Both the position numbers and the translations under genes were made by a program. From Spirometra erinaceieuropaei (lineage: Eukaryota > Platyhelminthes > Cestoda > Diphyllobothriidea > Diphyllobothriidae), in the NCBI GenBank assembly GCA_902702965.1, contig CACRXP010000300.1, forward strand, positions 634,279-698,278: DNA of 64,000 bases. Reading direction: 5' to 3'. Below, one piece after another: positions 1-64,000 of the stretch (position 1 is its first letter; the number at the start of each line of letters is the position of its first letter). Below the pieces are notes generated by a model, which was given only the letters and a program-made list of their open reading frames with translations, was not told the origin of the DNA and made no database searches.

Positions 1-840
1 AAACTTGCATTATTTGTGTCTGGTGGGTCAAATCAAGAAATAAGGCGGGCCATAAAACGTCTCTGTCTGGGCTTGAGGGAAAAAAGCGACACACTTCGGG
101 GAAGAATCCCTTATCATGACCTAAGCACCAATTCGTTTTGTACCCATACTTTTTCTCTGTCTACCCCTTCCACTTCTACAGTTTACTTTATTCAAAAAAC
201 TCGTGTCGCTTTTAGAAAGTGCTGTTAATGTGTACGCACCTTTAAAAGTTGCAGTTGGCATTTCATGCAGACTATAGAAATACTAAAACCACGCAGCCGG
301 AAACATGCGAACTAAGACGAACGGGAACCCCCGGCGTCTCGAATTCGATTATGCTGCTTTCGCCACCTGAGCTACTGGTGGCCTTGTCGAAAGTAGTGCG
401 GTCGACAAGACAAAGATTCCCAATAATAAGTCAGGGAAGACGGAGTGATTTGGAAAACCTTTACTGTTTTGCAACTGCGTACACAAAGGCTCTGTGGGCA
501 GTCGCCGCGAGCGCGCCCTCCAGGCAAGTTGTCGCCTTCGAGGTGCTGAGACCCAGCGCGTGTGTGCGCCTTTCGTTGTCTCCGCGTCCGCCAGCCAATC
601 ATAGGGGGGACAGCGTTGATTGGCCTGGAGCCTTTGCGAGGCTAGTGACAAGCCTCGCGCGTCCCGGCAGCGTATCGACAAGGAGTGTGAGGCGGATCGG
701 AAGGCAGCGTGACAAAGGCGAAGGACAAGCAGATGCGAACTGCCACAGCCTGTCTGCCAACTGTAGGGCCTTTCGATAACCCTTTGTAGAACACAGGAAA
801 AGGTGACCACCCGTATTACAGGTGGTCTTGACTTAAATTC
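1..840. other. No gene recognised
   Basis: No conserved protein motif, tRNA or clear repeat was seen apart from a short motif at about 804-830 containing GTATTACAGG, the reverse complement of CCTGTAATAC. It recurs beside telomere-like tracts further along the window. Open frames here overlap on both strands and look random. Confidence 0.5.
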
Positions 841-1200
841 CAGGGGTGTTAGGGTTATGGTTATGTCCCCAAAACGGGCCAAGCGGTAGATGCTCTGCAC
901 CAACACAGAGGCTAGATCGGATTCTGACGGGCGTTATTGGGAACACGCACCGCAAAAATGCCAATATTCGGGGTGCGGTGGTAGACCAGGTTGCCGGCAC
1001 AGGTCGCGCCAGATGGGATCCCTGCTGCCTCCCATTTTTATTGTTGTTGAAAATCCTGGTCAACAGCCTGTTGTGGACTAGGGGGTGTGGTGGTACACCT
1101 AGGTGCGGGTGCGGCAGCGCCAGCCATCTGCATCAAATCGGAGGTTGGCGACTCGGTTCCGTCCCAGGACCTAATCTTACTAATTGAGTGTGGCTCGTAG
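841..1200 (+). repeat. Dispersed repeat, family 1 copy
   Basis: This block is similar, in the same orientation, to 63230-63560. Shared landmarks are an 'aaaacgggcca.gcggtag' segment, 'ggattctgacgggcgttat', 'cccatttttattgttgttgaaa' and 'gtggtggtacacctagg'. Reverse-complement relatives occur at 12300-12790 and 61560-61870. No intact coding frame is evident, so it is probably a non-autonomous transposon or a decayed element. Its ends are not resolved. Confidence 0.6.
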
Positions 1201-2445
1201 TCTCGCAGTCCGCATGGGGTCAAAAATAACTGCTACTTTCCACTGTCATGAACTGTGCCAAGATGTCTGCTTAAAAATTTACTGTTTGCCCTGCGTCAAG
1301 AACACTTTGGTCTGCCATTCAGTCTCGAAGGCAGAATTAGTGAGGCATCGCTGTGTATGACTAAACTCCCTGGTATGGGTTAAAGGGGTAGTTCACAGAC
1401 CACAAACCGCACTCCAACGATATTTAATGAAAATCCAAATCTCTCTGCCTTACCAGAAAAACGTTACCTTGGTGCATTAAACTTACTATAGATCCGGTGA
1501 CTGCGCCTACCCTGCAGGAAGCACTGGAAGGCTGTAGCTCCGACTGCTCGAACGCCAAGTGGAGGTAGGGAGTGCCGACGCAATCTTCTGGGATGTTATG
1601 CTTACCGAATATTGAGGCTGAAAATTTGATTTACACGGCGAGAAGATTCTCGGTCAAGGCACTTTATTAATCAGACAGCTCACCCTTGAAGTCCGGTTTT
1701 CCGACGAGGAAGTCACCAATAGGCGTGTGGCTCATCTTCATACGCACCGAGTCCTTCTACCTGATTTACATTTCGTGATATAAGGGGTCTGTGCATAATT
1801 GGGCGCTACAGCATTCCGCAGGCATAAATGAGGGAAAAGGGGGCAAACTAAAACCAGCATAAGTCCTCCCGTTGGCTAAGTCGAATAGCGCGACACACGG
1901 CGGACCGCTTCCGCCTGCACACCGGCATCCCCCTGTAACGCCCTTTGACATGAACAGGATTGTTTGAATGATGTAACACTTTTCGGTGCGCGGATCTAGA
2001 GTGGAGATGGCGTAACCGCGTGCTGGTGAAGATGGCCGGTGTCCCTTCCTCTCACCTCCGCCGACCCCTTCTCCCGTGTCGTACAGTAACGTTCGCATCA
2101 CTCTCTCCCTCTACGTCGGCACCTCCCTCGGCCTTTCCCTGCAGTTGCCGACAGCGCTGCGTTCCCCACCGGTTAATAAGCTGGCATGTCGGCATCGCCT
2201 CTCCACCCAGACAGGTTATTCTACAGTTGTAACTCATCCTGCCTGTACTATTTGCAATTATTATACCCATTTCCCATGCCCATCTCGTTATATTACACTA
2301 TATCCCTTATTCGACATACCTTCTTCTCCTGCGTGTGAATGATTATCAAGAGATGCTAACAGTTCTGTTCATGTCTATCTCCTCCAGGATCTCCCTCAGC
2401 GTTCCCTTACTTTGGTGTGTGCTACCCTCGACGTCCTCGGCTGCT
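1201..2445. other. No gene recognised
   Basis: I see no conserved coding segment, RNA gene or clear repeat in this stretch. The small overlapping frames at 1766-2342 on both strands have no recognisable motif. Confidence 0.45.
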
Positions 2446-2940
2446 ACATACAGTACCTGACCTATTTCATGAAACCTGGGGACAGAATCTGATGTGAGAA
2501 TTTAGGACGTCTTAAATGTTGCGCATTTTGCTTGTTCGCCCAACCTCTTTTAGGAAATGTCATCATCTTGTGCAGAAATTGTGTCCACGTACTTTTTTCA
2601 AGCAAAATGTTCACAAATTTGGTCGAAAATGGACGTCGCGGCATACTCGGGCAATTTCCTATGATAATACCTGTTTCGGACTTCACTCAGTTTTTTCCAT
2701 GGGTAGACGTTTCGAACGTTTAAAAAGGAAGTTTAGTCAGTTGCAACCATTTTTGACGTTTTCGCAATTTTGCGCTTTTCTAGAAAAAAATTGGAACTTC
2801 TAAACAACGCAACATTGCCTTTATTATTTATTTTATGCTTTTCTCTTAAAGTTGTGCTTTATTAACATAGATATTGGGTCCATGGATTGGTGCCGGTTTA
2901 TGAGTGATTAGCAATCAGTCGTAAATTTCGACACGGCAAG
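2446..2940. mobile_element. Decayed MITE-like element (CAGT-end family)
   Basis: The left end reads TACAGTACCTGACC followed by TTTCATGAAA, matching the terminal motif of the hairpin elements at 38669-39350 and 50960-51952. The internal part (about 2720-2937) is clearly related to 60250-60500, which ends in ACTG next to TA. The right terminus of this copy is degraded. It carries no transposase and is therefore non-autonomous. Confidence 0.55.
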
Positions 2941-3984
2941 GATCGAGTGAAGGCCCCCAAGCACCTGTGGCATACAAAGAATACCTACTATACTTATTTA
3001 AGTGCGCTTTAGTCCGACACGATTATTTAGGTGTGGCGTTTCATCGTACAAGGTTGGATCGTCTGTTGTAGACGGACTGGTGGATTATCTACAATGACCT
3101 CAGCTCAGACAGTTGTAGACACTTACTGTTTATTTTTCTTAATTGTCCCGCTTAATTTCGATTGCCATTTGTTAATGAATTAAAACTTTTCCACCCGAAA
3201 AAAAAATTTGCTAATTACCTATACTTATTTGGCTGATTGTTTTTGTTTGGGGGCCTTCACCTGATCTTCGCCTTCGACACATCATGGGTCAGGTCACCCA
3301 CTGTACTTCCTGATCAATGAAAAATGTAAACGATGGGGCTGACCGCTTCTGCAGGCCCTGAGATTATCTAACCATTTTCAATGAGTGACAGCTGATCAGG
3401 CGGACAGAAAAGTCAGACACTCTTTCGACCATTTGCTGGTATTTTTAGGATTTTGCTTTCTCTTGAGTGTGCTGATGCAGATCAAGGCTCAATATCTGTC
3501 ACCTTGGACTTTTAAAATCGATGTTAACCGCTTTGCCTTAAATCTACTTATGATTACTTACACCATCTGCCTTTCCAGCAGCCCTTTGCGAAAGAAGCAA
3601 TTTTAAATACCTTGTTATCAGCTCAGTCATTCGAAACAAAAACAGGTCAGTTGGAACCCTCCAACCTGCGTTTTTTCATTTCTGAATCTCAGTAATGTTC
3701 TTTCAAATTTTAACAATGGCCTAACGTTACTTTTCCTATAACACTTCGAGTACTTCTCTTCCAAATCTTTCTTCGTGGTCCCTCACCCCCTCTGATAACC
3801 AATGGGACGTCCCGGAGTCAGATTCTCCACTTCTCAGCCCCATGATTCTCTTTCTATCAGTAAGCTTAACTTGACCTCAATGTACTACGAAGCAGTCGTG
3901 ACGTGTATCTTTTTCGCCTAATATTGCCATCCGGCCCGAGACTTGGATATTGCTGACTAACGACGGCTAATAAACCAGAAATGT
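2941..3984. other. No gene recognised
   Basis: This is AT-rich sequence without a recognisable gene. A short inverted pair (gtgaaggccccc near 2948 and its complement near 3250) is the only structure noted. Confidence 0.4.
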
Positions 3985-4015
3985 TTCATATTGACCCAAC
4001 TACGTGAAACTCTGT

Positions 4016-4095
4016 GCCTCGGTGGGATTCGAACCCACGCAGTAAGGGGAAGGCTTGAGTACAGCCAATGCTCTAACCACTTGGGCTACGAGGCC
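4016..4095 (-). tRNA. tRNA-like head of a SINE-type element (probably not functional)
   Basis: Read on the minus strand it has an A-box-like TAGCCCAAGTGG and an exact B box GGTTCGAATCC, with an acceptor-like GCCTCG/CGAGGC pairing. The region between the anticodon arm and T arm is long, as in Ser/Leu-type tRNAs, but the anticodon stem pairs poorly and no reliable anticodon can be assigned. Its position inside a repeated palindromic unit favours a tRNA-derived repeat over a housekeeping tRNA gene. Confidence 0.5.
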
Positions 4096-4478
4096 CCGCC
4101 GGACGACGCGGGTTTACTCACAGTTAGGTCAAGTTAGCCGCCCAATCTACTGCAACGTCTGGAATCCACCAAATCTGATACGGTGAGTTGACTGTCCAAG
4201 CAGGATTTCCTAAGTAATTCACCTAGAATCCACCAGATGACTACCAGGCTCACGTAATTCATAGATGTTTTGGCAGATTTTGAATAATTCACATTGACCC
4301 AACTGTGAATTATGAATTACGTGAGCCTGGTACTCATCTGGTGAATTCTAGGTGAAGTACTTGGGAAATCCTGCCTGGGCAGTCAACGTACTGTATCAGA
4401 TTTGGTGGATTCCAGACGTTGCAGTAGATTGGGCGGGTAACTTGACCCAAATGTGATTAAACTCGCGTCGTCCGGCGG

Positions 4479-4558
4479 GGCCTCGTAGCTCAAGTGGTTA
4501 GAGCGTTGGCTGTACTAAAGTCTTCCCCTTACTGCGTGGGTTCGAATCCCACCGAGGC
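4479..4558 (+). tRNA. tRNA-like head of a SINE-type element (probably not functional)
   Basis: This is the mirror copy of 4016-4095. It has A box TAGCTCAAGTGG, B box GGTTCGAATCC, T-stem GTGGG/CCCAC and acceptor CCTCG/CGAGG. These would suit RNA polymerase III promoter function. The anticodon stem is poorly paired and the unit is repeated with the same flanks, so it is treated as a tRNA-derived element. Confidence 0.5.
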
Positions 4559-4606
4559 GCCGTGTTTTTCACAGTTGGGTCAATATGAATTATTCAAAAT
4601 CTGCCA

Positions 4607-6180
4607 ACGCATCTATGAAGCCAGAAATGGCCATCCAAGTCTTCATTGTCCTTTCTGGTATTCCATTCCTTCCTGACCGCCATCGCGGGGCCTCCTGGCT
4701 CAGCAAGGACGAAAACCATATAGGCTTGGGGGACGCCTGGACACGCAAAGCAACGACCCCCACTCTCCACCCCCCGGCTCCCCTTAGTGCTGGCTGCACA
4801 ATGGGACGGCTCGTCTCCAATGATAAACGGCCTCATATGTTGCTCTGCAATTCAGAGCAAAATCAAAGCCTTTCCAGTTCTGGCCTCTACCTATAGGGTT
4901 ACTGTACCTGTTCTATGTAGAAATGCGAAGCTCTTGGAGCAGGAAAACGTGTGCTGTGATGGGTCTTGTTAGCAGGCTACATAATAAACCAAGTGTCTGC
5001 CACGGCAACAAATAAAATGCATTAAGCCTCCAACTTACTTCCCTGGCTGACGGGGACGAGGGGGGCTAGGTCCTTTGACGGTATTCTCTACTGACTTTCT
5101 CGAAACTTTTGGAACCCCAAGCCTCACAGTTGGAGGGCAGGCAACTTTGCCAAATTTGCTCTCTTTCTCTTGTGAGTGCTAGTTTATGATCTAGAACTTT
5201 TTACCCAAGATCAGGGATCTCTGAATCCATTCCCGACAACCTGCTTGAGTGCGTACTGTTTGCCAACAATGCCTTTCCCCTTCTTACCTGCTCGGGGACG
5301 CTAGGGAGTACCGCTCCACTACTTGTCAGTTGTTGATCGGGCGTTGGTAAGCGACAGTCTGCGAGAGCTCCAAACCCGAAATTTACGGTAAACTAAAAAT
5401 GCTCATGTTCGTTCTGCGGTCCAGATAGACTGTCAAACACCAATGTCATTGGCTTTTGTCGATCACTACAAGCGTCGGAACGAACAAACGATGATACAAC
5501 AGCGGAACGTGTTGCGGTTACACGTAGATATTAATGCCTGGACTTATAGAACAGTTCGTCTATACACCAAAAACGCCTTCCTCGCTAAGGGTATCAGCGA
5601 ATCCCGAGCCTGTTGAACGCATTTGTGATTACTGGGGTAGTAAGGCTCAGTGGCCCTACATACGTCAGATCTCGTCAAAGACCTCTCAGCCGAGTGGAAA
5701 GCACTGTCGCACCCGACGGAGACCGGCTGTACAAAATTTACTTTCTCGCACTGTGAGATCCCCTAGCTATTTAACAAATATGTGGAGAACACGCCTACCT
5801 TCCTTCGTATTTGTCACAGTTGAGTGTTTTTGGCCAACAGCGTACGCGACTGAGCTTCCTTCAGAAGATCCTTAAACAGCAGTCCCCTACAACCAAAATG
5901 TGGGTAGCGACAATAAATGGAATTTACATAAAACTGGGACTCCGGCGACACAGTAGTAATGATCGTTTATCAAAGTAACTATCACTGGTATCTGCCCGTC
6001 CCGTTGTATGGTATATATAGTTCCTGCATTTATAACAGACTTGTGTGTGCTTGTGTGGAGTGGCGGGTTGGTGGGCTGAGAGCAAAGGCGCCACAGCTCC
6101 TTCTCAAAGTTACCTGTGGTACTCTTGCGCATGTGAGGTGTGTGTTACTTAATGGGCAGTGTCATTCAGTCGCTGACTGA
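4607..6180. other. No gene recognised
   Basis: No conserved protein segment or RNA gene was seen. Open frames such as those at 4585-4896 and 5534-5875 have overlapping counterparts in other frames and no known motif. Confidence 0.4.
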
Positions 6181-6720
6181 CTGGTTATCCAGCTTTGGAA
6201 GGATGATGACCTAGGCGGACGCAGGGCTGTGTGCCACCCTTCTGGACCCCAATTCTTGTGAGCGTCTGCTATATCATGACCAGCGGACCATGGTCCTCGC
6301 AGTCTGACGTGCGTTGGCAGTTCTCTGGCACGTGGTTCCCTGGCGGTGGATGCGCTTGCGTTCCCACCGGGTCGTGAGCATGGCTGTCTAGTCCTCCACG
6401 TCCTTTCTGTTGCTGTTATTAGTTAAAATCCTGGTCAAGTACTTGTTGTGCAACAGTGGGTGTGGTGGTACGCCTAGGTGAGTGTCCCGCCGTGCCAGCC
6501 ACTTGAGTCCTCCCTCAACTCCGGTCTCCTTGACTATGTCTTGACACCGAGGCCAGGTGGGGAGGAGGAATGGGCGTGGTGGGCGCTGCGCAAGTCCACT
6601 TCCACTTTAAAATAATTCACGCGCAAGTCATCGTGCCTGCTTCACCTTGCTGTGGAGCACACAGTGGACATCGTCGGGCACGATGGCCGAACTGTTGTGT
6701 CTGTCTTGACGAAGGAAGAT
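6181..6720 (+). repeat. Dispersed repeat, family 1 related copy
   Basis: The segment containing 'tgcgttggcagttctctg' and 'catggctgtc' is the reverse complement of sequence at 61680-61790. The segment 'aaaatcctggtcaagt' through 'gtggtggtacgcctagg' matches 1040-1110 and 63470-63530, and the end 'gagcacacagtgga' matches about 63707-63722. No coding capacity was recognised. Confidence 0.6.
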
Positions 6721-6849
6721 AAGACGAGGAGCGAAAGCCACATTTTTGCAAAGTCCCATGCCACCGTCGTTCTCAGGCTCTTACGGAGTGAGCATGGTTA
6801 AAGGGCCGGGCCGACTCAGCCAGGTCTCGAACTGGACCCAGACACGCTG

Positions 6850-7530
6850 AATGCCGCATCAGAGCTCAATTCCGTTCATCGCGCATGTCCATGGAATAAA
6901 ACAGAGCCAGACGGTGTGTTCGACAAAATACCTTGCTGTGTTCAATCGCTTTACCACTGTCTCCGCCTTGCAAGATTGGCTCTGGCGTTCGACAGAGGTG
7001 CGCTCTTCTGCTATTTTATTTTTCTACGTTTCTGGCCAAATTAACGGAAGGGCTGCGGTTTCAACGGCACCGCATTTACATTAGAACGCCGGCTGAAAAG
7101 ACTCAACTACGCTGATGACATCGGCCTGCTGATCTACGGAATGCAGTCTCGGATGGGCGGGGTAGTTGAGTAATTTGGCAGCGCGTATACCAAGATGTTA
7201 CAGGGCCTCACATCTGACCAGATGACGCGCTATGGCCATGAGCTTGCAGAAGCCTAGTTCTATATATTTTGAGTCAAGTTTGCGGCAAACGGATGGGGTA
7301 GAAACGATATCGTCGCCCGAATCGACGCTGCTTGGGAGGCCTTTGCAACTCCTCGAAGGTGCCTATGGACCCGTCGTAATAAATCAATCTTCGCAGAGAT
7401 CCACATCCGCAAGATACTTGTTCAGCCAAACCTCCTTTAGTGGGCTGTGAGCGTTACGGACGAGCTAAAACTGCGAGTCTCCGACCACCTGTCTGAGGAC
7501 GATAAATTGCGTGAAATACGCATTCTTTGT
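6850..7530 (+). pseudogene. Decayed reverse transcriptase fragment (RTE-like)
   Basis: Around 6975-7010 a frame reads KIGSGVRQRCALL, a decayed form of the RT motif before the active site (usually GVRQGC). At about 7107-7135 a second frame reads LNYADDIGLL, the catalytic YADD box of reverse transcriptases. The two motifs are in different frames and the surroundings contain many stops. This is a dead fragment of a non-LTR retrotransposon. The RTE assignment is by motif style only. Confidence 0.6.
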
Positions 7531-10500
7531 TTCTAAAGAGACAATACACACTCACTAAGGCAGCATCTGGGGGGATTTATCTCTTTAATTTCTTTCAGAA
7601 ACGTCTTCAACAAATGTGCCCGCTCCTCGTAAGTGCGTAGCAGCACCTCGTGGCACGCGCAGCCTTGACAGTTGCTCTCTTCGCCTTTGTTATGGGGTTA
7701 AATCTTACTTGCGTTGCATCCGAGCTAAACAACTGTCCACATTATCTAGCGATCTTGCCACGATAAACGACAGCGAATAAACGCAGTCGGTCAGCCCAAC
7801 TAATGTTCTTGCACTTATTATGAACTTGCACATTCCTGATTAGGTCAGCCGATGTCTTCTCTAGTGATGAGGATGGAGTTGTGAAGGGCCGAGTGCCACA
7901 GTGTCGAGTCGGATTTCGGACTAACCTTTTTGTCGGCTCCGGCAAGGGACGTTGGCACAGAATTCAAGTGATGGTACGACCAAGAACGTGTCCAAACTAT
8001 GCCCGTGTACCACAGGATGCAGTCACGTCCCAGCTTCACAAAGCTTATCGGGATTCAAGAAGCAGCATCACACAGCTAGCTAAATACTGGCTAGATTGGC
8101 AATGCTTATCATCTGTCCATCGTGTTCACTAGAAGTAAAATACTTCTAAAATACTCCCTGCCTAGTAAGGGGAGTTTCGCTATACTTCAGTCCTAGTAAA
8201 TATGCTCACTGTGTCGTTTGCTATCTCCGGCCATCTGTTATAATAAGCCTGAGACTGGACCGTCTTCAGCCATCAGACAAGGCAAAAGGCCGTTCAGGGG
8301 GATTTAAGTTGGTAGAAGCACCATCCCGAGACCTTAGCGTCCTGTCATGCACATCTGGTAAACGGCAGCCCACGAAATAGTGAAAAAAACTACTTCTTGG
8401 CACAAATGGGCTGCAAAGCCTCCGGCCTCCAGCCTCTTCCCCTTCAGGTGTTTCTCCGACACATACTGCTCATTGTCGAAAAGCACCTTGTAGACCAGAA
8501 GACGACACCTAGAAGAAGGGCCTGAGGACCTTTTAAAAGGCTGACCCCTACAACTTTAGAGACGGTGCAGGCATGGATTTGCCCTGCCTGGTTCCTCAGG
8601 GATCCAGATCCAGCTGCTGAACATAAGGTGTCTGGCATCGGGACTATTGATCACTAAAAGCGCCATAGGAAACAATGGTCCACACCGACACTTGCCAGGA
8701 TATTCGACACTTTATCCGTCACGAGCGACAGGGCCCAACACCATGAGGGCGCAGTGGTGGCTTGCGCATAAACTAGATTACAGGGAGACTTCCGAATAGT
8801 CTACTTCAGCATATCAACGAGTCTTCACACAGACCAGATTTCCACAAAATGGTCTCAGACCTCACGGCGAGACTCGTCGAGAAAGCCGCACTAAGGAGAC
8901 ATTGCAGCATGACCTTCCTTCCGGAGAAGCCACTCAACAGTCCTCCAAACCACATGTTGCGTTGCATACACTCATTCCTTCTTCCCTCTCCCATAGTGCG
9001 CCCATGGGGAGTTCGGTCGAGCCAGATAGGAAGGATATCAGGCTCAATGACCGACACGAAAAAGCCTGCATCGACGCGCGACATACGCGCTAGTCCCATC
9101 ATGTACACGAACCAACCTTAGTCTAACTTAGATCACGAAACTGAGATCCCGCTGAAGCCATATTAAGGAACCATTGCAGTCTTATCCAGTTAGGAATTAT
9201 CCTGTCAGCTGGCAGCCTTCCAGACCACGCAACAGACCAAAAAGCACGGCGTGAACCGTGCCGACATGACTTTCAAAAATCAGCCTACCAGATACTAGCG
9301 AAAACCGTATGACTGGTGGTATGAGCCCCTACGAAATAATGTCAGGTTGTTCTTAGCCCAGACGAGGTTTCTTATCAGATGAGGATCGCGGTCATCAAGT
9401 TCTTGATTCCCAACCTCCCCTACCGGCTAGTCCAACTCAGCATAGTGGCCACGTACATGTGCCGACATTTTACGTAGAATAATGTCCGTCTGGTGTCAGG
9501 CTGAGGAGAGTCCAATGGTGAAGACGCACCCCGGCCTAGTCAACTAGGAAAAATAATAAAACATTTCAGACATGAGATAACGTTTTTGATCTGGACGAGG
9601 AATTGCATGACTCCCGCCGGTCAGGTCAATGTGACGTCCAATTGGTGGTAGGAAACGAAATTTAGCCATAAGGTTCAATAAGTACCGCGTGTACCAAACG
9701 CCCAGCCGCCGAGGCCCAAAAGCATGAACAAGCTAGTCGTCCACAGCCACCGACGTCCAAGAAGCATCGCACGACTCAACCGACTGCATTGGTCTGCTCA
9801 ACCTACAGCTGGTTTCTTATCGCAGATGCCTAGCAAGACAAGATTGTGGACTGCACCCAGAGACAACCTAGAAAGCCCGGTGCTGCGCGTTACTGAGGGC
9901 GTAAATAGTAACACGTGCTGTGCCTGGGAGACTGAAAGCATTGACTGCTCGAGTTGAGAAAATGCGACGAAATGTCTCAGTCAATCTGACGCAGAAGACC
10001 GGCGAACAGCCCTAACAGAGATCACAAGTATACAGAGGTTCGTTCGAATAAGGACTCCGGCCTAGCCCGAACAATCGACTAGGAAGCTGCGGACCAAACT
10101 ACTAAAGGCGGACTTTAATTCCTACATATTCGACTGGTCCCTTTGACGCTCTGACCCGTCTAGCCATTGTGCGCAGTAACCCTAATTCGTCCAACTAAAT
10201 CCTGTGCATCTTCAAAGACAAACGGAGATTCGGAGGGCTGTAAACTACTTTTCACAAGGTCTATTTATTTGGTTTCTTGCCTTTTCACAAAAGTCGTGGT
10301 GCGCGAAGTGGGTTGGTTCGGCAGGAGAGGGGTAGTTTCATCCGTACCAAATCTTATGCAATTGTAAAGTCCAAGTCAACCAACTCTACGTGTCTGGACA
10401 AATATGAAAGTGCAAGGTCCAAAGCACAGGCAATCCCCAGATAAAAACGATAACAAGAGAACGGACTGAACGCCTGTCGCAGTGCCCCCGACCAAAAACT

Positions 10501-11320
10501 ACAGTGAGAAAATCCCCACGCCCTAGTTAAACATCTCGGAAACCTACGCATTTGGAATGGACAATAGCGAGCTAACCAAGTAGGCCAATTAGGAGCAGTG
10601 AATGCACCACCTTGATAAACAAAAAGGTAGGCTGCAAAGACAAATCGACTTTCTTGGGGTGCAGGCGGAGGACGAAATGAGAAAATATGGCAAAATACTG
10701 TAGTTTTAAAAGCCTGGAAGTCTGTGTATAGCCGGTGTCTAAAGCCTACAGGTGATAACGCGCCGGTTCCACCGTGCGTGGATAAATGGGCACTGGCTCA
10801 CATGAGACAGCAGCTGTCGGTAGCAGTTACACCCACCCCAGCCCAGAAAGCAAATACGAAAGGCCCTGTCGGCCGAGCATGACCCCAAAAGAGGGTAGAA
10901 GCTGAGGACGAGGCGGAACACCTAGCATCTCCAGAGAACACTTGGAAGCTGAGCACGGCTGTTTAGACCGCTCTGAGAGACCGTCCACTCAAATAGGACA
11001 TCAGAATGAGGAAAAAGGCTAAATAAACCCCTTATTGAACGGCAGATGGGCGACGGCCACAACATAACGAATCATTTCGGCGACCGTGCCTCAACGATTG
11101 CTCGAATATGACTCCATGGATGTCACTGTCCAAGTGAATTCGGAGGCCGAAATGAACAAGGTTCGTGACAAGTTCCGTCAGAATAGACCGCAAGAATTCC
11201 GAGCGCAGTCGATAACAACCGCCTTCGGGTACCAACACTAAGATTTTTCCAACGTGCATAACTTATTCAACTTGTAAATGACTAGAGGCTGAAGTAGACA
11301 GGCAGGAATCACAGTAAATA
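7531..11320. other. No gene recognised
   Basis: I see no conserved coding segment, RNA gene or recognisable transposon motif in these ~3.8 kb. Frames up to about 100 codons (for example 8806-9121 on both strands) have no known motif. Some of this may be old repeat that cannot be identified by eye. Confidence 0.4.
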
Positions 11321-11329
11321 CCTCAGTAT

Positions 11330-11335
11330 TTTATT
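11330..11335 (-). terminator. Polyadenylation signal AATAAA of the ubiquitin-eL40 gene
   Basis: A canonical AATAAA on the minus strand starts 11 nt after the TAG stop of the ubiquitin fusion gene. It implies a very short 3' UTR if used. The hexamer is seen directly; its use is inferred. Confidence 0.6.
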
Positions 11336-11346
11336 CATTAAATAAA

Positions 11347-11847
<501 letters not shown>

Positions 11848-11849
11848 TT

Positions 11850-12299
11850 ATAAAGAATACGGTCCAGCTGAACAAAGGTCATATTCCCAGTACAACCCTG
11901 GGTACGAACAGTCGTTTTCTTACTAGATAAGGAGGTCCAAGACTTAGTACATTTTACTCCCCTTGGACAAGTTGGAAAATGCCCTAATATAACTGCAGTT
12001 GCCCGGATATTTTCGTCCATTTTCGGAAACTAATCCTTCACTAAAATGTTGTCAAAGTTTGTGTCGAAGAGTACTCAGTAGTCATCTTTGGGCTGTGGTA
12101 CTTTGATGCCGGTGGAAAAAAATAGATAGCGGTCTTTGGAAAAAATCAAATGCAGTTATCCACAGACAAAAACAATCAAGGAAAGGTGCAAAGGATCAAA
12201 CTTTACGGCTGTACATACAATAAATGCTGGGAATAAGAAAAATCAAGTGCATGGCAATAATCTCAAAATGCATAGGAAATGCAATTGAATTAGGTATGT
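11850..12299. other. No gene recognised; upstream region of ubiquitin-eL40
   Basis: This stretch lies upstream of the minus-strand ubiquitin fusion and presumably holds its promoter. I see no clear TATA box or other motif that I can defend. Confidence 0.35.
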
Positions 12300-12790
12300 T
12301 CGACCGTCGTTTCCGACAATGTCCACCGTGCGCCCCACAACAAAGTGAGAGCAGAGACGATGACTTGTGCGTAAATTAGTTAATAGTGATAATAGACCTG
12401 CTTTGCGTCTATCATACTCTCTCCTCCTCTCCCATCTGGACCCGGTGTCAAGGTAGAGTCAAGAACACCGGGGGCGGCGAAGGGCGCAGGTGGCTGGCAC
12501 GGCCGGACCCGCATCTAGGCATGCCACTTCACTCCCTGGTCCACACAGCAAATGACAAGGCTTTTGATCAACAACAACAGCAGCAGCAGCAGCAGCAACA
12601 ACAACAACAACACCCCAACAGGGGTCAAAAGGACGATGACGACTGGGCAGGCATGCCCATCACCTGTATACCCAGCGGGAGCATAAGCGCATCTATCGAC
12701 AGATAACCAGGTTTCAGCGCATTTCAGGCTGTGAGGGTCACAGGTTTTCTGATACTGACATAGCATACGCTTTCAGGCCATTTGACGTAG
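12300..12790 (-). repeat. Dispersed repeat, family 1, with CAA/CAG tract
   Basis: The block is the reverse orientation of the family at 841-1200 and 63230-63780. It contains 'caccgtgcgccccacaacaa' (compare 62590-62612) and 'tcactccctggtcc', then a CAA/CAG tract at 12569-12612, then 'cagcgggagcataagcgc' (compare 61722-61742). The glutamine-rich frame across the tract is a product of the repeat, not a gene. Confidence 0.65.
12569..12612 (+). repeat. (CAA/CAG)n trinucleotide tract
   Basis: A run of CAA and CAG triplets about 44 bp long inside the family 1 repeat. The corresponding place in other copies has only two or three units (TTGTTGTTG near 1041 and 63470; CAACAACA near 61660), so the tract expanded in this copy. 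Confidence 0.85.
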
Positions 12791-13021
12791 ACGAGCGAAA
12801 CGTGGGCTTGCATTTAGGAATAGGTTTATTGTGTATTGTTATTTGAAAGGAATTTCTTAGTTTTTATTTTAAACTCGATTAGGGTTCGACTTTTCCGGAT
12901 ATAACCTGGAAAAGAATTTCAGATAGTCGCGTATCTTATGGAGTAGAAATTTGGCCGTTGGGACTTTGTGAATTTGGGAGCCTGGGCCGTCACCCTTCAG
13001 GGTTAGGTAGCCAAACGGTCG

Positions 13022-13815
13022 TCAATTGACAGCCAATACCCGTAAAGCACAAACACTTTCCCCACATACATGAGTGTCACGGATCGCTTGAGAAAGGGCA
13101 GCGACATCTTGGCTCTCAGCGTAAAAGTCCGCCGCCTTACACAAACACACGCGCAACTGGGCAGACTGCATGCACTGAGTTGGTGCGGCGGTTGGCAGCC
13201 TTTCAAGCCACGGCGCTCGACGTAGTGTCAGATGTTGATCACACATACAGCATATGAACCGTATGCAAACGGAGCCGAGACGCACATTTCCTGTTTGAGT
13301 GGGAGGTGGCAGCTGGGTACTTGCGGTTGATGATAGTGTGCGGTGAGATGCTGGCAAGGGAGGATGTGATGGTGTAGAGCAGCCGGCGGTCGGCTTCCGC
13401 ATGTTTTCGTGGACGCGCATGTGGCCTAATAGATCCATGTGGTGATGGCGGTATGCTCGCTAGACGATGGGGTGTGCGTTGGGCTGAGCATGATAGGTGT
13501 GCTGGATGGACTAAGTGTGGTGGGGATGCTGGTGTTGGGCGCGCAGGGCGGCGGAGTGAGGAGGGAGCTAGGCATGGTAGGCGTGAGGTATATGTCGCGT
13601 CTGTTGGGATTGCTGTCAGTTCCGCTCTCGTAGATACGCATGTGGACGAGTAGACCCATGCGGTACATGAATGTGTTAGGGCAGCGTGCACAGTGGAGGC
13701 AGATGTAGCGGGTGTAATTTGGTGCATCAGGCACTGGTTCTCCCGTCTCTATGCGATAAATTCGCAAATGAACGACCAGGGCGATGTGTGAGGTTAATGC
13801 GGGACCACAATGCAA
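13022..13815 (-). pseudogene. Decayed C2H2 zinc-finger-like repeat sequence
   Basis: Minus-strand frames show finger-like pieces: ICLHCARCPNTFMYRMGLLV followed by HMRIY, LVVHLRIYRIETGEPVP, and LLGHMRVHENMRKP. The spacing and a TGEPVP linker resemble C2H2 fingers joined by TGEKP linkers, but the last histidine is often tyrosine and the pieces fall in three frames. Between them lie Pro/Ser/Thr-rich stretches. A multicopy sequence of this style is, from memory, common in diphyllobothriid tapeworms. I read it as a decayed copy of such a family, not an expressed transcription factor. Confidence 0.6.
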
Positions 13816-13827
13816 ACAGATATAATT

Positions 13828-14290
13828 CAGTACCTGTAAGGGAGATAGGCATAATCTTTGAAAATCCTATTTACAGATATAGGCTGAAAAACATACAAAT
13901 GTTCACGTAGATACACGGACAAATTTTATCAGTTCGTATCAAGTAGATACATGTCCATCATATAAAATGCCATCTAGTCTTTGTTTAAATGTCTCAACGC
14001 CTTCCACCGGAACAATTGAATCAGGTTGTTTGTTCCGATGCTCAAACACCCGGTGTGAGAAGAAATTCGTCCGCAATTCAAGCTTGGCGTAATTTGTCTT
14101 CACTCTATATCTGTGACCTCGGAGATTTGTCGTTTGTGATAGTTCGAAAAAATCGGCCAATTTGAGTGCGCAGTCTACTCTGACTAGTTTGAAGACCACG
14201 ATCATGTCCCCTCTGTACTGGCTATAATAGAGAGGGAAAAGTTTGAGCCTTTTTGGTCGTTCCTCATAAGGTAGGCTCTTCAGTTCGCCG
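13828..14290 (-). mobile_element. 3' end fragment of a CR1-like LINE
   Basis: The minus-strand frame at 13939-14205 carries the C-terminal signature of the local LINE ORF2: FFELSQTTNLRGH, then FFSHRVFEHRNKQP, then FKQRLDGIL. The 3' tail is like that of the larger copy ending at about 14297 (compare 'aattcagta' at 13828 and 14297). It is a 5'-truncated copy lying directly downstream of the longer LINE, in the same orientation. Confidence 0.75.
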
Positions 14291-15126
14291 AGTATAATTC
14301 AGTATATATGAGGGATAGAGGCAGAGCCTTGGAAAAAAACATTCAGATATTTACATAGCAGTTATGCCAGTCACTGATATCATGTAAATGTTTGACCATC
14401 AAGCATAAATGTATCTACTCTTCATTTGAAGGTCTCAACGTTTTCCGCTAAAACAACCAAGTTCGGCAATTTGTTCCATCCCTCAATCAGCCGATGGGAG
14501 AAGAATTTGGCCCACATTTCGAGTTTGGCATATTACAGCTTCAATTTGTATTGGTGCCCTCGAAGATTTGTCGTCCGCGCCAGTTCGAAGAAATCGTCAA
14601 ACTGTAGAGCACAGTTTAGCCCTTGGACGATCCTGAAGGCCATGATCATATCCCCTCTGCATTGTCTATAAGAGTGACGAAATATAAGAAAGAGGAAATA
14701 GTTTTAGCTTTTCCAGACGTCTTTCATAAGGTAAGCTACTTAATCCTCCGACTAGCTTGGTCGCTCTTCGTTGTACGTTCGCCAGTAGGGTGTAATGTTG
14801 TTTCATCCAGGGACACCATGCCTGAACACAGTTTTCCAACAATGGTGGAACGTATACTCCAAATACTCGTCAAAATTGAGAAAGGATGTTCTAATCGCGC
14901 CTAGGATACCCATAGCTTTCTTTAATGCCTTGGCGCAGTGAGACGATGGTTTGAGAGTTGACTTCATCCACACACCGAGGTCTCTTAACTCGTTGACTGA
15001 TTCGAGTTGGTGAACTCCTATAAAGTACTTAGATTCAAATCTCAACGGCCTCCTGTTGCTCGAACGTAATCGGATATGTTGGCAATTGTTACGATTGAGA
15101 CTACGGCACCACTCATCACGCAATTT

Positions 15127-16010
15127 TTACAAGCGATTCAGATTGTCTTGTAACTGTACAGAGTCTTCCGACTTCTCTGTTGATTTCCAAAATTTGAGAT
15201 CATCCACAAACATTACGCGCCCGCAGTTCAGACAGTCCAGGAAGTCGTTCACATATATTAAGAACAGAATTGTACACAGAACGCTCCCCTGCTTAACGCC
15301 ACTATGCGCGGGTGCCCATTCCGATTTGCATTTCCGATACACACACGCTGAGATATGCCCGTAAGAAAATCGGCCAACCATTTCAACAGAGTTCCATTCA
15401 CACCCACTTGATGCAGGTTAAATATAAGACGCCTGTGTGGAACACTGTCAAAAGCCTTTCTGAATTCAATGTACACGGCGTCGACTGGTAAGCCTATGTC
15501 GATTGATTTCGTCCAGCTCTCCAGTGAAACTGGCAGGTTAGTGAGAGAGGATTGACTCCTTCGAAATTCATGCTGATGCATACTGTGCAAGTTGTTTTCT
15601 TCAAGATGCCGCATCAGTTCCGTTTTTATCACCTCTTCCATTAGCTTGCAACAAATGCTTGTGAGACTCACTGGTCTGAAACTATTTGGGGCTGTTCTCT
15701 CGCCATCATTATATATGGGGCTTATATTTGCTTTCTTCCAGTCGGTAGGCAGAGCCCCGGTCTCCATCGAAGTTCGGAAGATCCTGGATAACGGACAGGC
15801 CGGTTGGCCTGAGAGTTCATTCAGGACTTTTGCGAGCACGCCGTTCAGACCAGGGGATTTAGTGGGCTGTAGTTGACTCAAAGTCTTCCTTACCGTGTCT
15901 GTTGTGAAGTCCACCGTGCTAATTGAATCCTCTGATTTAACAATTGGGGGGTAAACTCTTTCATCAAAAGCCGGCTCCTCGGTAAACACGGACGTGACGA
16001 AATCGGACAA
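15127..16010 (-). pseudogene. LINE ORF2 reverse transcriptase segment
   Basis: Conserved RT blocks in order: SPGLNGVLAKVLNEL, FRPVSLTSICCKLMEEVI, HEFRRSQSSLTNL (normally HGFR), FRKAFDSVPHRRL, then in a second frame KQGSVLCTILFLIYVND and MFVDDLKFW. The frame shifts between the two halves near 15270-15300. Two catalytic Asp motifs carry substitutions. It is part of the 14291-18541 LINE. Confidence 0.8.
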
Positions 16011-16404
16011 CAGGTTCGCCTTATCTGAATTGTCAGAAAACGTATTTTCCCGGCGATCTTTTAGGCAGGGAATTCAGTCCCGGTTGCGTGTCGCCTTATT
16101 CAAGTATCCAAAGAATTTTTGGAATTTTGCGGGATACTTTTTTAGAAGTTTAGACTCAAATTGTGCCCGTTCCCTCCTCAACAGATTCCGACATACATTC
16201 CTCTGTTTTTTGAAGTCAGCAAAATGCTCTGTTTGCTGACATTTGGCGTACTTTTTCCAAAGTCTCCTTTTTAATTTAAGGTTCTTCTTTATTTCTGACG
16301 TCACCCTCTCTGGTCGGGATGTGCATAGCTTCCTCTTCAGTGGGCAACAGCTCTGTACCAAGTGTTGCATTATGTTCTTGAAGAAGAGCCAATTGCTTTC
16401 TGAG

Positions 16405-16911
16405 TCAGGTCCTTGTGCTGAATTCCAGTTCATCTTCTGTAGCAGATTTTTCATTCGGCGATAATCCCCTTTCCATACATTTTTTTCTCAGCTGCTCGAA
16501 TTTCGGGTACAGAAAAATGGCTATACCCCAAACAAGAACGCAGTGGTCACTTCGGCCAAGGGGCGTGTGCGATTCCAAACCGTGTATGCAACTATCATGC
16601 CTAGTGATAATGAGATCCAAACAACTGGACTGCTGTCCTTTTCTGAATCGAGTGTCCACTTTAACATGTTGGGTAAGGAACTCATGTGTGATCAGTTGAA
16701 TAAATTTCTGTTCGGAGGAATTTTCTGATCGCGTGCAATGCATCAAATCCCACTCGATGTTTCGATAGTTGCAGTCACAAAGTAATATTATGTGTTTACT
16801 TTGGCAAATTTCTTTTAGCTCGGTGATGAGTGCATCATCCGCATCCGTCCACTGGCTTGGCGGTCTGTAAACCAGGGCCATTTGGAGGCTTGAATGGTTT
16901 GGCACCTCCAA
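16405..16911 (-). pseudogene. LINE ORF2 endonuclease segment
   Basis: A minus-strand open segment with the exonuclease-endonuclease-phosphatase fold motifs of non-LTR elements: LVYRPP, ILLCDCNYRNIEWDL (normally GDFN), CLDLIIT and the terminal GRSDHCVLVWG. The catalytic Gly-Asp before Asn is replaced by Cys-Asp, which fits decay. It belongs to the LINE spanning 14291-18541. Confidence 0.8.
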
Positions 16912-18637
16912 GTAAAAACTGAGTATTTTACAATCAATGTGCCGAAATGGGGAAGACTCAACCCTGACGTAGTCGATGCCATCTCGTATAAATGCCGCAA
17001 TCCCCCACCCCTTCGTTCGTTTCAGTCCATTCGGAGAATCTGTAAACCATCTAACATTATTTCCGCGTCTTTTATCTGCCTTTTAACCATGTTACCGTAA
17101 GAGCTATCAAGTCGGGTAGGAAATGGGCCACGGTGAGTTTTATTTCATTAATTTGTTGAATAAACTCTGCACATTTGTGTACATCATTTTTATATTATTC
17201 GGTTGTTTAGATCTCTGGAAATTGTTTGCTGGTGCTTTTGACCGATAGTTATTACTGCATATTTCACATGGCGTACCAAGTCAACTTGTCGGTTTTGAAT
17301 TTACTGAAGTTTGTCGGAACCGAACGCCGATGCTTTTACCGTCAATGTCACCGGGTGATTTCACAAAAAGGAACGCTCTATTTTTACAATTTGGTTGCTT
17401 GCTATTTTCAGATTTAATTCGCCCTCGCTCTGACGTTTTCTCATTTCCTCTACCAGCGTCCTCACTTTTATCTGTTTTGTGGGTGATAGTCGGGCTGAAA
17501 AAAACACTCCACGATGGTTGTTTCGAAGTGTAGACTTTCGCGACAAGATAAGACCTGCTTGCTGTTCGTTCCCCAATTAGACTTTTAGTGGTCTCGGTCG
17601 CAATTTCTCTGCGTTGTTTCTGACTAAAGGTCCCAAATGGAAGATCTTTTGCATTTCAACGACCTCACCGGGTCCTTACGTGTCATTGAGTAGGTTTTGG
17701 AATGTCAGCAGATCGCGTTTCGCCCTCTTTTTCGGAGTGTCTCCAGGTGCTTCAGGAACTCCTTGCACTACCACACAACGTGATCCCTCGGGAAAAACTG
17801 GCGGTTGTGTCCTGTCCTCTTTTGCTGGCGATAGATTGAGTCTCAGACTCTGGGACTGTCTTTATGGCTGTATCCAGATCAGATGCTAAGTTGCTCGAGT
17901 CCGCGATATATGCTGTAACATCTTTATTTGGCTGCCTCACCTTACTTTTTTCATTATAGCTTGATACACATGTAAAGGGCAAGCTGTTAGTGCTGTTTGT
18001 TGACGTACTTAAATCCATGCGATCACTTTCAACATGTTTTTCTGGGATTGTTGATCGTTGTTTTGTTTTGGTGCAGACGGACTCTGCATGATTCAGATTT
18101 GCCCAATTTATGGAAATGAGAGAACCAGTTCCATCTTTGTCTGTCTTATTTTTATTTCCACCCATTTCGGTTAGGTCCGAAGACTTGTCTAGTGACTTCG
18201 TTCGTCGCCTCTTGTTTCTCCGAAAATGAGGTCTATAACCTTTTTCCAAGTTCCTGATGTTCCTGTGGTCCGGCTCAATGACGTTTTTCATGTCCTTTAT
18301 ATCGTGTTCAGGGGTTTAATTTTGTTATACTTGGAAGTGACGCTTTTATTTCAGTTAGGAGGTCGACGTCTACTTCTAGTTTCGAAATTCTGGTGGCAAG
18401 TTCTCGACATCTATCACAGCGTGTTGACATTTCAGTATCTAGTTTATTTGTGGCTGACATCAGCAGTGAACTGCGGTCTTCAGGGTTGGTGGTCGGTGGC
18501 CCATCACATCCAGCCGAGAGCGGGTTAAGTATTTCCGGCAAATTTTTTATTACAGAAAATAGAAAACGGTTTACAAATAAGTGAAAGATCGACTTTTTCT
18601 GAGTCTATATTATTTTCGTAAGCATCCGGCCGTCCGG

Positions 18638-18722
18638 ACGTGGCCGAATGGTTAAGGGCGTCGGCTCTTGCACAAGTGGTCCGTGGTTCGAATCCTGAGT
18701 GAGGCGGACTTTCGTCACACTT
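18638..18722 (+). repeat. tRNA-like sequence (Ser/Leu style), decayed
   Basis: The A-box-like segment GTGGCCGAATGGTTAAGG is typical of Ser/Leu tRNAs, and the B box GGTTCGAATCC is exact. The outer five bases GTCCG can pair with CGGAC. The T stem does not pair and the anticodon arm is irregular, so a functional tRNA is unlikely. It is followed by 'cacacttgggtcatg', resembling the tail of the tRNA-derived element at 4558-4600. Confidence 0.55.
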
Positions 18723-18779
18723 GGGTCATGGACAGTTGCATTACCCAAGGTTGCACTAAGTTATAATGGGTGACTCCAA

Positions 18780-19038
18780 TTGCTAAGTGGTCACTTTACT
18801 GAGCACAAAGTAAAGCTTTTTTTCCAAACGGAATTCAGTATTAAATGACAATTGGAAGCAAAGAACGACTTAGCTTTCGTAGACAGGTTCTAAGTAGTCT
18901 TCGCTTTCTGTCGGTTTTCGAGCACTTCGTCGAAGAAAGCTTAACTTCGGAAGCACGATGAAGCCGGCATTCGTAGGAATATGAGCTAAACCGAGCTAGA
19001 TGCTTCGTTAAACTCCGGATGGTGGTTTCCTGAGGGCC
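18780..19038. other. No gene recognised
   Basis: Short spacer between the tRNA-like block and the unidentified ORF at 19039-19443. No motif was seen. Confidence 0.35.
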
Positions 19039-19443
19039 TCAGTGAAGGATGAAGATATTGCCGGTAATGGGATCCGCGAAAGCGGAGGTTACTTGCACTT
19101 TTGAACTGATTTCCCGATTTATTTCGAAAAGGCGTAACCCTGGACGGAGACGGGTGATCGAAATGCCAGAACTTGAGAAGACGAGTAAATTCCAGTTGAA
19201 TTCCAACAGCGCGTTTGTAGCTTCGGTAACGCTTTTCATTTGTATCGAGAGATACTTCATTTGACAAAACTCGTCGTAGACAGCCATGTACAGTATCGTC
19301 TGGGAAACGTTGATGCCTATCAGTTGGCTGACGGTTTGCAGTACATCTTTTCCCATGTTGGTCAACTGACAGGGATGTACCGTTATAAGTACAAACTCAT
19401 GCGACAGATCCGCATGTGCAAGGGTCTCAGACATCTGCTTCAT
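19039..19443 (-). CDS. Unidentified ORF, possible exon or captured gene fragment
   Basis: A minus-strand frame of 134 codons from ATG to a TGA stop; the same frame stays open upstream for at least ~15 more codons. Composition looks protein-like, with alternating hydrophobic segments such as [32 protein letters not shown] and [16 protein letters not shown], suggesting a beta-rich fold. I do not recognise the family. It sits where the 3' portion of the neighbouring LINE copy (19540-21500) would be expected, yet lacks LINE C-terminal motifs. It could be the last exon of a gene, a captured gene fragment, or a diverged LINE part. No clear splice sites were placed. Confidence 0.35.
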
Positions 19444-19539
19444 TACCGATTCAACACTGGCTCGGTCACCAAGGGTCCTGGTGTCGAATGTGGACTCCCG
19501 GTTGGCTTGTCTGGTTGTTTTTCATGCGCGGTATTACAC

Positions 19540-21500
19540 TCCAAACTCATTAGTAGTTTAGTCACTCTTCGTTGTACGTTCTCCAAAAGTGTGTAATCTT
19601 TTTTCGTCCAGAGACGCCATGCCTGAATGCAATGCTCTAACATTGACCGAACATATATTGCAAGCACTCGACCGAAATGCTCTTTTTCAAAAGTGAGGAA
19701 GGAGTTCCTGATCGCGCCTAGAATGCCCACGGACTTCTTTGACACCTTGGTGCAGTGAAAAGGCGGTTCGAGAGTGGGCTTCATGCACGCACAGGGATCT
19801 CTTAGTTCGTTGGCTGATTCGAGTTAGTGACTTCCAGTGATGTAGTGATATTTAACTCTCAACGGCCTTCTGACGCTAGATCGTAATCAACTAATTTGAT
19901 ATTTGTTATAGTTGAGGTGTAGGAACCGCTCATCAGATCATTGCTGCAAACAATCGAAATTCTTTTGAAATTGTAGTACATCTTCCAGCCTTTCAATTTA
20001 TAACAATTACTTGAGATCATTGACAAAAAGTACCCGAGTGCTGTTCAGACAATCCAGGCAGTCGTCCACACTTATACAAAACATAATTGAACTCTGAACG
20101 CTCCCGTGCGGATCACCATTGTGAAAGGTTGCTCACTGTTATTTAGCGTTGCCCATTCAAACACGCTGAGATCTGCTTGTAAGAAATCAGACTAGCCATT
20201 TCAGTATATTCCCGTTACCACCCATTAGACGTAATTTAAATAAAAGTCGTTGGTCTTGTGACGATCAAGGACGTAAAATCAATTGTAACCGCACACAATA
20301 AATTCGTTCAGTTTAATGTCAGGAGTCAGGGGTCTGTGAGAACAGGTTTATTCTGTACACAAAGCAGGTTGCCGAGAATATGCTGCATGCATATGTGCGA
20401 GAAAAGCCTTCGTACTCGGAGGGCGCCAGTTGCAGAGCGTTGCATACGTGGGAGTGGATGTTTGCGCGACGTGCATGTCCGTGTTAGCAGGAGTGCATTT
20501 CTAACTGCGTGCTGTACAGGATGTTGATTTTTTGGGTAGAAAATATACGGTCCATGGTGAAAAATAACGCGCGTAACAAGCCAGTTAGTCCGAGGCGCGT
20601 GAGACAGCGAAAGTGAGTGTGCACAGCCGTAGCGTGTCTGCAATCGAACGAGGGGACACAGAAATGACTGCTACAGTCTAAAAGACTGTTAAAAGCATTT
20701 CTAAAGTTTATGCACATTATACCTACCGACGGACATATTTCGACAAACTTATTCTTGCTGTCCATTGCTATGAGCAGGTCAGTAAGACAGGATCGACTCC
20801 TTATAACTCCATGCTGATGTGAACAAATAAAATTGTATTCTTCCAGACGTCGCAGTGACTCCGTTTCTATTATCCGCCCTATTAGGTTGCGACAGATGCT
20901 TGTGAGGTTTGCTGTTCTCTCTCCTCCTTTACATATAGGGCTTATGTTGCCTTGGTTCCGGTCAGGAGACAGAGACCTAGCCTTCATCGACGTTTTGAAT
21001 ATCTTGGAGAACAAAGAGACCAAGTCGTCCTTGAGTTCATTCGGAACTTTTGTGAGTATGTCGTCCGGACTAGGCGATTTGGTGATCTGTAACCGCCTCA
21101 AAAGTTTCCTTACCGTATGTGTTGCGAAGGGCGCCCTGCTAGTTGTATTGCTAGCTGTAGCGATTGAGGCCAAAATCTTTCATAAAAACCGGCTCCTCGA
21201 CATAAGCGAGCGCGAAAAAGTCGGAGAACAGGTTGGCCCTCTCTGGATTACCAGACAACTTATTTCTATGCCAATAATTTAGACTAGGAATGTAGCCTCG
21301 ATTTTTTTTGCTTATTCACGTTACTGAGAGACTTTTGGGATTTTACTTAATATTTTTGTCAGTTTTTGACCAAAATGATGTTTGTTCCTTACTCAGTACA
21401 TTTCACAATATGCTTCACTGTTTTTCAAAATCAGTAAAATGCTCTGGTTGTTGATATCTGGTCTACTTTTTCAGAGCCCCCCTTCCACCCAAAGGTATTT
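19540..21500 (-). mobile_element. Decayed CR1-like LINE copy with an internal insertion
   Basis: Minus-strand RT motifs are recognisable but heavily mutated: SPSPDDILTKVPNEL, ANLTSICRNLIGRII, HQHGVIRSRSCLTDL, FRNAFNSLL. Further on come WLV and FLTSRSQRV-like pieces (20170-20240) and [11 protein letters not shown] (19560-19610). Between about 20265 and 20685 roughly 420 bp of unrelated sequence separates FRNAFNSL from the next RT block. It resembles the larger LINE at 14291-18541 but is much more decayed. Confidence 0.75.
20265..20685. other. Unidentified insertion in a LINE reverse transcriptase
   Basis: This ~420 bp segment interrupts the RT homology of the 19540-21500 LINE: the residues before it (FRNAFNSL) and after it (DQRLLFKL-like) are adjacent in related copies. 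It has no recognisable gene; the frames at 20258-20643 on both strands lack motifs. Boundaries are approximate and no target site duplication was established. Confidence 0.45.
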
Positions 21501-22250
21501 TATTAGTTCTGATGGCACATAATCATGATGGGAAGGGATCGATTTCCTATTAAGTGGGTAGCAGTGTTATATTCGGGCTACCTGCCGGTTTGGATTCGTC
21601 TAGATTGGTTTCCTTATAAGGTGATTGGCGTTGATCGTCGATGGGGGTGACTGTAGAAATGCCTATTTCTGAGTTTTCATGCATGAAAATCATACACGCT
21701 CAAACACGTGAAATTCAACAGGCAATATTGAAATAAACTCCTCAACGACTGAACTTTTATTAAAAAAGGATCTGATAAGGGCAACGAACCACAGGGCACG
21801 TCTACGAACCCCTCATCTCCAATTATATCCCCAAATAATTATCTGTCCTGCGTACCAGTTATTTATCACAGCCCTACCATATATCCAGCAAATAATTCAC
21901 GCGTCGATTGCCCTAAGTCATTTATGCCCCAACCCAGTTCAGGCTTCCCACCACTTAAGGCCAATTGTTCTCAGGTACGTCAATCTACCTCCTTTTACTT
22001 CCAACGTAGACCTGGTTTCCCACCCTTTTATTATTATAGCTGCCTACCCTCCCCAATAGCCTCCTCCCCTTCCTCCACAAGCCTATCCACGCTCTAACTC
22101 CCCCAACATTCCAATGCTCGAAAACTATATCCTTTAGGTCTCATGCTCAACCGTCTCTTGCTGACTCCCCGTACGTCAATAATTCTAGACTAAGTGGTAC
22201 TTATTCTGAAAGCATCATTAATTCACAGCTTACATATCCGCCTCCAATTT
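21501..22250. other. No gene recognised
   Basis: A pyrimidine-rich stretch (about 21830-22150) upstream of the plus-strand LINE. It might be the decayed 5' region of that LINE, but no ORF1 motif was seen. Confidence 0.35.
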
Positions 22251-22254
22251 TTTT

Positions 22255-25130
22255 TAAAATACCGTCGAAAATAGCATTGCTGTTCGAAACACATTGGATA
22301 TTATATTATTGAATGCCAGGTCTGTTATAAACAAGATGGCCCAAATCAGAGCCATTGAGCTCGAAATGACGCCTGATGTTATAAGTATAACAGAATCTTG
22401 GACCCATTCTCTTATTCCTGACTCTGCCCTTCTCATAGATGACTTCGATTTTTACCGTCAAGACCGCATGACTAGGAGTGGGGGCGGCTGTCTTCTTTAT
22501 CTTAAATCCTACCTAAAGCCCTCTTCCAATTGCTTGGATGATTGCTCATTCACGGGAAACTTCTGCTTTGCATCTGTTATTCTCTCGCCACAAAGAAAGG
22601 CAATTATTGGCTGTATCTACAATCCCCAAAATACTTTATCCAGTGATGATTCGCAACTCTGTGAAATCTTTAAAATAATTTCGAAAGCTTCTTTCGATGT
22701 TAAAATAATCACTGGGGATTTTAACCTTCATGAAATAGACTGGGCTTTCAATATCTGTCCACCTAGATTCCAACCGTTTCAAGATATCATCAATTTTTTT
22801 AACAGGTCCCAACTGGTGCCCTTTCCAACAAGAGAGAATCACATTTTAGACATAATCTTTATTAATGATATTGCTCCTATTTTTGTTGCTTTCAAAAAGG
22901 TCCCCTTTGGCAGTGACCACATATTAATTTATTGTTGCTTACCGCTTGCCTTTTCAAAAAAGACCAGCACCGTTCTGACTTACATAAAATACGATAATGA
23001 CTTAATAAATAAATATAGTAGATCTTTGGATTGATGTGGCTTCCTCTTCTGTAGCGATACAACCATTCTTCGTGACGTCATGTCCAATGTTTTCAAGGAC
23101 ATTCTAGAGTTCGTGCCGAGTAGATATCTCAAGCCTTATTTTTCAGATTCCCTTATTCCTCATTTTCTTCACAACAGACTCAGAAAGTTGAGACGGCAGT
23201 TGCGTGACCTATCCACTAGTTCCTTATCGGTTCATCTTAGAAGCACACAGATTTTTGAGATTGCCTCAAGGATGCGCCAAGCGCGCAACAGGCAAAGAGA
23301 ATCAATTGCCCTCAGTGATTCGAACCCTGACAAATGCGTCGCTAACATCTTCCGTCATCGGTCCACCTCTAAGCGTGATCACGAACTTCCACACATGCTA
23401 AATGATAGCAAAGTCTTTCTCAATAATGACACTGACAGAGCGGAGTTGTTTAGTGCTTTCTTTGCAGTACACCTCAATACTGAGTCTGAACCAGTCCATG
23501 TCTTTCGCTCTCTTTAAGATAGGACACTGAATACAACTGATGTCTCCTCAGATCTCATTACGAAACACATAAGCCGTTTGAAATACTCACACTGCTCAGG
23601 AACGGACGGGATTCCGAATTCGATTATTAAACAAGCGTCCGACATTTCCAAATTGCTAGTCATTTATTCTCGGTTTACATTTCAGAAGGATTCTTTCCTG
23701 AAACATGGAAAACGTCAATTATCATTCCCGTCTTCAAGTCTGGATATCGGTCCGATGTTAATAACTATAGGTGCGTGCACCAAACTCCGTCTATAGCACA
23801 GCTTCTTGAAAGGATTATTTTCAATGAAATTCTCGACTTCTGTCTAGCTAATCGGCTTCTGAGCTCTAGTCAGCATGGATTTTTACCTGAACGATCCTGC
23901 GAAACATGCCAATTGGCATTTCTTAATCTAATCACTTCTCTTCGTAATGAGCGGCAGTCAGTGGTTGTTATTTACTTTGCTCTTAGCAAAGTCTTTGACA
24001 AGGTGCCCCATAGAGTCTTTTAGTAAAATTGGAAGCTCTCGGCATCCGGCCGTCTCTACTCGACTTCATCAGGTCCTATCTGTCCAACCGATAGCAGAAA
24101 CTCATGGTCGGTAATAGCTACCCGACACCTCACTCGATCACGAGTGGCGTATTTCAAGGCACGGTTCTGGATCCGCTATTCCTCCTTCTTAACATCAATG
24201 ATATTTCGACTGAACATGGAAATTCGCAAACGTTTATGCCGATGACCTCATGTTTGTTAATCATACTCTAAGGACACCACAGACGTTTCTGTTGAAAAAA
24301 TGAATGCCGATTTACTACGATTAAGCAGATGGGGTTCAACATGGCAGACGGAGTTTTCATCATCCAAGTGTAGTTTCATGTCTTTTGGTCCTACCAAACT
24401 TCCTGGTCCCATAATTTTTCAGAATAACCCACGCTCAGAATGCCTCACCATAAAGGACCTAGGTCTAAGTTATACATATAAGCTTGCCTTATCACCTCAT
24501 GCTGATAGAATCTCTGCCAAAGCCGCGCAGATATGTGGATTCATATCGCATAATTTTTTCCTTCCGGAAATGAAGCTAAGACTTCATCAAATGTTTGTTC
24601 TTTCGATCCTCGAATACTGCTATCCTTTCTTCGGTTTAATGAACGTCTGCAATCGTAATAAAGTCGAAAATGTTCAGAGGGTTTTCATCCGGAAACTGTT
24701 CTCTGAAGCTTCGTCCGGTATTTCTTATACTCAGAGATGTCAGCTGGCGAACATTAAGATTTTGTGGGTTAGAAAACGCGAAGCTGACCTTTGCTTCCTT
24801 TTTCGCATCAACTCTAGTTCCAGTCTTCCGCTCATTGCCACTCACACTCCGAGAGATCGGTCTTATGCCACGCGCAGCTCCTCCATGGTGATCCCGCCGC
24901 CTCTTTTCATTACATCTAAGGGCTCCCTCTTCTTTGCTTCCAAATATGCTTTCCTTTGGAATAGTCTTCCGTCTGAAATTAGATTATCGCCTAAATTACT
25001 GGTAGTCAAGTCCAAATTACGCAGACACCTAACACCGGAAAGCATAAAGACCCTGTTAACGGTCTCATTCCCGAAAACTCAGATTCTTGACTTCGAGAAG
25101 GGTTCTCCTGGGTGGTAAGTGGTAACTCTT
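22255..25130 (+). mobile_element. Decayed plus-strand LINE: endonuclease plus reverse transcriptase
   Basis: The endonuclease frame (22294-23034) begins LLNARSVINKMAQI and contains DVISITESW, IIGCIYNP, IITGDFNLHEIDW and FGSDHILIYC, the standard EEP motif series. RT pieces follow in several frames: GTDGIPNSIIKQ (about 23600), LLERIIFNEIL and SQHGFLPERSC (about 23800-23900), LSKVFDKVPH (about 23985), YADDLMF (about 24237) and a C-terminal region (24300-25118; RLSRWGSTWQTEFSSSKC). Stops and frameshifts break the RT. The first Asp motif is degraded (YFALSKVFD). It differs in sequence from the minus-strand LINEs, so it is probably another lineage (Jockey/CR1-like). Confidence 0.85.
22294..23034 (+). 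pseudogene. LINE endonuclease domain, open frame
   Basis: 246 codons without a stop, covering the whole apurinic-type endonuclease domain of a non-LTR retrotransposon. The key motif GDFNLHEIDW and the terminal GSDH are intact. The downstream RT is broken, so the element cannot mobilise itself. The reading frame remains open upstream of the ATG (NSIAVRNTLDIILLNARS), so the domain start is not certain. Confidence 0.75.
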
Positions 25131-25211
25131 AATTATATCATTAGAAACCCCTGTCCTGAATTGGTTGCTAATTCCACTGCTATCACTTCTTCCACATAGT
25201 GACGATTTTCG

Positions 25212-25541
25212 CGGTTCTTGATGTCATCTCCCGCATTCCGACCTCATGTGGTCTGTCGACGCTCAGGGCGGAACCCTCAGTATTCGCCGTCTACTAGTAG
25301 TTCGGTCGTACCTCCCTTCCCCACTGCTCGGCTAGGCTCGAAGCGTACTGTGGCCGATCGCGTCTGGGTTCCTCTCGTCTGGCCTCTTGGACGCCATTAG
25401 TCTCATCCGGCGTATCAATCCGACCCAGACGATGTCAGTTCGGAATCCCGTATACAATACCACATGCAGGCCAGTCCTGTCTGACCCGCATACTTACCCC
25501 CAAGGCTGACATTTATTGCTGCCCTGACGATGTCCGATTAT
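25212..25541 (+). mobile_element. Head module of a composite short element, copy 1
   Basis: This begins CGGTTCTTGATGTCATCT and is closely similar to 25781-26100. Shared landmarks include 'gcattccgacctcatg', 'gtctgtcgacgctca', 'actagtagttcggtcgtacc' and 'cctctcgtctggcctct'. Copy 1 ends after 'ccctgacgatgtccg' and lacks the AT-rich tail seen in copy 2. Confidence 0.7.
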
Positions 25542-25780
25542 AATCTGATAGTAGGGATAAAGCTGCGTGTTTTTCACGGTTCTTCCAATCAGTCTACACA
25601 AACGAGGCAAGGTTCCTTCCTCCCTCTACAGAAGAACTGCCGACTCCAAGCGTCAGTGATATACTCGTCTCAGAAGGCATTGTCCGAAGAGAATTAGAGG
25701 CACTGAACCAATCGAAGTCGCCAGGACCAGACGAGATTCCATCCAAGCTTCTGAAGGAACTTGCCAGTGAGCTCTCTTTG

Positions 25781-26402
25781 CGGTTTTTGATGTCATCTCT
25801 CGCATTCCGACCTCATGCGGTCTGTCGACGCTCACGGCGGAACCCTCAGTATTCACTGTCTACTAGTAGTTCGGTCGTACCTCCCTTCCTCACTGCCCGG
25901 CTGAGCTCGAAGCGTGCTGTGGCCGTTCGCATATCGGTTCCTCTCGTCTGGCCTCTTTGACGCGGCGTACCAATCAGGCCCAGACGATCTCAATTGTGAA
26001 TCCTGTATACAATGCCATATGCAAGCCACTCCTGTCTGACCCACATTCGTACCCATCAAGGGTGACATTTATTGTTACCCTGACGATGACCGACAACATT
26101 CCGTTATATACCGCCACCTACAGGCCAGTCCTGCTCGCTTTTTTCTGTTATTATTTTTATGGAGGGGTTTTTTTTCTCCTGTAAAATTAATCCAATCCTT
26201 TTTAACTTTTTTAAGGAGTTTTTTTCACCCCTCAATCATCATGTTTCTCAATGGACTTCTAATTTAGAAACTATGAATTGCATTTTGTAAAGATTCGGTC
26301 TACCTCGTCTAAAACTCGCATGCAAATTTATTTAAACTTGATTGATTGATGGGACCCCGACGGGTCTTTAATAAAAAATTATCTATCTATTTATCTATCT
26401 AT
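25781..26402 (+). mobile_element. Composite short element inserted in the LINE, copy 2 (head plus tail)
   Basis: This interrupts the RT coding sequence exactly: the host frame reads GAG CTC TCT TTG before it and continues TCG ATG ATC after it. CTTTG occurs at both junctions (25776-25780 and 26403-26407), consistent with a short target site duplication. The head (25781-26100) matches copy 1. The tail (26085-26402) is AT-rich, contains 'gatgggaccccgacgggtc' and 'aataaaaaatta', and ends in a TATC microsatellite. No coding frame of note. It behaves like a non-LTR-type insertion. Confidence 0.75.
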
Positions 26403-26406
26403 CTTT
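26383..26406 (+). repeat. (TATC)n microsatellite tail
   Basis: About six TATC/TATT units form the 3' end of the composite element at 25781-26402. Another copy of the same tail, ending at about 28268, finishes in an ATT repeat instead. Confidence 0.8.
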
Positions 26407-27985
26407 GTCGATGATCTTTCAAACGTCATTTGACACTGGAACACTTCCTATCGATTGGAAGCTGGCGCATATTACTCCGCTACACAAAGGAGGTAACAGG
26501 GCAGCGACGACAAATTACAGGCCCATTAGCTTGACATGCATTCTCTGCAAAGTTATGGAAAGGATCATAAAGTGTAAACTGATGCAATTCCTGGAAGTTC
26601 ACGGCCTACTATCGAAATGCCAACATGGGTTCCGAAAAGGAAGATCCTGCACGAAAAACCTGCTGCAATCTCTCCAGAGCTGGACCCGAGCTCTCGACGA
26701 CAGGCACGCGGTCCACATAGCCTTCATCGACTTCCAGAAGGCTTTCGACACTGTGCCGCACCAAAGGCTCTTACATAAGCTGAAAAAAAATAGGGATCGG
26801 GGACAACTTCCATAAATGGATCGAAAACTTCCTTGTGGGTCGACACCAGGTTGTGTGCAACGGTCGGGGAAAATCTGATCCGGCTATGGTCGATAGTGGT
26901 GTCCCCCAGGGTTCAGTATTGGGACCCATTTTGTTCCTTATATACGTGGACGATGACACAAGAGCTTTGGACTGGGAAGTAGCAATGTTTGCGGATGACA
27001 TGAAGATATGGAGTGTAATTCGGGGTCCTGCCGATGAAGACAGACCGAAAATGAACCTGAATCGGTTGGAGGAGTGGTCAAACCGTTGACTCCTGCGGTT
27101 TAACGTTGCCAAATGTAGCATACTTCGCCTAGGCAACACAGCCAGATCCGCCAGCACAAGAGGCTACTTTCTGGGCGGTGCAGCCCTACAAGAGGTCGAA
27201 GCCCAAAGGGACCTCGGTGTGCTGACGACGAGTTCCTTAAATCCATCCGCCCACTGTTCGAGGGTGTCAAAAACCGCAATGTTCGTACTGTACGCCATCA
27301 AGCGTGCGTTTATGGACTTTGACGAAGAAGCTTTCTCTAAGACATTCGGAACATTCGTCCGGCCGCATTTAGAGTTCCGCATACAAGCTTGGAGGCCGTG
27401 GGCTGTTGAGGATCAAAACTACCTCGAAAGAGTCCAGAGGAGATCCACGAAGATGGTTAGGGGTCAAAGCTCCTTTCCTTATGCGACCCGCCTAGTAAAT
27501 CTGAACTTCTTTCCTTTGAGTTACAGGCAACTTCGCGGAGATCTCTTGCAAGCCTTCCGCATTGTAAAGGGGTTGGATTGCAGTCTGGCCTTCGAGGACT
27601 TTTTTGAATTTTCTACCACGACCAACCTCCGAGGTCACCCGTTAAAACTGCGCACTCAGCAGGCACGGCTGGATGTGCGGAGGTTCTCCTTCTCGGTTCG
27701 GGTGGTCAAACCGTGGAATGAGCTTCCCTCAGATGTTGTGATGTCACCATCTATACAAAGTTTTAAGAAGAATCTGGACATATTTATGTTCCGAAATGAC
27801 CAAGAGCGATGAGAAGTCGAGCTCACCCCCTGTAACTCCTTCTCATTTTGTCCCACCATTATGGGCGTGTTCGAACTATTTCAGCCCAGAACATCTATCT
27901 GTACACCACACATTTTTTACGTTGCAAATAGGGTACTCAAAGGCTTACGCCTATTTCCCTCAATAAACTGAACTGAACTGAAATC

Positions 27986-28272
27986 CGTTAAATACCGCCA
28001 CATACAGGCCAGTACTGCCCGCAGTTTTCTGTTATTATTTTTTTATTGAGGGTTTTTTCTCCTGTAAAATTAATCCGATCATTTTTAATTTTTTCCATGG
28101 AATTTTTTCACCCCTCGCTAGTCATTTTTCCCAATGGACTACTAATCCAGAAACTATGAATTGCAATTTGTAAAGATTCTGCCTACCTCGTCTAAAATTC
28201 GCATGTAAATTTATTTTTACTTGCTTTGATGGGACGCCGGCGGGTCTTTGATAAAAAATTATTATTATTTCC
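27986..28272 (+). mobile_element. Tail module of the composite short element, solo copy
   Basis: This is similar to 26100-26402: 'ataccgccac.tacaggcca', 'tttctgttattattttt', 'ctcctgtaaaattaatccgatc', then 'ggcgggtctttgataaaaaatta' and an ATT-rich end. It starts immediately after the AACTG tail of the preceding LINE, suggesting that the element landed in that tail. Confidence 0.7.
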
Positions 28273-28389
28273 AATTTATTTCATTTCGTCTTCACTCGAG
28301 AACTTAGTTCTATGTTTGCCCATCCACCCCTTCGTCAAACAACGTCTCCTCCTACTCCCCTTCCCCCTTTTACCCCCTCCCTACCCCCT

Positions 28390-29930
28390 AAATCGAGGAA
28401 CTACTTTTTTCATCGACAAAAGCAAGGGTCGAACTACTCCGGCTGAAACCTGTCAAATTGCCTGGCCCAGATAAAATTACCTCATTGGCACTTCGTATAC
28501 TTGCTAATGAACCGTGCGAAACATTGTCTGCAATATGTCAAAAGTCATTCGGAAAAGGAGACCTCCCGGAAGAATGGAAGTGCGCACTCATCACTCCGAT
28601 TCATTTAGGAGGTTCAGGACTTGACTGCGCAACTTATCGTCCCGTCAGTTCTACTTGCATCTCGTGTAAAAGAATGGAACGCATTATCAGAAGACAGTTG
28701 ATGTAATACAAGGAAAAAAAAACAAAATTTTTTGTGATGCCCAACATGGCATTCGTCCAGGTCGCTTCTGCCTGACGAGTGTTCTTAACTCGCAAGGGAA
28801 ATGGACGAGAGCTACCGATAAGGCTTATCCAGTAGATATCATATTTTTGATTTCCAGAAGACCTTTCCCAGTGCCCCATAAGGCTCAGTTTATAGAAGAT
28901 CTGGGATGAAGGAATTCAAGGAAAAATGTGTAAATGGATCGGACGTTTTCTGTCCTCCAAATTGCAAAGACTCGTTGATGGTAACTCTACTTCGGAATGG
29001 GCAGATTTGGAAAGTAATGTCCGAAAGGGTTCTGTCTTAGGCTCACTACTTATCCTGACTTATGTTAATGATTGCATCAGCGAACTGGGCTGTGAGATCC
29101 TCATGCTTGCAGACGATATAAAAATATGGAGTAAAGTCAAGTGCGATGATGACGCACAGAGGCTGCAGTCGAACATCGACAAACTGAGCGTTTGGTCCAA
29201 TAGATTGCTACTGAAGTTTTAAGTGTCCAAATGCGTGGTTTTGCACCTCAACAGCTACCGAAATGCCTCTCCCATGCACCAATACTAAACTAACAGGACA
29301 GCGTTAGAACCTGTAGGAAGACACAGAGATCTGGGTGTATGGATGACCACAAATCTAATGCCCTCAGAAAAATGTAGAAAGATGGTTCAGAAGGCAACTA
29401 GTACTTTACACTGGATCAGACGAGCATTTAAAATATTACCTCCCGATATCTTCGAAAGAATTTTGGCGTCTTTGTAAGACCCCATCTGAGGTATGGAAAG
29501 CCAGCCATTTCCCCATGGATGAGGAAGGATATTGACTTACTCGAACAGGTGCGACGCGGTGCATCGAAGATGGTCGACGGTCTAAAACATTTATTTCCCA
29601 GGAGAGGATGGATTTGTTTGGCTTGTTCCCTCTTTTCTATAGGCAAATAAACTTAGTTTACTCTGAACATTCCGGATTTTCCGTGGCCAAGGTTTATCTC
29701 TAAGAACGGAGAACGTTTTTAAGTTTGCCCATACAAACCAATCACGCGGTCATCTTTACAAAGTTAAGAGTGAACGCACGCGGTTAGACCGTAGGAAGTT
29801 TTCATTCAGCTAGCTGACTGGCCGACCAAGGAACTCGCTTCTAAGCTAGATCGTGGCGGTTGACAACATTTGCATGTTTAAAAGAAAACTTGCTCGCTTG
29901 ACTTTCGACTGAAACCGGCTTTTACAACAT
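28390..29930 (+). mobile_element. Decayed CR1-like LINE copy
   Basis: RT motifs in order on the plus strand: GPDKITSLALRILANE, PEEWKCALITPIHLGG, ATYRPVSSTCISCKRMERII, then after a stop and frameshifts KGSVLGSLLILTYVNDCI and LADDIKIWSKV (the ADD box). A decayed C-terminal part follows to about 29930. Stops at about 28705 and 29221, plus indels, make it inactive. It resembles the LINE at 25560-27985 but is older. Confidence 0.8.
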
Positions 29931-31260
29931 GATTACACACGGCCAACTCTGTAAAACACTTCGTCATACAGAGTCTTTCCGCACTAACTAGAAGTGAACA
30001 GATGCGCTTCCTTATCGTTATGATTATACTGTTGTCCCATCACATTGTACATGTTTGCAACTTTATTTTGAATGCGAATCTGTGAAAACATTGCACATAA
30101 ATAGGGTCATCAAGGACGTTGCCTCTAACCCTTCAAATAAATACATACATAGTTTCGAACGCAGCGTGGCAGCCGTCCTGGTCCTACGTTGCCATACCAT
30201 TAAGAATTTGTTTGAGTCACCTTTATTCAGTTTAATTCAGCATATATAAAGGATATAGGATGAAACTTGGGAAATCCTATTTTATATTCCTGACGACGAG
30301 TTTCAGTAATTCTAACAACGCGAACTAATGCGACTGTCGTTACCGTGCCCGCATGCTCATCTTTCCAAGACATGTTTACAGTATTACTTACTTTCCTAAC
30401 TTTTGTCATCAATACTTTCTTCACTACGCTTGTCTAGTATTTCTTTTTAGCAAAAATGTCGATAAGTCTATTTTAAACTAAACCTCCTCCTCTTATTAAT
30501 GTATTTTCCTTGTTTTCGGTATAAGGTGGTGGGTGTGTAAGCAATCATGCATCACAGAATATGCAGAGGCTCCTCGAATTGTGGGATTGCGAGTTGCCGC
30601 GATATCTGCCTGTAATTCGCTGAAATAACGCAGAGTACGAGCTAGGTTTAAACTTGAACTAAAAACCAACAGTTAATGACCTATCTCATGAAAGGTCATG
30701 AACTGCGAACTAAAATCACTGTGGTGCACGAAACGCCTGCCCCGCATCCACGAAAATAATACTGCGTTAAATACACGACCGAGCTTCAAAACAAGGCACC
30801 GTTTGGTTTATGCAGCATTATTTAGTGACTGAGGAATATTTCATTTTACGAAAGACCACCAAATCAAAAACGATTTCATGACAGGTCAATCATTCGAAGC
30901 CTGATAGAACTTTATGTGCATGTGTGAAAAATGGGAGGGGCTTGGATGGACAGAAACTAAATAACGAAGTATAATGGCAAATTGCACAAACATAGCATTG
31001 CATAACACAGTCCAACAAGAGCTGCATTGAAGAAGGCAGATTATAATTCAGTTCGTAAGGATAAGCTCTATTATAATTAATATTCTAAACGGACAATAAA
31101 TGTAGGTGTTAACAGTTATGCCGAAAAATAAAACGATTTCAGCGAGGAGCATTTATGTCTACGAAATAGTGACAGACATGCTTAAAGCAATCTGATGAGT
31201 GTCCTAAGAAATTAAACCAGAAACAGCATAAGTAAGAAGTGTTTTTGACAAATATGTATA
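29931..31260. other. No gene recognised
   Basis: No conserved coding segment was seen in this mostly AT-rich stretch between the LINE cluster and PSMD8. Confidence 0.4.
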
Positions 31261-31261
31261 T

Positions 31262-31345
31262 GACCGAATCGCGGTAGGATTCGAACTTACGACAGCAAGC
31301 TGAAGGCTTTGTTTGTACAAAGCTGCCGAGACTACCAGTCCCTTT
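31262..31345 (-). repeat. tRNA-like sequence, decayed
   Basis: On the minus strand there is a B box GTTCGAATCC with a T stem (GTAAG/CTACC weakly paired), preceded by a region resembling the tRNA-derived elements elsewhere, but the A box is poor. It is probably a relic of a tRNA-derived repeat. It lies ~260 bp upstream of the PSMD8 start codon. Confidence 0.45.
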
Positions 31346-31606
31346 AAATTTCGTTAGATGGACTACATGAGTCCTTAAAGATTTGATGTATTTATCGATC
31401 GTGCGTGACAATGAACTTAAGAATTTGCTCCTGACGAATTGGTCTCCTATGCTTAAAACGCGTTAGATAAAAGGCAGTTTTTAAAATATAATGATTATGT
31501 CGTCGTCGTAACCCACTAATATGGGTCGACCAATAGGAATCGAGTTGGATGCCCACGGGCCATTCGGCATCCAGTTTGGGTGTCTCAATTGTGCACACGA
31601 ATCGCT

Positions 31607-32592
31607 ATGGAAGACTTGGTGCGCAAGTTCCAGGGACTGTCTCAGGAATGGAACAAGAAGAATCATAATCTTGCCCTTTGCCAGGAAAAGCTTGAAAACC
31701 TTACGGTATAACTTTACTGACCGTTTGTATATTTCGACCATTAGCTTGATTTGACGCGATTTTCATATATGCCGAGACAAGAGTCCTTGGCTACAAAACG
31801 TGAATTACTTATAGCCCGTAGGCCTTTTCCCTTTCTTGCATTATTTTAGGGGATACACTTGAAATTGGTGCAATTCTATCTCTTGAAAAGCGGGACATGG
31901 TAGCATTTGAACGTTACATGACTCAGCTCAAGTGCTACTACTGCGATTACAAGTTTGTCTTTTTTCACATACGTTACCTCACAGAACTAATCTTCCCGAA
32001 TCGCCATACAAATACGAATTATTTGGCCTTAACCTTTTGAGACTTCTTGCTCAAGGAAGGCTTTCCGAATTCCATACTGTAAGGAGCTTTCGGCGCTTAC
32101 ATCTTTAGGAAGTTGAGCGCTTAAGTGTTGACGAGATTAATTCAAACCCTTACATTAAACACCCATTGTCCATGGAACAGTATTTGATGGAAGGGAACTT
32201 CCAGAAGATCTTCATAGCTAAAGATAACGTCCCATCCGAGCGTTACAATTATTTCGTCGATATTTTACTCAACGCCACGAGGTTTGTTCGATCTTCGCAC
32301 TGACCACCTCTAAAGGGATGAAATCGCGTCGTGTATTGAGGCAGCATACGAACAATTGTCTCTACCGGAAGCGAAGAAGACCTTATTCTTTAAGGATACA
32401 GACCAGATGAAGGCCTACGCGGAACAGGTATGTTAATTGCAATTACTAACAAATGCATAGCGCAACTGGCACCTCGATGGGAATGTTTATCGCTTCCTTC
32501 GATCACAGAAACAGACTGATAACGTGCTTCCTGCCACTGACCTCACGCGCATACTGCTAGATTACACTCGGGAATTGGACCAAATAATCTAG
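31607..32592 (+). CDS. PSMD8: 26S proteasome non-ATPase regulatory subunit 8 (PSMD8/Rpn12), 7 exons
   Basis: Exons: 31607-31705, 31745-31817, 31850-31952, 31985-32078, 32109-32281, 32316-32427, 32461-32592. They join in frame to 786 nt (261 aa), close to the classic ~257-residue form of human PSMD8. Rpn12 is a lid subunit of the 19S regulatory particle with a PCI-type C-terminal fold. Recognisable stretches are [72 protein letters not shown] and [16 protein letters not shown], ending ELDQII and TAG. All introns are 30-39 nt, start with GT and end with AG. The start ATG (GCTATGG context) begins [16 protein letters not shown], matching the family's N-terminal helix. No breaks were found, so the gene is probably functional. 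Confidence 0.95.
31706..31744 (+). other. PSMD8 intron 1 (39 nt)
   Basis: Starts GTATAAC and ends CATTAG. Removing it joins ACG to CTT in phase 0, giving ENLT-LDLTRF. It is the longest of the six introns. Confidence 0.85.
31818..31849 (+). other. PSMD8 intron 2 (32 nt)
   Basis: Starts GTAGGC and ends TTTTAG after a pyrimidine-rich stretch. Removing it rejoins the split codon C-GG, giving LIAR-DTLEIG, as in the family. Confidence 0.85.
31953..31984 (+). other. PSMD8 intron 3 (32 nt)
   Basis: Starts GTTTGT and ends CACAG. It splits a Lys codon (AA-A); the joined product reads [13 protein letters not shown], matching the family's DYKEQLPES region. Confidence 0.85.
32079..32108 (+). other. PSMD8 intron 4 (30 nt)
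   Basis: Starts GTAAGG and ends CTTTAG; phase 0 between FHT and EVERLS. At 30 nt it is the shortest intron I can place in the window. Confidence 0.85.
32282..32315 (+). other. PSMD8 intron 5 (34 nt)
   Basis: Starts GTTTGT and ends CTAAAG, an AAG-type acceptor. It splits an Arg codon (AG-G), restoring NATR-DEIASC. Confidence 0.8.
32428..32460 (+). other. PSMD8 intron 6 (33 nt)
   Basis: Starts GTATGT and ends GCATAG. It contains TACTAAC, identical to the yeast-type branch point consensus, 10 nt before the 3' splice site. Phase 0 between KAYAEQ and RNWHLD. Confidence 0.85.
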
Positions 32593-33090
32593 GTTGTTAT
32601 CCTTTTCGATCAAAATACACCCTGTATTTGCAACCTTCGTCTCCTCTCTTGCTACCTTTCGTGAGTTTTGAACTTTTGGATATGTTAGAAAGAGGAGAAA
32701 TGAATTTTTCTCGTCCCTATCCCTTTTTGATTTTGTAGGTCGGATTTTAACCTGGTTGATAGTGCAGTCATCTACTGTTTTACAATACGTTACGTGTCCC
32801 TTGTAGAGTTCTAGGTGTGAAGAGGAATTTGACAGCCCTTATCTGGGGCAACTTTTATCCAGATCATACTGTGAGGGTTCTGCTTAATTTGTGCCGTAAC
32901 TGCCATCCTGCATGCCCTGACATGTGTTTCCGAGCATGCAGGGTTGTTGAGAATAAAAGTGGAATTTCTGATTTCTGTGGTCCCTGTGGTCTTCTCCATG
33001 GACAGCTGCATCAAACCGATGGGAAATCAGCAAATTTCGAGCGAGAGTCTGAATAAATTGATTAAAGTGCCTGTTTAAACTTCAACGTCT
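32593..33090 (+). other. Probable 3' flank of PSMD8; no gene recognised
   Basis: The nearest AATAAA downstream of the PSMD8 stop is at 32952-32957, about 360 nt away, and could be its polyadenylation signal. An open frame at 32817-33056 has no known motif. Confidence 0.35.
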
Positions 33091-33094
33091 GCCC

Positions 33095-33715
33095 GGTCGG
33101 CCACGTGGATCTTCAGTCTGTGCTGCAGGTACTTGCGACAACGTTCATGTCGCATCTTCACGACATCAAGATTCGCGAACGCCGTAGCATGGGTCGTAGT
33201 ACTGTTATTGGACATGTTGCATGAAGTTTCTTGGGAATTTCGAATACGGGCGGGTCCCCAGCAGCCGCTCGGATTGTTTGTTCGAGGTTGTCTCCTCTAG
33301 CGCTTTGGCTTAAAAACCCAACCACAACTTATTTAATGGTGGTTTACGGTCGCCATGTCACAGTGCCGTCATTGGGCTTTGCGGCATTTTATAAGGCTTT
33401 CAGCGTGCCAGACTTCAGCCCACCGCACCCTGGTAGCAATGTCGCTGCTGGTCCGCGACTGCTTATTCGTCAGACCTGGGTCTGCTTATTTCGCAGCTAA
33501 CCTTCACTGAAGGTCGTCCCACTATCCGCCACCTGTGGACGCGCCGAGTAGCCAGCAGCTAGGCTAACGGGCAACCCGTCTTCCCGGTTGAGCTGTCTAG
33601 ATCTGCTGCCGCGGATCGTCACGCGTGGAGAGGTACAATTCGGGACATCATCGAGGCCGGCTAGATCAGGCATGATCTCAGCCGTATCAAGTATAAGTAA
33701 GTAAGTAGTACATCA
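33095..33715 (+). repeat. Probable non-LTR 3' fragment with AAGT tail
   Basis: A GC-richer block ending 'cagccgtatcaagtataagtaagtaagtag', a short AAGT microsatellite typical of a non-LTR retrotransposon or SINE 3' end. Part of it ('agccagcag.taggctaac.gg') recurs around 34515-34540. No RT motif was recognised. Confidence 0.45.
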
Positions 33716-36700
33716 AGATTAATCGTCCTCCTTTGTAATTGGTCGGCGATAAGTTCCAGAGCGAGGTCAAATCATTTGCTCACGAGACCAATCTTCACCT
33801 CGGTTACCTCAGTGTGGTTTATAGCCTAAGCCGGATTCGGGCAATATGATATTCCTTGTGACTTCATACGTAGGCTGCGCAACACACGACCGAGCCACCC
33901 CACCCCGCTAGTAAGGGAGTTGCAATTGACGGGTTGTATTCCAATCCGACTAATTATTCTTTGGAGATGCGGCCGGAAGCGAATCCGACATTTGGATGTT
34001 CCAGGGCGCGAGTATCTTCCTGGAGCACAGGCCATGTGTCACGTCTAGATGGAAAGATTGCCTTGACGGAAGCCTTACCTACTCCCAGCATAGTTTTCAG
34101 GCCCATCTGGTGCCGAGTCTAGAGACTTCGACCAGGGGGGACCGCGTGCATGGGATTAGTTGGATGGTTGATTTAGTCTTTTTCTGTTCTGAGGAAGTCC
34201 GACCTAAGACCGCAAATGTTGTCTGCGAGTTCGCGAATTTCACCGTCTACCGTGACCAACAGACGTCTCCTACCACGAGACTGGAGGCGGTCATATTTGC
34301 TCTCTAGGCATGAATTTGTAATTCCACTTCATATTTTTCGCGCCCATTTGGGATGCAACGCATCGCGACGTCATCAGAACTCGCAATGCACGGTCCACGA
34401 CTTGCTGTAACATTCGCGTGTTCTCCGTGTACGGAAGAATCAAGTCTATCACGAATTTGCGGCTAGTTTTCATTGGAGCCTTTTTCACTATTCTCCACTC
34501 ATTGAGATGGCAATAGCCAGCAGTTAGGCTAACAGGGAGGCCCCTCCTTGCCGGGGTTCCTTTTATTTCGGAAATCTGGCGGGTTCCACTTCTTCTAGTA
34601 GCACTTTTTTTAAATAATCCTTGATTAGTACCTCCTAACTGACGGTGTTCTGGGAAAAGCTTCAGGATTCTCCATGATGGCATCCGCAGACCTTGAGAGC
34701 CACCGAAACACTTGTCCTTCAGTTCCTTTTATCTCAGCCTCATGACAGGAGCTGTTTCCGACCTTCGACAAGGCGAACTGTTCCATTCACGGGTTGTATG
34801 ATGGGGTCGGTTACCCTCCATCACTACTTTTCGCCGTTCGTTGATAGAGTCGGCTTTCCAGGCCTCATGTGCATGGTCAACAATTTCGGAATTGGTAGCT
34901 CTCTCCATTGCGTCCTTTTTGTTTAATTCGACTTCTGGACACCGTCAGAGAAAGTTTTCATTTATCTGCCGCATTCTGCATTTGACACTTTTGTGGCATC
35001 ATCTGGTGGTCAGTATAGAGGTAGCAGGACAAATGAAAATTTGCGTCATCTCAAACCCCTTCTCAGGCTAACCCCACCATACAGAGCAAGGTGTCTGTAC
35101 GAGGCTTTGATTTTACCGCCATATTCCTAGGTGCCTGTTTAGTCCTTATCAAAAGTAATTCGCATTCCTCCAAAAGACTGCCGAAGTGCACCAGCATCCC
35201 CCAACTAACATTACTTATCCTGTGTAGCTGTTTCTCCGACAGTGATATTGTACCCGATGAAGTTCAACCTTGGTGAAGAAATATCCGCCCTTCAGTGGGG
35301 TCCGCGATCCGATTGCTTTTGGGATCAGGCGTTCTGACGGTGTGACAACCGGAAATATGGGTGACTGTGAATTGCCAGCTGCAGAAAGTTTCTGAACCTC
35401 TTGTTTCAACTGCAGTTTCGGTATTAATGGCTTTTTAAATTATACGTAGAAGGCGGTTGTCACCCCTTTGCATGGTACCGTCACCCACATCACTGATTGG
35501 ATATTGAATTGAAGTGCGGACGACGGTGGGGGAAGGAGGATTCCACGATCTAATTCCCTCATTCGTATGCCAGTTCGCTGCTGACTTTGGGGATGCATTT
35601 TTTCTTCAATGGATCGCTAATGTCTCAACAAACCAAACCATTATTCATCTGACGCCTGGTTTAGGGACGTCAGGCGCAACAGACTGTCATCATGGGTACT
35701 GTAATTATAGAATGTATGCATTGCCACCTCCTGAGTGTAGATGTATTTACGCTACGAAGAACGTCAGTCCACTTAGTTGTTTTTGGTTCATTAATGAAGG
35801 CCTTGACACTTCCGTTGTTGCGAGATGTCGAATAGTGAAGACGAAGAAGTCTTTTCTGATGATCAGCGCTGTGCGGGTCGTAATGCCTTTCCAAATTCAA
35901 TAGGCTACTAGCCTGTCAGATAAGTTACTGCCGACCTAACGGCACTACGTCTGGATGGACCACCGCCGCCGTCTATTCGAGGGGTTATCACCTGGCTGTT
36001 TTATGAATTGCCCGTCGTCTCTGGTGATATGCTAAAATAGGTTTCACACAAACCCCTCCACCCAATCGCCTGCAACTGTTTTGACGAGACTTAGACATAC
36101 TTGTCGAGTCTTCAATGTCCATTCTCGGGCCGTTGCAGCGGTAAAGACCTATCATTTCAATAAATCCAACACAAAGCCAGAAACAGTGACGGATGCTCGA
36201 ATGAGACGCAAGATTCGACCTTGTTTGAATCAACTGCCTGCCCTATCTGGCTTGCAAAGTGGCCGACTAACAAGCTGGACGACCGATAAACGTTCCACCT
36301 TACGACGCGCCAGCTCTGGCCGCTGGAGAACAGTGTTCGGATGTCAAGGCTTGATAGGCTGGAGTCCTGCCCAGGACAAGGGTCCCCCTTCCGATTAGTG
36401 TTGTTGGTTTGGGCATCTACAAAGCTTTAAATACTTTTGTTCTAATTTTACGCTGAAAGGATGTGTGAGAGACGAGATTCTCACCAGAATTGATGTTGCT
36501 CGTAGGAATTTCCTTTAGTGGCCTTCGAGGATGCAGCAGTCTAGTTGGATAGCTGAGGTTGGTCGTCCGACTTCCGCATGTTCTCTTAGAAGTTGAATGA
36601 TGCTAACGGTTAATTTGTCCAGCACTTGAAGCTGCATCCCCACTCATATTCGAATCATTGAGGACCGCAAATTCGCACCCGATTATGAATGGCTTATAAA

Positions 36701-37080
36701 AGTGGCGGGCTACTTCTACCCCGACCCTTCCTACGTGTGTGTGGGGTGGGGTATACTTTTTGACTAACATAGTGTATAGGTCACACGATTTATAAAACAA
36801 AGGTCGAATTCGGTCGGTATTTTGTTGGGACTTCTAAAATCCTTCACTTGAAAACCGTCCAAACAAAATAGGCTTACTTGGCCACCGCGCCGGAATTCCC
36901 CCTCAAATAAGAGTTGTAGTCAAAATTAAGTAGAGGCGGAGTCAGACAGACCCCGCCTTCCTTTCTTCACGTTCGCCTTGGCTAACCGACTGGAAAGACC
37001 CCCTATTTTACCAAAATCTGGAATATACCTTTGCGTACTGTTCGCACAGAGACAGTATATAAAGGCGTAAATATCCACGA
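33716..37080. other. No gene recognised between PSMD8 and NPHP4
   Basis: No conserved coding segment was seen. Frames at 33826-34307, 34291-34683, 35514-35903 and 36081-36398 overlap on both strands without known motifs, and some of this is probably old repeat. A TATATAAAGG sequence at 37056-37065 has no plausible gene after it on the plus strand. Confidence 0.4.
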
Positions 37081-37096
37081 TCTTGGATCAGACAAA

Positions 37097-37102
37097 TTTA
37101 AT
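37097..37102 (-). terminator. Candidate polyadenylation signal ATTAAA of NPHP4
   Basis: ATTAAA, the commonest variant of AATAAA, on the minus strand about 16 nt after the NPHP4 stop codon. Use is inferred from position only. Confidence 0.4.
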
Positions 37103-37118
37103 TGTATACGGAAGTGCA

Positions 37119-37274
37119 TTAAAAATATTCAATGTTGATAGCAAAAGTGTCCTCAATCTTCTCGTTTTCATCAGTTAGGAAGACAAAGCAATTAGTGGTC
37201 GTTGGCGATGGAAGCACGTTGAATTTTAGACAGATCTGGGCTGTCTCACCGGCGCCGACATCGAGCTGACTGTC
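37119..37274 (-). CDS. NPHP4: NPHP4 terminal exon
   Basis: Encodes the last 51 residues, from DSQLDVGAGETAQICLKF to FAINIEYF and TAA. This matches the family's C-terminal end, where GGGET is followed by a beta-rich stretch and a short aromatic tail. The acceptor is GTTTCAG; joining is phase 0 after PDLVQIK. Confidence 0.9.
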   Translation of the reverse strand, partial: DSQLDVGAGETAQICLKFNVLPSPTTTNCFVFLTDENEKIEDTFAINIEYF

Positions 37275-40200
37275 CTGAAACGGGAAGCCAGACAACCAAT
37301 GAAATCATTAGCAACACTAAGGAGTTAGATGCCGCCATTATAAGTAACGATGTCGGCTTCCATACCGAGGTGAGGACGGAATTGGGCGTAGTGCCTGACG
37401 CAGCGTGAAAACCTGCGTCTAGGCACACCATTACTCCCTACCATATTACGCCAGTAGTTGTGGGCTTGCGCAGACTCAGCACGGCCCGGTAAACGCGTTA
37501 CGTGAGCCAGTCGGGCCCCCGTTATGGTCCAGCGCAGTTCGTTGCCAGGACAATTGGGTGGCCCATAGTTGATAGAGTCGTGTTTATTTTCCGGAAATGT
37601 TACAGAACAGCAATAAGGACATGTAACCGCTTATAGAAGCTGCAAGAGAGACGCGCATACCTTTATCTGAACCAGATCCGGTCTGCTGCTTTCTAACTGA
37701 AGTGTTTTGGCCTGGGGATAGGGGTTGGTGTAAGAAAGTCGCTTATTCAGGGTGCCGGTACTGTCATCTCGAGCGTAGACAGGTATTCGGACGTCATACG
37801 TACGCGAAACCTCGGGCGCTTTGGTTTCGACGCAGAGAATCCATGAGTGAAACACGGCGCGGCTTGTCTGATCGACTACATTTATTTGGTATTTTCGTTT
37901 CCCTATAGCCTTGGGCTTGACTCTCACCTAAAACGCAAGAAAGGGAGGATAATTCTGAGTTAGGAATTTAGTTTATGTATGAAAAAGACGGCGTGGAAAT
38001 TGCATGTGTTAACTGCAAGTCTAAGTAATACCGTTAGCTGTTAAGAGTTAGGTTTGGCTCCAGAGTAGTTAATTGCTCTGTAGGCGATCGAGAAAAACTG
38101 ACAAGTAAGCTTCACTTCCATGAAACCTCAATCTCCTTGTTATAGCTTCTGAACAAGCTGCTAATGGTAGTTTTAAAATGATCGCTGGCACAATAGACAC
38201 GTCTTCCATTTAATTTCCCCGTGGATTAGCCCTCAGCCGCTGGCAAAGCCCGCATCCTAGTTACGGGAGTTTCAGAGTGTTTGTTTTGTTCTATTACAGA
38301 GCGCGCTAGACCGTCCGCCACACTTTAGGCCATTTAGTCTCTGGAGGTACATTGACGCGATTTTAGTACCACACTGAGTTTGGTGCGCCGTTGAAACTGC
38401 CTATTCCAGAGTATCCTAGTAAATTTTCACATGTTGCCGAAGAGCGTCTTCCCTAATATGCAATTCACGAGAAGGGAAGGGGGAAGAGTTACCAGTCTTC
38501 CTTGAATTTTTACTCATGAGAACACTCAATGACTGACTTGAGGCTAAGTTACATTGGAATGCAACCAAACCAACAAGCAGCCTCAGCTAATACAACAGTT
38601 GTCCACCTACATACGGGTGTAGTTGTGTTAAAAGTCGGAGCAAAGATGTGAAAATGCAGTCTAGTGTACAATGCGTGACCTATTTCATGAAATGTTGGCT
38701 GAAATTCTGAAATGTGTTTTCGATTCGGAAGGATTACTTGGTCGCGGTTGTGATACTGATTATCTTAAGGCATACTCTTATAACATTTCGGACTCGGCAG
38801 GATGTCGGCTTTAAAATGCACTTCTTTTCAATCTCCTGTAGAAAGCGTACTCGGCAAAAATGACTACTTAAGTAGCATGCATTTTTCCCATTTATTTTCG
38901 ATGGTCTTTAAAATTCAAATATATTTTATAGAAACCACAAACAAAAATATGCTTTCTTTTAGTCAATCAATAGAGAATCACGTCTTTTTTTAAAACCTTA
39001 TTATAAGTCTTCTTTAAGTATAAAATATAAAGAAGACGTGATTCTCTATTGATTGACTAAAAGAAAGCATATTTTTGTTTGTGGTTTCTATAAAATATAT
39101 TTGAATTTTAAAGACCATCGAAAATAAATGGGGAAAATGCATGCTACTTAAGTAGTCATTTTTGCCGAGTACGCTTTCTACAGGAGATTGAAAAGAAGTG
39201 CATTTAAAAGCCGACATCATGCCGAGTCCAAAATGTTATAAGAGTATGCCTTAAGATAATCAGTATCACAACCGCGACCAAGTAATCCTTTCTAATCGAA
39301 AACGCATTTCAGAATTTCAGCCAACATTTCATGAGATAGGTCACGCACTGTACCTGAGGAATGATCATAAAAAATCCGGCAAGCCCCAGGGGCCGGCCAC
39401 CGTCGGACCTCCCTGCTCGTCTTACAGACTACTGGAAGTAGGTCACCACAACTACGACGGTCCCCGCCATTTGCCCAAGAGGTTTCTGAAACGACGAGAC
39501 ACATTACCAGGGAGTTATGTACCGTTATCGCCCTTCGACCGGGAGCAGCCTCTCTGAAGACAGCCAATTAAGGGTAGATGAGCAAGGTGGCACTGCTTGT
39601 CACGGTGTCGGCAGCAGGGTGACTGGACTGACAGCTACGCGAGCACCGATTGGTCGTGAAAAGTTGCTGTCCTCACCCTGGAGCCATGCTACGAGGCTGA
39701 CTTTGGAGGAAGATTACGGCGTAGACTACAACAATGTTGGGTGAGAGCTGCTCCGCACCCGGGTCTCGAAGTACCATTTAATAAACCGACTGACTCTGCT
39801 GCTGTTCCCATTCTGCCGTGGTTTGCTATCAAAGTGCCAGGTAGTGCGGCTGCTGAGCCCCGAAAACTTCTCGTTTATTTGCTACAACTCTTTTCGGCGT
39901 CACTGAGTATGGACTCCTACATGGGTCTGCAAGATCGGAGTGGTCTGGACCACTTTCCGGCGATTGGTCCGTCTATCCCCGTTTTTCACGCCTACTTATC
40001 AGTATGCAAGTAGCTCCAGTGAAAAGCTCCAGGTTTGTCGATGAAAAGCAGTTAGAGACTAATACGAGCGTCCGTTATTTGTTTGGGACTGCCTTTCCGT
40101 GTAGAACGGCTGCTGTGAACGCGCTTCACAACTAGCGAACGCTACGCTGACCGGCGATTGGTCCGTATCTCCCTGTTTTTTGCACCTACTTATTAATGTG

Positions 40201-43200
40201 TAAGTAGGCATATTTAAAAGCTCTAGGTTTGTCGATGAAGAGCACCGGTCCGTTGTGTGGATAGCTAGAATCAAGTACGTACCTTTAGTTCGTAAACCGA
40301 TGTACTGTTGAGCAGGAAGGAAAGTGTCCGAGACTCGCCGACTCCGGCCATAGTACCAAGTTCTGTGCCGAGGGAGACCTCCAGAGGATGGCTGGAGAAG
40401 ACGCCAACACGACGAGAGGTTAGTAGACGACCCCCGTCCGCGCTCGTAGATCCTCCGTCTCCCCGGATCAACAGTCCTGCGTAGGCCGACTGACCCAGGA
40501 CCGTCACTAGGTCCACACGTCGCAGACTCTGGATTGACCAATACCAAATGTAAGCCGGCTTGATTTGACTCGGATCCAGGTAGACTGCCACCAAAAACCG
40601 TCGAATCTTGCGAAAGTAGAGTAGAAAAATAATTAGAAATGGAGTGTCATACGAGCAAGCACTAAAAGGTAGTTGGAGTTGAGGCAAGAGAGAGGATCAA
40701 CGGATTTCATTAGACAGTGCTATAAAGTGTAGAACGAGTTGTTTATTTGTTTTCGACCTTCCCATGGCAACAATGGGCGTACGGGTCATACTTGTCGAAC
40801 GCGGGTAACATTCAGCTTGATTCCGAGAAGACATTCCTCGGCATCTGGCAGCAGATACGCCTCTTATTGGCTCACCTAGACGGTTAGCTGCTGACTTTGG
40901 CTGACTTCTTCCCCGTGCACATTTTGGTAGCTTGTCACTAGTCTAGTCTGGGATTCAATTTAAAGTGACGGCGTCCGGATTGCTGTTCAACCGCAGTGGT
41001 GCCCTCCGAACCAGCTGCGTCGATGTTGCGCTAGATCCAGGTGTTAGGACTGCGTGAGGCGCACACCACACCGGCCACTGCGTCCAATCTTATCCAAGGT
41101 CGACCTGACTCGGACAGGCCAGCCGTGACTCGGACGGTTGCCACACCTGACAGGGTAATTCGATCCTGCTCAAAACTGAGGATCAGGCTGCAGTGACTCC
41201 TTAATGTGGCCTTTATGGCATTTCCGCTACTTTAAGATCAAAACACCTTTGACGAGAATTGAGTATCCGACCGTCAAAAGCGACGACGTTCACCGCGTGC
41301 TCCACAGAGTTGACTCAGCACCGGCGACTTGCGAAGCTTCTACCGCACCCGCACCTCCCAATATATTTTTCGCCGATGGCAAGAAAATGTCATAACGACC
41401 GGAATTTGGCTCAGGCCCAATAAGCTGACAAAGATAAATGCCCCCCCTCCCCCCTAGACGTGCCACACAGGACCTGATCCGTACTACAGTTTCCGGACTA
41501 CAGTGGCGACAACTCAGATTTAAAGCGGATGAGAGTGCCGCAAAGACTACTGTTAGGAATGAGCCATTCCAGCCTGACTCTCAGTCTTCTAGTAACTCCA
41601 AAGTACTCACCACGAGGACCGAGCTATTCAGTCAACTGGCAACCTTTTAGGCCACGACTTTTAGCGTGTAACGATAAACTCGGGAGCGTCAGATTTATTG
41701 TAGGGAGGACTGTGCACTGACATGCCGTGAGGGTATGGATTTCCCAGGGTCGGCCCCACTTAACGAGACCCAGATGCGTGTCGTACACCGACGGGCTGTG
41801 TAGCTTTGTCAGCCACTGCGAACAAGACCATCTATAATCGTCTTGTCATCAAAACGCGATAGATGCGGTAGGTAGGGGCAAGTTGAATGCAACCAAAATC
41901 TGTCCCACTGTAAAGCAAAGCATGCGCAATTCACTGCTCTAAGCCCACCTTATGAGGGCAGTTGCAAAGGTCGTTACTTGCTACGGTCGAACTCTCGTTC
42001 AGTCACTATTTCTCATGGTACATCCTTCGGCTGATGAACAAGCATATAGTTCTGCAAAAGACATTCCGCACTCATCGCGGTCTGTAACGGGCCAGTTCTC
42101 TCAAGATGATAAGTACGTCGAATGCTTAGCCGAAAATGGCCTTGGGGTCTGAGAAAGTGGAGCTGACGTCTAGTAAGACCATTATATTAAGTAGAGGCGC
42201 CCTGATAAGAACCTATTTCTGAATGTACTTTTGTGCGAATTCCCTTTGCCGAAATCTCTGGCCACCAACTGCAGTAATCTACCATCTCTGTACGCCAGTG
42301 TTCTCAACTGCTGGTTGTTAGTTTTGGTCAGCTTCCCTATCGTTTGCACCATCCTGTTGCGTTTGATATAGTCCTATATATGTGGGCTAAGGCGACGAGT
42401 TACCACTCAACCACACTTGTTTGAGATCCATAGTTCTCCTTGTGACATAAGTGGGAACCTTTCTAAACGAAGCAGTCCAAACACACTGTCGTAACAGGGC
42501 GACAGTTGGATTCGCGTTCAATTAAGAAAATGTACGCAGGCAATAATTTGTCTTAGTGCTCACCAATCGGCAAAACCTCATCAGTGGAAGAATGTATATC
42601 CGGCCGAGTATATCTCAAATAAACAAGCAAGCATCGATCCGTGTACAAAGTCGCAAATAACAAGTTGAGAATTGATGCAAATGATCAAAGCACGCTACAC
42701 TCGAGGCTACGGTCTTCCAGCAGTTTCTGGAAGGTAGTTAGAGTCACAGTGAGCCTCATAGACGAAGGCAGCGTTTTTCTTGTGGGGCAGAGAGGTTTGG
42801 GCTTGCATTACATATCGTGCGGTTTGTGGCCTGTGAGCTATCCCCCCCCCATCCCAAGGAGTTTAGTCAGTCGAGAGAACTTCACTCGTAGGAATGCTTC
42901 AGCATTTCTGCCTTCGGGACTGAACGGCAGACCAGACTGTCCTTGACGCTAGACTAATAAATTTTCATCTTGATACAGTCCGTGACACATAAGTGGCATT
43001 TCTTTTTGACTGCAAGACTACGAGCCTCATTCACCCTGCAAGATAACGCCCTGGGAGAGAATCCAGTCGCCAACCTCTGATTTTTGTCGTCTTCTCTCAA
43101 CTCCTGAGCTTCTGGGGACTGTCTGGTCTGTACGAGTTTCGTGTTCTAAGACTGAACGCCAAATATAATTGCTCATGGTGATGCTGTCAAACTATGCTAA

Positions 43201-46200
43201 TTCGCCTGTTTCAATTTTAATCTTCTGCGTTTATCAGGTCTACTTTGCAAGCGCATCAGAAAAGTAGTTCAGACTGAAATGTGTTCTCAGTGCAAGTCGG
43301 AGATAAGGGTATACTCAATATTCGTACAACCGACAGACAGGCCACTAGTAGCTCAGGCGATGAGAGCACCCGTATCGAATTCGAGAGGTCAGGCGGCTCT
43401 CGTTCGTCCTAGTCCGCATGTTTTCCGGCTGTGTGATTTTGATATTCTGCATGAAATACCAACAGACTGTCTCCTTAACACACATGAACTTCAGTCTCCC
43501 AAATTGATACGAATTTTTAGAATAAATTTAACTTTGTATTTTAATGTTGTCGTAGTCAACAACAAAAGATAACGGTTAGTGAGGAAAGTGTCGCACCATG
43601 TCAAACTACTTGTCTGTGTTTATGAAGTTTGCTTTGCATTCCCATCTGAAAAGGTAGGTCAAACCGAAATGTGCATGCATTGCGAGAAATTTGGGTTGGA
43701 CAGGGGATCCTCTTTGTGTTTCCCACTACAAACTCCAATAACTCTAACATTCATAACTCAAGCTCTAATTCTAGCCCTTTCAACCTTCACCCTAACACAA
43801 ATTCTGACCATAGCCATAACCCCCTCTAAAAATTAGCGCAAAACCACCTGTAATACGATGGTCACATTTTTTCCGAGTTCTACTGAGGGTGTTCGGGTTT
43901 TGTGTCTTTATAGTCAATACCGGTTATTTAGAAGATGTCACATTATGTCAAATTACCCATGTTTCCATCTACTGCGAACTTCCTTCCGGCTGCATACAAA
44001 AACCATACTCTGTAAAAAATGACCACTTAAGCAGCACACATTTTTCTCTTTGATTTTCGATGCCCATAAAAGTCCAATTATATTTCCCGGAAAAAATGCA
44101 CAAAAATAATTATTCCTTTGCTTATTCGGTAGATAATTACGTCTTCTTCTAATTTTATACTCGAAGGAAGGACATAATTCGGTTTTAAAAAAGTTTCTAA
44201 TTGTGGGACTTTTAAATACCGTGAAACGGCCGTCTCTGCATTTACCAATGTGGCCTGCAAAGTTAACAATATGGATCAAATCCACTGCTAAATTTTATGA
44301 ACCCTATATGGTCCCCCTTTATTGCCGTAGAGAAAGGTGTGGTTTTCCGTACGCGGAAAATATACGGCTTGTAGTTTGGAAACCCTGAATCCAAGTGTAA
44401 CGGTTGGGCGGGTTTAAAATTATTCGAGAATTGGAAAAGTTTTTGAAAACCTAGTTATACCCTTCCTTCACGTATAAGATTGGAAGAAGACGTAATTGAC
44501 CCAAATGTGATTAAACTCGCGTCATCCGGTGAGGTCTCGTAGCTCAGATGGAAACACATTTACCAAAATAAGTGATCACCACTTACATCCGGTGAGCTTC
44601 CAGCGCTCACTTTCACCAGTAAGTCAATTGGTCTTCCAAAGGTAACAACCGAGGACTCTGTGATGACACCAGGATCGGAGACTCGAGTCCAGACTTTCTG
44701 CAAAGCCCGACCTTCCGCGTCAAGGCCCGCCGAAGGCAGATCGCCTGCATTTCGTGTGAATGGTGGGATTCGCACAACACGTTTGAGGTAGCTGAGTTCT
44801 GGTTGGAAGAAGTGGAAGGTCTGATCAATGATTGGTGGGTAGGTGTAGATTTGCAACTGCAACTGTCCCAGGATTTTACCAGTCCGCATTGATTTAAAGG
44901 TTACCTGCAAGAGGGTGTGGAGTTGTCCACAGAAGGATGTCAAAAAGGCCAGGGGTAGAAATACTGATTGGTCGTCAGTCAGGAAAATGTTTCATGCGCT
45001 TGAAGGACAACAGGGGGACAAGGGTAACAAAAGTTTGCCCAGATGTGCTTAAGTACTTCGATGGTTCTAATCACTCACCAAGTAGTCTAAATTCCCGGCG
45101 ATTTGCAAAGCTGCGAAATATTCTGTGGAGTACTGGACGAACAGTTTAATTCCATAATTTTCCGGCGTAATAATTAGCATAGGAGTCAAAACGACCAATG
45201 ATACCGGATATGAGGGCTCAACGTTGGACTGAACTGACGGAAACCGACAAAGACCGACAACGAGTAGAGCATGTTCCAAAATTGCGATCCAGAAGGGCCT
45301 TCGGTTTTGTTTTTATGTCAAATCGGAAAGAATGTTCAGGCGCATATGACAAAGTTATGATCTCGTCTACGTCGAACGAGTCGATTTCCTTAAATGCCTG
45401 CTAATGACATGATGGGCGTTCTCATCATCCCCGGAACAATTTTTTTCATAGGTGTGTTATGACAGATTTCAAATAATTCGCTCAGGTGGCCAGTGCGTTG
45501 GCTGTACCAAAGCCTCCCCTTGCCGTTGTGGGTTCGAATCCCACCGAGGCACCGAGTTTTTCACAGTTGGATCAAAGTGAATTTGTTTTTTTTTCCTGAG
45601 CTTTCGAATTCTTCCTGGAGTTCATCCCGAGAGATAATAAAGCATCCCAGTGCTCATTCAGTCTCCCTCCCTACCAGTATATACACCTGGAATTCGAACA
45701 TTCGTCTCCACTCATCAAAATCACTGTCTGTCTGAGAAACGCGCAGCTGCATACCTTTTCACTGCGTTGGGCAACAACTCACTGAAGGCTGATAGATCTC
45801 AGCTCAGGTTATGCGGAGTTTTATCAGCCACCGCGGTCTCAACTCGGGGGATAACCAAACCCATCCGCTGGCGGGTGTGGTCGGGCTCCGGGGAAAAAAG
45901 TGGTCTCCTCTTGACGAGGCGTGTTGAATTCCTCTTGACTATCGAGGCAGTCGTGATGCGTGCAAGCATCACTTGTACATGACCTTCACGGCGGCCGGGC
46001 AGAGTCGTGTCATTGGCTGAGCTCAGGAGGCTTGACGTCCAATCAGGAGAATGTAACATCTAACAAGCTCGGATACGGGAAATTAACGTCATTTCTATGT
46101 ATCCAGGCGTGAGTAACCGCTACAAACGCAGTGATAACCACAGATCACGCGAAGTCTTCGAACCTGTCTCCTTTTATTTTTAGGCTCAACAATTTGTGTT

Positions 46201-49200
46201 GTGGGATCATTGCGACCAATTGTCGTAACCTTTTTTTTCAAAGTTATGGCCCGTTGCTATGACTGACAAGAATATCATTTTGGACAAAATTACTTCGTAC
46301 TTTTAAAAAAACAATCCTGGCGCCCAAGCCCCTATTAATCATGATGGAGTCGGCAAGCTCTTCGATGTCAGCAATATTGGCGTGACTAAACTATCAAACT
46401 ACGCAAATGACTGCACTTTATGCTAATTGTATATAACTTCACTTAAAATTTCATATGTACATTGAAAAGACCGCCTGCCGCACCCTTCACAGTCCGCACT
46501 GTAAGAACGTTTTCCGTAAACAAATATGTTACTGGCAACATTTTAGTGAGGTGTGCGTTTAACATGTATATTGTATGTACCGTTTTCAATAGGGTCATCA
46601 AGGGCGTTGCCTAGTAACCTAAAATACACACACTACTAGGTTTTGCTGATGTGCGAGTCCAAGGACTCGAGACTCCCAGTATGCCATCTGGTGCAATGCC
46701 GGGTAGACGTTTGTTTCAAATAGCGTCCTTCAGGCAGCATGCTCTGTCAATGCTTAAAGTCAGTCAGTAGGGAGACCTATTTTAATCAAGGTTTTAACCG
46801 CCTTAAACCCCGAGTTTAGAGGGCCAGCTTACAATAGTATTACTTATGAGAAAGGTTGCAGTCATAAAAATGTGTAGAGAACAACAAAAACACTTACCAT
46901 GGCTGTGCGTTCACACCTATCCTTGGCGGCGACGCGGTCATCAATCGGTTCCTGAAAGAAAGCGCAAAGAGGTGTAATTTCTCTGTCGTAATAAGTTCCA
47001 GAAGCCCTTCGCTTACAATCGCAGCTCTTAGCATGTGGCTCCAGTTTGTCAGTAGACGAAAATAGAATGCAAAAATGTCATTAACTTGGCGAGTGGAAAA
47101 TAGTGGCCACACTTTTGAGCTTTGTGCAGGTCTGCGACCGCTCGTCTGCTGAACAGCAGATTACTTTCAGTCACAGTAACAAGTGCACCTAATCACACTT
47201 CTCTCTTCACGCAGACGGGGTCTTACCATGCACTTGGCTGAAACAATGTTAAATTCTGAACGGCTCCCTTTGTTCGTATACTCAGCCAAATGGTGGATGA
47301 GTCCCGCCTTAAGAAAGTGGTTTGATGGAGGTTTCGGACGAGTTACATTTTCTGGATTAAAAATATGTTTATGGGTTCTTTCCCAAGAGAGTTCTGGTTG
47401 TTAAGGTCCCGTTCTCAAAAAGGGAGATTTCTGCCCCAGGCACTGACAGGTGCCGGTTGTAATGGTTTTAGGTACACGGTAAAATATTCAAAGCAGTATC
47501 GTTCTTGTGTATCCGTGATCTCAAATGTCTGAGTTTGATACTGCTTTCTGGATTCGGTCCGATGTGGTTATGTAGCCCCACCTGAAGTAAACAAACCCTA
47601 GCCACCTGTAATACGGGACCAGTGGTAATAGGGTTTCTTACAGGTGGGGCCAGGGAACGCACAGACGACGAGATCAAGTAGTTGGATGCAAAAGAAAGGC
47701 TATTTGGAATGTGCCTTTGTACTTTGAGTGATTAGGAAATAGTTTCCCTGACTCCCAACCCTTAACTCTAACCCCTAACCTTAATCCCTGACCTTGATCC
47801 CTAATCTTAGCCCCTAAACCCATAATCCCAATCCCTAAATATAGTCCCTAATCCTAACCCTAACCCCTAGTACCAACTCCAGCAGTATTGTGTCCATCAG
47901 GAGGGGCTACATAACCACATCTTACTCTGAATTTCAAAGTTTTCCTAGTACCTGCCATAGTCTAAACGACTACTTTTGTACACTTTTTCTAATAAGATTT
48001 AATTCTGCTCTCAGTGGACACCAACCCAACTGCAAAGGTACTTCTCGGAAAGCTTATATGACCCCATATTTATGCCTGTATGGAAATACCTTTGGCTTTA
48101 CGGTGAGGAACTCATCGACGGTGGAGGCAGAACACTCCATGTACTTGAAGGGCACCAAAACCTTCTCATTGGGACGAAGACAGATGGCGATGTCAGCCTG
48201 ATTTCTTCGGGGACTGACGTCTGTGTCGGTCGCGTTGCCTTGGAGCGGCACATTATAAGCGAAGATACTGTCGTCTGTGGGGGTCGTAATGTTCTGACAA
48301 GCCTTAAAAGCTCGAATCTCCGGTGCATTGGTTATCAGCTGCAAACTTCCACTTAAGGGAGTGGTTGAGAAGGAAGATTAGACTGGCGTTTGTGCATAGT
48401 GTGAATTTACAAAGAGGAAATAATTTGAACGGAAGGCATCTGTACTCTGAATTTCGATAGTTCGATGAAGATGTCCAGAAGAGGATTGCTCGGCAAGTAT
48501 AGGTTATATGACCGGGTCGGGAAAGATAACCGGTGGAGCCGTTGAAGTGTGGGACTGGTTTCCGACAAAAAGCGTGCCCAATAACGCCTACTTATATAAA
48601 TATAGTAGGCGGCCCTGGATAGTAAACCTGCCTGGTCATATACACTATCCTTGCAGACTGTTCGCTCAACTGATATTTTTTTAGTTCAGTGTCCTCAGGC
48701 TTGCACAGATGTATGAGAAGTTGTCATTTTGGGTGGAAATTTCAAAGAGCGAGACGAGTAATTCCTTTCATTATGTTCACTTAAGAATGTTTCGGAGCGA
48801 GGAAGTGGTACCCCAATGGGGTGTATAAGTTCATTCGGTGAACGGCCGAGCGAGCTGTATAGACGGATTGTCGTCGTCTTCTTCGTAGCCATAAGGCGCT
48901 TCCGTATTGACTCCTGATGATTCGGTTGCCCTCTATAGACTATCTGGAAGGCTTAGTGCGCGTCAAATTGGTGGTCGGTGTCAATGAGGTGGACAAGGGT
49001 ATGTCGGACACGCTCTTTGTCTCTCATACCAAATGTGCCAACTCATCGGCACATAGTAAAAAGCCTACGCCAGCAGACCCTCTGCACATATCGCAGCATC
49101 AGCCCCTCACGCGGTTCGAGCAACTCCTGTCATTATCAACACGCGCTCTCAAAACCGCATGTGCACTGGATTCGGACATTCATTTGGTCGTTTACTGCAC

Positions 49201-52200
49201 TGTCGACCCCTCACTCTGTTTGGTGTGTGGCGGGGAGTTGTAGCCCCTAAAAGGGGATTAAACATTCTGCCTCTGGCACCCACACCGCGCTAAGCGTCAT
49301 GTGATCACTACATCCGAGCGCCAAAACGTGAGCACATTCAGCCACGAGGATAGCCAATCACGGGCGCCCACAAACTCTACTATCACCCAATCAACTAATC
49401 AGGCTTACACTGACTGACTCCCAAGTGACGCTTATTCACTCATGCCCGCGTCGCTCTAGCACACGAACGTGACTTTCCCCTTCTCTGAAGCGGGACTGTG
49501 CCGTGATTATTGTGGCGCTCTGAGTACACTCCCACAGCTTAGGTGCCACAGGTGCAGTCAACGGCCGTCTTTGATTCACCCCTTCGGAATCAGGTTGACA
49601 TTTGTTCTCGCATCTTTTTGAACAAGCTCAGGATCGCTCAAATAAGGTAGCCTGCCATGCAGGGAAGTAAATACATCCTGAGGTCATCTGAACTGGGAGC
49701 ATATCAGTCTCTACATTCGTAGGACTGAGTATGAAGGCGGACTTTCGAAGCGAGAAAAGCGCGAGCTAGCCGTATGTTTACTTTTTCGCCCTGTGCATTG
49801 CCTTGGAAAAAGAGTTTGTTAGAAGTCCCCACCTTTTATGGCAGTGACCCCTCTAACTTTAGCTTTTCGTTCCTTAATACTGTTGGTCATGAATCGTTCT
49901 GGGCATATGTTTTCCGTCGATATGCGCGGAATCTTTTCTTACTATTCCTTAGTATCATCTGGTGCACAAATTGTTCTGTTTCTGGTGTTTAAAGTTTGCT
50001 TCGACGAGGAAGGGGGAGCGCAGCACAAACCGACCGAAACTTAAATGTCGCTCTGATCATTCTTTCTTCCAATGAGCGGTTCTGCCTGACCTGTCGAGCT
50101 GTCTACTACCCAGTCTTGCGTCCACAGAGGGATCGACTTTTAGTGCAATGCTTCTGGCGTGAGCTTGACCGATGGGTGTATAATGGCCCTACCACACTCC
50201 CCGGGAGCTCTGGTCGACCTCAGTAATTAAAAAGCCGTTTTTGCCAATAATGCCTGAGACTCACTTCCGTCGATAAAGCATTTTAAGAATGCACAGGTGG
50301 AGTTTTAAGTTAATTGAATAGTGAAAAAGGTAGGCCGCGGGAATGAAAACCATCCACGCTACAGATGGTCTTGCGCTAAGTTTCAGAGAGATTAGGGTGA
50401 GGATTAAGGTTAGGTTTAGGGTTGAGGTTTGGATTAATGTTAGTGTCGGAGATGGGAGGAGACAGGAACAAGTGCCCTTCCTCGAGGTTAGCGTAAAGCT
50501 ACGTATGGGTTTCCTGTCTCCGTGTCTATCTGAAAACGTTATATTTCCAGGTGACTGCTATTGACTAGACTTATCCTTCCAAGCTACTAAATATGACATA
50601 CCCATGACCGTCAAAAGTCTGCTTAAGTATTGCAAATACTTCCATTGGTCTTCATTGTTTATGGACGGGTCATTGCGCCATGCAATCCGTCTACTCGAGT
50701 ACAAACTTTGAAGAAGACGTGATTTGCTACCAGGTGATTATAAGAATGCATATTTTACGCATGATTTTTCATAAAACACCTTTTAATTTATGAGGGCATC
50801 GCAAGTCCACAAAAAATGCAAACCAGTTAAATAGTCACTTTCGCCGATTACGGTTTTTACGGACGGCCGAAAAGAAGCGCACCCCAAAGTCGGTATCCTG
50901 GCGTGACTGAAATATTTTGGGACTATGCCGCACGATAAGCAGTATCGCAAGGGCACCTACAGTAGGTGGGCTAAGTCATGAAATCTCAACAGAAATTTCG
51001 AAATGCGTTTTCGTTTTGAAAAGATTAATTAAGTAGGGTTGTAAAACTAATCATCGTGCAGCATAATTCTATAATAATTCAGTTACCCCAGGACGCCGGT
51101 TTTCGAACAAACGCCTTTCCGGCTGCATCCACAAACCATACTCCGTACTAAAATGACTGCTTATGTAGCATTCATTTTTTCAATGATTTTCAATGCCCTT
51201 AAACATTCAATTATATTTCATGGAAAACATGCACAAAAATATTCATTCTTTTACTCATTTGATATAAAATTATGTCTTCTTTCAATTTTTCGCTCAAAGG
51301 AAGGGTATAATTCGGTTTTAAAAAGTTTCTAATTGTGAGATTTTTTATACCGTGAAATGGCCGTTCGCAAAACGCCATGTCTTTGCATTTACTAGTGTGG
51401 CTTGTAAAGTTAACAATATAGATCCAATCCAATGTTAAATTTTTTGAACCCAATATGGTCTCCTCTTAATACGGTATAGAAGTGTATGGTTTTCCATACG
51501 CGGAAATTATACGACTTGTAGTTTGGGAGCCCTGAATGCAAGTGTGACGGCCGGTCGGGTTCAAAATTATTCAGTAATCGGAAGAGTTTTACAAAACCAC
51601 ATTATACCCTTCCTTAGAGTGTAAAATTGAAGGAAGACGTAATTTTATATCAAATGAGTAAAGGAATGAATATTTTATGCATGTTTTCCATGAAATATAA
51701 TCGAATTTTTAAGGGCGTCAAAAATCAATGAAAAAATTGCGGGCTACATAAGCAGTCATTTTAGTACGGAGTATGGTTTGTGGATGCAGCCGGAAAGGCG
51801 TTTGTTCGAAAACCGGCGTCCTGGGGTAACTGAATTATTATAGAATTATGCTGCGCGATGATTAGTTTTACAACCCTACTTAATTAATCTTTTCGAAACG
51901 GAAACGCATTTCGAAATTTCCGTTGAGATTTTATGAGTTAGCCCACTTACTGTAGGTAACCCCTCTAATCGAAAATGGATCTCAGAATTTCCAATTAACA
52001 TTTCATGAAATCGGTCACTGGCCGTACGGTCACACTTAACAAAGAGCCCCCGAGTTAATTATATGGGTTCCAATGGTACTGGAGCAACGTGACATAGAGT
52101 ACTGCTTTGGGCGTTGTTCTTACTTTGAATCATCGATGAGAACCTGAGCATGGTCCTCCTGGTTCTCGGGGTTATGCAGTTCGAACTCGAAGAACTCCGT

Positions 52201-55200
52201 GCTGCCGAAGGATGTGTGCAGAGCATACTTCAGAGTGGCTGCCCCAGTCAGCATCGAAAGGATGTTCTCACGTTTCACACTCGTACGGAAGGTGTCGATG
52301 ATGTCCAGCTCGGTGGCCCTATCAAATGGCACCTGCGCAAAAAGCAAACAAACGAAAATCAACCAGCTAAGCGTAGACGGGTCATGGATATTGAAAGTAT
52401 GCTCCCCCCCCTTCACTGAAGTAAGGGGATTTTGGGATTGTAGTAGAAGTGTCGACGACAAACCTCACGAGTGTTCTCCCTATCTCCCATCACAGCCAGC
52501 GCAGCCTGTTTGGCCATCCTGAATTTGGCCAGCATACGCTCTCTCTCCGCGCCATCGGGCCCCACCGACGACTCGGCTGGACTGCGAAGCACGCCCCTCT
52601 GGATTTTCAACTGTTCATCCAGCTGCGAATAGGTGTCCACCATTTTTCGTGCTCGGACAACGATTGTCTTGGTTGGTTGTGAGGCCACAGGAGCAGCCTG
52701 GAGCACAGTTGACAATGAACCGCCGTAGAACCTGTGGAGCAGGAGTGCATTTTATGACGGTGGGGACCGTTAGGAATTGTGGATTTCCCCTACCCGTTTT
52801 TTAGCTGTGCAGTCATTAGGAGGCAAGCCTAGTCCATCCAAATAATGATTCATTCTGAGAAAACTGCTTGTGGCAAGTAGAATGTCAGTTTAGCAGTTGA
52901 ACTTTTAATTATGTGACGTAGCTCGTGAAATATTCACTGGAATTCTGAAATGCGATTTCGGCTGGACCAATCTACGTAGGTGCGTGCAGCGTATCCTGTC
53001 CGGGCCGCCAGGGCATCAGTACTCAGGGCATCGTACTCAGTACACGTCCTATTTCCAATTACCCTTCTGTTTTGCATACATAACAGTGCGGTTGTATGAC
53101 TACTTATCACACAGCACGATCAGATGATATTTTAGACATGTCACCATGCGGGCTATTGAATGCACCCACTCTTGCTCGCCTGCATGAATGCCAAGTAGCA
53201 GGAATCTTTTTCCCCGACCTATTCTTTCACTTATCTAAAAATATTTAAACAAAACATGAACACAATTATATTTTCCCACGTTTGTTAGCAAATTACGTAT
53301 TATTGAAAGTTTTAACTCGAAGAAACAGAATCTCCCGGTCTTAAGACAGTTTTGCAATTCCCGGTTACTTTTAAACCCGACTTGCCGATGCACTTGTGGC
53401 AATTTTGTATTTAAAAAAATTATACGTTGCTGTATGCTGTTGCGAAGATATCATATGGGACGCATAAGACGTTGCACTGGATATGGACTAAAATTGACAA
53501 ACATTACTAACCTTAACAATGGGACGGATGTGAATAGACCTTTTGCAGTCTTGAAAATGTGATAACTACTTACAATTTTTTTAAAACAAATGCAAACCCT
53601 TCTTCAAGTGGAAAATTCGAACATTTAGTTTACGCATATTGAGTGTAAGAATGAATGTCCTAATGGGTGTGCCCTCTAGGAAATTTGTTTAAAATTATAC
53701 GGACATTGAAACTAAACGGAAGCAAGAATTTTTAGTGAGTGCAATGTTTGCAAGATGCCAGAAAGACTCACTCGAAAGCCAGCATCCTTGCATGACCGAA
53801 ACATTTTGGGATTATGTTGCATGCTGCTCAACATTACAATCCTACCTCAGTAAATCCTTCTAACCGAAATCATATTTCGTAATTTCGGCTAGTGTTTCAT
53901 GAGGTTCATCACTTACCGCAGGCATTTGCCACAATAAAGTGCTTAACTCTTCTCTCAGATCAGAGAGGAAACCGCTCAGGACATACCCCGGAGTTGTGCC
54001 CGGTTGCCCCATCGCGATTACATGCGATCGCTTCTGTCGTCCGCGCATGGTTCGTCGTGAGGCAGCGATGCTTGCCTCTCGGTAGCCAACATTGGCCAGA
54101 CGGATGTGCAGCTGTCCGAGCACGCGATTGGTCGCCTGCGGCACCTCGTCGGTTGAGGCACCGTCCCCGACCCAGTCCCAGTCTGGTGGTTCGGTCACAT
54201 CGGCAGCGTAGATCACCTGAACAGCCTCGCGACCTTGCCTGCATAGGTGCTTAAATAAAGTACACTTTGTCAGATTACAGTTTTAACCACTCTCTTTAAC
54301 ATCTGGCTGGCTGGACAGTTTTATACATAAAACTAATTTAAACAGGTGTAAAAATGGCGCTGCAACGATCACAATCATAACCCCAACGCAAACAACCAGC
54401 GATAGCCCGAGACCGTCCTCCAGAGCTTTTACGGCAGATATCTGATGCGATTACAAACAGTTTTACTAGTCAGCCGTTGAACGGAAGATATCAACGCAGA
54501 TTTCACGTGTACTACGCTTATCCAAAGCGTTCCATTTATAGGTATTTTAATTGGCAGGTTAGGCCACGTCTAAAGCATTTAAGTGAATGCGTAGACTAAG
54601 GCATAGTGTTAACCTGATTGGAGACTTATTATTTTGGGTTTTTAATGTGAGGCGACCGTTTTTGTCTCAGAGTCTAATTACTTACCGTTAAAGTGATGCT
54701 ACATGTCCTTTTTAGCAGGGGAAATGGCCTTACGCCAAGTCCTACACGGTAGATTATTGGCTTGGAGTTAAATAAATTTCCGTTCTCCTGCGTGAATCAT
54801 ACTTCTCGTGAAAAACGCACAGCCAATGTAGTTTGCATTCCTTCACTGACTGTTGACGCCTCCATTCTTTTACTAATAGTATTTATGAGGAGCAAGAAAA
54901 AAATGCGTGTACTGTTTGTGGAAGACTGCGCTTTCGGTTTTTACTTTAAGAAGGGCGAAAGTGTGTTTTTTAAAAGGGTTTACTGATCCTTATAAACTTT
55001 TAAAGAAGCCGCCGTATTTACCTCTTCTGTGGGTTTTCATACTACTCTCCGCGTCCTTTTTTCGAATCACACACATCACCAATATTGGGCTAGATATTAC
55101 CCACAGTGAGCTGGTGAACTTGTGGGTAGTGGGCTGATTAATATTCAGGCGAACTTTTCAGAAATAACCAAAATCACGAACTCTTTGCAGGTGAAAATAA

Positions 55201-58200
55201 TCCATTCTGAAACGTCCTAACTTCGAAGGAAAAGCGGCGTCCTGCTAAGTAAGTGCAAAAATAAGCTTTTCGTCCATTCTATCAGCAAAATATAAGTAAA
55301 TTTATGTAAAAAATCAAAAACCAATATGATAATTTTCCTTGCTAATTTGGTCGAAAGGCAGCATGCTAGGAAGGAAGCTTTCTGTTAACCGGCTTTTACA
55401 ACATCACCTCCAGGCTACTTTAAGTGAAAGGCCGAAACAAAATTGGCAATTTAATGCAAAAATTCCAATTTACACGATATCCGGGAAGTTTTACCGAAAA
55501 GGCAACAGTAGGTTGTGTAACCCCAAGGTTCGTGTAATACGGAAATAGTGATATGGGGTTTAGGGGCGGGACATCACCGCGGAGGGGAGACGAAATGCAT
55601 GCAACAGAACCTAAAGATTAGGGGGATTTCCGCTGAAGATCTTCTTCTACGCCTATATATAGCAACGAAAGTGATCGCGTCAATTGAAAATAAACAAAAA
55701 GCTACTCTCAATAAATGAAAAGCAACTGCGGAATCCGCCACTAGCAAATTTGCGACAGTTCAGGAACCAATTGAACTTACAATTAATGGGAAAGGAGAAC
55801 GTTAAGGGGCAAATATTGCAATTGAAAATTTACTCCGATTTGGCGGGATGACATGTGTTATTAGAGAAGCCATATAAATACGCCCTAATGAATCAGGTGT
55901 AAGTAAAACAACGTGCGTACATTTCCGTTATGAGTCAACTGACTACTGCAGAATAAAAATTTAAGGAAAATAAATATTAATATGCAAAGGTTATGCGCAA
56001 TTATGAAATGCATTTACGAACAGAGTAGGTAATAATGGTTGTTTTTACTTCCAAAATACAGACAGCCGACTCTAGGTCGCAGCGGAGTCAGACAACCATA
56101 GTTGGATTTTCTGACAAAAGCAGAGGAAATAACCGAAGTCATAAACTCGGAGAAGGTGGTAAAATACTGCCAAGCAAGGGGATTGCTATCTAGTTTGGCT
56201 AACTGTCAATGTGGACGAGCAATTTATCACTAAAAAGACCATACTGAAACAACTCGTTGCAGGTGGTTATATCAGTGTGTTAGGTAAAACTCCCAGGGTG
56301 ACCTCCTGTAGCTGTGAACTGGTAAACTAAGTAAAACTTACTAAAACTAATTCAGTAGTTGATTATGCATAATGAACCTAATGGGTTACACAACCTATCC
56401 TTATCAAAAAAAAAATTAGAAACACAGTAATGGATATTTCAGGCAATAGTCTCCTCGTGTGTTCCAACATCTGAAGGTCGAAGTATCACGAGTTGATGGC
56501 GGCCAATAAACTAGGGATGGCTGTAATAGCCCTTCTCCGGGCACCAGTTGTAACGCTACACTGCTCGCGAGTATTTGCAAGTGCGCGTCACTGGCGGTCC
56601 TGTTTTCGACCAATCACAGCTGCCCAAACGGGCCAATCGTCTCCAAAGTCAACTCAAGCCGCTGTGACGCATTCTTCACTCGGGACGCCGCTCTAAAGGC
56701 ACAAGACGTGTTCTCTCGTCCGACCGCCAACTTGTTTCATCCGGTTCTCTAATTTTTCTGTTCAAATACAGCATCCTCTCGACTAGTGTTCAACGTCTCT
56801 TTCTGTTCGAGACCGGACCTGAAGGTCGTAGTGGATACGGTCTGCTTATGGCTTAAGTCGCCGCGACACGATCATTAAACATTGTTAAGACCAGCCGACG
56901 GAAGGCAAGCTCGATGACTTAGGTAGATAGGGCAGTTGATTGCCAGTACGCAGGGTTGGTCTGTCGGTTAACAGGCGACAAACGGTCATCCCAAAGTGTG
57001 TGATTTGGGTCGCCTACCAGGTTGTTTTTCCGCAGGCAGGTTTCACGACTTCAAAAATGATGCTAAAGTTAAGCTTCTGTGTAAGTGAAATGCCTCTGGG
57101 CATATTCGAGTGGAGGGATTTAATTGAGAAATAGGCAAGACACAACTTTTGAGAATGCAGTGAGAGAGTGACGTCGTGATGACATTCGGCCACAACACAT
57201 ACTTTAAGTTCCACAGACGCCGTTCCTATTAGCATCATCGATTCTGCGCTCCAAACCTCGAGGTGAACAGAACTCGTGAGGAGAAACTGCAGGAATCTCT
57301 CATCTTCTCCCAGTCGAAGAAACAGTGGATCCACATTGAAGGAGACCTAGAAGTAGACAGAGGTTATGCTGCAGAAATGTGCTGAAATTATGTGGAGAAA
57401 AAATACTTTGGTTGCATAAAAGTTAATGAATCCCATAGTTGCGACTGTCTCTGACGATGGGTTCAAGTGAGGATCTTAGGCGTCAGGTTAATAAACTCTC
57501 TGTTCCAGCGATCACATTCTCTTCTTCTCTCGCGTCTTACGCAAAACCTTTGTGCCAGCCTCACTCTTGTCTTAATATCATTTCCGAGGATTTTCCATTT
57601 ATTTTTTTCCTTATTTTTGTTTCTTCGGCTTCTTTCTCCTGCCCCTTTTCTGTTCCTTTTTTCCTATATGGCGCTCTTCTGTACCTCCTTAACCCTTTCA
57701 ATGTTTTATTTCCGATATTATTTTTATTTTGTCACAAACCGCACTCTTGTCGTTTTATTGGACAGACTCTCCTGCTCTCACTATGAATACTCGGAAGGGA
57801 TCGATGGTTCGCATGCACCACCGGTTAATGTCCGTCGTCCTTCGCTGGCCAATCAGCTAATGCCATTCGCGTCCTGAAAATTAGCGTTGCTTGTAAGCGG
57901 GGGTCGGGGGCGACAAAGACCCAATTTACTCCTATAAAAGGACAGAAAGCTGGCATGCTTTGACTATCAACTGTGAAAAAAACCATCTCTTACACAATAT
58001 CCGGGTGGATTTTCGATGCTGGGCTTAGTTTGGGCATCCACTCTATTTCGAATCAGAAAGGCTTTCCCACCGACGAGCTGCGAAAATTCGTTCTGGGCTT
58101 CAGACAAGCAGAGGCTGAAAGAACATCCGAGATAAAAAGAATAAAGTGTCCATTTTAAACAAGTAACATGGTAAATATTAAATTGCGAAGCAGGAAAGTG

Positions 58201-59199
58201 GCGCAAACATGTGTAGACCGAAGGTGATGAAAACTAAACGCGAATTTGTAGACCGCTGTGGGGCATGGCAACCACAAAACAGTTGGATCAATTACTTGAC
58301 CTGGAGTCTATTCATTGCCGTTTTTTCATTTTTTCAGAAATTAACTGCGAACTTGGAGTAGATCGGTATATTCTAAATTGCATTATCTACCAGAAAACAG
58401 ACGGGGAATGCTGGGTGACCCACTGATGAGTCGAACCCCTTGCAGCTGTGCCATGCGGCAGCGGAATATCGTTGAAATACGCGTGTATGGATCTTTAGCT
58501 AGTACCTGTGCTACTAGTATGCTATCCTCTTACCCTAAAGTCTATTCATTTTTTATGTCCACGACGTCAGACGACTCTGCCTTTAATTAGATCATAGACA
58601 CTCTTGAAGGAAAATTTAAGGACGGCACATTTACATTTCACATCAGCAGTTTGGGATCAACTGGGGAAACCGGTGGAAGGACCCCTGGAAGTTTTTCTCT
58701 TATCGGAACTCCCTCCCCCGACGAGGGCATAGGCAATCAGAAGCAGCAGCAGTCTGGAAGTACAACTTACAATGGCGTGGTTGTTTTGGGGAATCGATAG
58801 AAACGAAAGGCAATGAGGATCTCCGACGACGCATTCAGAGGCGACGCGAGACTCAGCGAATTTCTAAAAAAAGATAGCAGTTCAGTGTCAAGTTCATCCT
58901 GCGTATTTTGAACGTCACAAAACATCCCCAAAAATGAGGCGGATGTTAGATGCTTCTTCGTGTATCAGCGTTGTGTCAACAGAAACGAAAGTGATAATTG
59001 CAAAAAGTAAGGAAACAAATAGCCGCTTCAGGGCAATTTTCGAGACTTTCCTTTCCATCAAGGGATTCTTACTTGTCCCTCTTCGTAATCAGGACAGTCG
59101 TGATTAAAGCGTAAATGCATGCGCCAGATAACTCTATCAATAGAAACTAATCCTGCAACACGGGCAATACTGGGTAAGTCGGAGTCAGAGTAATCGAGT
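37119..59199 (-). CDS. NPHP4: Nephrocystin-4 (NPHP4), 3' part of the gene, multi-exon
   Basis: Nephrocystin-4 works at the ciliary transition zone with NPHP1 and RPGRIP1L. Exons from 3' to 5': 37119-37274, 37661-37927, 40283-40606, 44587-44904, 48090-48351, 52124-52332, 52464-52731, 53987-54249, 57203-57346, 57994-58114, 58771-58898, and tentatively 59073-59199. The first eleven join in a single frame to 2460 nt (819 residues plus TAA) with all splice phases agreeing, and follow the order of the C-terminal ~800 residues of the ~1,430-residue vertebrate protein. Diagnostic pieces are FRFYRFPKTTTP, MMLIGTASVEL, HIRLANVGYR, STEFFEFELHNPEN, QPELSYLKRVVRIPP, FSSHPLEV and RLSYTNPYPQAK. No stop or frameshift breaks it. 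Introns reach ~4 kb and hold MITEs and telomere-like tracts. The N-terminal exons were not found and probably lie beyond the window. Confidence 0.92.
37661..37927 (-). CDS. NPHP4: NPHP4 exon (second from 3' end)
   Basis: 89 codons. Contains INVVDQTSRAVFHSWILC and NKRLSYTNPYPQAKTLQL; the latter matches the conserved KRITYTNPYP segment of nephrocystin-4. Acceptor GTTTTAG and donor AAAG-GTATGC, both phase 0. A GTG opens the exon but is an internal Val codon, not a start. Confidence 0.93.
38669..39350. mobile_element. Hairpin MITE in an NPHP4 intron
   Basis: A ~680 bp near-perfect palindrome. The left arm (38669 to about 38990) and right arm (about 39028 to 39350) are reverse complements over ~320 bp, with a ~35 bp AT-rich centre. 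Outer ends are CAATGCGTGACC and GGTCACGCACTG, with TA immediately outside each end, consistent with a TA target site as in Tc1/mariner-type elements. There is no internal transposase; the open frames mirrored on both arms (38802-38993 and 39014-39220) are artefacts of the palindrome. It lies in the intron 37928-40282. Confidence 0.85.
40283..40606 (-). CDS. NPHP4: NPHP4 exon (third from 3' end)
   Basis: 108 codons, phase 0 at both ends. Contains FLVAVYLDPSQ, WSIQSLRRVDLVTVLGQS, VGVFSSHPLEV and SVYELK; vertebrate equivalents are a YSDRW stretch, LHSLQRVDVSCVAGQL and RAFTSHPQEL. The acceptor is the unusual TTCGCAAG; the donor is AAAG-GTACGT. Confidence 0.9.
43738..43828 (+). repeat. Degenerate telomere-like tract (C-rich strand)
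   Basis: Irregular units resembling CCCTAA or CYCTAA: 'ctctaacattc', 'ctctaattctagcc', 'caccctaacac', 'catagccataaccc'. It lies in an NPHP4 intron and is followed by 'ccacctgtaatacg'. It is too degenerate to be an active telomere. Confidence 0.55.
43925..44490 (+). mobile_element. Truncated hairpin MITE, left arm and centre
   Basis: Similar to 51110-51620: 'ccggctgcat', 'aaccatactc', 'aaaatgacc.ctta', 'gtataattcggttttaaaa', 'accgtgaaa.ggccg', and 'tatacccttcctt'. The right arm is missing: after 'gaagacgtaatt' the sequence switches to the tRNA-derived element at 44491. It lies in the intron 40607-44586. Confidence 0.7.
44491..44551 (+). repeat. tRNA-derived element, 5' fragment
   Basis: Matches 4440-4497: 'ttgacccaaatgtgattaa', 'actcgcgtc', 'atccgg', 'ctcgtagctcag'. 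It stops at GCTCAGATGG in the A box. The continuation (GCTCAGGTGG onwards) appears at 45480, 928 bp away, on the same strand. Confidence 0.75.
44587..44904 (-). CDS. NPHP4: NPHP4 exon (fourth from 3' end)
   Basis: 106 codons, phase 0 at both ends. Contains PPIIDQTFHFF, QPELSYLKRVVRIPP, VSDPGVITES and LLVKVSAGSSPD, all recognisable in vertebrate nephrocystin-4 (HPELSFLKKAIRLPP; CSDPNVICET; LKVASGPSPE). Acceptor CTTGCAG, donor GAT-GTAAGT. The exon sits between two pieces of a tRNA-derived element (44491-44551 and 45480-45575). Confidence 0.94.
45480..45575 (+). repeat. tRNA-derived element, 3' fragment
   Basis: Matches 4488-4585: 'agtgcgttggctgtac', 'gtgggttcgaatcc', 'caccgaggc', then 'tttttcacagttgg.tca'. 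It begins at GCTCAGGTGG, which repeats the end of the 5' fragment at 44542-44551 with one mismatch. Confidence 0.75.
45576..47745. other. NPHP4 intron sequence, no other gene recognised
   Basis: Sequence within the 44905-48089 intron. A segment at 46590-46625 ('gggtcatcaagg.cgttgcct') recurs at 30104-30125, so part of it is repetitive. No exon or RNA gene was recognised. Confidence 0.4.
47746..47875 (+). repeat. Degenerate telomere-like tract (C-rich strand)
   Basis: About 130 bp of varied CCCTAA-like units: 'cccttaactctaacccctaa', 'ccttgatccctaatctta', 'gcccctaaacccataatccc', 'ctaatcctaaccctaacccc'. Just before it at about 47600-47645 lies 'cacctgtaatacgggacca', a motif shared with 43845-43865 and, in reverse complement, 805-830. 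It lies in an NPHP4 intron. Confidence 0.7.
48090..48351 (-). CDS. NPHP4: NPHP4 exon (fifth from 3' end)
   Basis: 262 nt. Contains ITNAPEIRAFKAC, ICLRPNEKVLVPFKYMECSA (vertebrate YLRPHETAHVPFKFQSFSA) and ends FLTVKPK before GTATTT. The 5' boundary at 48351 uses a CTTAAG acceptor, the only nearby AG that keeps the reading frame with the previous exon. That boundary is less certain. Confidence 0.85.
48352..50387. other. NPHP4 intron sequence, no other gene recognised
   Basis: The first half of the 48352-52123 intron. The frame at 48917-49243 is long but has overlapping alternatives and no motif known to me. I cannot assign a gene here. Confidence 0.4.
50388..50440 (+). repeat. Degenerate telomere-like tract (G-rich strand)
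   Basis: Units resembling TTAGGG/TTAGG: 'gattagggtgaggattaagg', 'ttaggtttagggttgagg', 'ttggattaatgttag'. It is in the opposite orientation to the tract at 47746-47875 and lies inside an NPHP4 intron. Confidence 0.6.
50960..51952. mobile_element. Hairpin MITE in an NPHP4 intron, larger form
   Basis: A ~990 bp palindromic element. Its left end reads CAGTAGGTGGGCTAAGTCAT and its right end reads ATGAGTTAGCCCACTTACTG, flanked by TA on both sides. Arms of ~300-350 bp are reverse complements; a central ~250 bp (about 51330-51580) is not palindromic and contains 'accgtgaaatggccg'. No transposase. It is the same family as 38669-39350, with a longer centre shared with 43925-44490. Confidence 0.85.
51960..52030. 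mobile_element. MITE terminal fragment
   Basis: 'cgaaaatggatctcagaatt' and 'aacatttcatgaaatcggtc' followed by 'actggccgtacgg' resemble the right end of the hairpin MITE family. It is a short relic adjoining the larger copy. Confidence 0.5.
52124..52332 (-). CDS. NPHP4: NPHP4 exon (sixth from 3' end)
   Basis: 209 nt. Contains ENILSMLTGA, LKYALHTSFGSTEFFEFELH and NPENQEDHAQVLID, matching the vertebrate TLGVAEFFEFVLKNPHN region, which is a start of the Ig/MSP-like domains. Acceptor TGCGCAG, donor CAAA-GTAAGA (phase 2). Confidence 0.94.
52464..52731 (-). CDS. NPHP4: NPHP4 exon (seventh from 3' end)
   Basis: 268 nt. Begins FYGGSLSTVL (vertebrate RFSGGSLLTT) and continues with a charged helical stretch: YSQLDEQLKIQRGVL, ERERMLAKFRMAKQAAL. 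Acceptor CTCCACAG; donor GAG-GTTTGT. The intron to the next exon is only 131 nt. Confidence 0.9.
52900..53932. mobile_element. Decayed MITE filling an NPHP4 intron
   Basis: The left part ('gtgacgtagctcgtgaaata', 'ctggaattctgaaatgcg') and right part ('taaccgaaatcatatttcg', 'gtgtttcatgaggttcatca', 'cttaccgcagg') resemble the two ends of the hairpin family. The element takes up most of the 1255 nt intron 52732-53986, so that intron's length is largely explained by one insertion. Confidence 0.6.
53987..54249 (-). CDS. NPHP4: NPHP4 exon (eighth from 3' end)
   Basis: 263 nt. Starts HLCRQGREAVQ (vertebrate HLLRQGRPAVQ), then VIYAADVTEP, RVLGQLHIRLANVGYREA (vertebrate GRLHLTLANVGHP) and KRSHVIAMGQPGTTPG. 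The acceptor is TATTTAAG, again AAG type; a later CAG would drop HLCR and break the frame. Donor GG-GTATGT, phase 2. Confidence 0.92.
54250..57202. other. NPHP4 intron sequence, no other gene recognised
   Basis: AT-rich intron of ~2.95 kb. Only unsupported small frames were seen (for example 54762-55137 and 56416-56696). A segment at 55525-55570 ('gtgtaatacggaaatag' then 'ggggtttagggg') resembles the telomere-linked motif noted at 47600. Confidence 0.45.
57203..57346 (-). CDS. NPHP4: NPHP4 exon (ninth from 3' end)
   Basis: 48 codons, phase 0. Contains VSFNVDPLFLRLGEDERFL and VHLEVWSAESMMLIGTASVE (vertebrate [20 protein letters not shown]), a C2-like beta-strand region. Acceptor CTTCTAG, donor AAA-GTATGT. 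Confidence 0.92.
57994..58114 (-). CDS. NPHP4: NPHP4 exon (tenth from 3' end)
   Basis: 121 nt. Encodes LCLSEAQNEFSQLVGGKAFL, then IENPPGYC (vertebrate LQLVQLDEAG; AGSPGF). Acceptor TTCTTTCAG, donor TGT-GTAAGA; the phases agree with both neighbours. Confidence 0.82.
58771..58898 (-). CDS. NPHP4: NPHP4 exon (eleventh from 3' end)
   Basis: 128 nt. Encodes DELDTELLSFFRNSL and ILIAFRFYRFPKTTTP; the latter is a clear match to the FTFQFYRFPPATTP signature of nephrocystin-4. Acceptor TACGCAG, donor CCATT-GTAAGT. An open frame on the opposite strand across this exon is a shadow. Confidence 0.88.
59073..59199 (-). CDS. Tentative NPHP4 exon (twelfth from 3' end)
   Basis: 127 nt with acceptor GTCTGCAG and a strong donor CAA-GTAAGA, phase 0 into the next exon. 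The frame reads LDYSDSDLPSIARVAGLV and then FNHDCPDYEEGQ. The acidic end fits the region before DELDTELL, but similarity to vertebrate nephrocystin-4 is weak here. The frame also stays open upstream of the proposed acceptor, so the 5' boundary may be wrong, or the whole segment may be non-coding. Confidence 0.45.
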
Positions 59200-60180
59200 C
59201 TGCAGACAAGCATAATTCGTCTGACCCATTTCCTGAAGCTTGGCGGCCTCGGTCAGGTAAGAGTAGGTCAGTTTCATTTAGTTTGCATCCTCATCAATCG
59301 GGAGGTCGCGTTCTGTAATTTGCATTACACTAATGACTAAAATGGGCAGATAATGACAGGCCGACAGTCACAGGTGAAGTTCACCATTTGAACAGGGGAG
59401 TAGGCGCGGTAACAGTGAATGGCGCAGTGTGAAATTTTAGCCTCAGCTGGCCAAAAGTGCAAAGTACACAGAGCTCCGTCAACGGAGTGCAGTAAAATAG
59501 CACTTCTTAAACAGGTAACTTAATAAGGAAAATTTTCTTATTGATCGAAGGCGTATTCGTTGCTGACTTTCGTTGTGGACAGCCCTTTTTCTCGAAAATG
59601 AAGTTCGATGTTTGAATAAGTCTTCATATGTGACCCAAACGACCACCTTCGTGAAAAGGAGCGCCCGAAAACGCACTTAATCGGTAAATGCCTTCAAGAA
59701 TAATCTTAAAGTTCTCAACAGACAGGTAATTCAGAATCTGTCTTTAAGGATGATCGGGAGAAAACACTGAAAATCATGAAGTATTCAGCGACCTTTCGAG
59801 GCCGATCTGAAACTCAACGTAATTCAAAACGAACGAAAAGTGTAAATTAATTTAACAGGAGAAACTTCCTCTCTATAAACACAAAATGGTATGTTTACGA
59901 TCACGTCTGTCAGTTCTATTTAAATTCATTAGACACTGACCGGTCTCACGGCATGTCACCTTATAAAAACATTTGTTCCTACGACGTCCTCATCGGCGAA
60001 ATCAAGCAAAATCCAGTTTGTCTTGTTAAACCCTACCTCATTTAACTGAAAAGAGTCAAGGACAACACGAAACGTTGGAAAACTGTTTTGAAATCTACCC
60101 TTAGAATGTAGGCAGTTGAAAAACCGTCGTACATGAAATCACGCTAATTATTAAACGATAGTTGGATGTAAACTTTACGG
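59200..60180. other. No gene recognised; probably NPHP4 intron
   Basis: I could not place further NPHP4 exons here. A minus-strand stretch at about 59210-59260 encoding EAAKLQEMGQTNYACLQ looks protein-like, but its frame does not fit the next exon. Confidence 0.35.
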
Positions 60181-60501
60181 AAACACTATTATTCGACGTT
60201 ATTTTATTTCCGCTTTCATATTTACGACGTTTTGTGTGAGAATACATTTTATACATCCAAAAGCGAAGTTCGCTAAATTAGAGCCATTTCTGACGTTTTC
60301 GAGATATTGCGCTTCTCAAAATAAATCGGCATTTCTAAGTAACGCAACACTGCGTTTAATATTTCTTTTTATGTTTTTAATTCTTTTAAACTTGTACTTA
60401 ATTAACATAGACATTGGACTCATGAAATGGTGTCGGTTTGCGAGTGATTGACAATCATTCGGAAATTCCGACACATCTCATGAGTTAGGTCACTAACTGT
60501 A
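60180..60501. mobile_element. MITE-like element, right portion
   Basis: Similar to 2700-2940: 'tctgacgttttcgagatatt', 'aagtaacgcaacactg', 'cttaattaacatagacattg', 'gcgagtgattgacaatcatt'. It ends 'ctcatgagttaggtcactaa' then CTG next to TA. The left end was not located. Confidence 0.55.
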
Positions 60502-61559
60502 TGTCTCATTCTTTCCTCCGTCACCCACCTTGCCTCGATGGCAAAACAGAATTAAGACGGCCATGGCTCGGCGCAGTCGCAATCATTAACAAAGCTGAAC
60601 AGACCGCATGCACGTATGGTAAATCATGGCACTCCACTGCGTGCGCGACAAGCTGGTATAATCACTCGAGCAGTCAGCAATTAAACTTCGGTGCCTGACC
60701 TTCCTTATGTAATTGAAGTGATCACGACCAGTTAACCCTTCTTTGCTCCTGTGGCCGACGCTCTCCTTCACTGTCAGGTCATTCTGCGAAGTGGACATCG
60801 TTGTGGAGGAGGGACCGACAAACTCCTGACGATGGGACGGGATTTGTGACCATATTCGCTGGAAGTAACCCTGGCTTCTGAATCCTGTCGAAAAAGTGGG
60901 CTCAGCACCCTTTGACATGGCCGCCGGTCTTCCAAAACATGTTAACTTCCCGTTTATCAGAACGGCGCTTGTCTGTTGCCATGCACCCAAAAGAGGGCGA
61001 CGTTACTGCGTTGGACGTCTCGATGGGCAAAAACACAGACGGCACACTGGAAGCGTGACCCCATATCACATCGGACACTACGCCCGACACGGAACTGCCA
61101 CTGGTGCTGCGGAGGATGCTTCTGGCCGAGTACAACAGAGGTACTGCGCTCACACAAGAACGGTGAATGGAGAGAAAAAAGTAGTGTAGATGAGTAGGTG
61201 GCGCCACTTCTGAAACATTAGCTGAAATTATGGAGTATGATTGTGGTGAGGTAGCGGACTACTTTACCTTTGACAGTTTAGTCCCATTTCCTTTGACCGG
61301 ATTGCTTGTTTGAATGTGACGAAAAATGACACACCTGTACAACCCGCCTTGCTCCGCTGTCGTGCTCTCTTGTCAGGTTTCTTAACGTTCAAACTCTCTA
61401 TATTATTCACTGCTCAGTTTTACTTGCTGCCTTCAAGGCTAGGGGCTCGTGAGATACAACTCGCTAGTCGTCAGAACATTACCTTATTGCGTCATGATTT
61501 CGGTTAGATAGGATTACTTCGGTTGGATTGTAATACTAACTTCGACAGTTCGACCGGAG
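60502..61559. other. No gene recognised
   Basis: Frames on both strands at 60586-61207 overlap extensively and have no known motif. A short relic of the MITE end ('gaaacattagctgaaatta', about 61213-61232) is present. Confidence 0.4.
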
Positions 61560-61875
61560 GCGGGTGAGAGCTCAGGTGGATGAGGCGGCTGAGCCCGCAC
61601 CGTGGCGTTCCACTCCACAACCCCTGGTCCCTGCAACAATCGACCAGGGTTTTAACCAACAACAACATCACGACGGGTTGGGAGGAAGAGGACGAATGGA
61701 CAGCCATGTTCACGAACTGTATACCGAGCGGGAGCGCAAGTGTATCTACCGGCGGGTACCAGGTGTCAGAGAACTGCCAACGCATACCAGGTCGCGAGGG
61801 CCATGGTTTGCTGATCCTGGCATAGCAGACGATTGCAGACCTTTGGGGCATGTGGCGGAAACTCAAGATAATTAA
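61560..61875 (-). repeat. Dispersed repeat, family 1 related copy (reverse orientation)
   Basis: Contains 'ccactccacaacccctggtc', 'ttttaaccaacaacaacatc', 'cagccatgttcacg' and 'ggtaccaggtgtcagagaac'; the reverse complement matches 6310-6500 and parts of 1030-1110. Confidence 0.6.
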
Positions 61876-62559
61876 GTCGCGCCAGCAGGCCGGATTTTGA
61901 ATGCTCTTCCTTCCAGCCGCCTTCATAAATAAGACTCCTTTTGTGGTAAGACACGTCTTCTTAGAGTTTTCTACTCGAGGATAAGGTTTATTATGACCTA
62001 AAAGTTTCAACTTATGAAGTGTTTAAGGCCACTTAAGGTCAATTTAAATGATCCCGTGTTTGTTCATTTTTTAATGCACCTAATGAAGCATACGGTGTTG
62101 TCCATATCCATTGCAAATTTCTTGCGAACGCTAGATGACACCCTCTTTATGGTATCACGGGCATCGAAGATCGATAACAAAAGATTCATACTACTTTGGT
62201 AGCCACTTTACCGACATCTTGATGTGACCAAGATATCTTTCGAATATGCCCTCTAACAGTTGATCTTACGACCCCACTCAAGTAATCATTTCTAATCGAG
62301 ATAAATTTTAAAGTTTCAGTTAAGGCTTCATGGTATACGTCAACTAATGAATATAGAGGTTATGCAGACTCCTTATTTAACAGTTTTTTCATCTAGGATT
62401 TTGCAGTAATGCTGTTTCCAGAAACGATTGACAGGAACCGCATGATTCACTAACCATTAATGGTGAGAAACCAGGCCCTAGTTGCTTGCGTGTCATGCTG
62501 TTATGTATACACGAACTTCATTCCACTGGCATTAGCTTACATACTTTGGACTGTTAGTT
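61876..62559. other. No gene recognised
   Basis: AT-rich sequence with a decayed MITE-like end near 62285-62345 ('aatcgagataaattttaaag', 'gcttcatggtatacgtcaac'). No exon was recognised. Confidence 0.4.
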
Positions 62560-62765
62560 CGGCCGTCGCGAGCAACGATAATCGCCGTGTGCCCCACAAC
62601 AGGGTGGGCGCAGGGACGGTGATTTGCTCGTGAGTCAGTTTATGGTGATGGTGTACTTGCGCTGCATCTATCGCACCCTATCCCTCATCCGTTTGAGCCT
62701 AACTCAAAGACAGAGTAAAGAAGACCGGAGGCAGGGTCAGGCGCGGTGACTAGCAAGGCCAGACA
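62560..62765 (-). repeat. Dispersed repeat, family 1 related copy
   Basis: 'cgtgtgccccacaacagggt', 'gatttgctcgtgagtcagtt' and 'tgcgctgcatctatc' match 12320-12420, the leading part of the copy at 12300-12790. Confidence 0.6.
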
Positions 62766-63224
62766 GTCCGTCTACGCGAGCCCCACACGCCCAATCTGGG
62801 CATAAAACCGGGTTTTCACACAAAGGGAGTGGACGGCTCGAGTGTCACTTGCGTGAGAATGCCGTATGGGGCCATAGCAAGAAGGACACCTTGGGACTGA
62901 CCTACAGTCCTTCATCTGACCTGTCCACAAAAGCACACACAACGCCGGCTGCCAATTTAAGTCGCAGTAAATATGTAAAACTCAAAGCTACAAAGGGAGA
63001 CTTCCAGACAGAATGATTACCCCGAGACCGAAGAGGGGCGGGCGATAATCTAAAGGTGTCCGTTTTGCTCTCGAATTTGGGGACAGCAAATGGGCCTGTT
63101 CGTCATTAGATAGCGTTTGCGTCTGCGTGTGTGCTATCGTGTATGAAAGTGCCAGATGTGTTCAACGCCTGCACCTCAGGGAGTGTGAGTTTGGGTTAAT
63201 CATGGACCTTCGCTCAAGTACGGC

Positions 63225-63790
63225 GCAGGCGTCCCGTGGTCCCGGTCTCGGTGGGGATGGGAAGGCACATGTCGTGTTACAGGCTCTGGTGAGGTTGACC
63301 TTTGCCCCTAAAACCGGGCCACGCGGTAGGTGGGCTGGACCAATACGGAGGCTAGGTTGGATTCTGACAGGCGTTATCGGGAATGCCAACCAATTTGGGG
63401 TGAGATGGCAGAGCTAGTTGCAAGCTCGTCGCGCTAATTGGGATCCCTGCTTTCTCCCATTTTTATTGTTGTTGAAAGTCCTAGTCAAGTGTTTGTTGTG
63501 GACCGCCGGGTACGGTGGTATGCCTAGGGGTGGGTTTTTGTCATGGCAGCTACCTGCGGCTTCTCCCACCTCTAGTCTTCTTGATTCGGTTTTGACATCG
63601 GGTCCAGGTAGGAGGAGAGCAGAGAGTGCGACAGATGTTGCGCAAGTCTGTTGTCATTATAATCTAATCCACTCGCGAATCACCGTCCCTGCTCTGGCCC
63701 TGCTCTGGAGCACACGGTGGACGTCGTCGGAACCGATGGTCAAACTGTCGGGGAGCTTGGCTGCCTGTTATCTGATGCTGCAAGGCAGCA
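63225..63790 (+). repeat. Dispersed repeat, family 1 copy
   Basis: Same orientation as 841-1200: 'ccctaaaaccgggccacgcg', 'ggattctgacaggcgttatc', 'cccatttttattgttgttga', 'ggtggtatgcctagg'. It extends further, through 'gatgttgcgcaagtctgttg' and 'gagcacacggtggacgtcgt', which match 6580-6690. Confidence 0.65.
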
Positions 63791-64000
63791 TAGGCCGCGG
63801 GTAAGTCGATGTTACCGTTGGATGAGTGGACGTCTGGCAACCACGCAGTCGGTAGCCCCCTAACTCTGGGCTTACTTCCCTGGGCCACCATCTGAACGGC
63901 CCTAAATTTAGGGTCGTGACCTGATAGGACAACATGCATCGTCAGCAATGAATTCCAACCAGCTTCTCATGCTGCTACGCGCCACCCGCACATCCATGTC

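What the first reader, a model, noticed from the sequence alone, without database searches (positions are those of the whole stretch)
37119..59199. NPHP4 (nephrocystin-4) scattered over 22 kb in one repeat-rich locus
Eleven exons assemble in one open frame with matching phases and follow the order of the vertebrate protein. A complete-looking C-terminal two thirds of a ciliary transition-zone protein is therefore retained in what appears to be a parasitic flatworm, whose cilia are restricted to a few cell types such as larval surface and flame cells. No single frame exceeds ~130 codons, so ORF-based annotation would miss it.
Basis: partly seen in the sequence, partly recalled or inferred. Interest (0 to 1): 0.75.

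Follow-up and report, generated by a model that had tools for sequence, protein, structure and literature searches.

The report
Ordinary, complete NPHP4 gene in tapeworm
The stretch holds the second half of an intact tapeworm gene for nephrocystin-4, a protein of the gate at the base of cilia; the gene is already in public databases, so the find is real but ordinary.

Summary
Twelve minus-strand exons (58863..37119) join, all at GT-AG, into an 825-residue frame ending at a stop. It is letter for letter residues 690-1514 of a public 1514-residue Spirometra erinaceieuropaei protein (P0028), found only after the model was built. Relatives: Sparganum proliferum 'Nephrocystin-4' 93%, four flukes 34-39%, a bird 30%. 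Corrections: twelve exons, not eleven; 54% of the protein, not two thirds; the piece at 59199 is not an exon. 'C-terminal two thirds retained' is a window-edge effect. The window's own genome carries the rest of P0028 in nine more exons on the same contig, the nearest ending 227 bases beyond the window. The gene has 21 exons over 52.5 kb, 19 GT-AG introns and one GC-AG; all 18 matches of P0028 in the genome lie at this locus. A published Spirometra assembly is 53.2% repeats with long genes (PMC12249497), and the planarian genome was reported to hold NPHP1-9 except 2 and 3 (PMC4500094). Likely function, by homology: gating of cilia. One weak lead: no named cyclophyllidean tapeworm among 32 homologues in three non-exhaustive searches.

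The parts
58771..58863 (-). NPHP4 exon 10 of 21 (P0028 residues 689-720)
57994..58114 (-). exon 11 (720-760)
57203..57346 (-). exon 12 (761-808)
53987..54249 (-). exon 13 (809-896)
52464..52731 (-). exon 14 (896-985)
52124..52332 (-). exon 15 (986-1055)
48090..48351 (-). exon 16 (1055-1142)
46898..46951 (-). exon 17 (1143-1160)
44587..44904 (-). exon 18 (1161-1266)
40283..40606 (-). exon 19 (1267-1374)
37661..37927 (-). exon 20 (1375-1463)
37119..37274 (-). exon 21 (1464-1514) and stop codon
58864..64000 (-). part of intron 9 (5363 bases in all); exon 9 ends 227 bases beyond the window

Best explanation
This is the 3' part (exons 10-21 of 21) of an intact NPHP4 (nephrocystin-4) gene, with no second copy seen, of Spirometra erinaceieuropaei or a near-identical Spirometra. 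Shown: the full public protein of 1514 residues is encoded in order on one contig with normal splice sites. Inferred from homology: the protein is part of the NPHP module of the ciliary transition zone, sits there with RPGRIP1L-type proteins, and helps control which proteins enter cilia, here in flame cells of the protonephridia and in the ciliated coracidium larva.
For: Exact identity of the model to P0028 690-1514, with P0028 found after the model was built. Residues 1-689 of P0028 are all covered by exact matches on the adjoining contig sequence, with one GT/GC-AG solution at each of the nine upstream junctions. All 18 matches of P0028 in the genome are on contig 300. Of the 27 homologues, 21 carry a source name Nephrocystin-4 or NPHP4. 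The tree follows cestodes, flukes and other animals. The last domain of a modelled fluke relative matches domains of Ig-like fold (the fold label is recalled). The same genome has one RPGRIP1-type C2 match and nine B9-domain matches. In Chlamydomonas NPHP4 is at the transition zone and nphp4 cilia hold 13-fold more CCT1 (PMC6215392 passages).
Against: No expression or localisation data were seen. The Chlamydomonas nphp4 mutant still assembles cilia (PMC6215392 passage), so the role may be mild. A search for the CC2D2AN-C2 family found nothing in this genome, but no control genome rang either, so it says nothing. The local Pfam copy gives no NPHP4 family even for a bird NPHP4, so the family scan is uninformative. 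In planarians the strong RNAi phenotypes reported were of NPHP5, 6 and 8; no NPHP4 phenotype was named in the passages I saw.
Confidence: 0.98

Rival explanations
1. A 5'-truncated relic or pseudogene of NPHP4, of which only the C-terminal part survives.
For: No N-terminal NPHP4 exon lies inside the window: tblastn of P0028 1-689 gives nothing better than E 0.11.
Against: The missing exons lie on the same contig from 64227 to 89596 in extended window coordinates, in order and with full identity to P0028. No stop breaks the joined frame in the window.
Confidence: 0.01
2. The gene is intact but serves mainly something other than ciliary gating in this worm, for example a centriolar or signalling role.
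For: Flatworm NPHP4 is divergent: long branches lead to the flatworms and to the cestodes, with 30% identity to a bird sequence.
Against: Similarity to other animals runs over nearly the whole model, and domains of transition-zone partners occur in the genome.
Confidence: 0.08
3. Extra or alternative exons belong to the gene: the reader's piece at 59199-59073, and an open piece at 45216-45079 that I considered.
For: Both are open between an AG and a GT; 45216-45079 has a good donor (GTGAGT) in a fitting phase.
Against: Neither is in P0028, which runs without a gap across both places. Against the 27 homologues held the second matches nothing at E<=10 and the first only at E 5.0 and 5.2. The first has no donor of fitting phase in its long frame.
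Confidence: 0.02

Closest known systems
P0028, nr 'unnamed protein product [Spirometra erinaceieuropaei]', 1514 aa
   Same: 825 of 825 residues identical; residues 1-689 also encoded exactly upstream
   Different: no difference seen; it is deposited without a name
P0001, Nephrocystin-4 [Sparganum proliferum], 1308 aa
   Same: 93% identity over model residues 108-825
   Different: its gene model lacks the residues of exons 10-12 and has an extra piece matching intronic sequence at 49129-49046; it begins at what is residue 153 of P0028
Fluke NPHP4 (P0003 Paragonimus westermani, P0005 Heterobilharzia americana, P0029 Fasciola gigantica, P0031 Schistosoma japonicum)
   Same: 34-39% identity over nearly the whole model
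   Different: ordinary divergence between classes
Vertebrate NPHP4 (bird P0008)
   Same: 30% identity over model residues 15-824, same order
   Different: fast flatworm and cestode branches

Membership tests
NPHP4 (nephrocystin-4) | Collinear similarity over nearly the whole length to named NPHP4 proteins, and a place among them in a tree | tested here: met
   27 homologues at E<=1e-3, 21 of them named Nephrocystin-4 or NPHP4; pairwise coverage; tree of the model with 16 of the 32 homologues
NPHP4 (nephrocystin-4) | NPHP4 Pfam domains (PF26189, PF26190, PF26015, PF28126, PF26187, PF26186 as precomputed for P0028) | tested here: inconclusive
   Direct hmmscan of the model finds none, but a bird NPHP4 and P0001 find none either. 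P0028, of which the model is residues 690-1514, carries them precomputed; which residues they cover was not shown
NPHP4 (nephrocystin-4) | C2-like part followed by Ig-like (MSP/ASH-type) domains towards the C-terminus (architecture recalled) | tested here: inconclusive
NPHP4 (nephrocystin-4) | Intact full-length reading frame | tested here: met
   P0028 1-1514 mapped exactly
NPHP4 (nephrocystin-4) | Localisation at the ciliary transition zone and binding to NPHP1/RPGRIP1L | not testable with these tools
   needs imaging and pull-down

The most novel reading that the evidence does not exclude
NPHP4 is kept in tapeworms with a ciliated coracidium (Diphyllobothriidea) but lost or unrecognisable in Cyclophyllidea, whose larvae are not ciliated (larval biology recalled). 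The three named cestodes among the 32 homologues of three searches are all Diphyllobothriidea.
Probability: 0.2. Interest if true: 0.4.

Novelty: already known. Interest (0 to 1): 0.12.

Why it matters
It gives a checked 21-exon model of a ciliary gate gene in a tapeworm, shows that the deposited model of a close relative misses three exons, and shows how a window edge can make a whole gene look truncated. The biology is expected.

Tried and rejected
Rejected as exons: 59199-59073 and 45216-45079. Pfam scan of the model: one sub-threshold C2 match; the controls P0001 and P0008 showed that the scan is uninformative. PDB by sequence: nothing for the model but two E 0.78 chance matches, nothing for the bird NPHP4 at E<=0.01. 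Structure of a fluke relative: tandem beta domains; the best whole-chain Foldseek matches are ciliary central-apparatus chains, with TM normalised by the query at most 0.23 among the 50 rows shown of 1984, so only the single-domain match is used; many of those rows are bacterial pilus chaperones, which shows a shared fold only. Module partners in the genome: RPGRIP1-type C2, 1 match; B9-C2, 9 matches on 4 contigs, several with stops inside the matched stretch; CC2D2AN-C2, none but uninformative. PF09773, PF07773 and PF16574 (meckelin, tectonic and CEP290 by recall) were asked and never answered. Literature searches: nephrocystin-4 with flatworm, 2 papers, passages read; tapeworm with cilia and transition zone, 7, none opened; NPHP4 with Platyhelminthes, 1, not opened; Sparganum proliferum with genome and cilia, 1, not opened; nephrocystin with Echinococcus, 0; NPHP4 with Schistosoma, 0; NPHP4 with transition zone and evolution, 137, of which two were opened for passages; Spirometra genome and coracidium, 6, one opened for passages; Hymenolepis with flame cells, cilia and gene loss, 0. 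One search gave no full-length solution because it allowed GT donors only; one search timed out; one search solved each upstream junction, one of them GC-AG. Searches are not used.

Full report
What is there. On the minus strand of the window twelve exons, from 58863 down to the stop codon at 37121-37119, join into one open frame of 825 residues. Each of the eleven internal introns is GT-AG and every phase fits. The model was made before any flatworm homologue had been seen. A search of about 5.8 billion proteins then gave 27 homologues at E<=1e-3, led by Nephrocystin-4 of Sparganum proliferum, with another tapeworm, flukes, a bryozoan, vertebrates and a tunicate behind it; 21 of the 27 carry the name Nephrocystin-4 or NPHP4. 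A second search added P0028, an unnamed 1514-residue product of Spirometra erinaceieuropaei. The model is an exact substring of it, residues 690-1514. Reversed sequences of the 32 homologues of all three searches match nothing in the window at E<=1e-2.

There are twelve coding exons, not eleven. The limit 59199 fits the acceptor of an open piece (59199-59073). None of the 7 GT sites in its long frame fits the phase of the next exon, though one weak site in a short frame does. Against the 27 homologues held then it matches only at E 5.0 and 5.2, and the real upstream exon joins straight to 58863. The window holds 54% of the protein, not two thirds.

The rest of the gene. The window lies at 634279-698278 of contig 300 in a 758.7-Mb, 1932-contig genome. 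In 30 kb of adjoining sequence residues 1-689 of P0028 are covered by exact matches in order, in nine exons with one GT/GC-AG solution at each junction. In extended window coordinates these are 89596-89489, 89452-89312, 87296-87071, 87030-86708, 86563-86291, 80111-79734, 78009-77960, 72476-72064 and 64380-64227. So the gene has 21 exons over 52.5 kb; 19 introns are GT-AG and one (the second) is GC-AG. A whole-genome search with P0028 gives 18 matches, all on contig 300, so no second copy was seen. The apparent truncation is only the edge of the window.

Context. In a chromosome-level Spirometra assembly 53.2% of the sequence was repetitive and mean gene length was about 14-16 kb across the assemblies compared (PMC12249497, passages). 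A long, repeat-filled gene is therefore ordinary. Introns here carry a family of foldback repeats. Exons are 53% G+C against 45% for the span.

Relatives. Identity to the model is 100% with P0028, 93% with Sparganum, 78% with Schistocephalus, 34-39% with four flukes, 30% with a bird and 28% with Ciona (local alignments, not all over the full length). A tree of the model and 16 of the 32 homologues, each cut to its last 900 residues, gives a cestode group (100/100) beside a fluke group (93/97) on long branches; the program warns that long branches may be misplaced. The pairing of Sparganum with Schistocephalus there may come from faulty gene models. The Sparganum model lacks exons 10-12 and contains a piece that matches intronic sequence.

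How it probably works. By homology NPHP4 belongs to the NPHP module of the transition zone. Published work says that NPHP4 is the most prevalent protein of the NPHP complex, though missing from the Excavata, and that RPGRIP1L generally occurs with at least one NPHP component, usually NPHP4 (PMC4092220, passages). In Chlamydomonas NPHP4 needs RPGRIP1L for its place and nphp4 cilia hold 13-fold more CCT1, but the nphp4 mutant still assembles cilia (PMC6215392, passages). The tapeworm genome has one RPGRIP1-type C2 match and nine B9-domain matches on four contigs, in line with a kept module; a search for CC2D2AN-C2 was empty but uninformative. The likely sites, flame cells and coracidium, are inferred and were not tested.

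Known or new. The planarian genome was reported to hold homologues of NPHP1-9 except NPHP2 and NPHP3 (PMC4500094, passage), and the very protein of this window is in nr. The finding is correct in kind and already known. The only open lead is the lack of named cyclophyllidean tapeworms among the 32 homologues; since the searches also missed a known fluke (P0003), I give it 0.2.

Noticed in passing
38666-39353; 50955-51957; 44100-44500: Three related foldback (palindromic) repeats in NPHP4 introns, arms up to 325 nt and 97% complementary; 68-78% alike between places.
   Followed up: partly
11347-11847, minus: Frame with ubiquitin fused to ribosomal protein L40, both domains matched over their full length.
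   Followed up: no
15258-17082 minus; 22258-24023 plus; 26375-26815 plus: Pieces with endonuclease and reverse-transcriptase matches (the one at 23631-24023 is below its cut-off), split over several frames; LINE-like.
   Followed up: no
4013-4096 minus; 4479-4561 plus: Two tRNA-Ser (anticodon act as printed) in opposite orientation; both pass Rfam's tRNA threshold.
   Followed up: no
P0001 (Sparganum proliferum) against window 58863-57203 and 49129-49046: The annotated Nephrocystin-4 of S. proliferum omits the residues of three exons and includes an intron-like piece.
   Followed up: yes
extended coordinates 89488-89453 and 87070-87031, beyond the window: Very short introns of 36 and 40 bases near the 5' end, and a GC-AG intron between exons 2 and 3.
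   Followed up: partly
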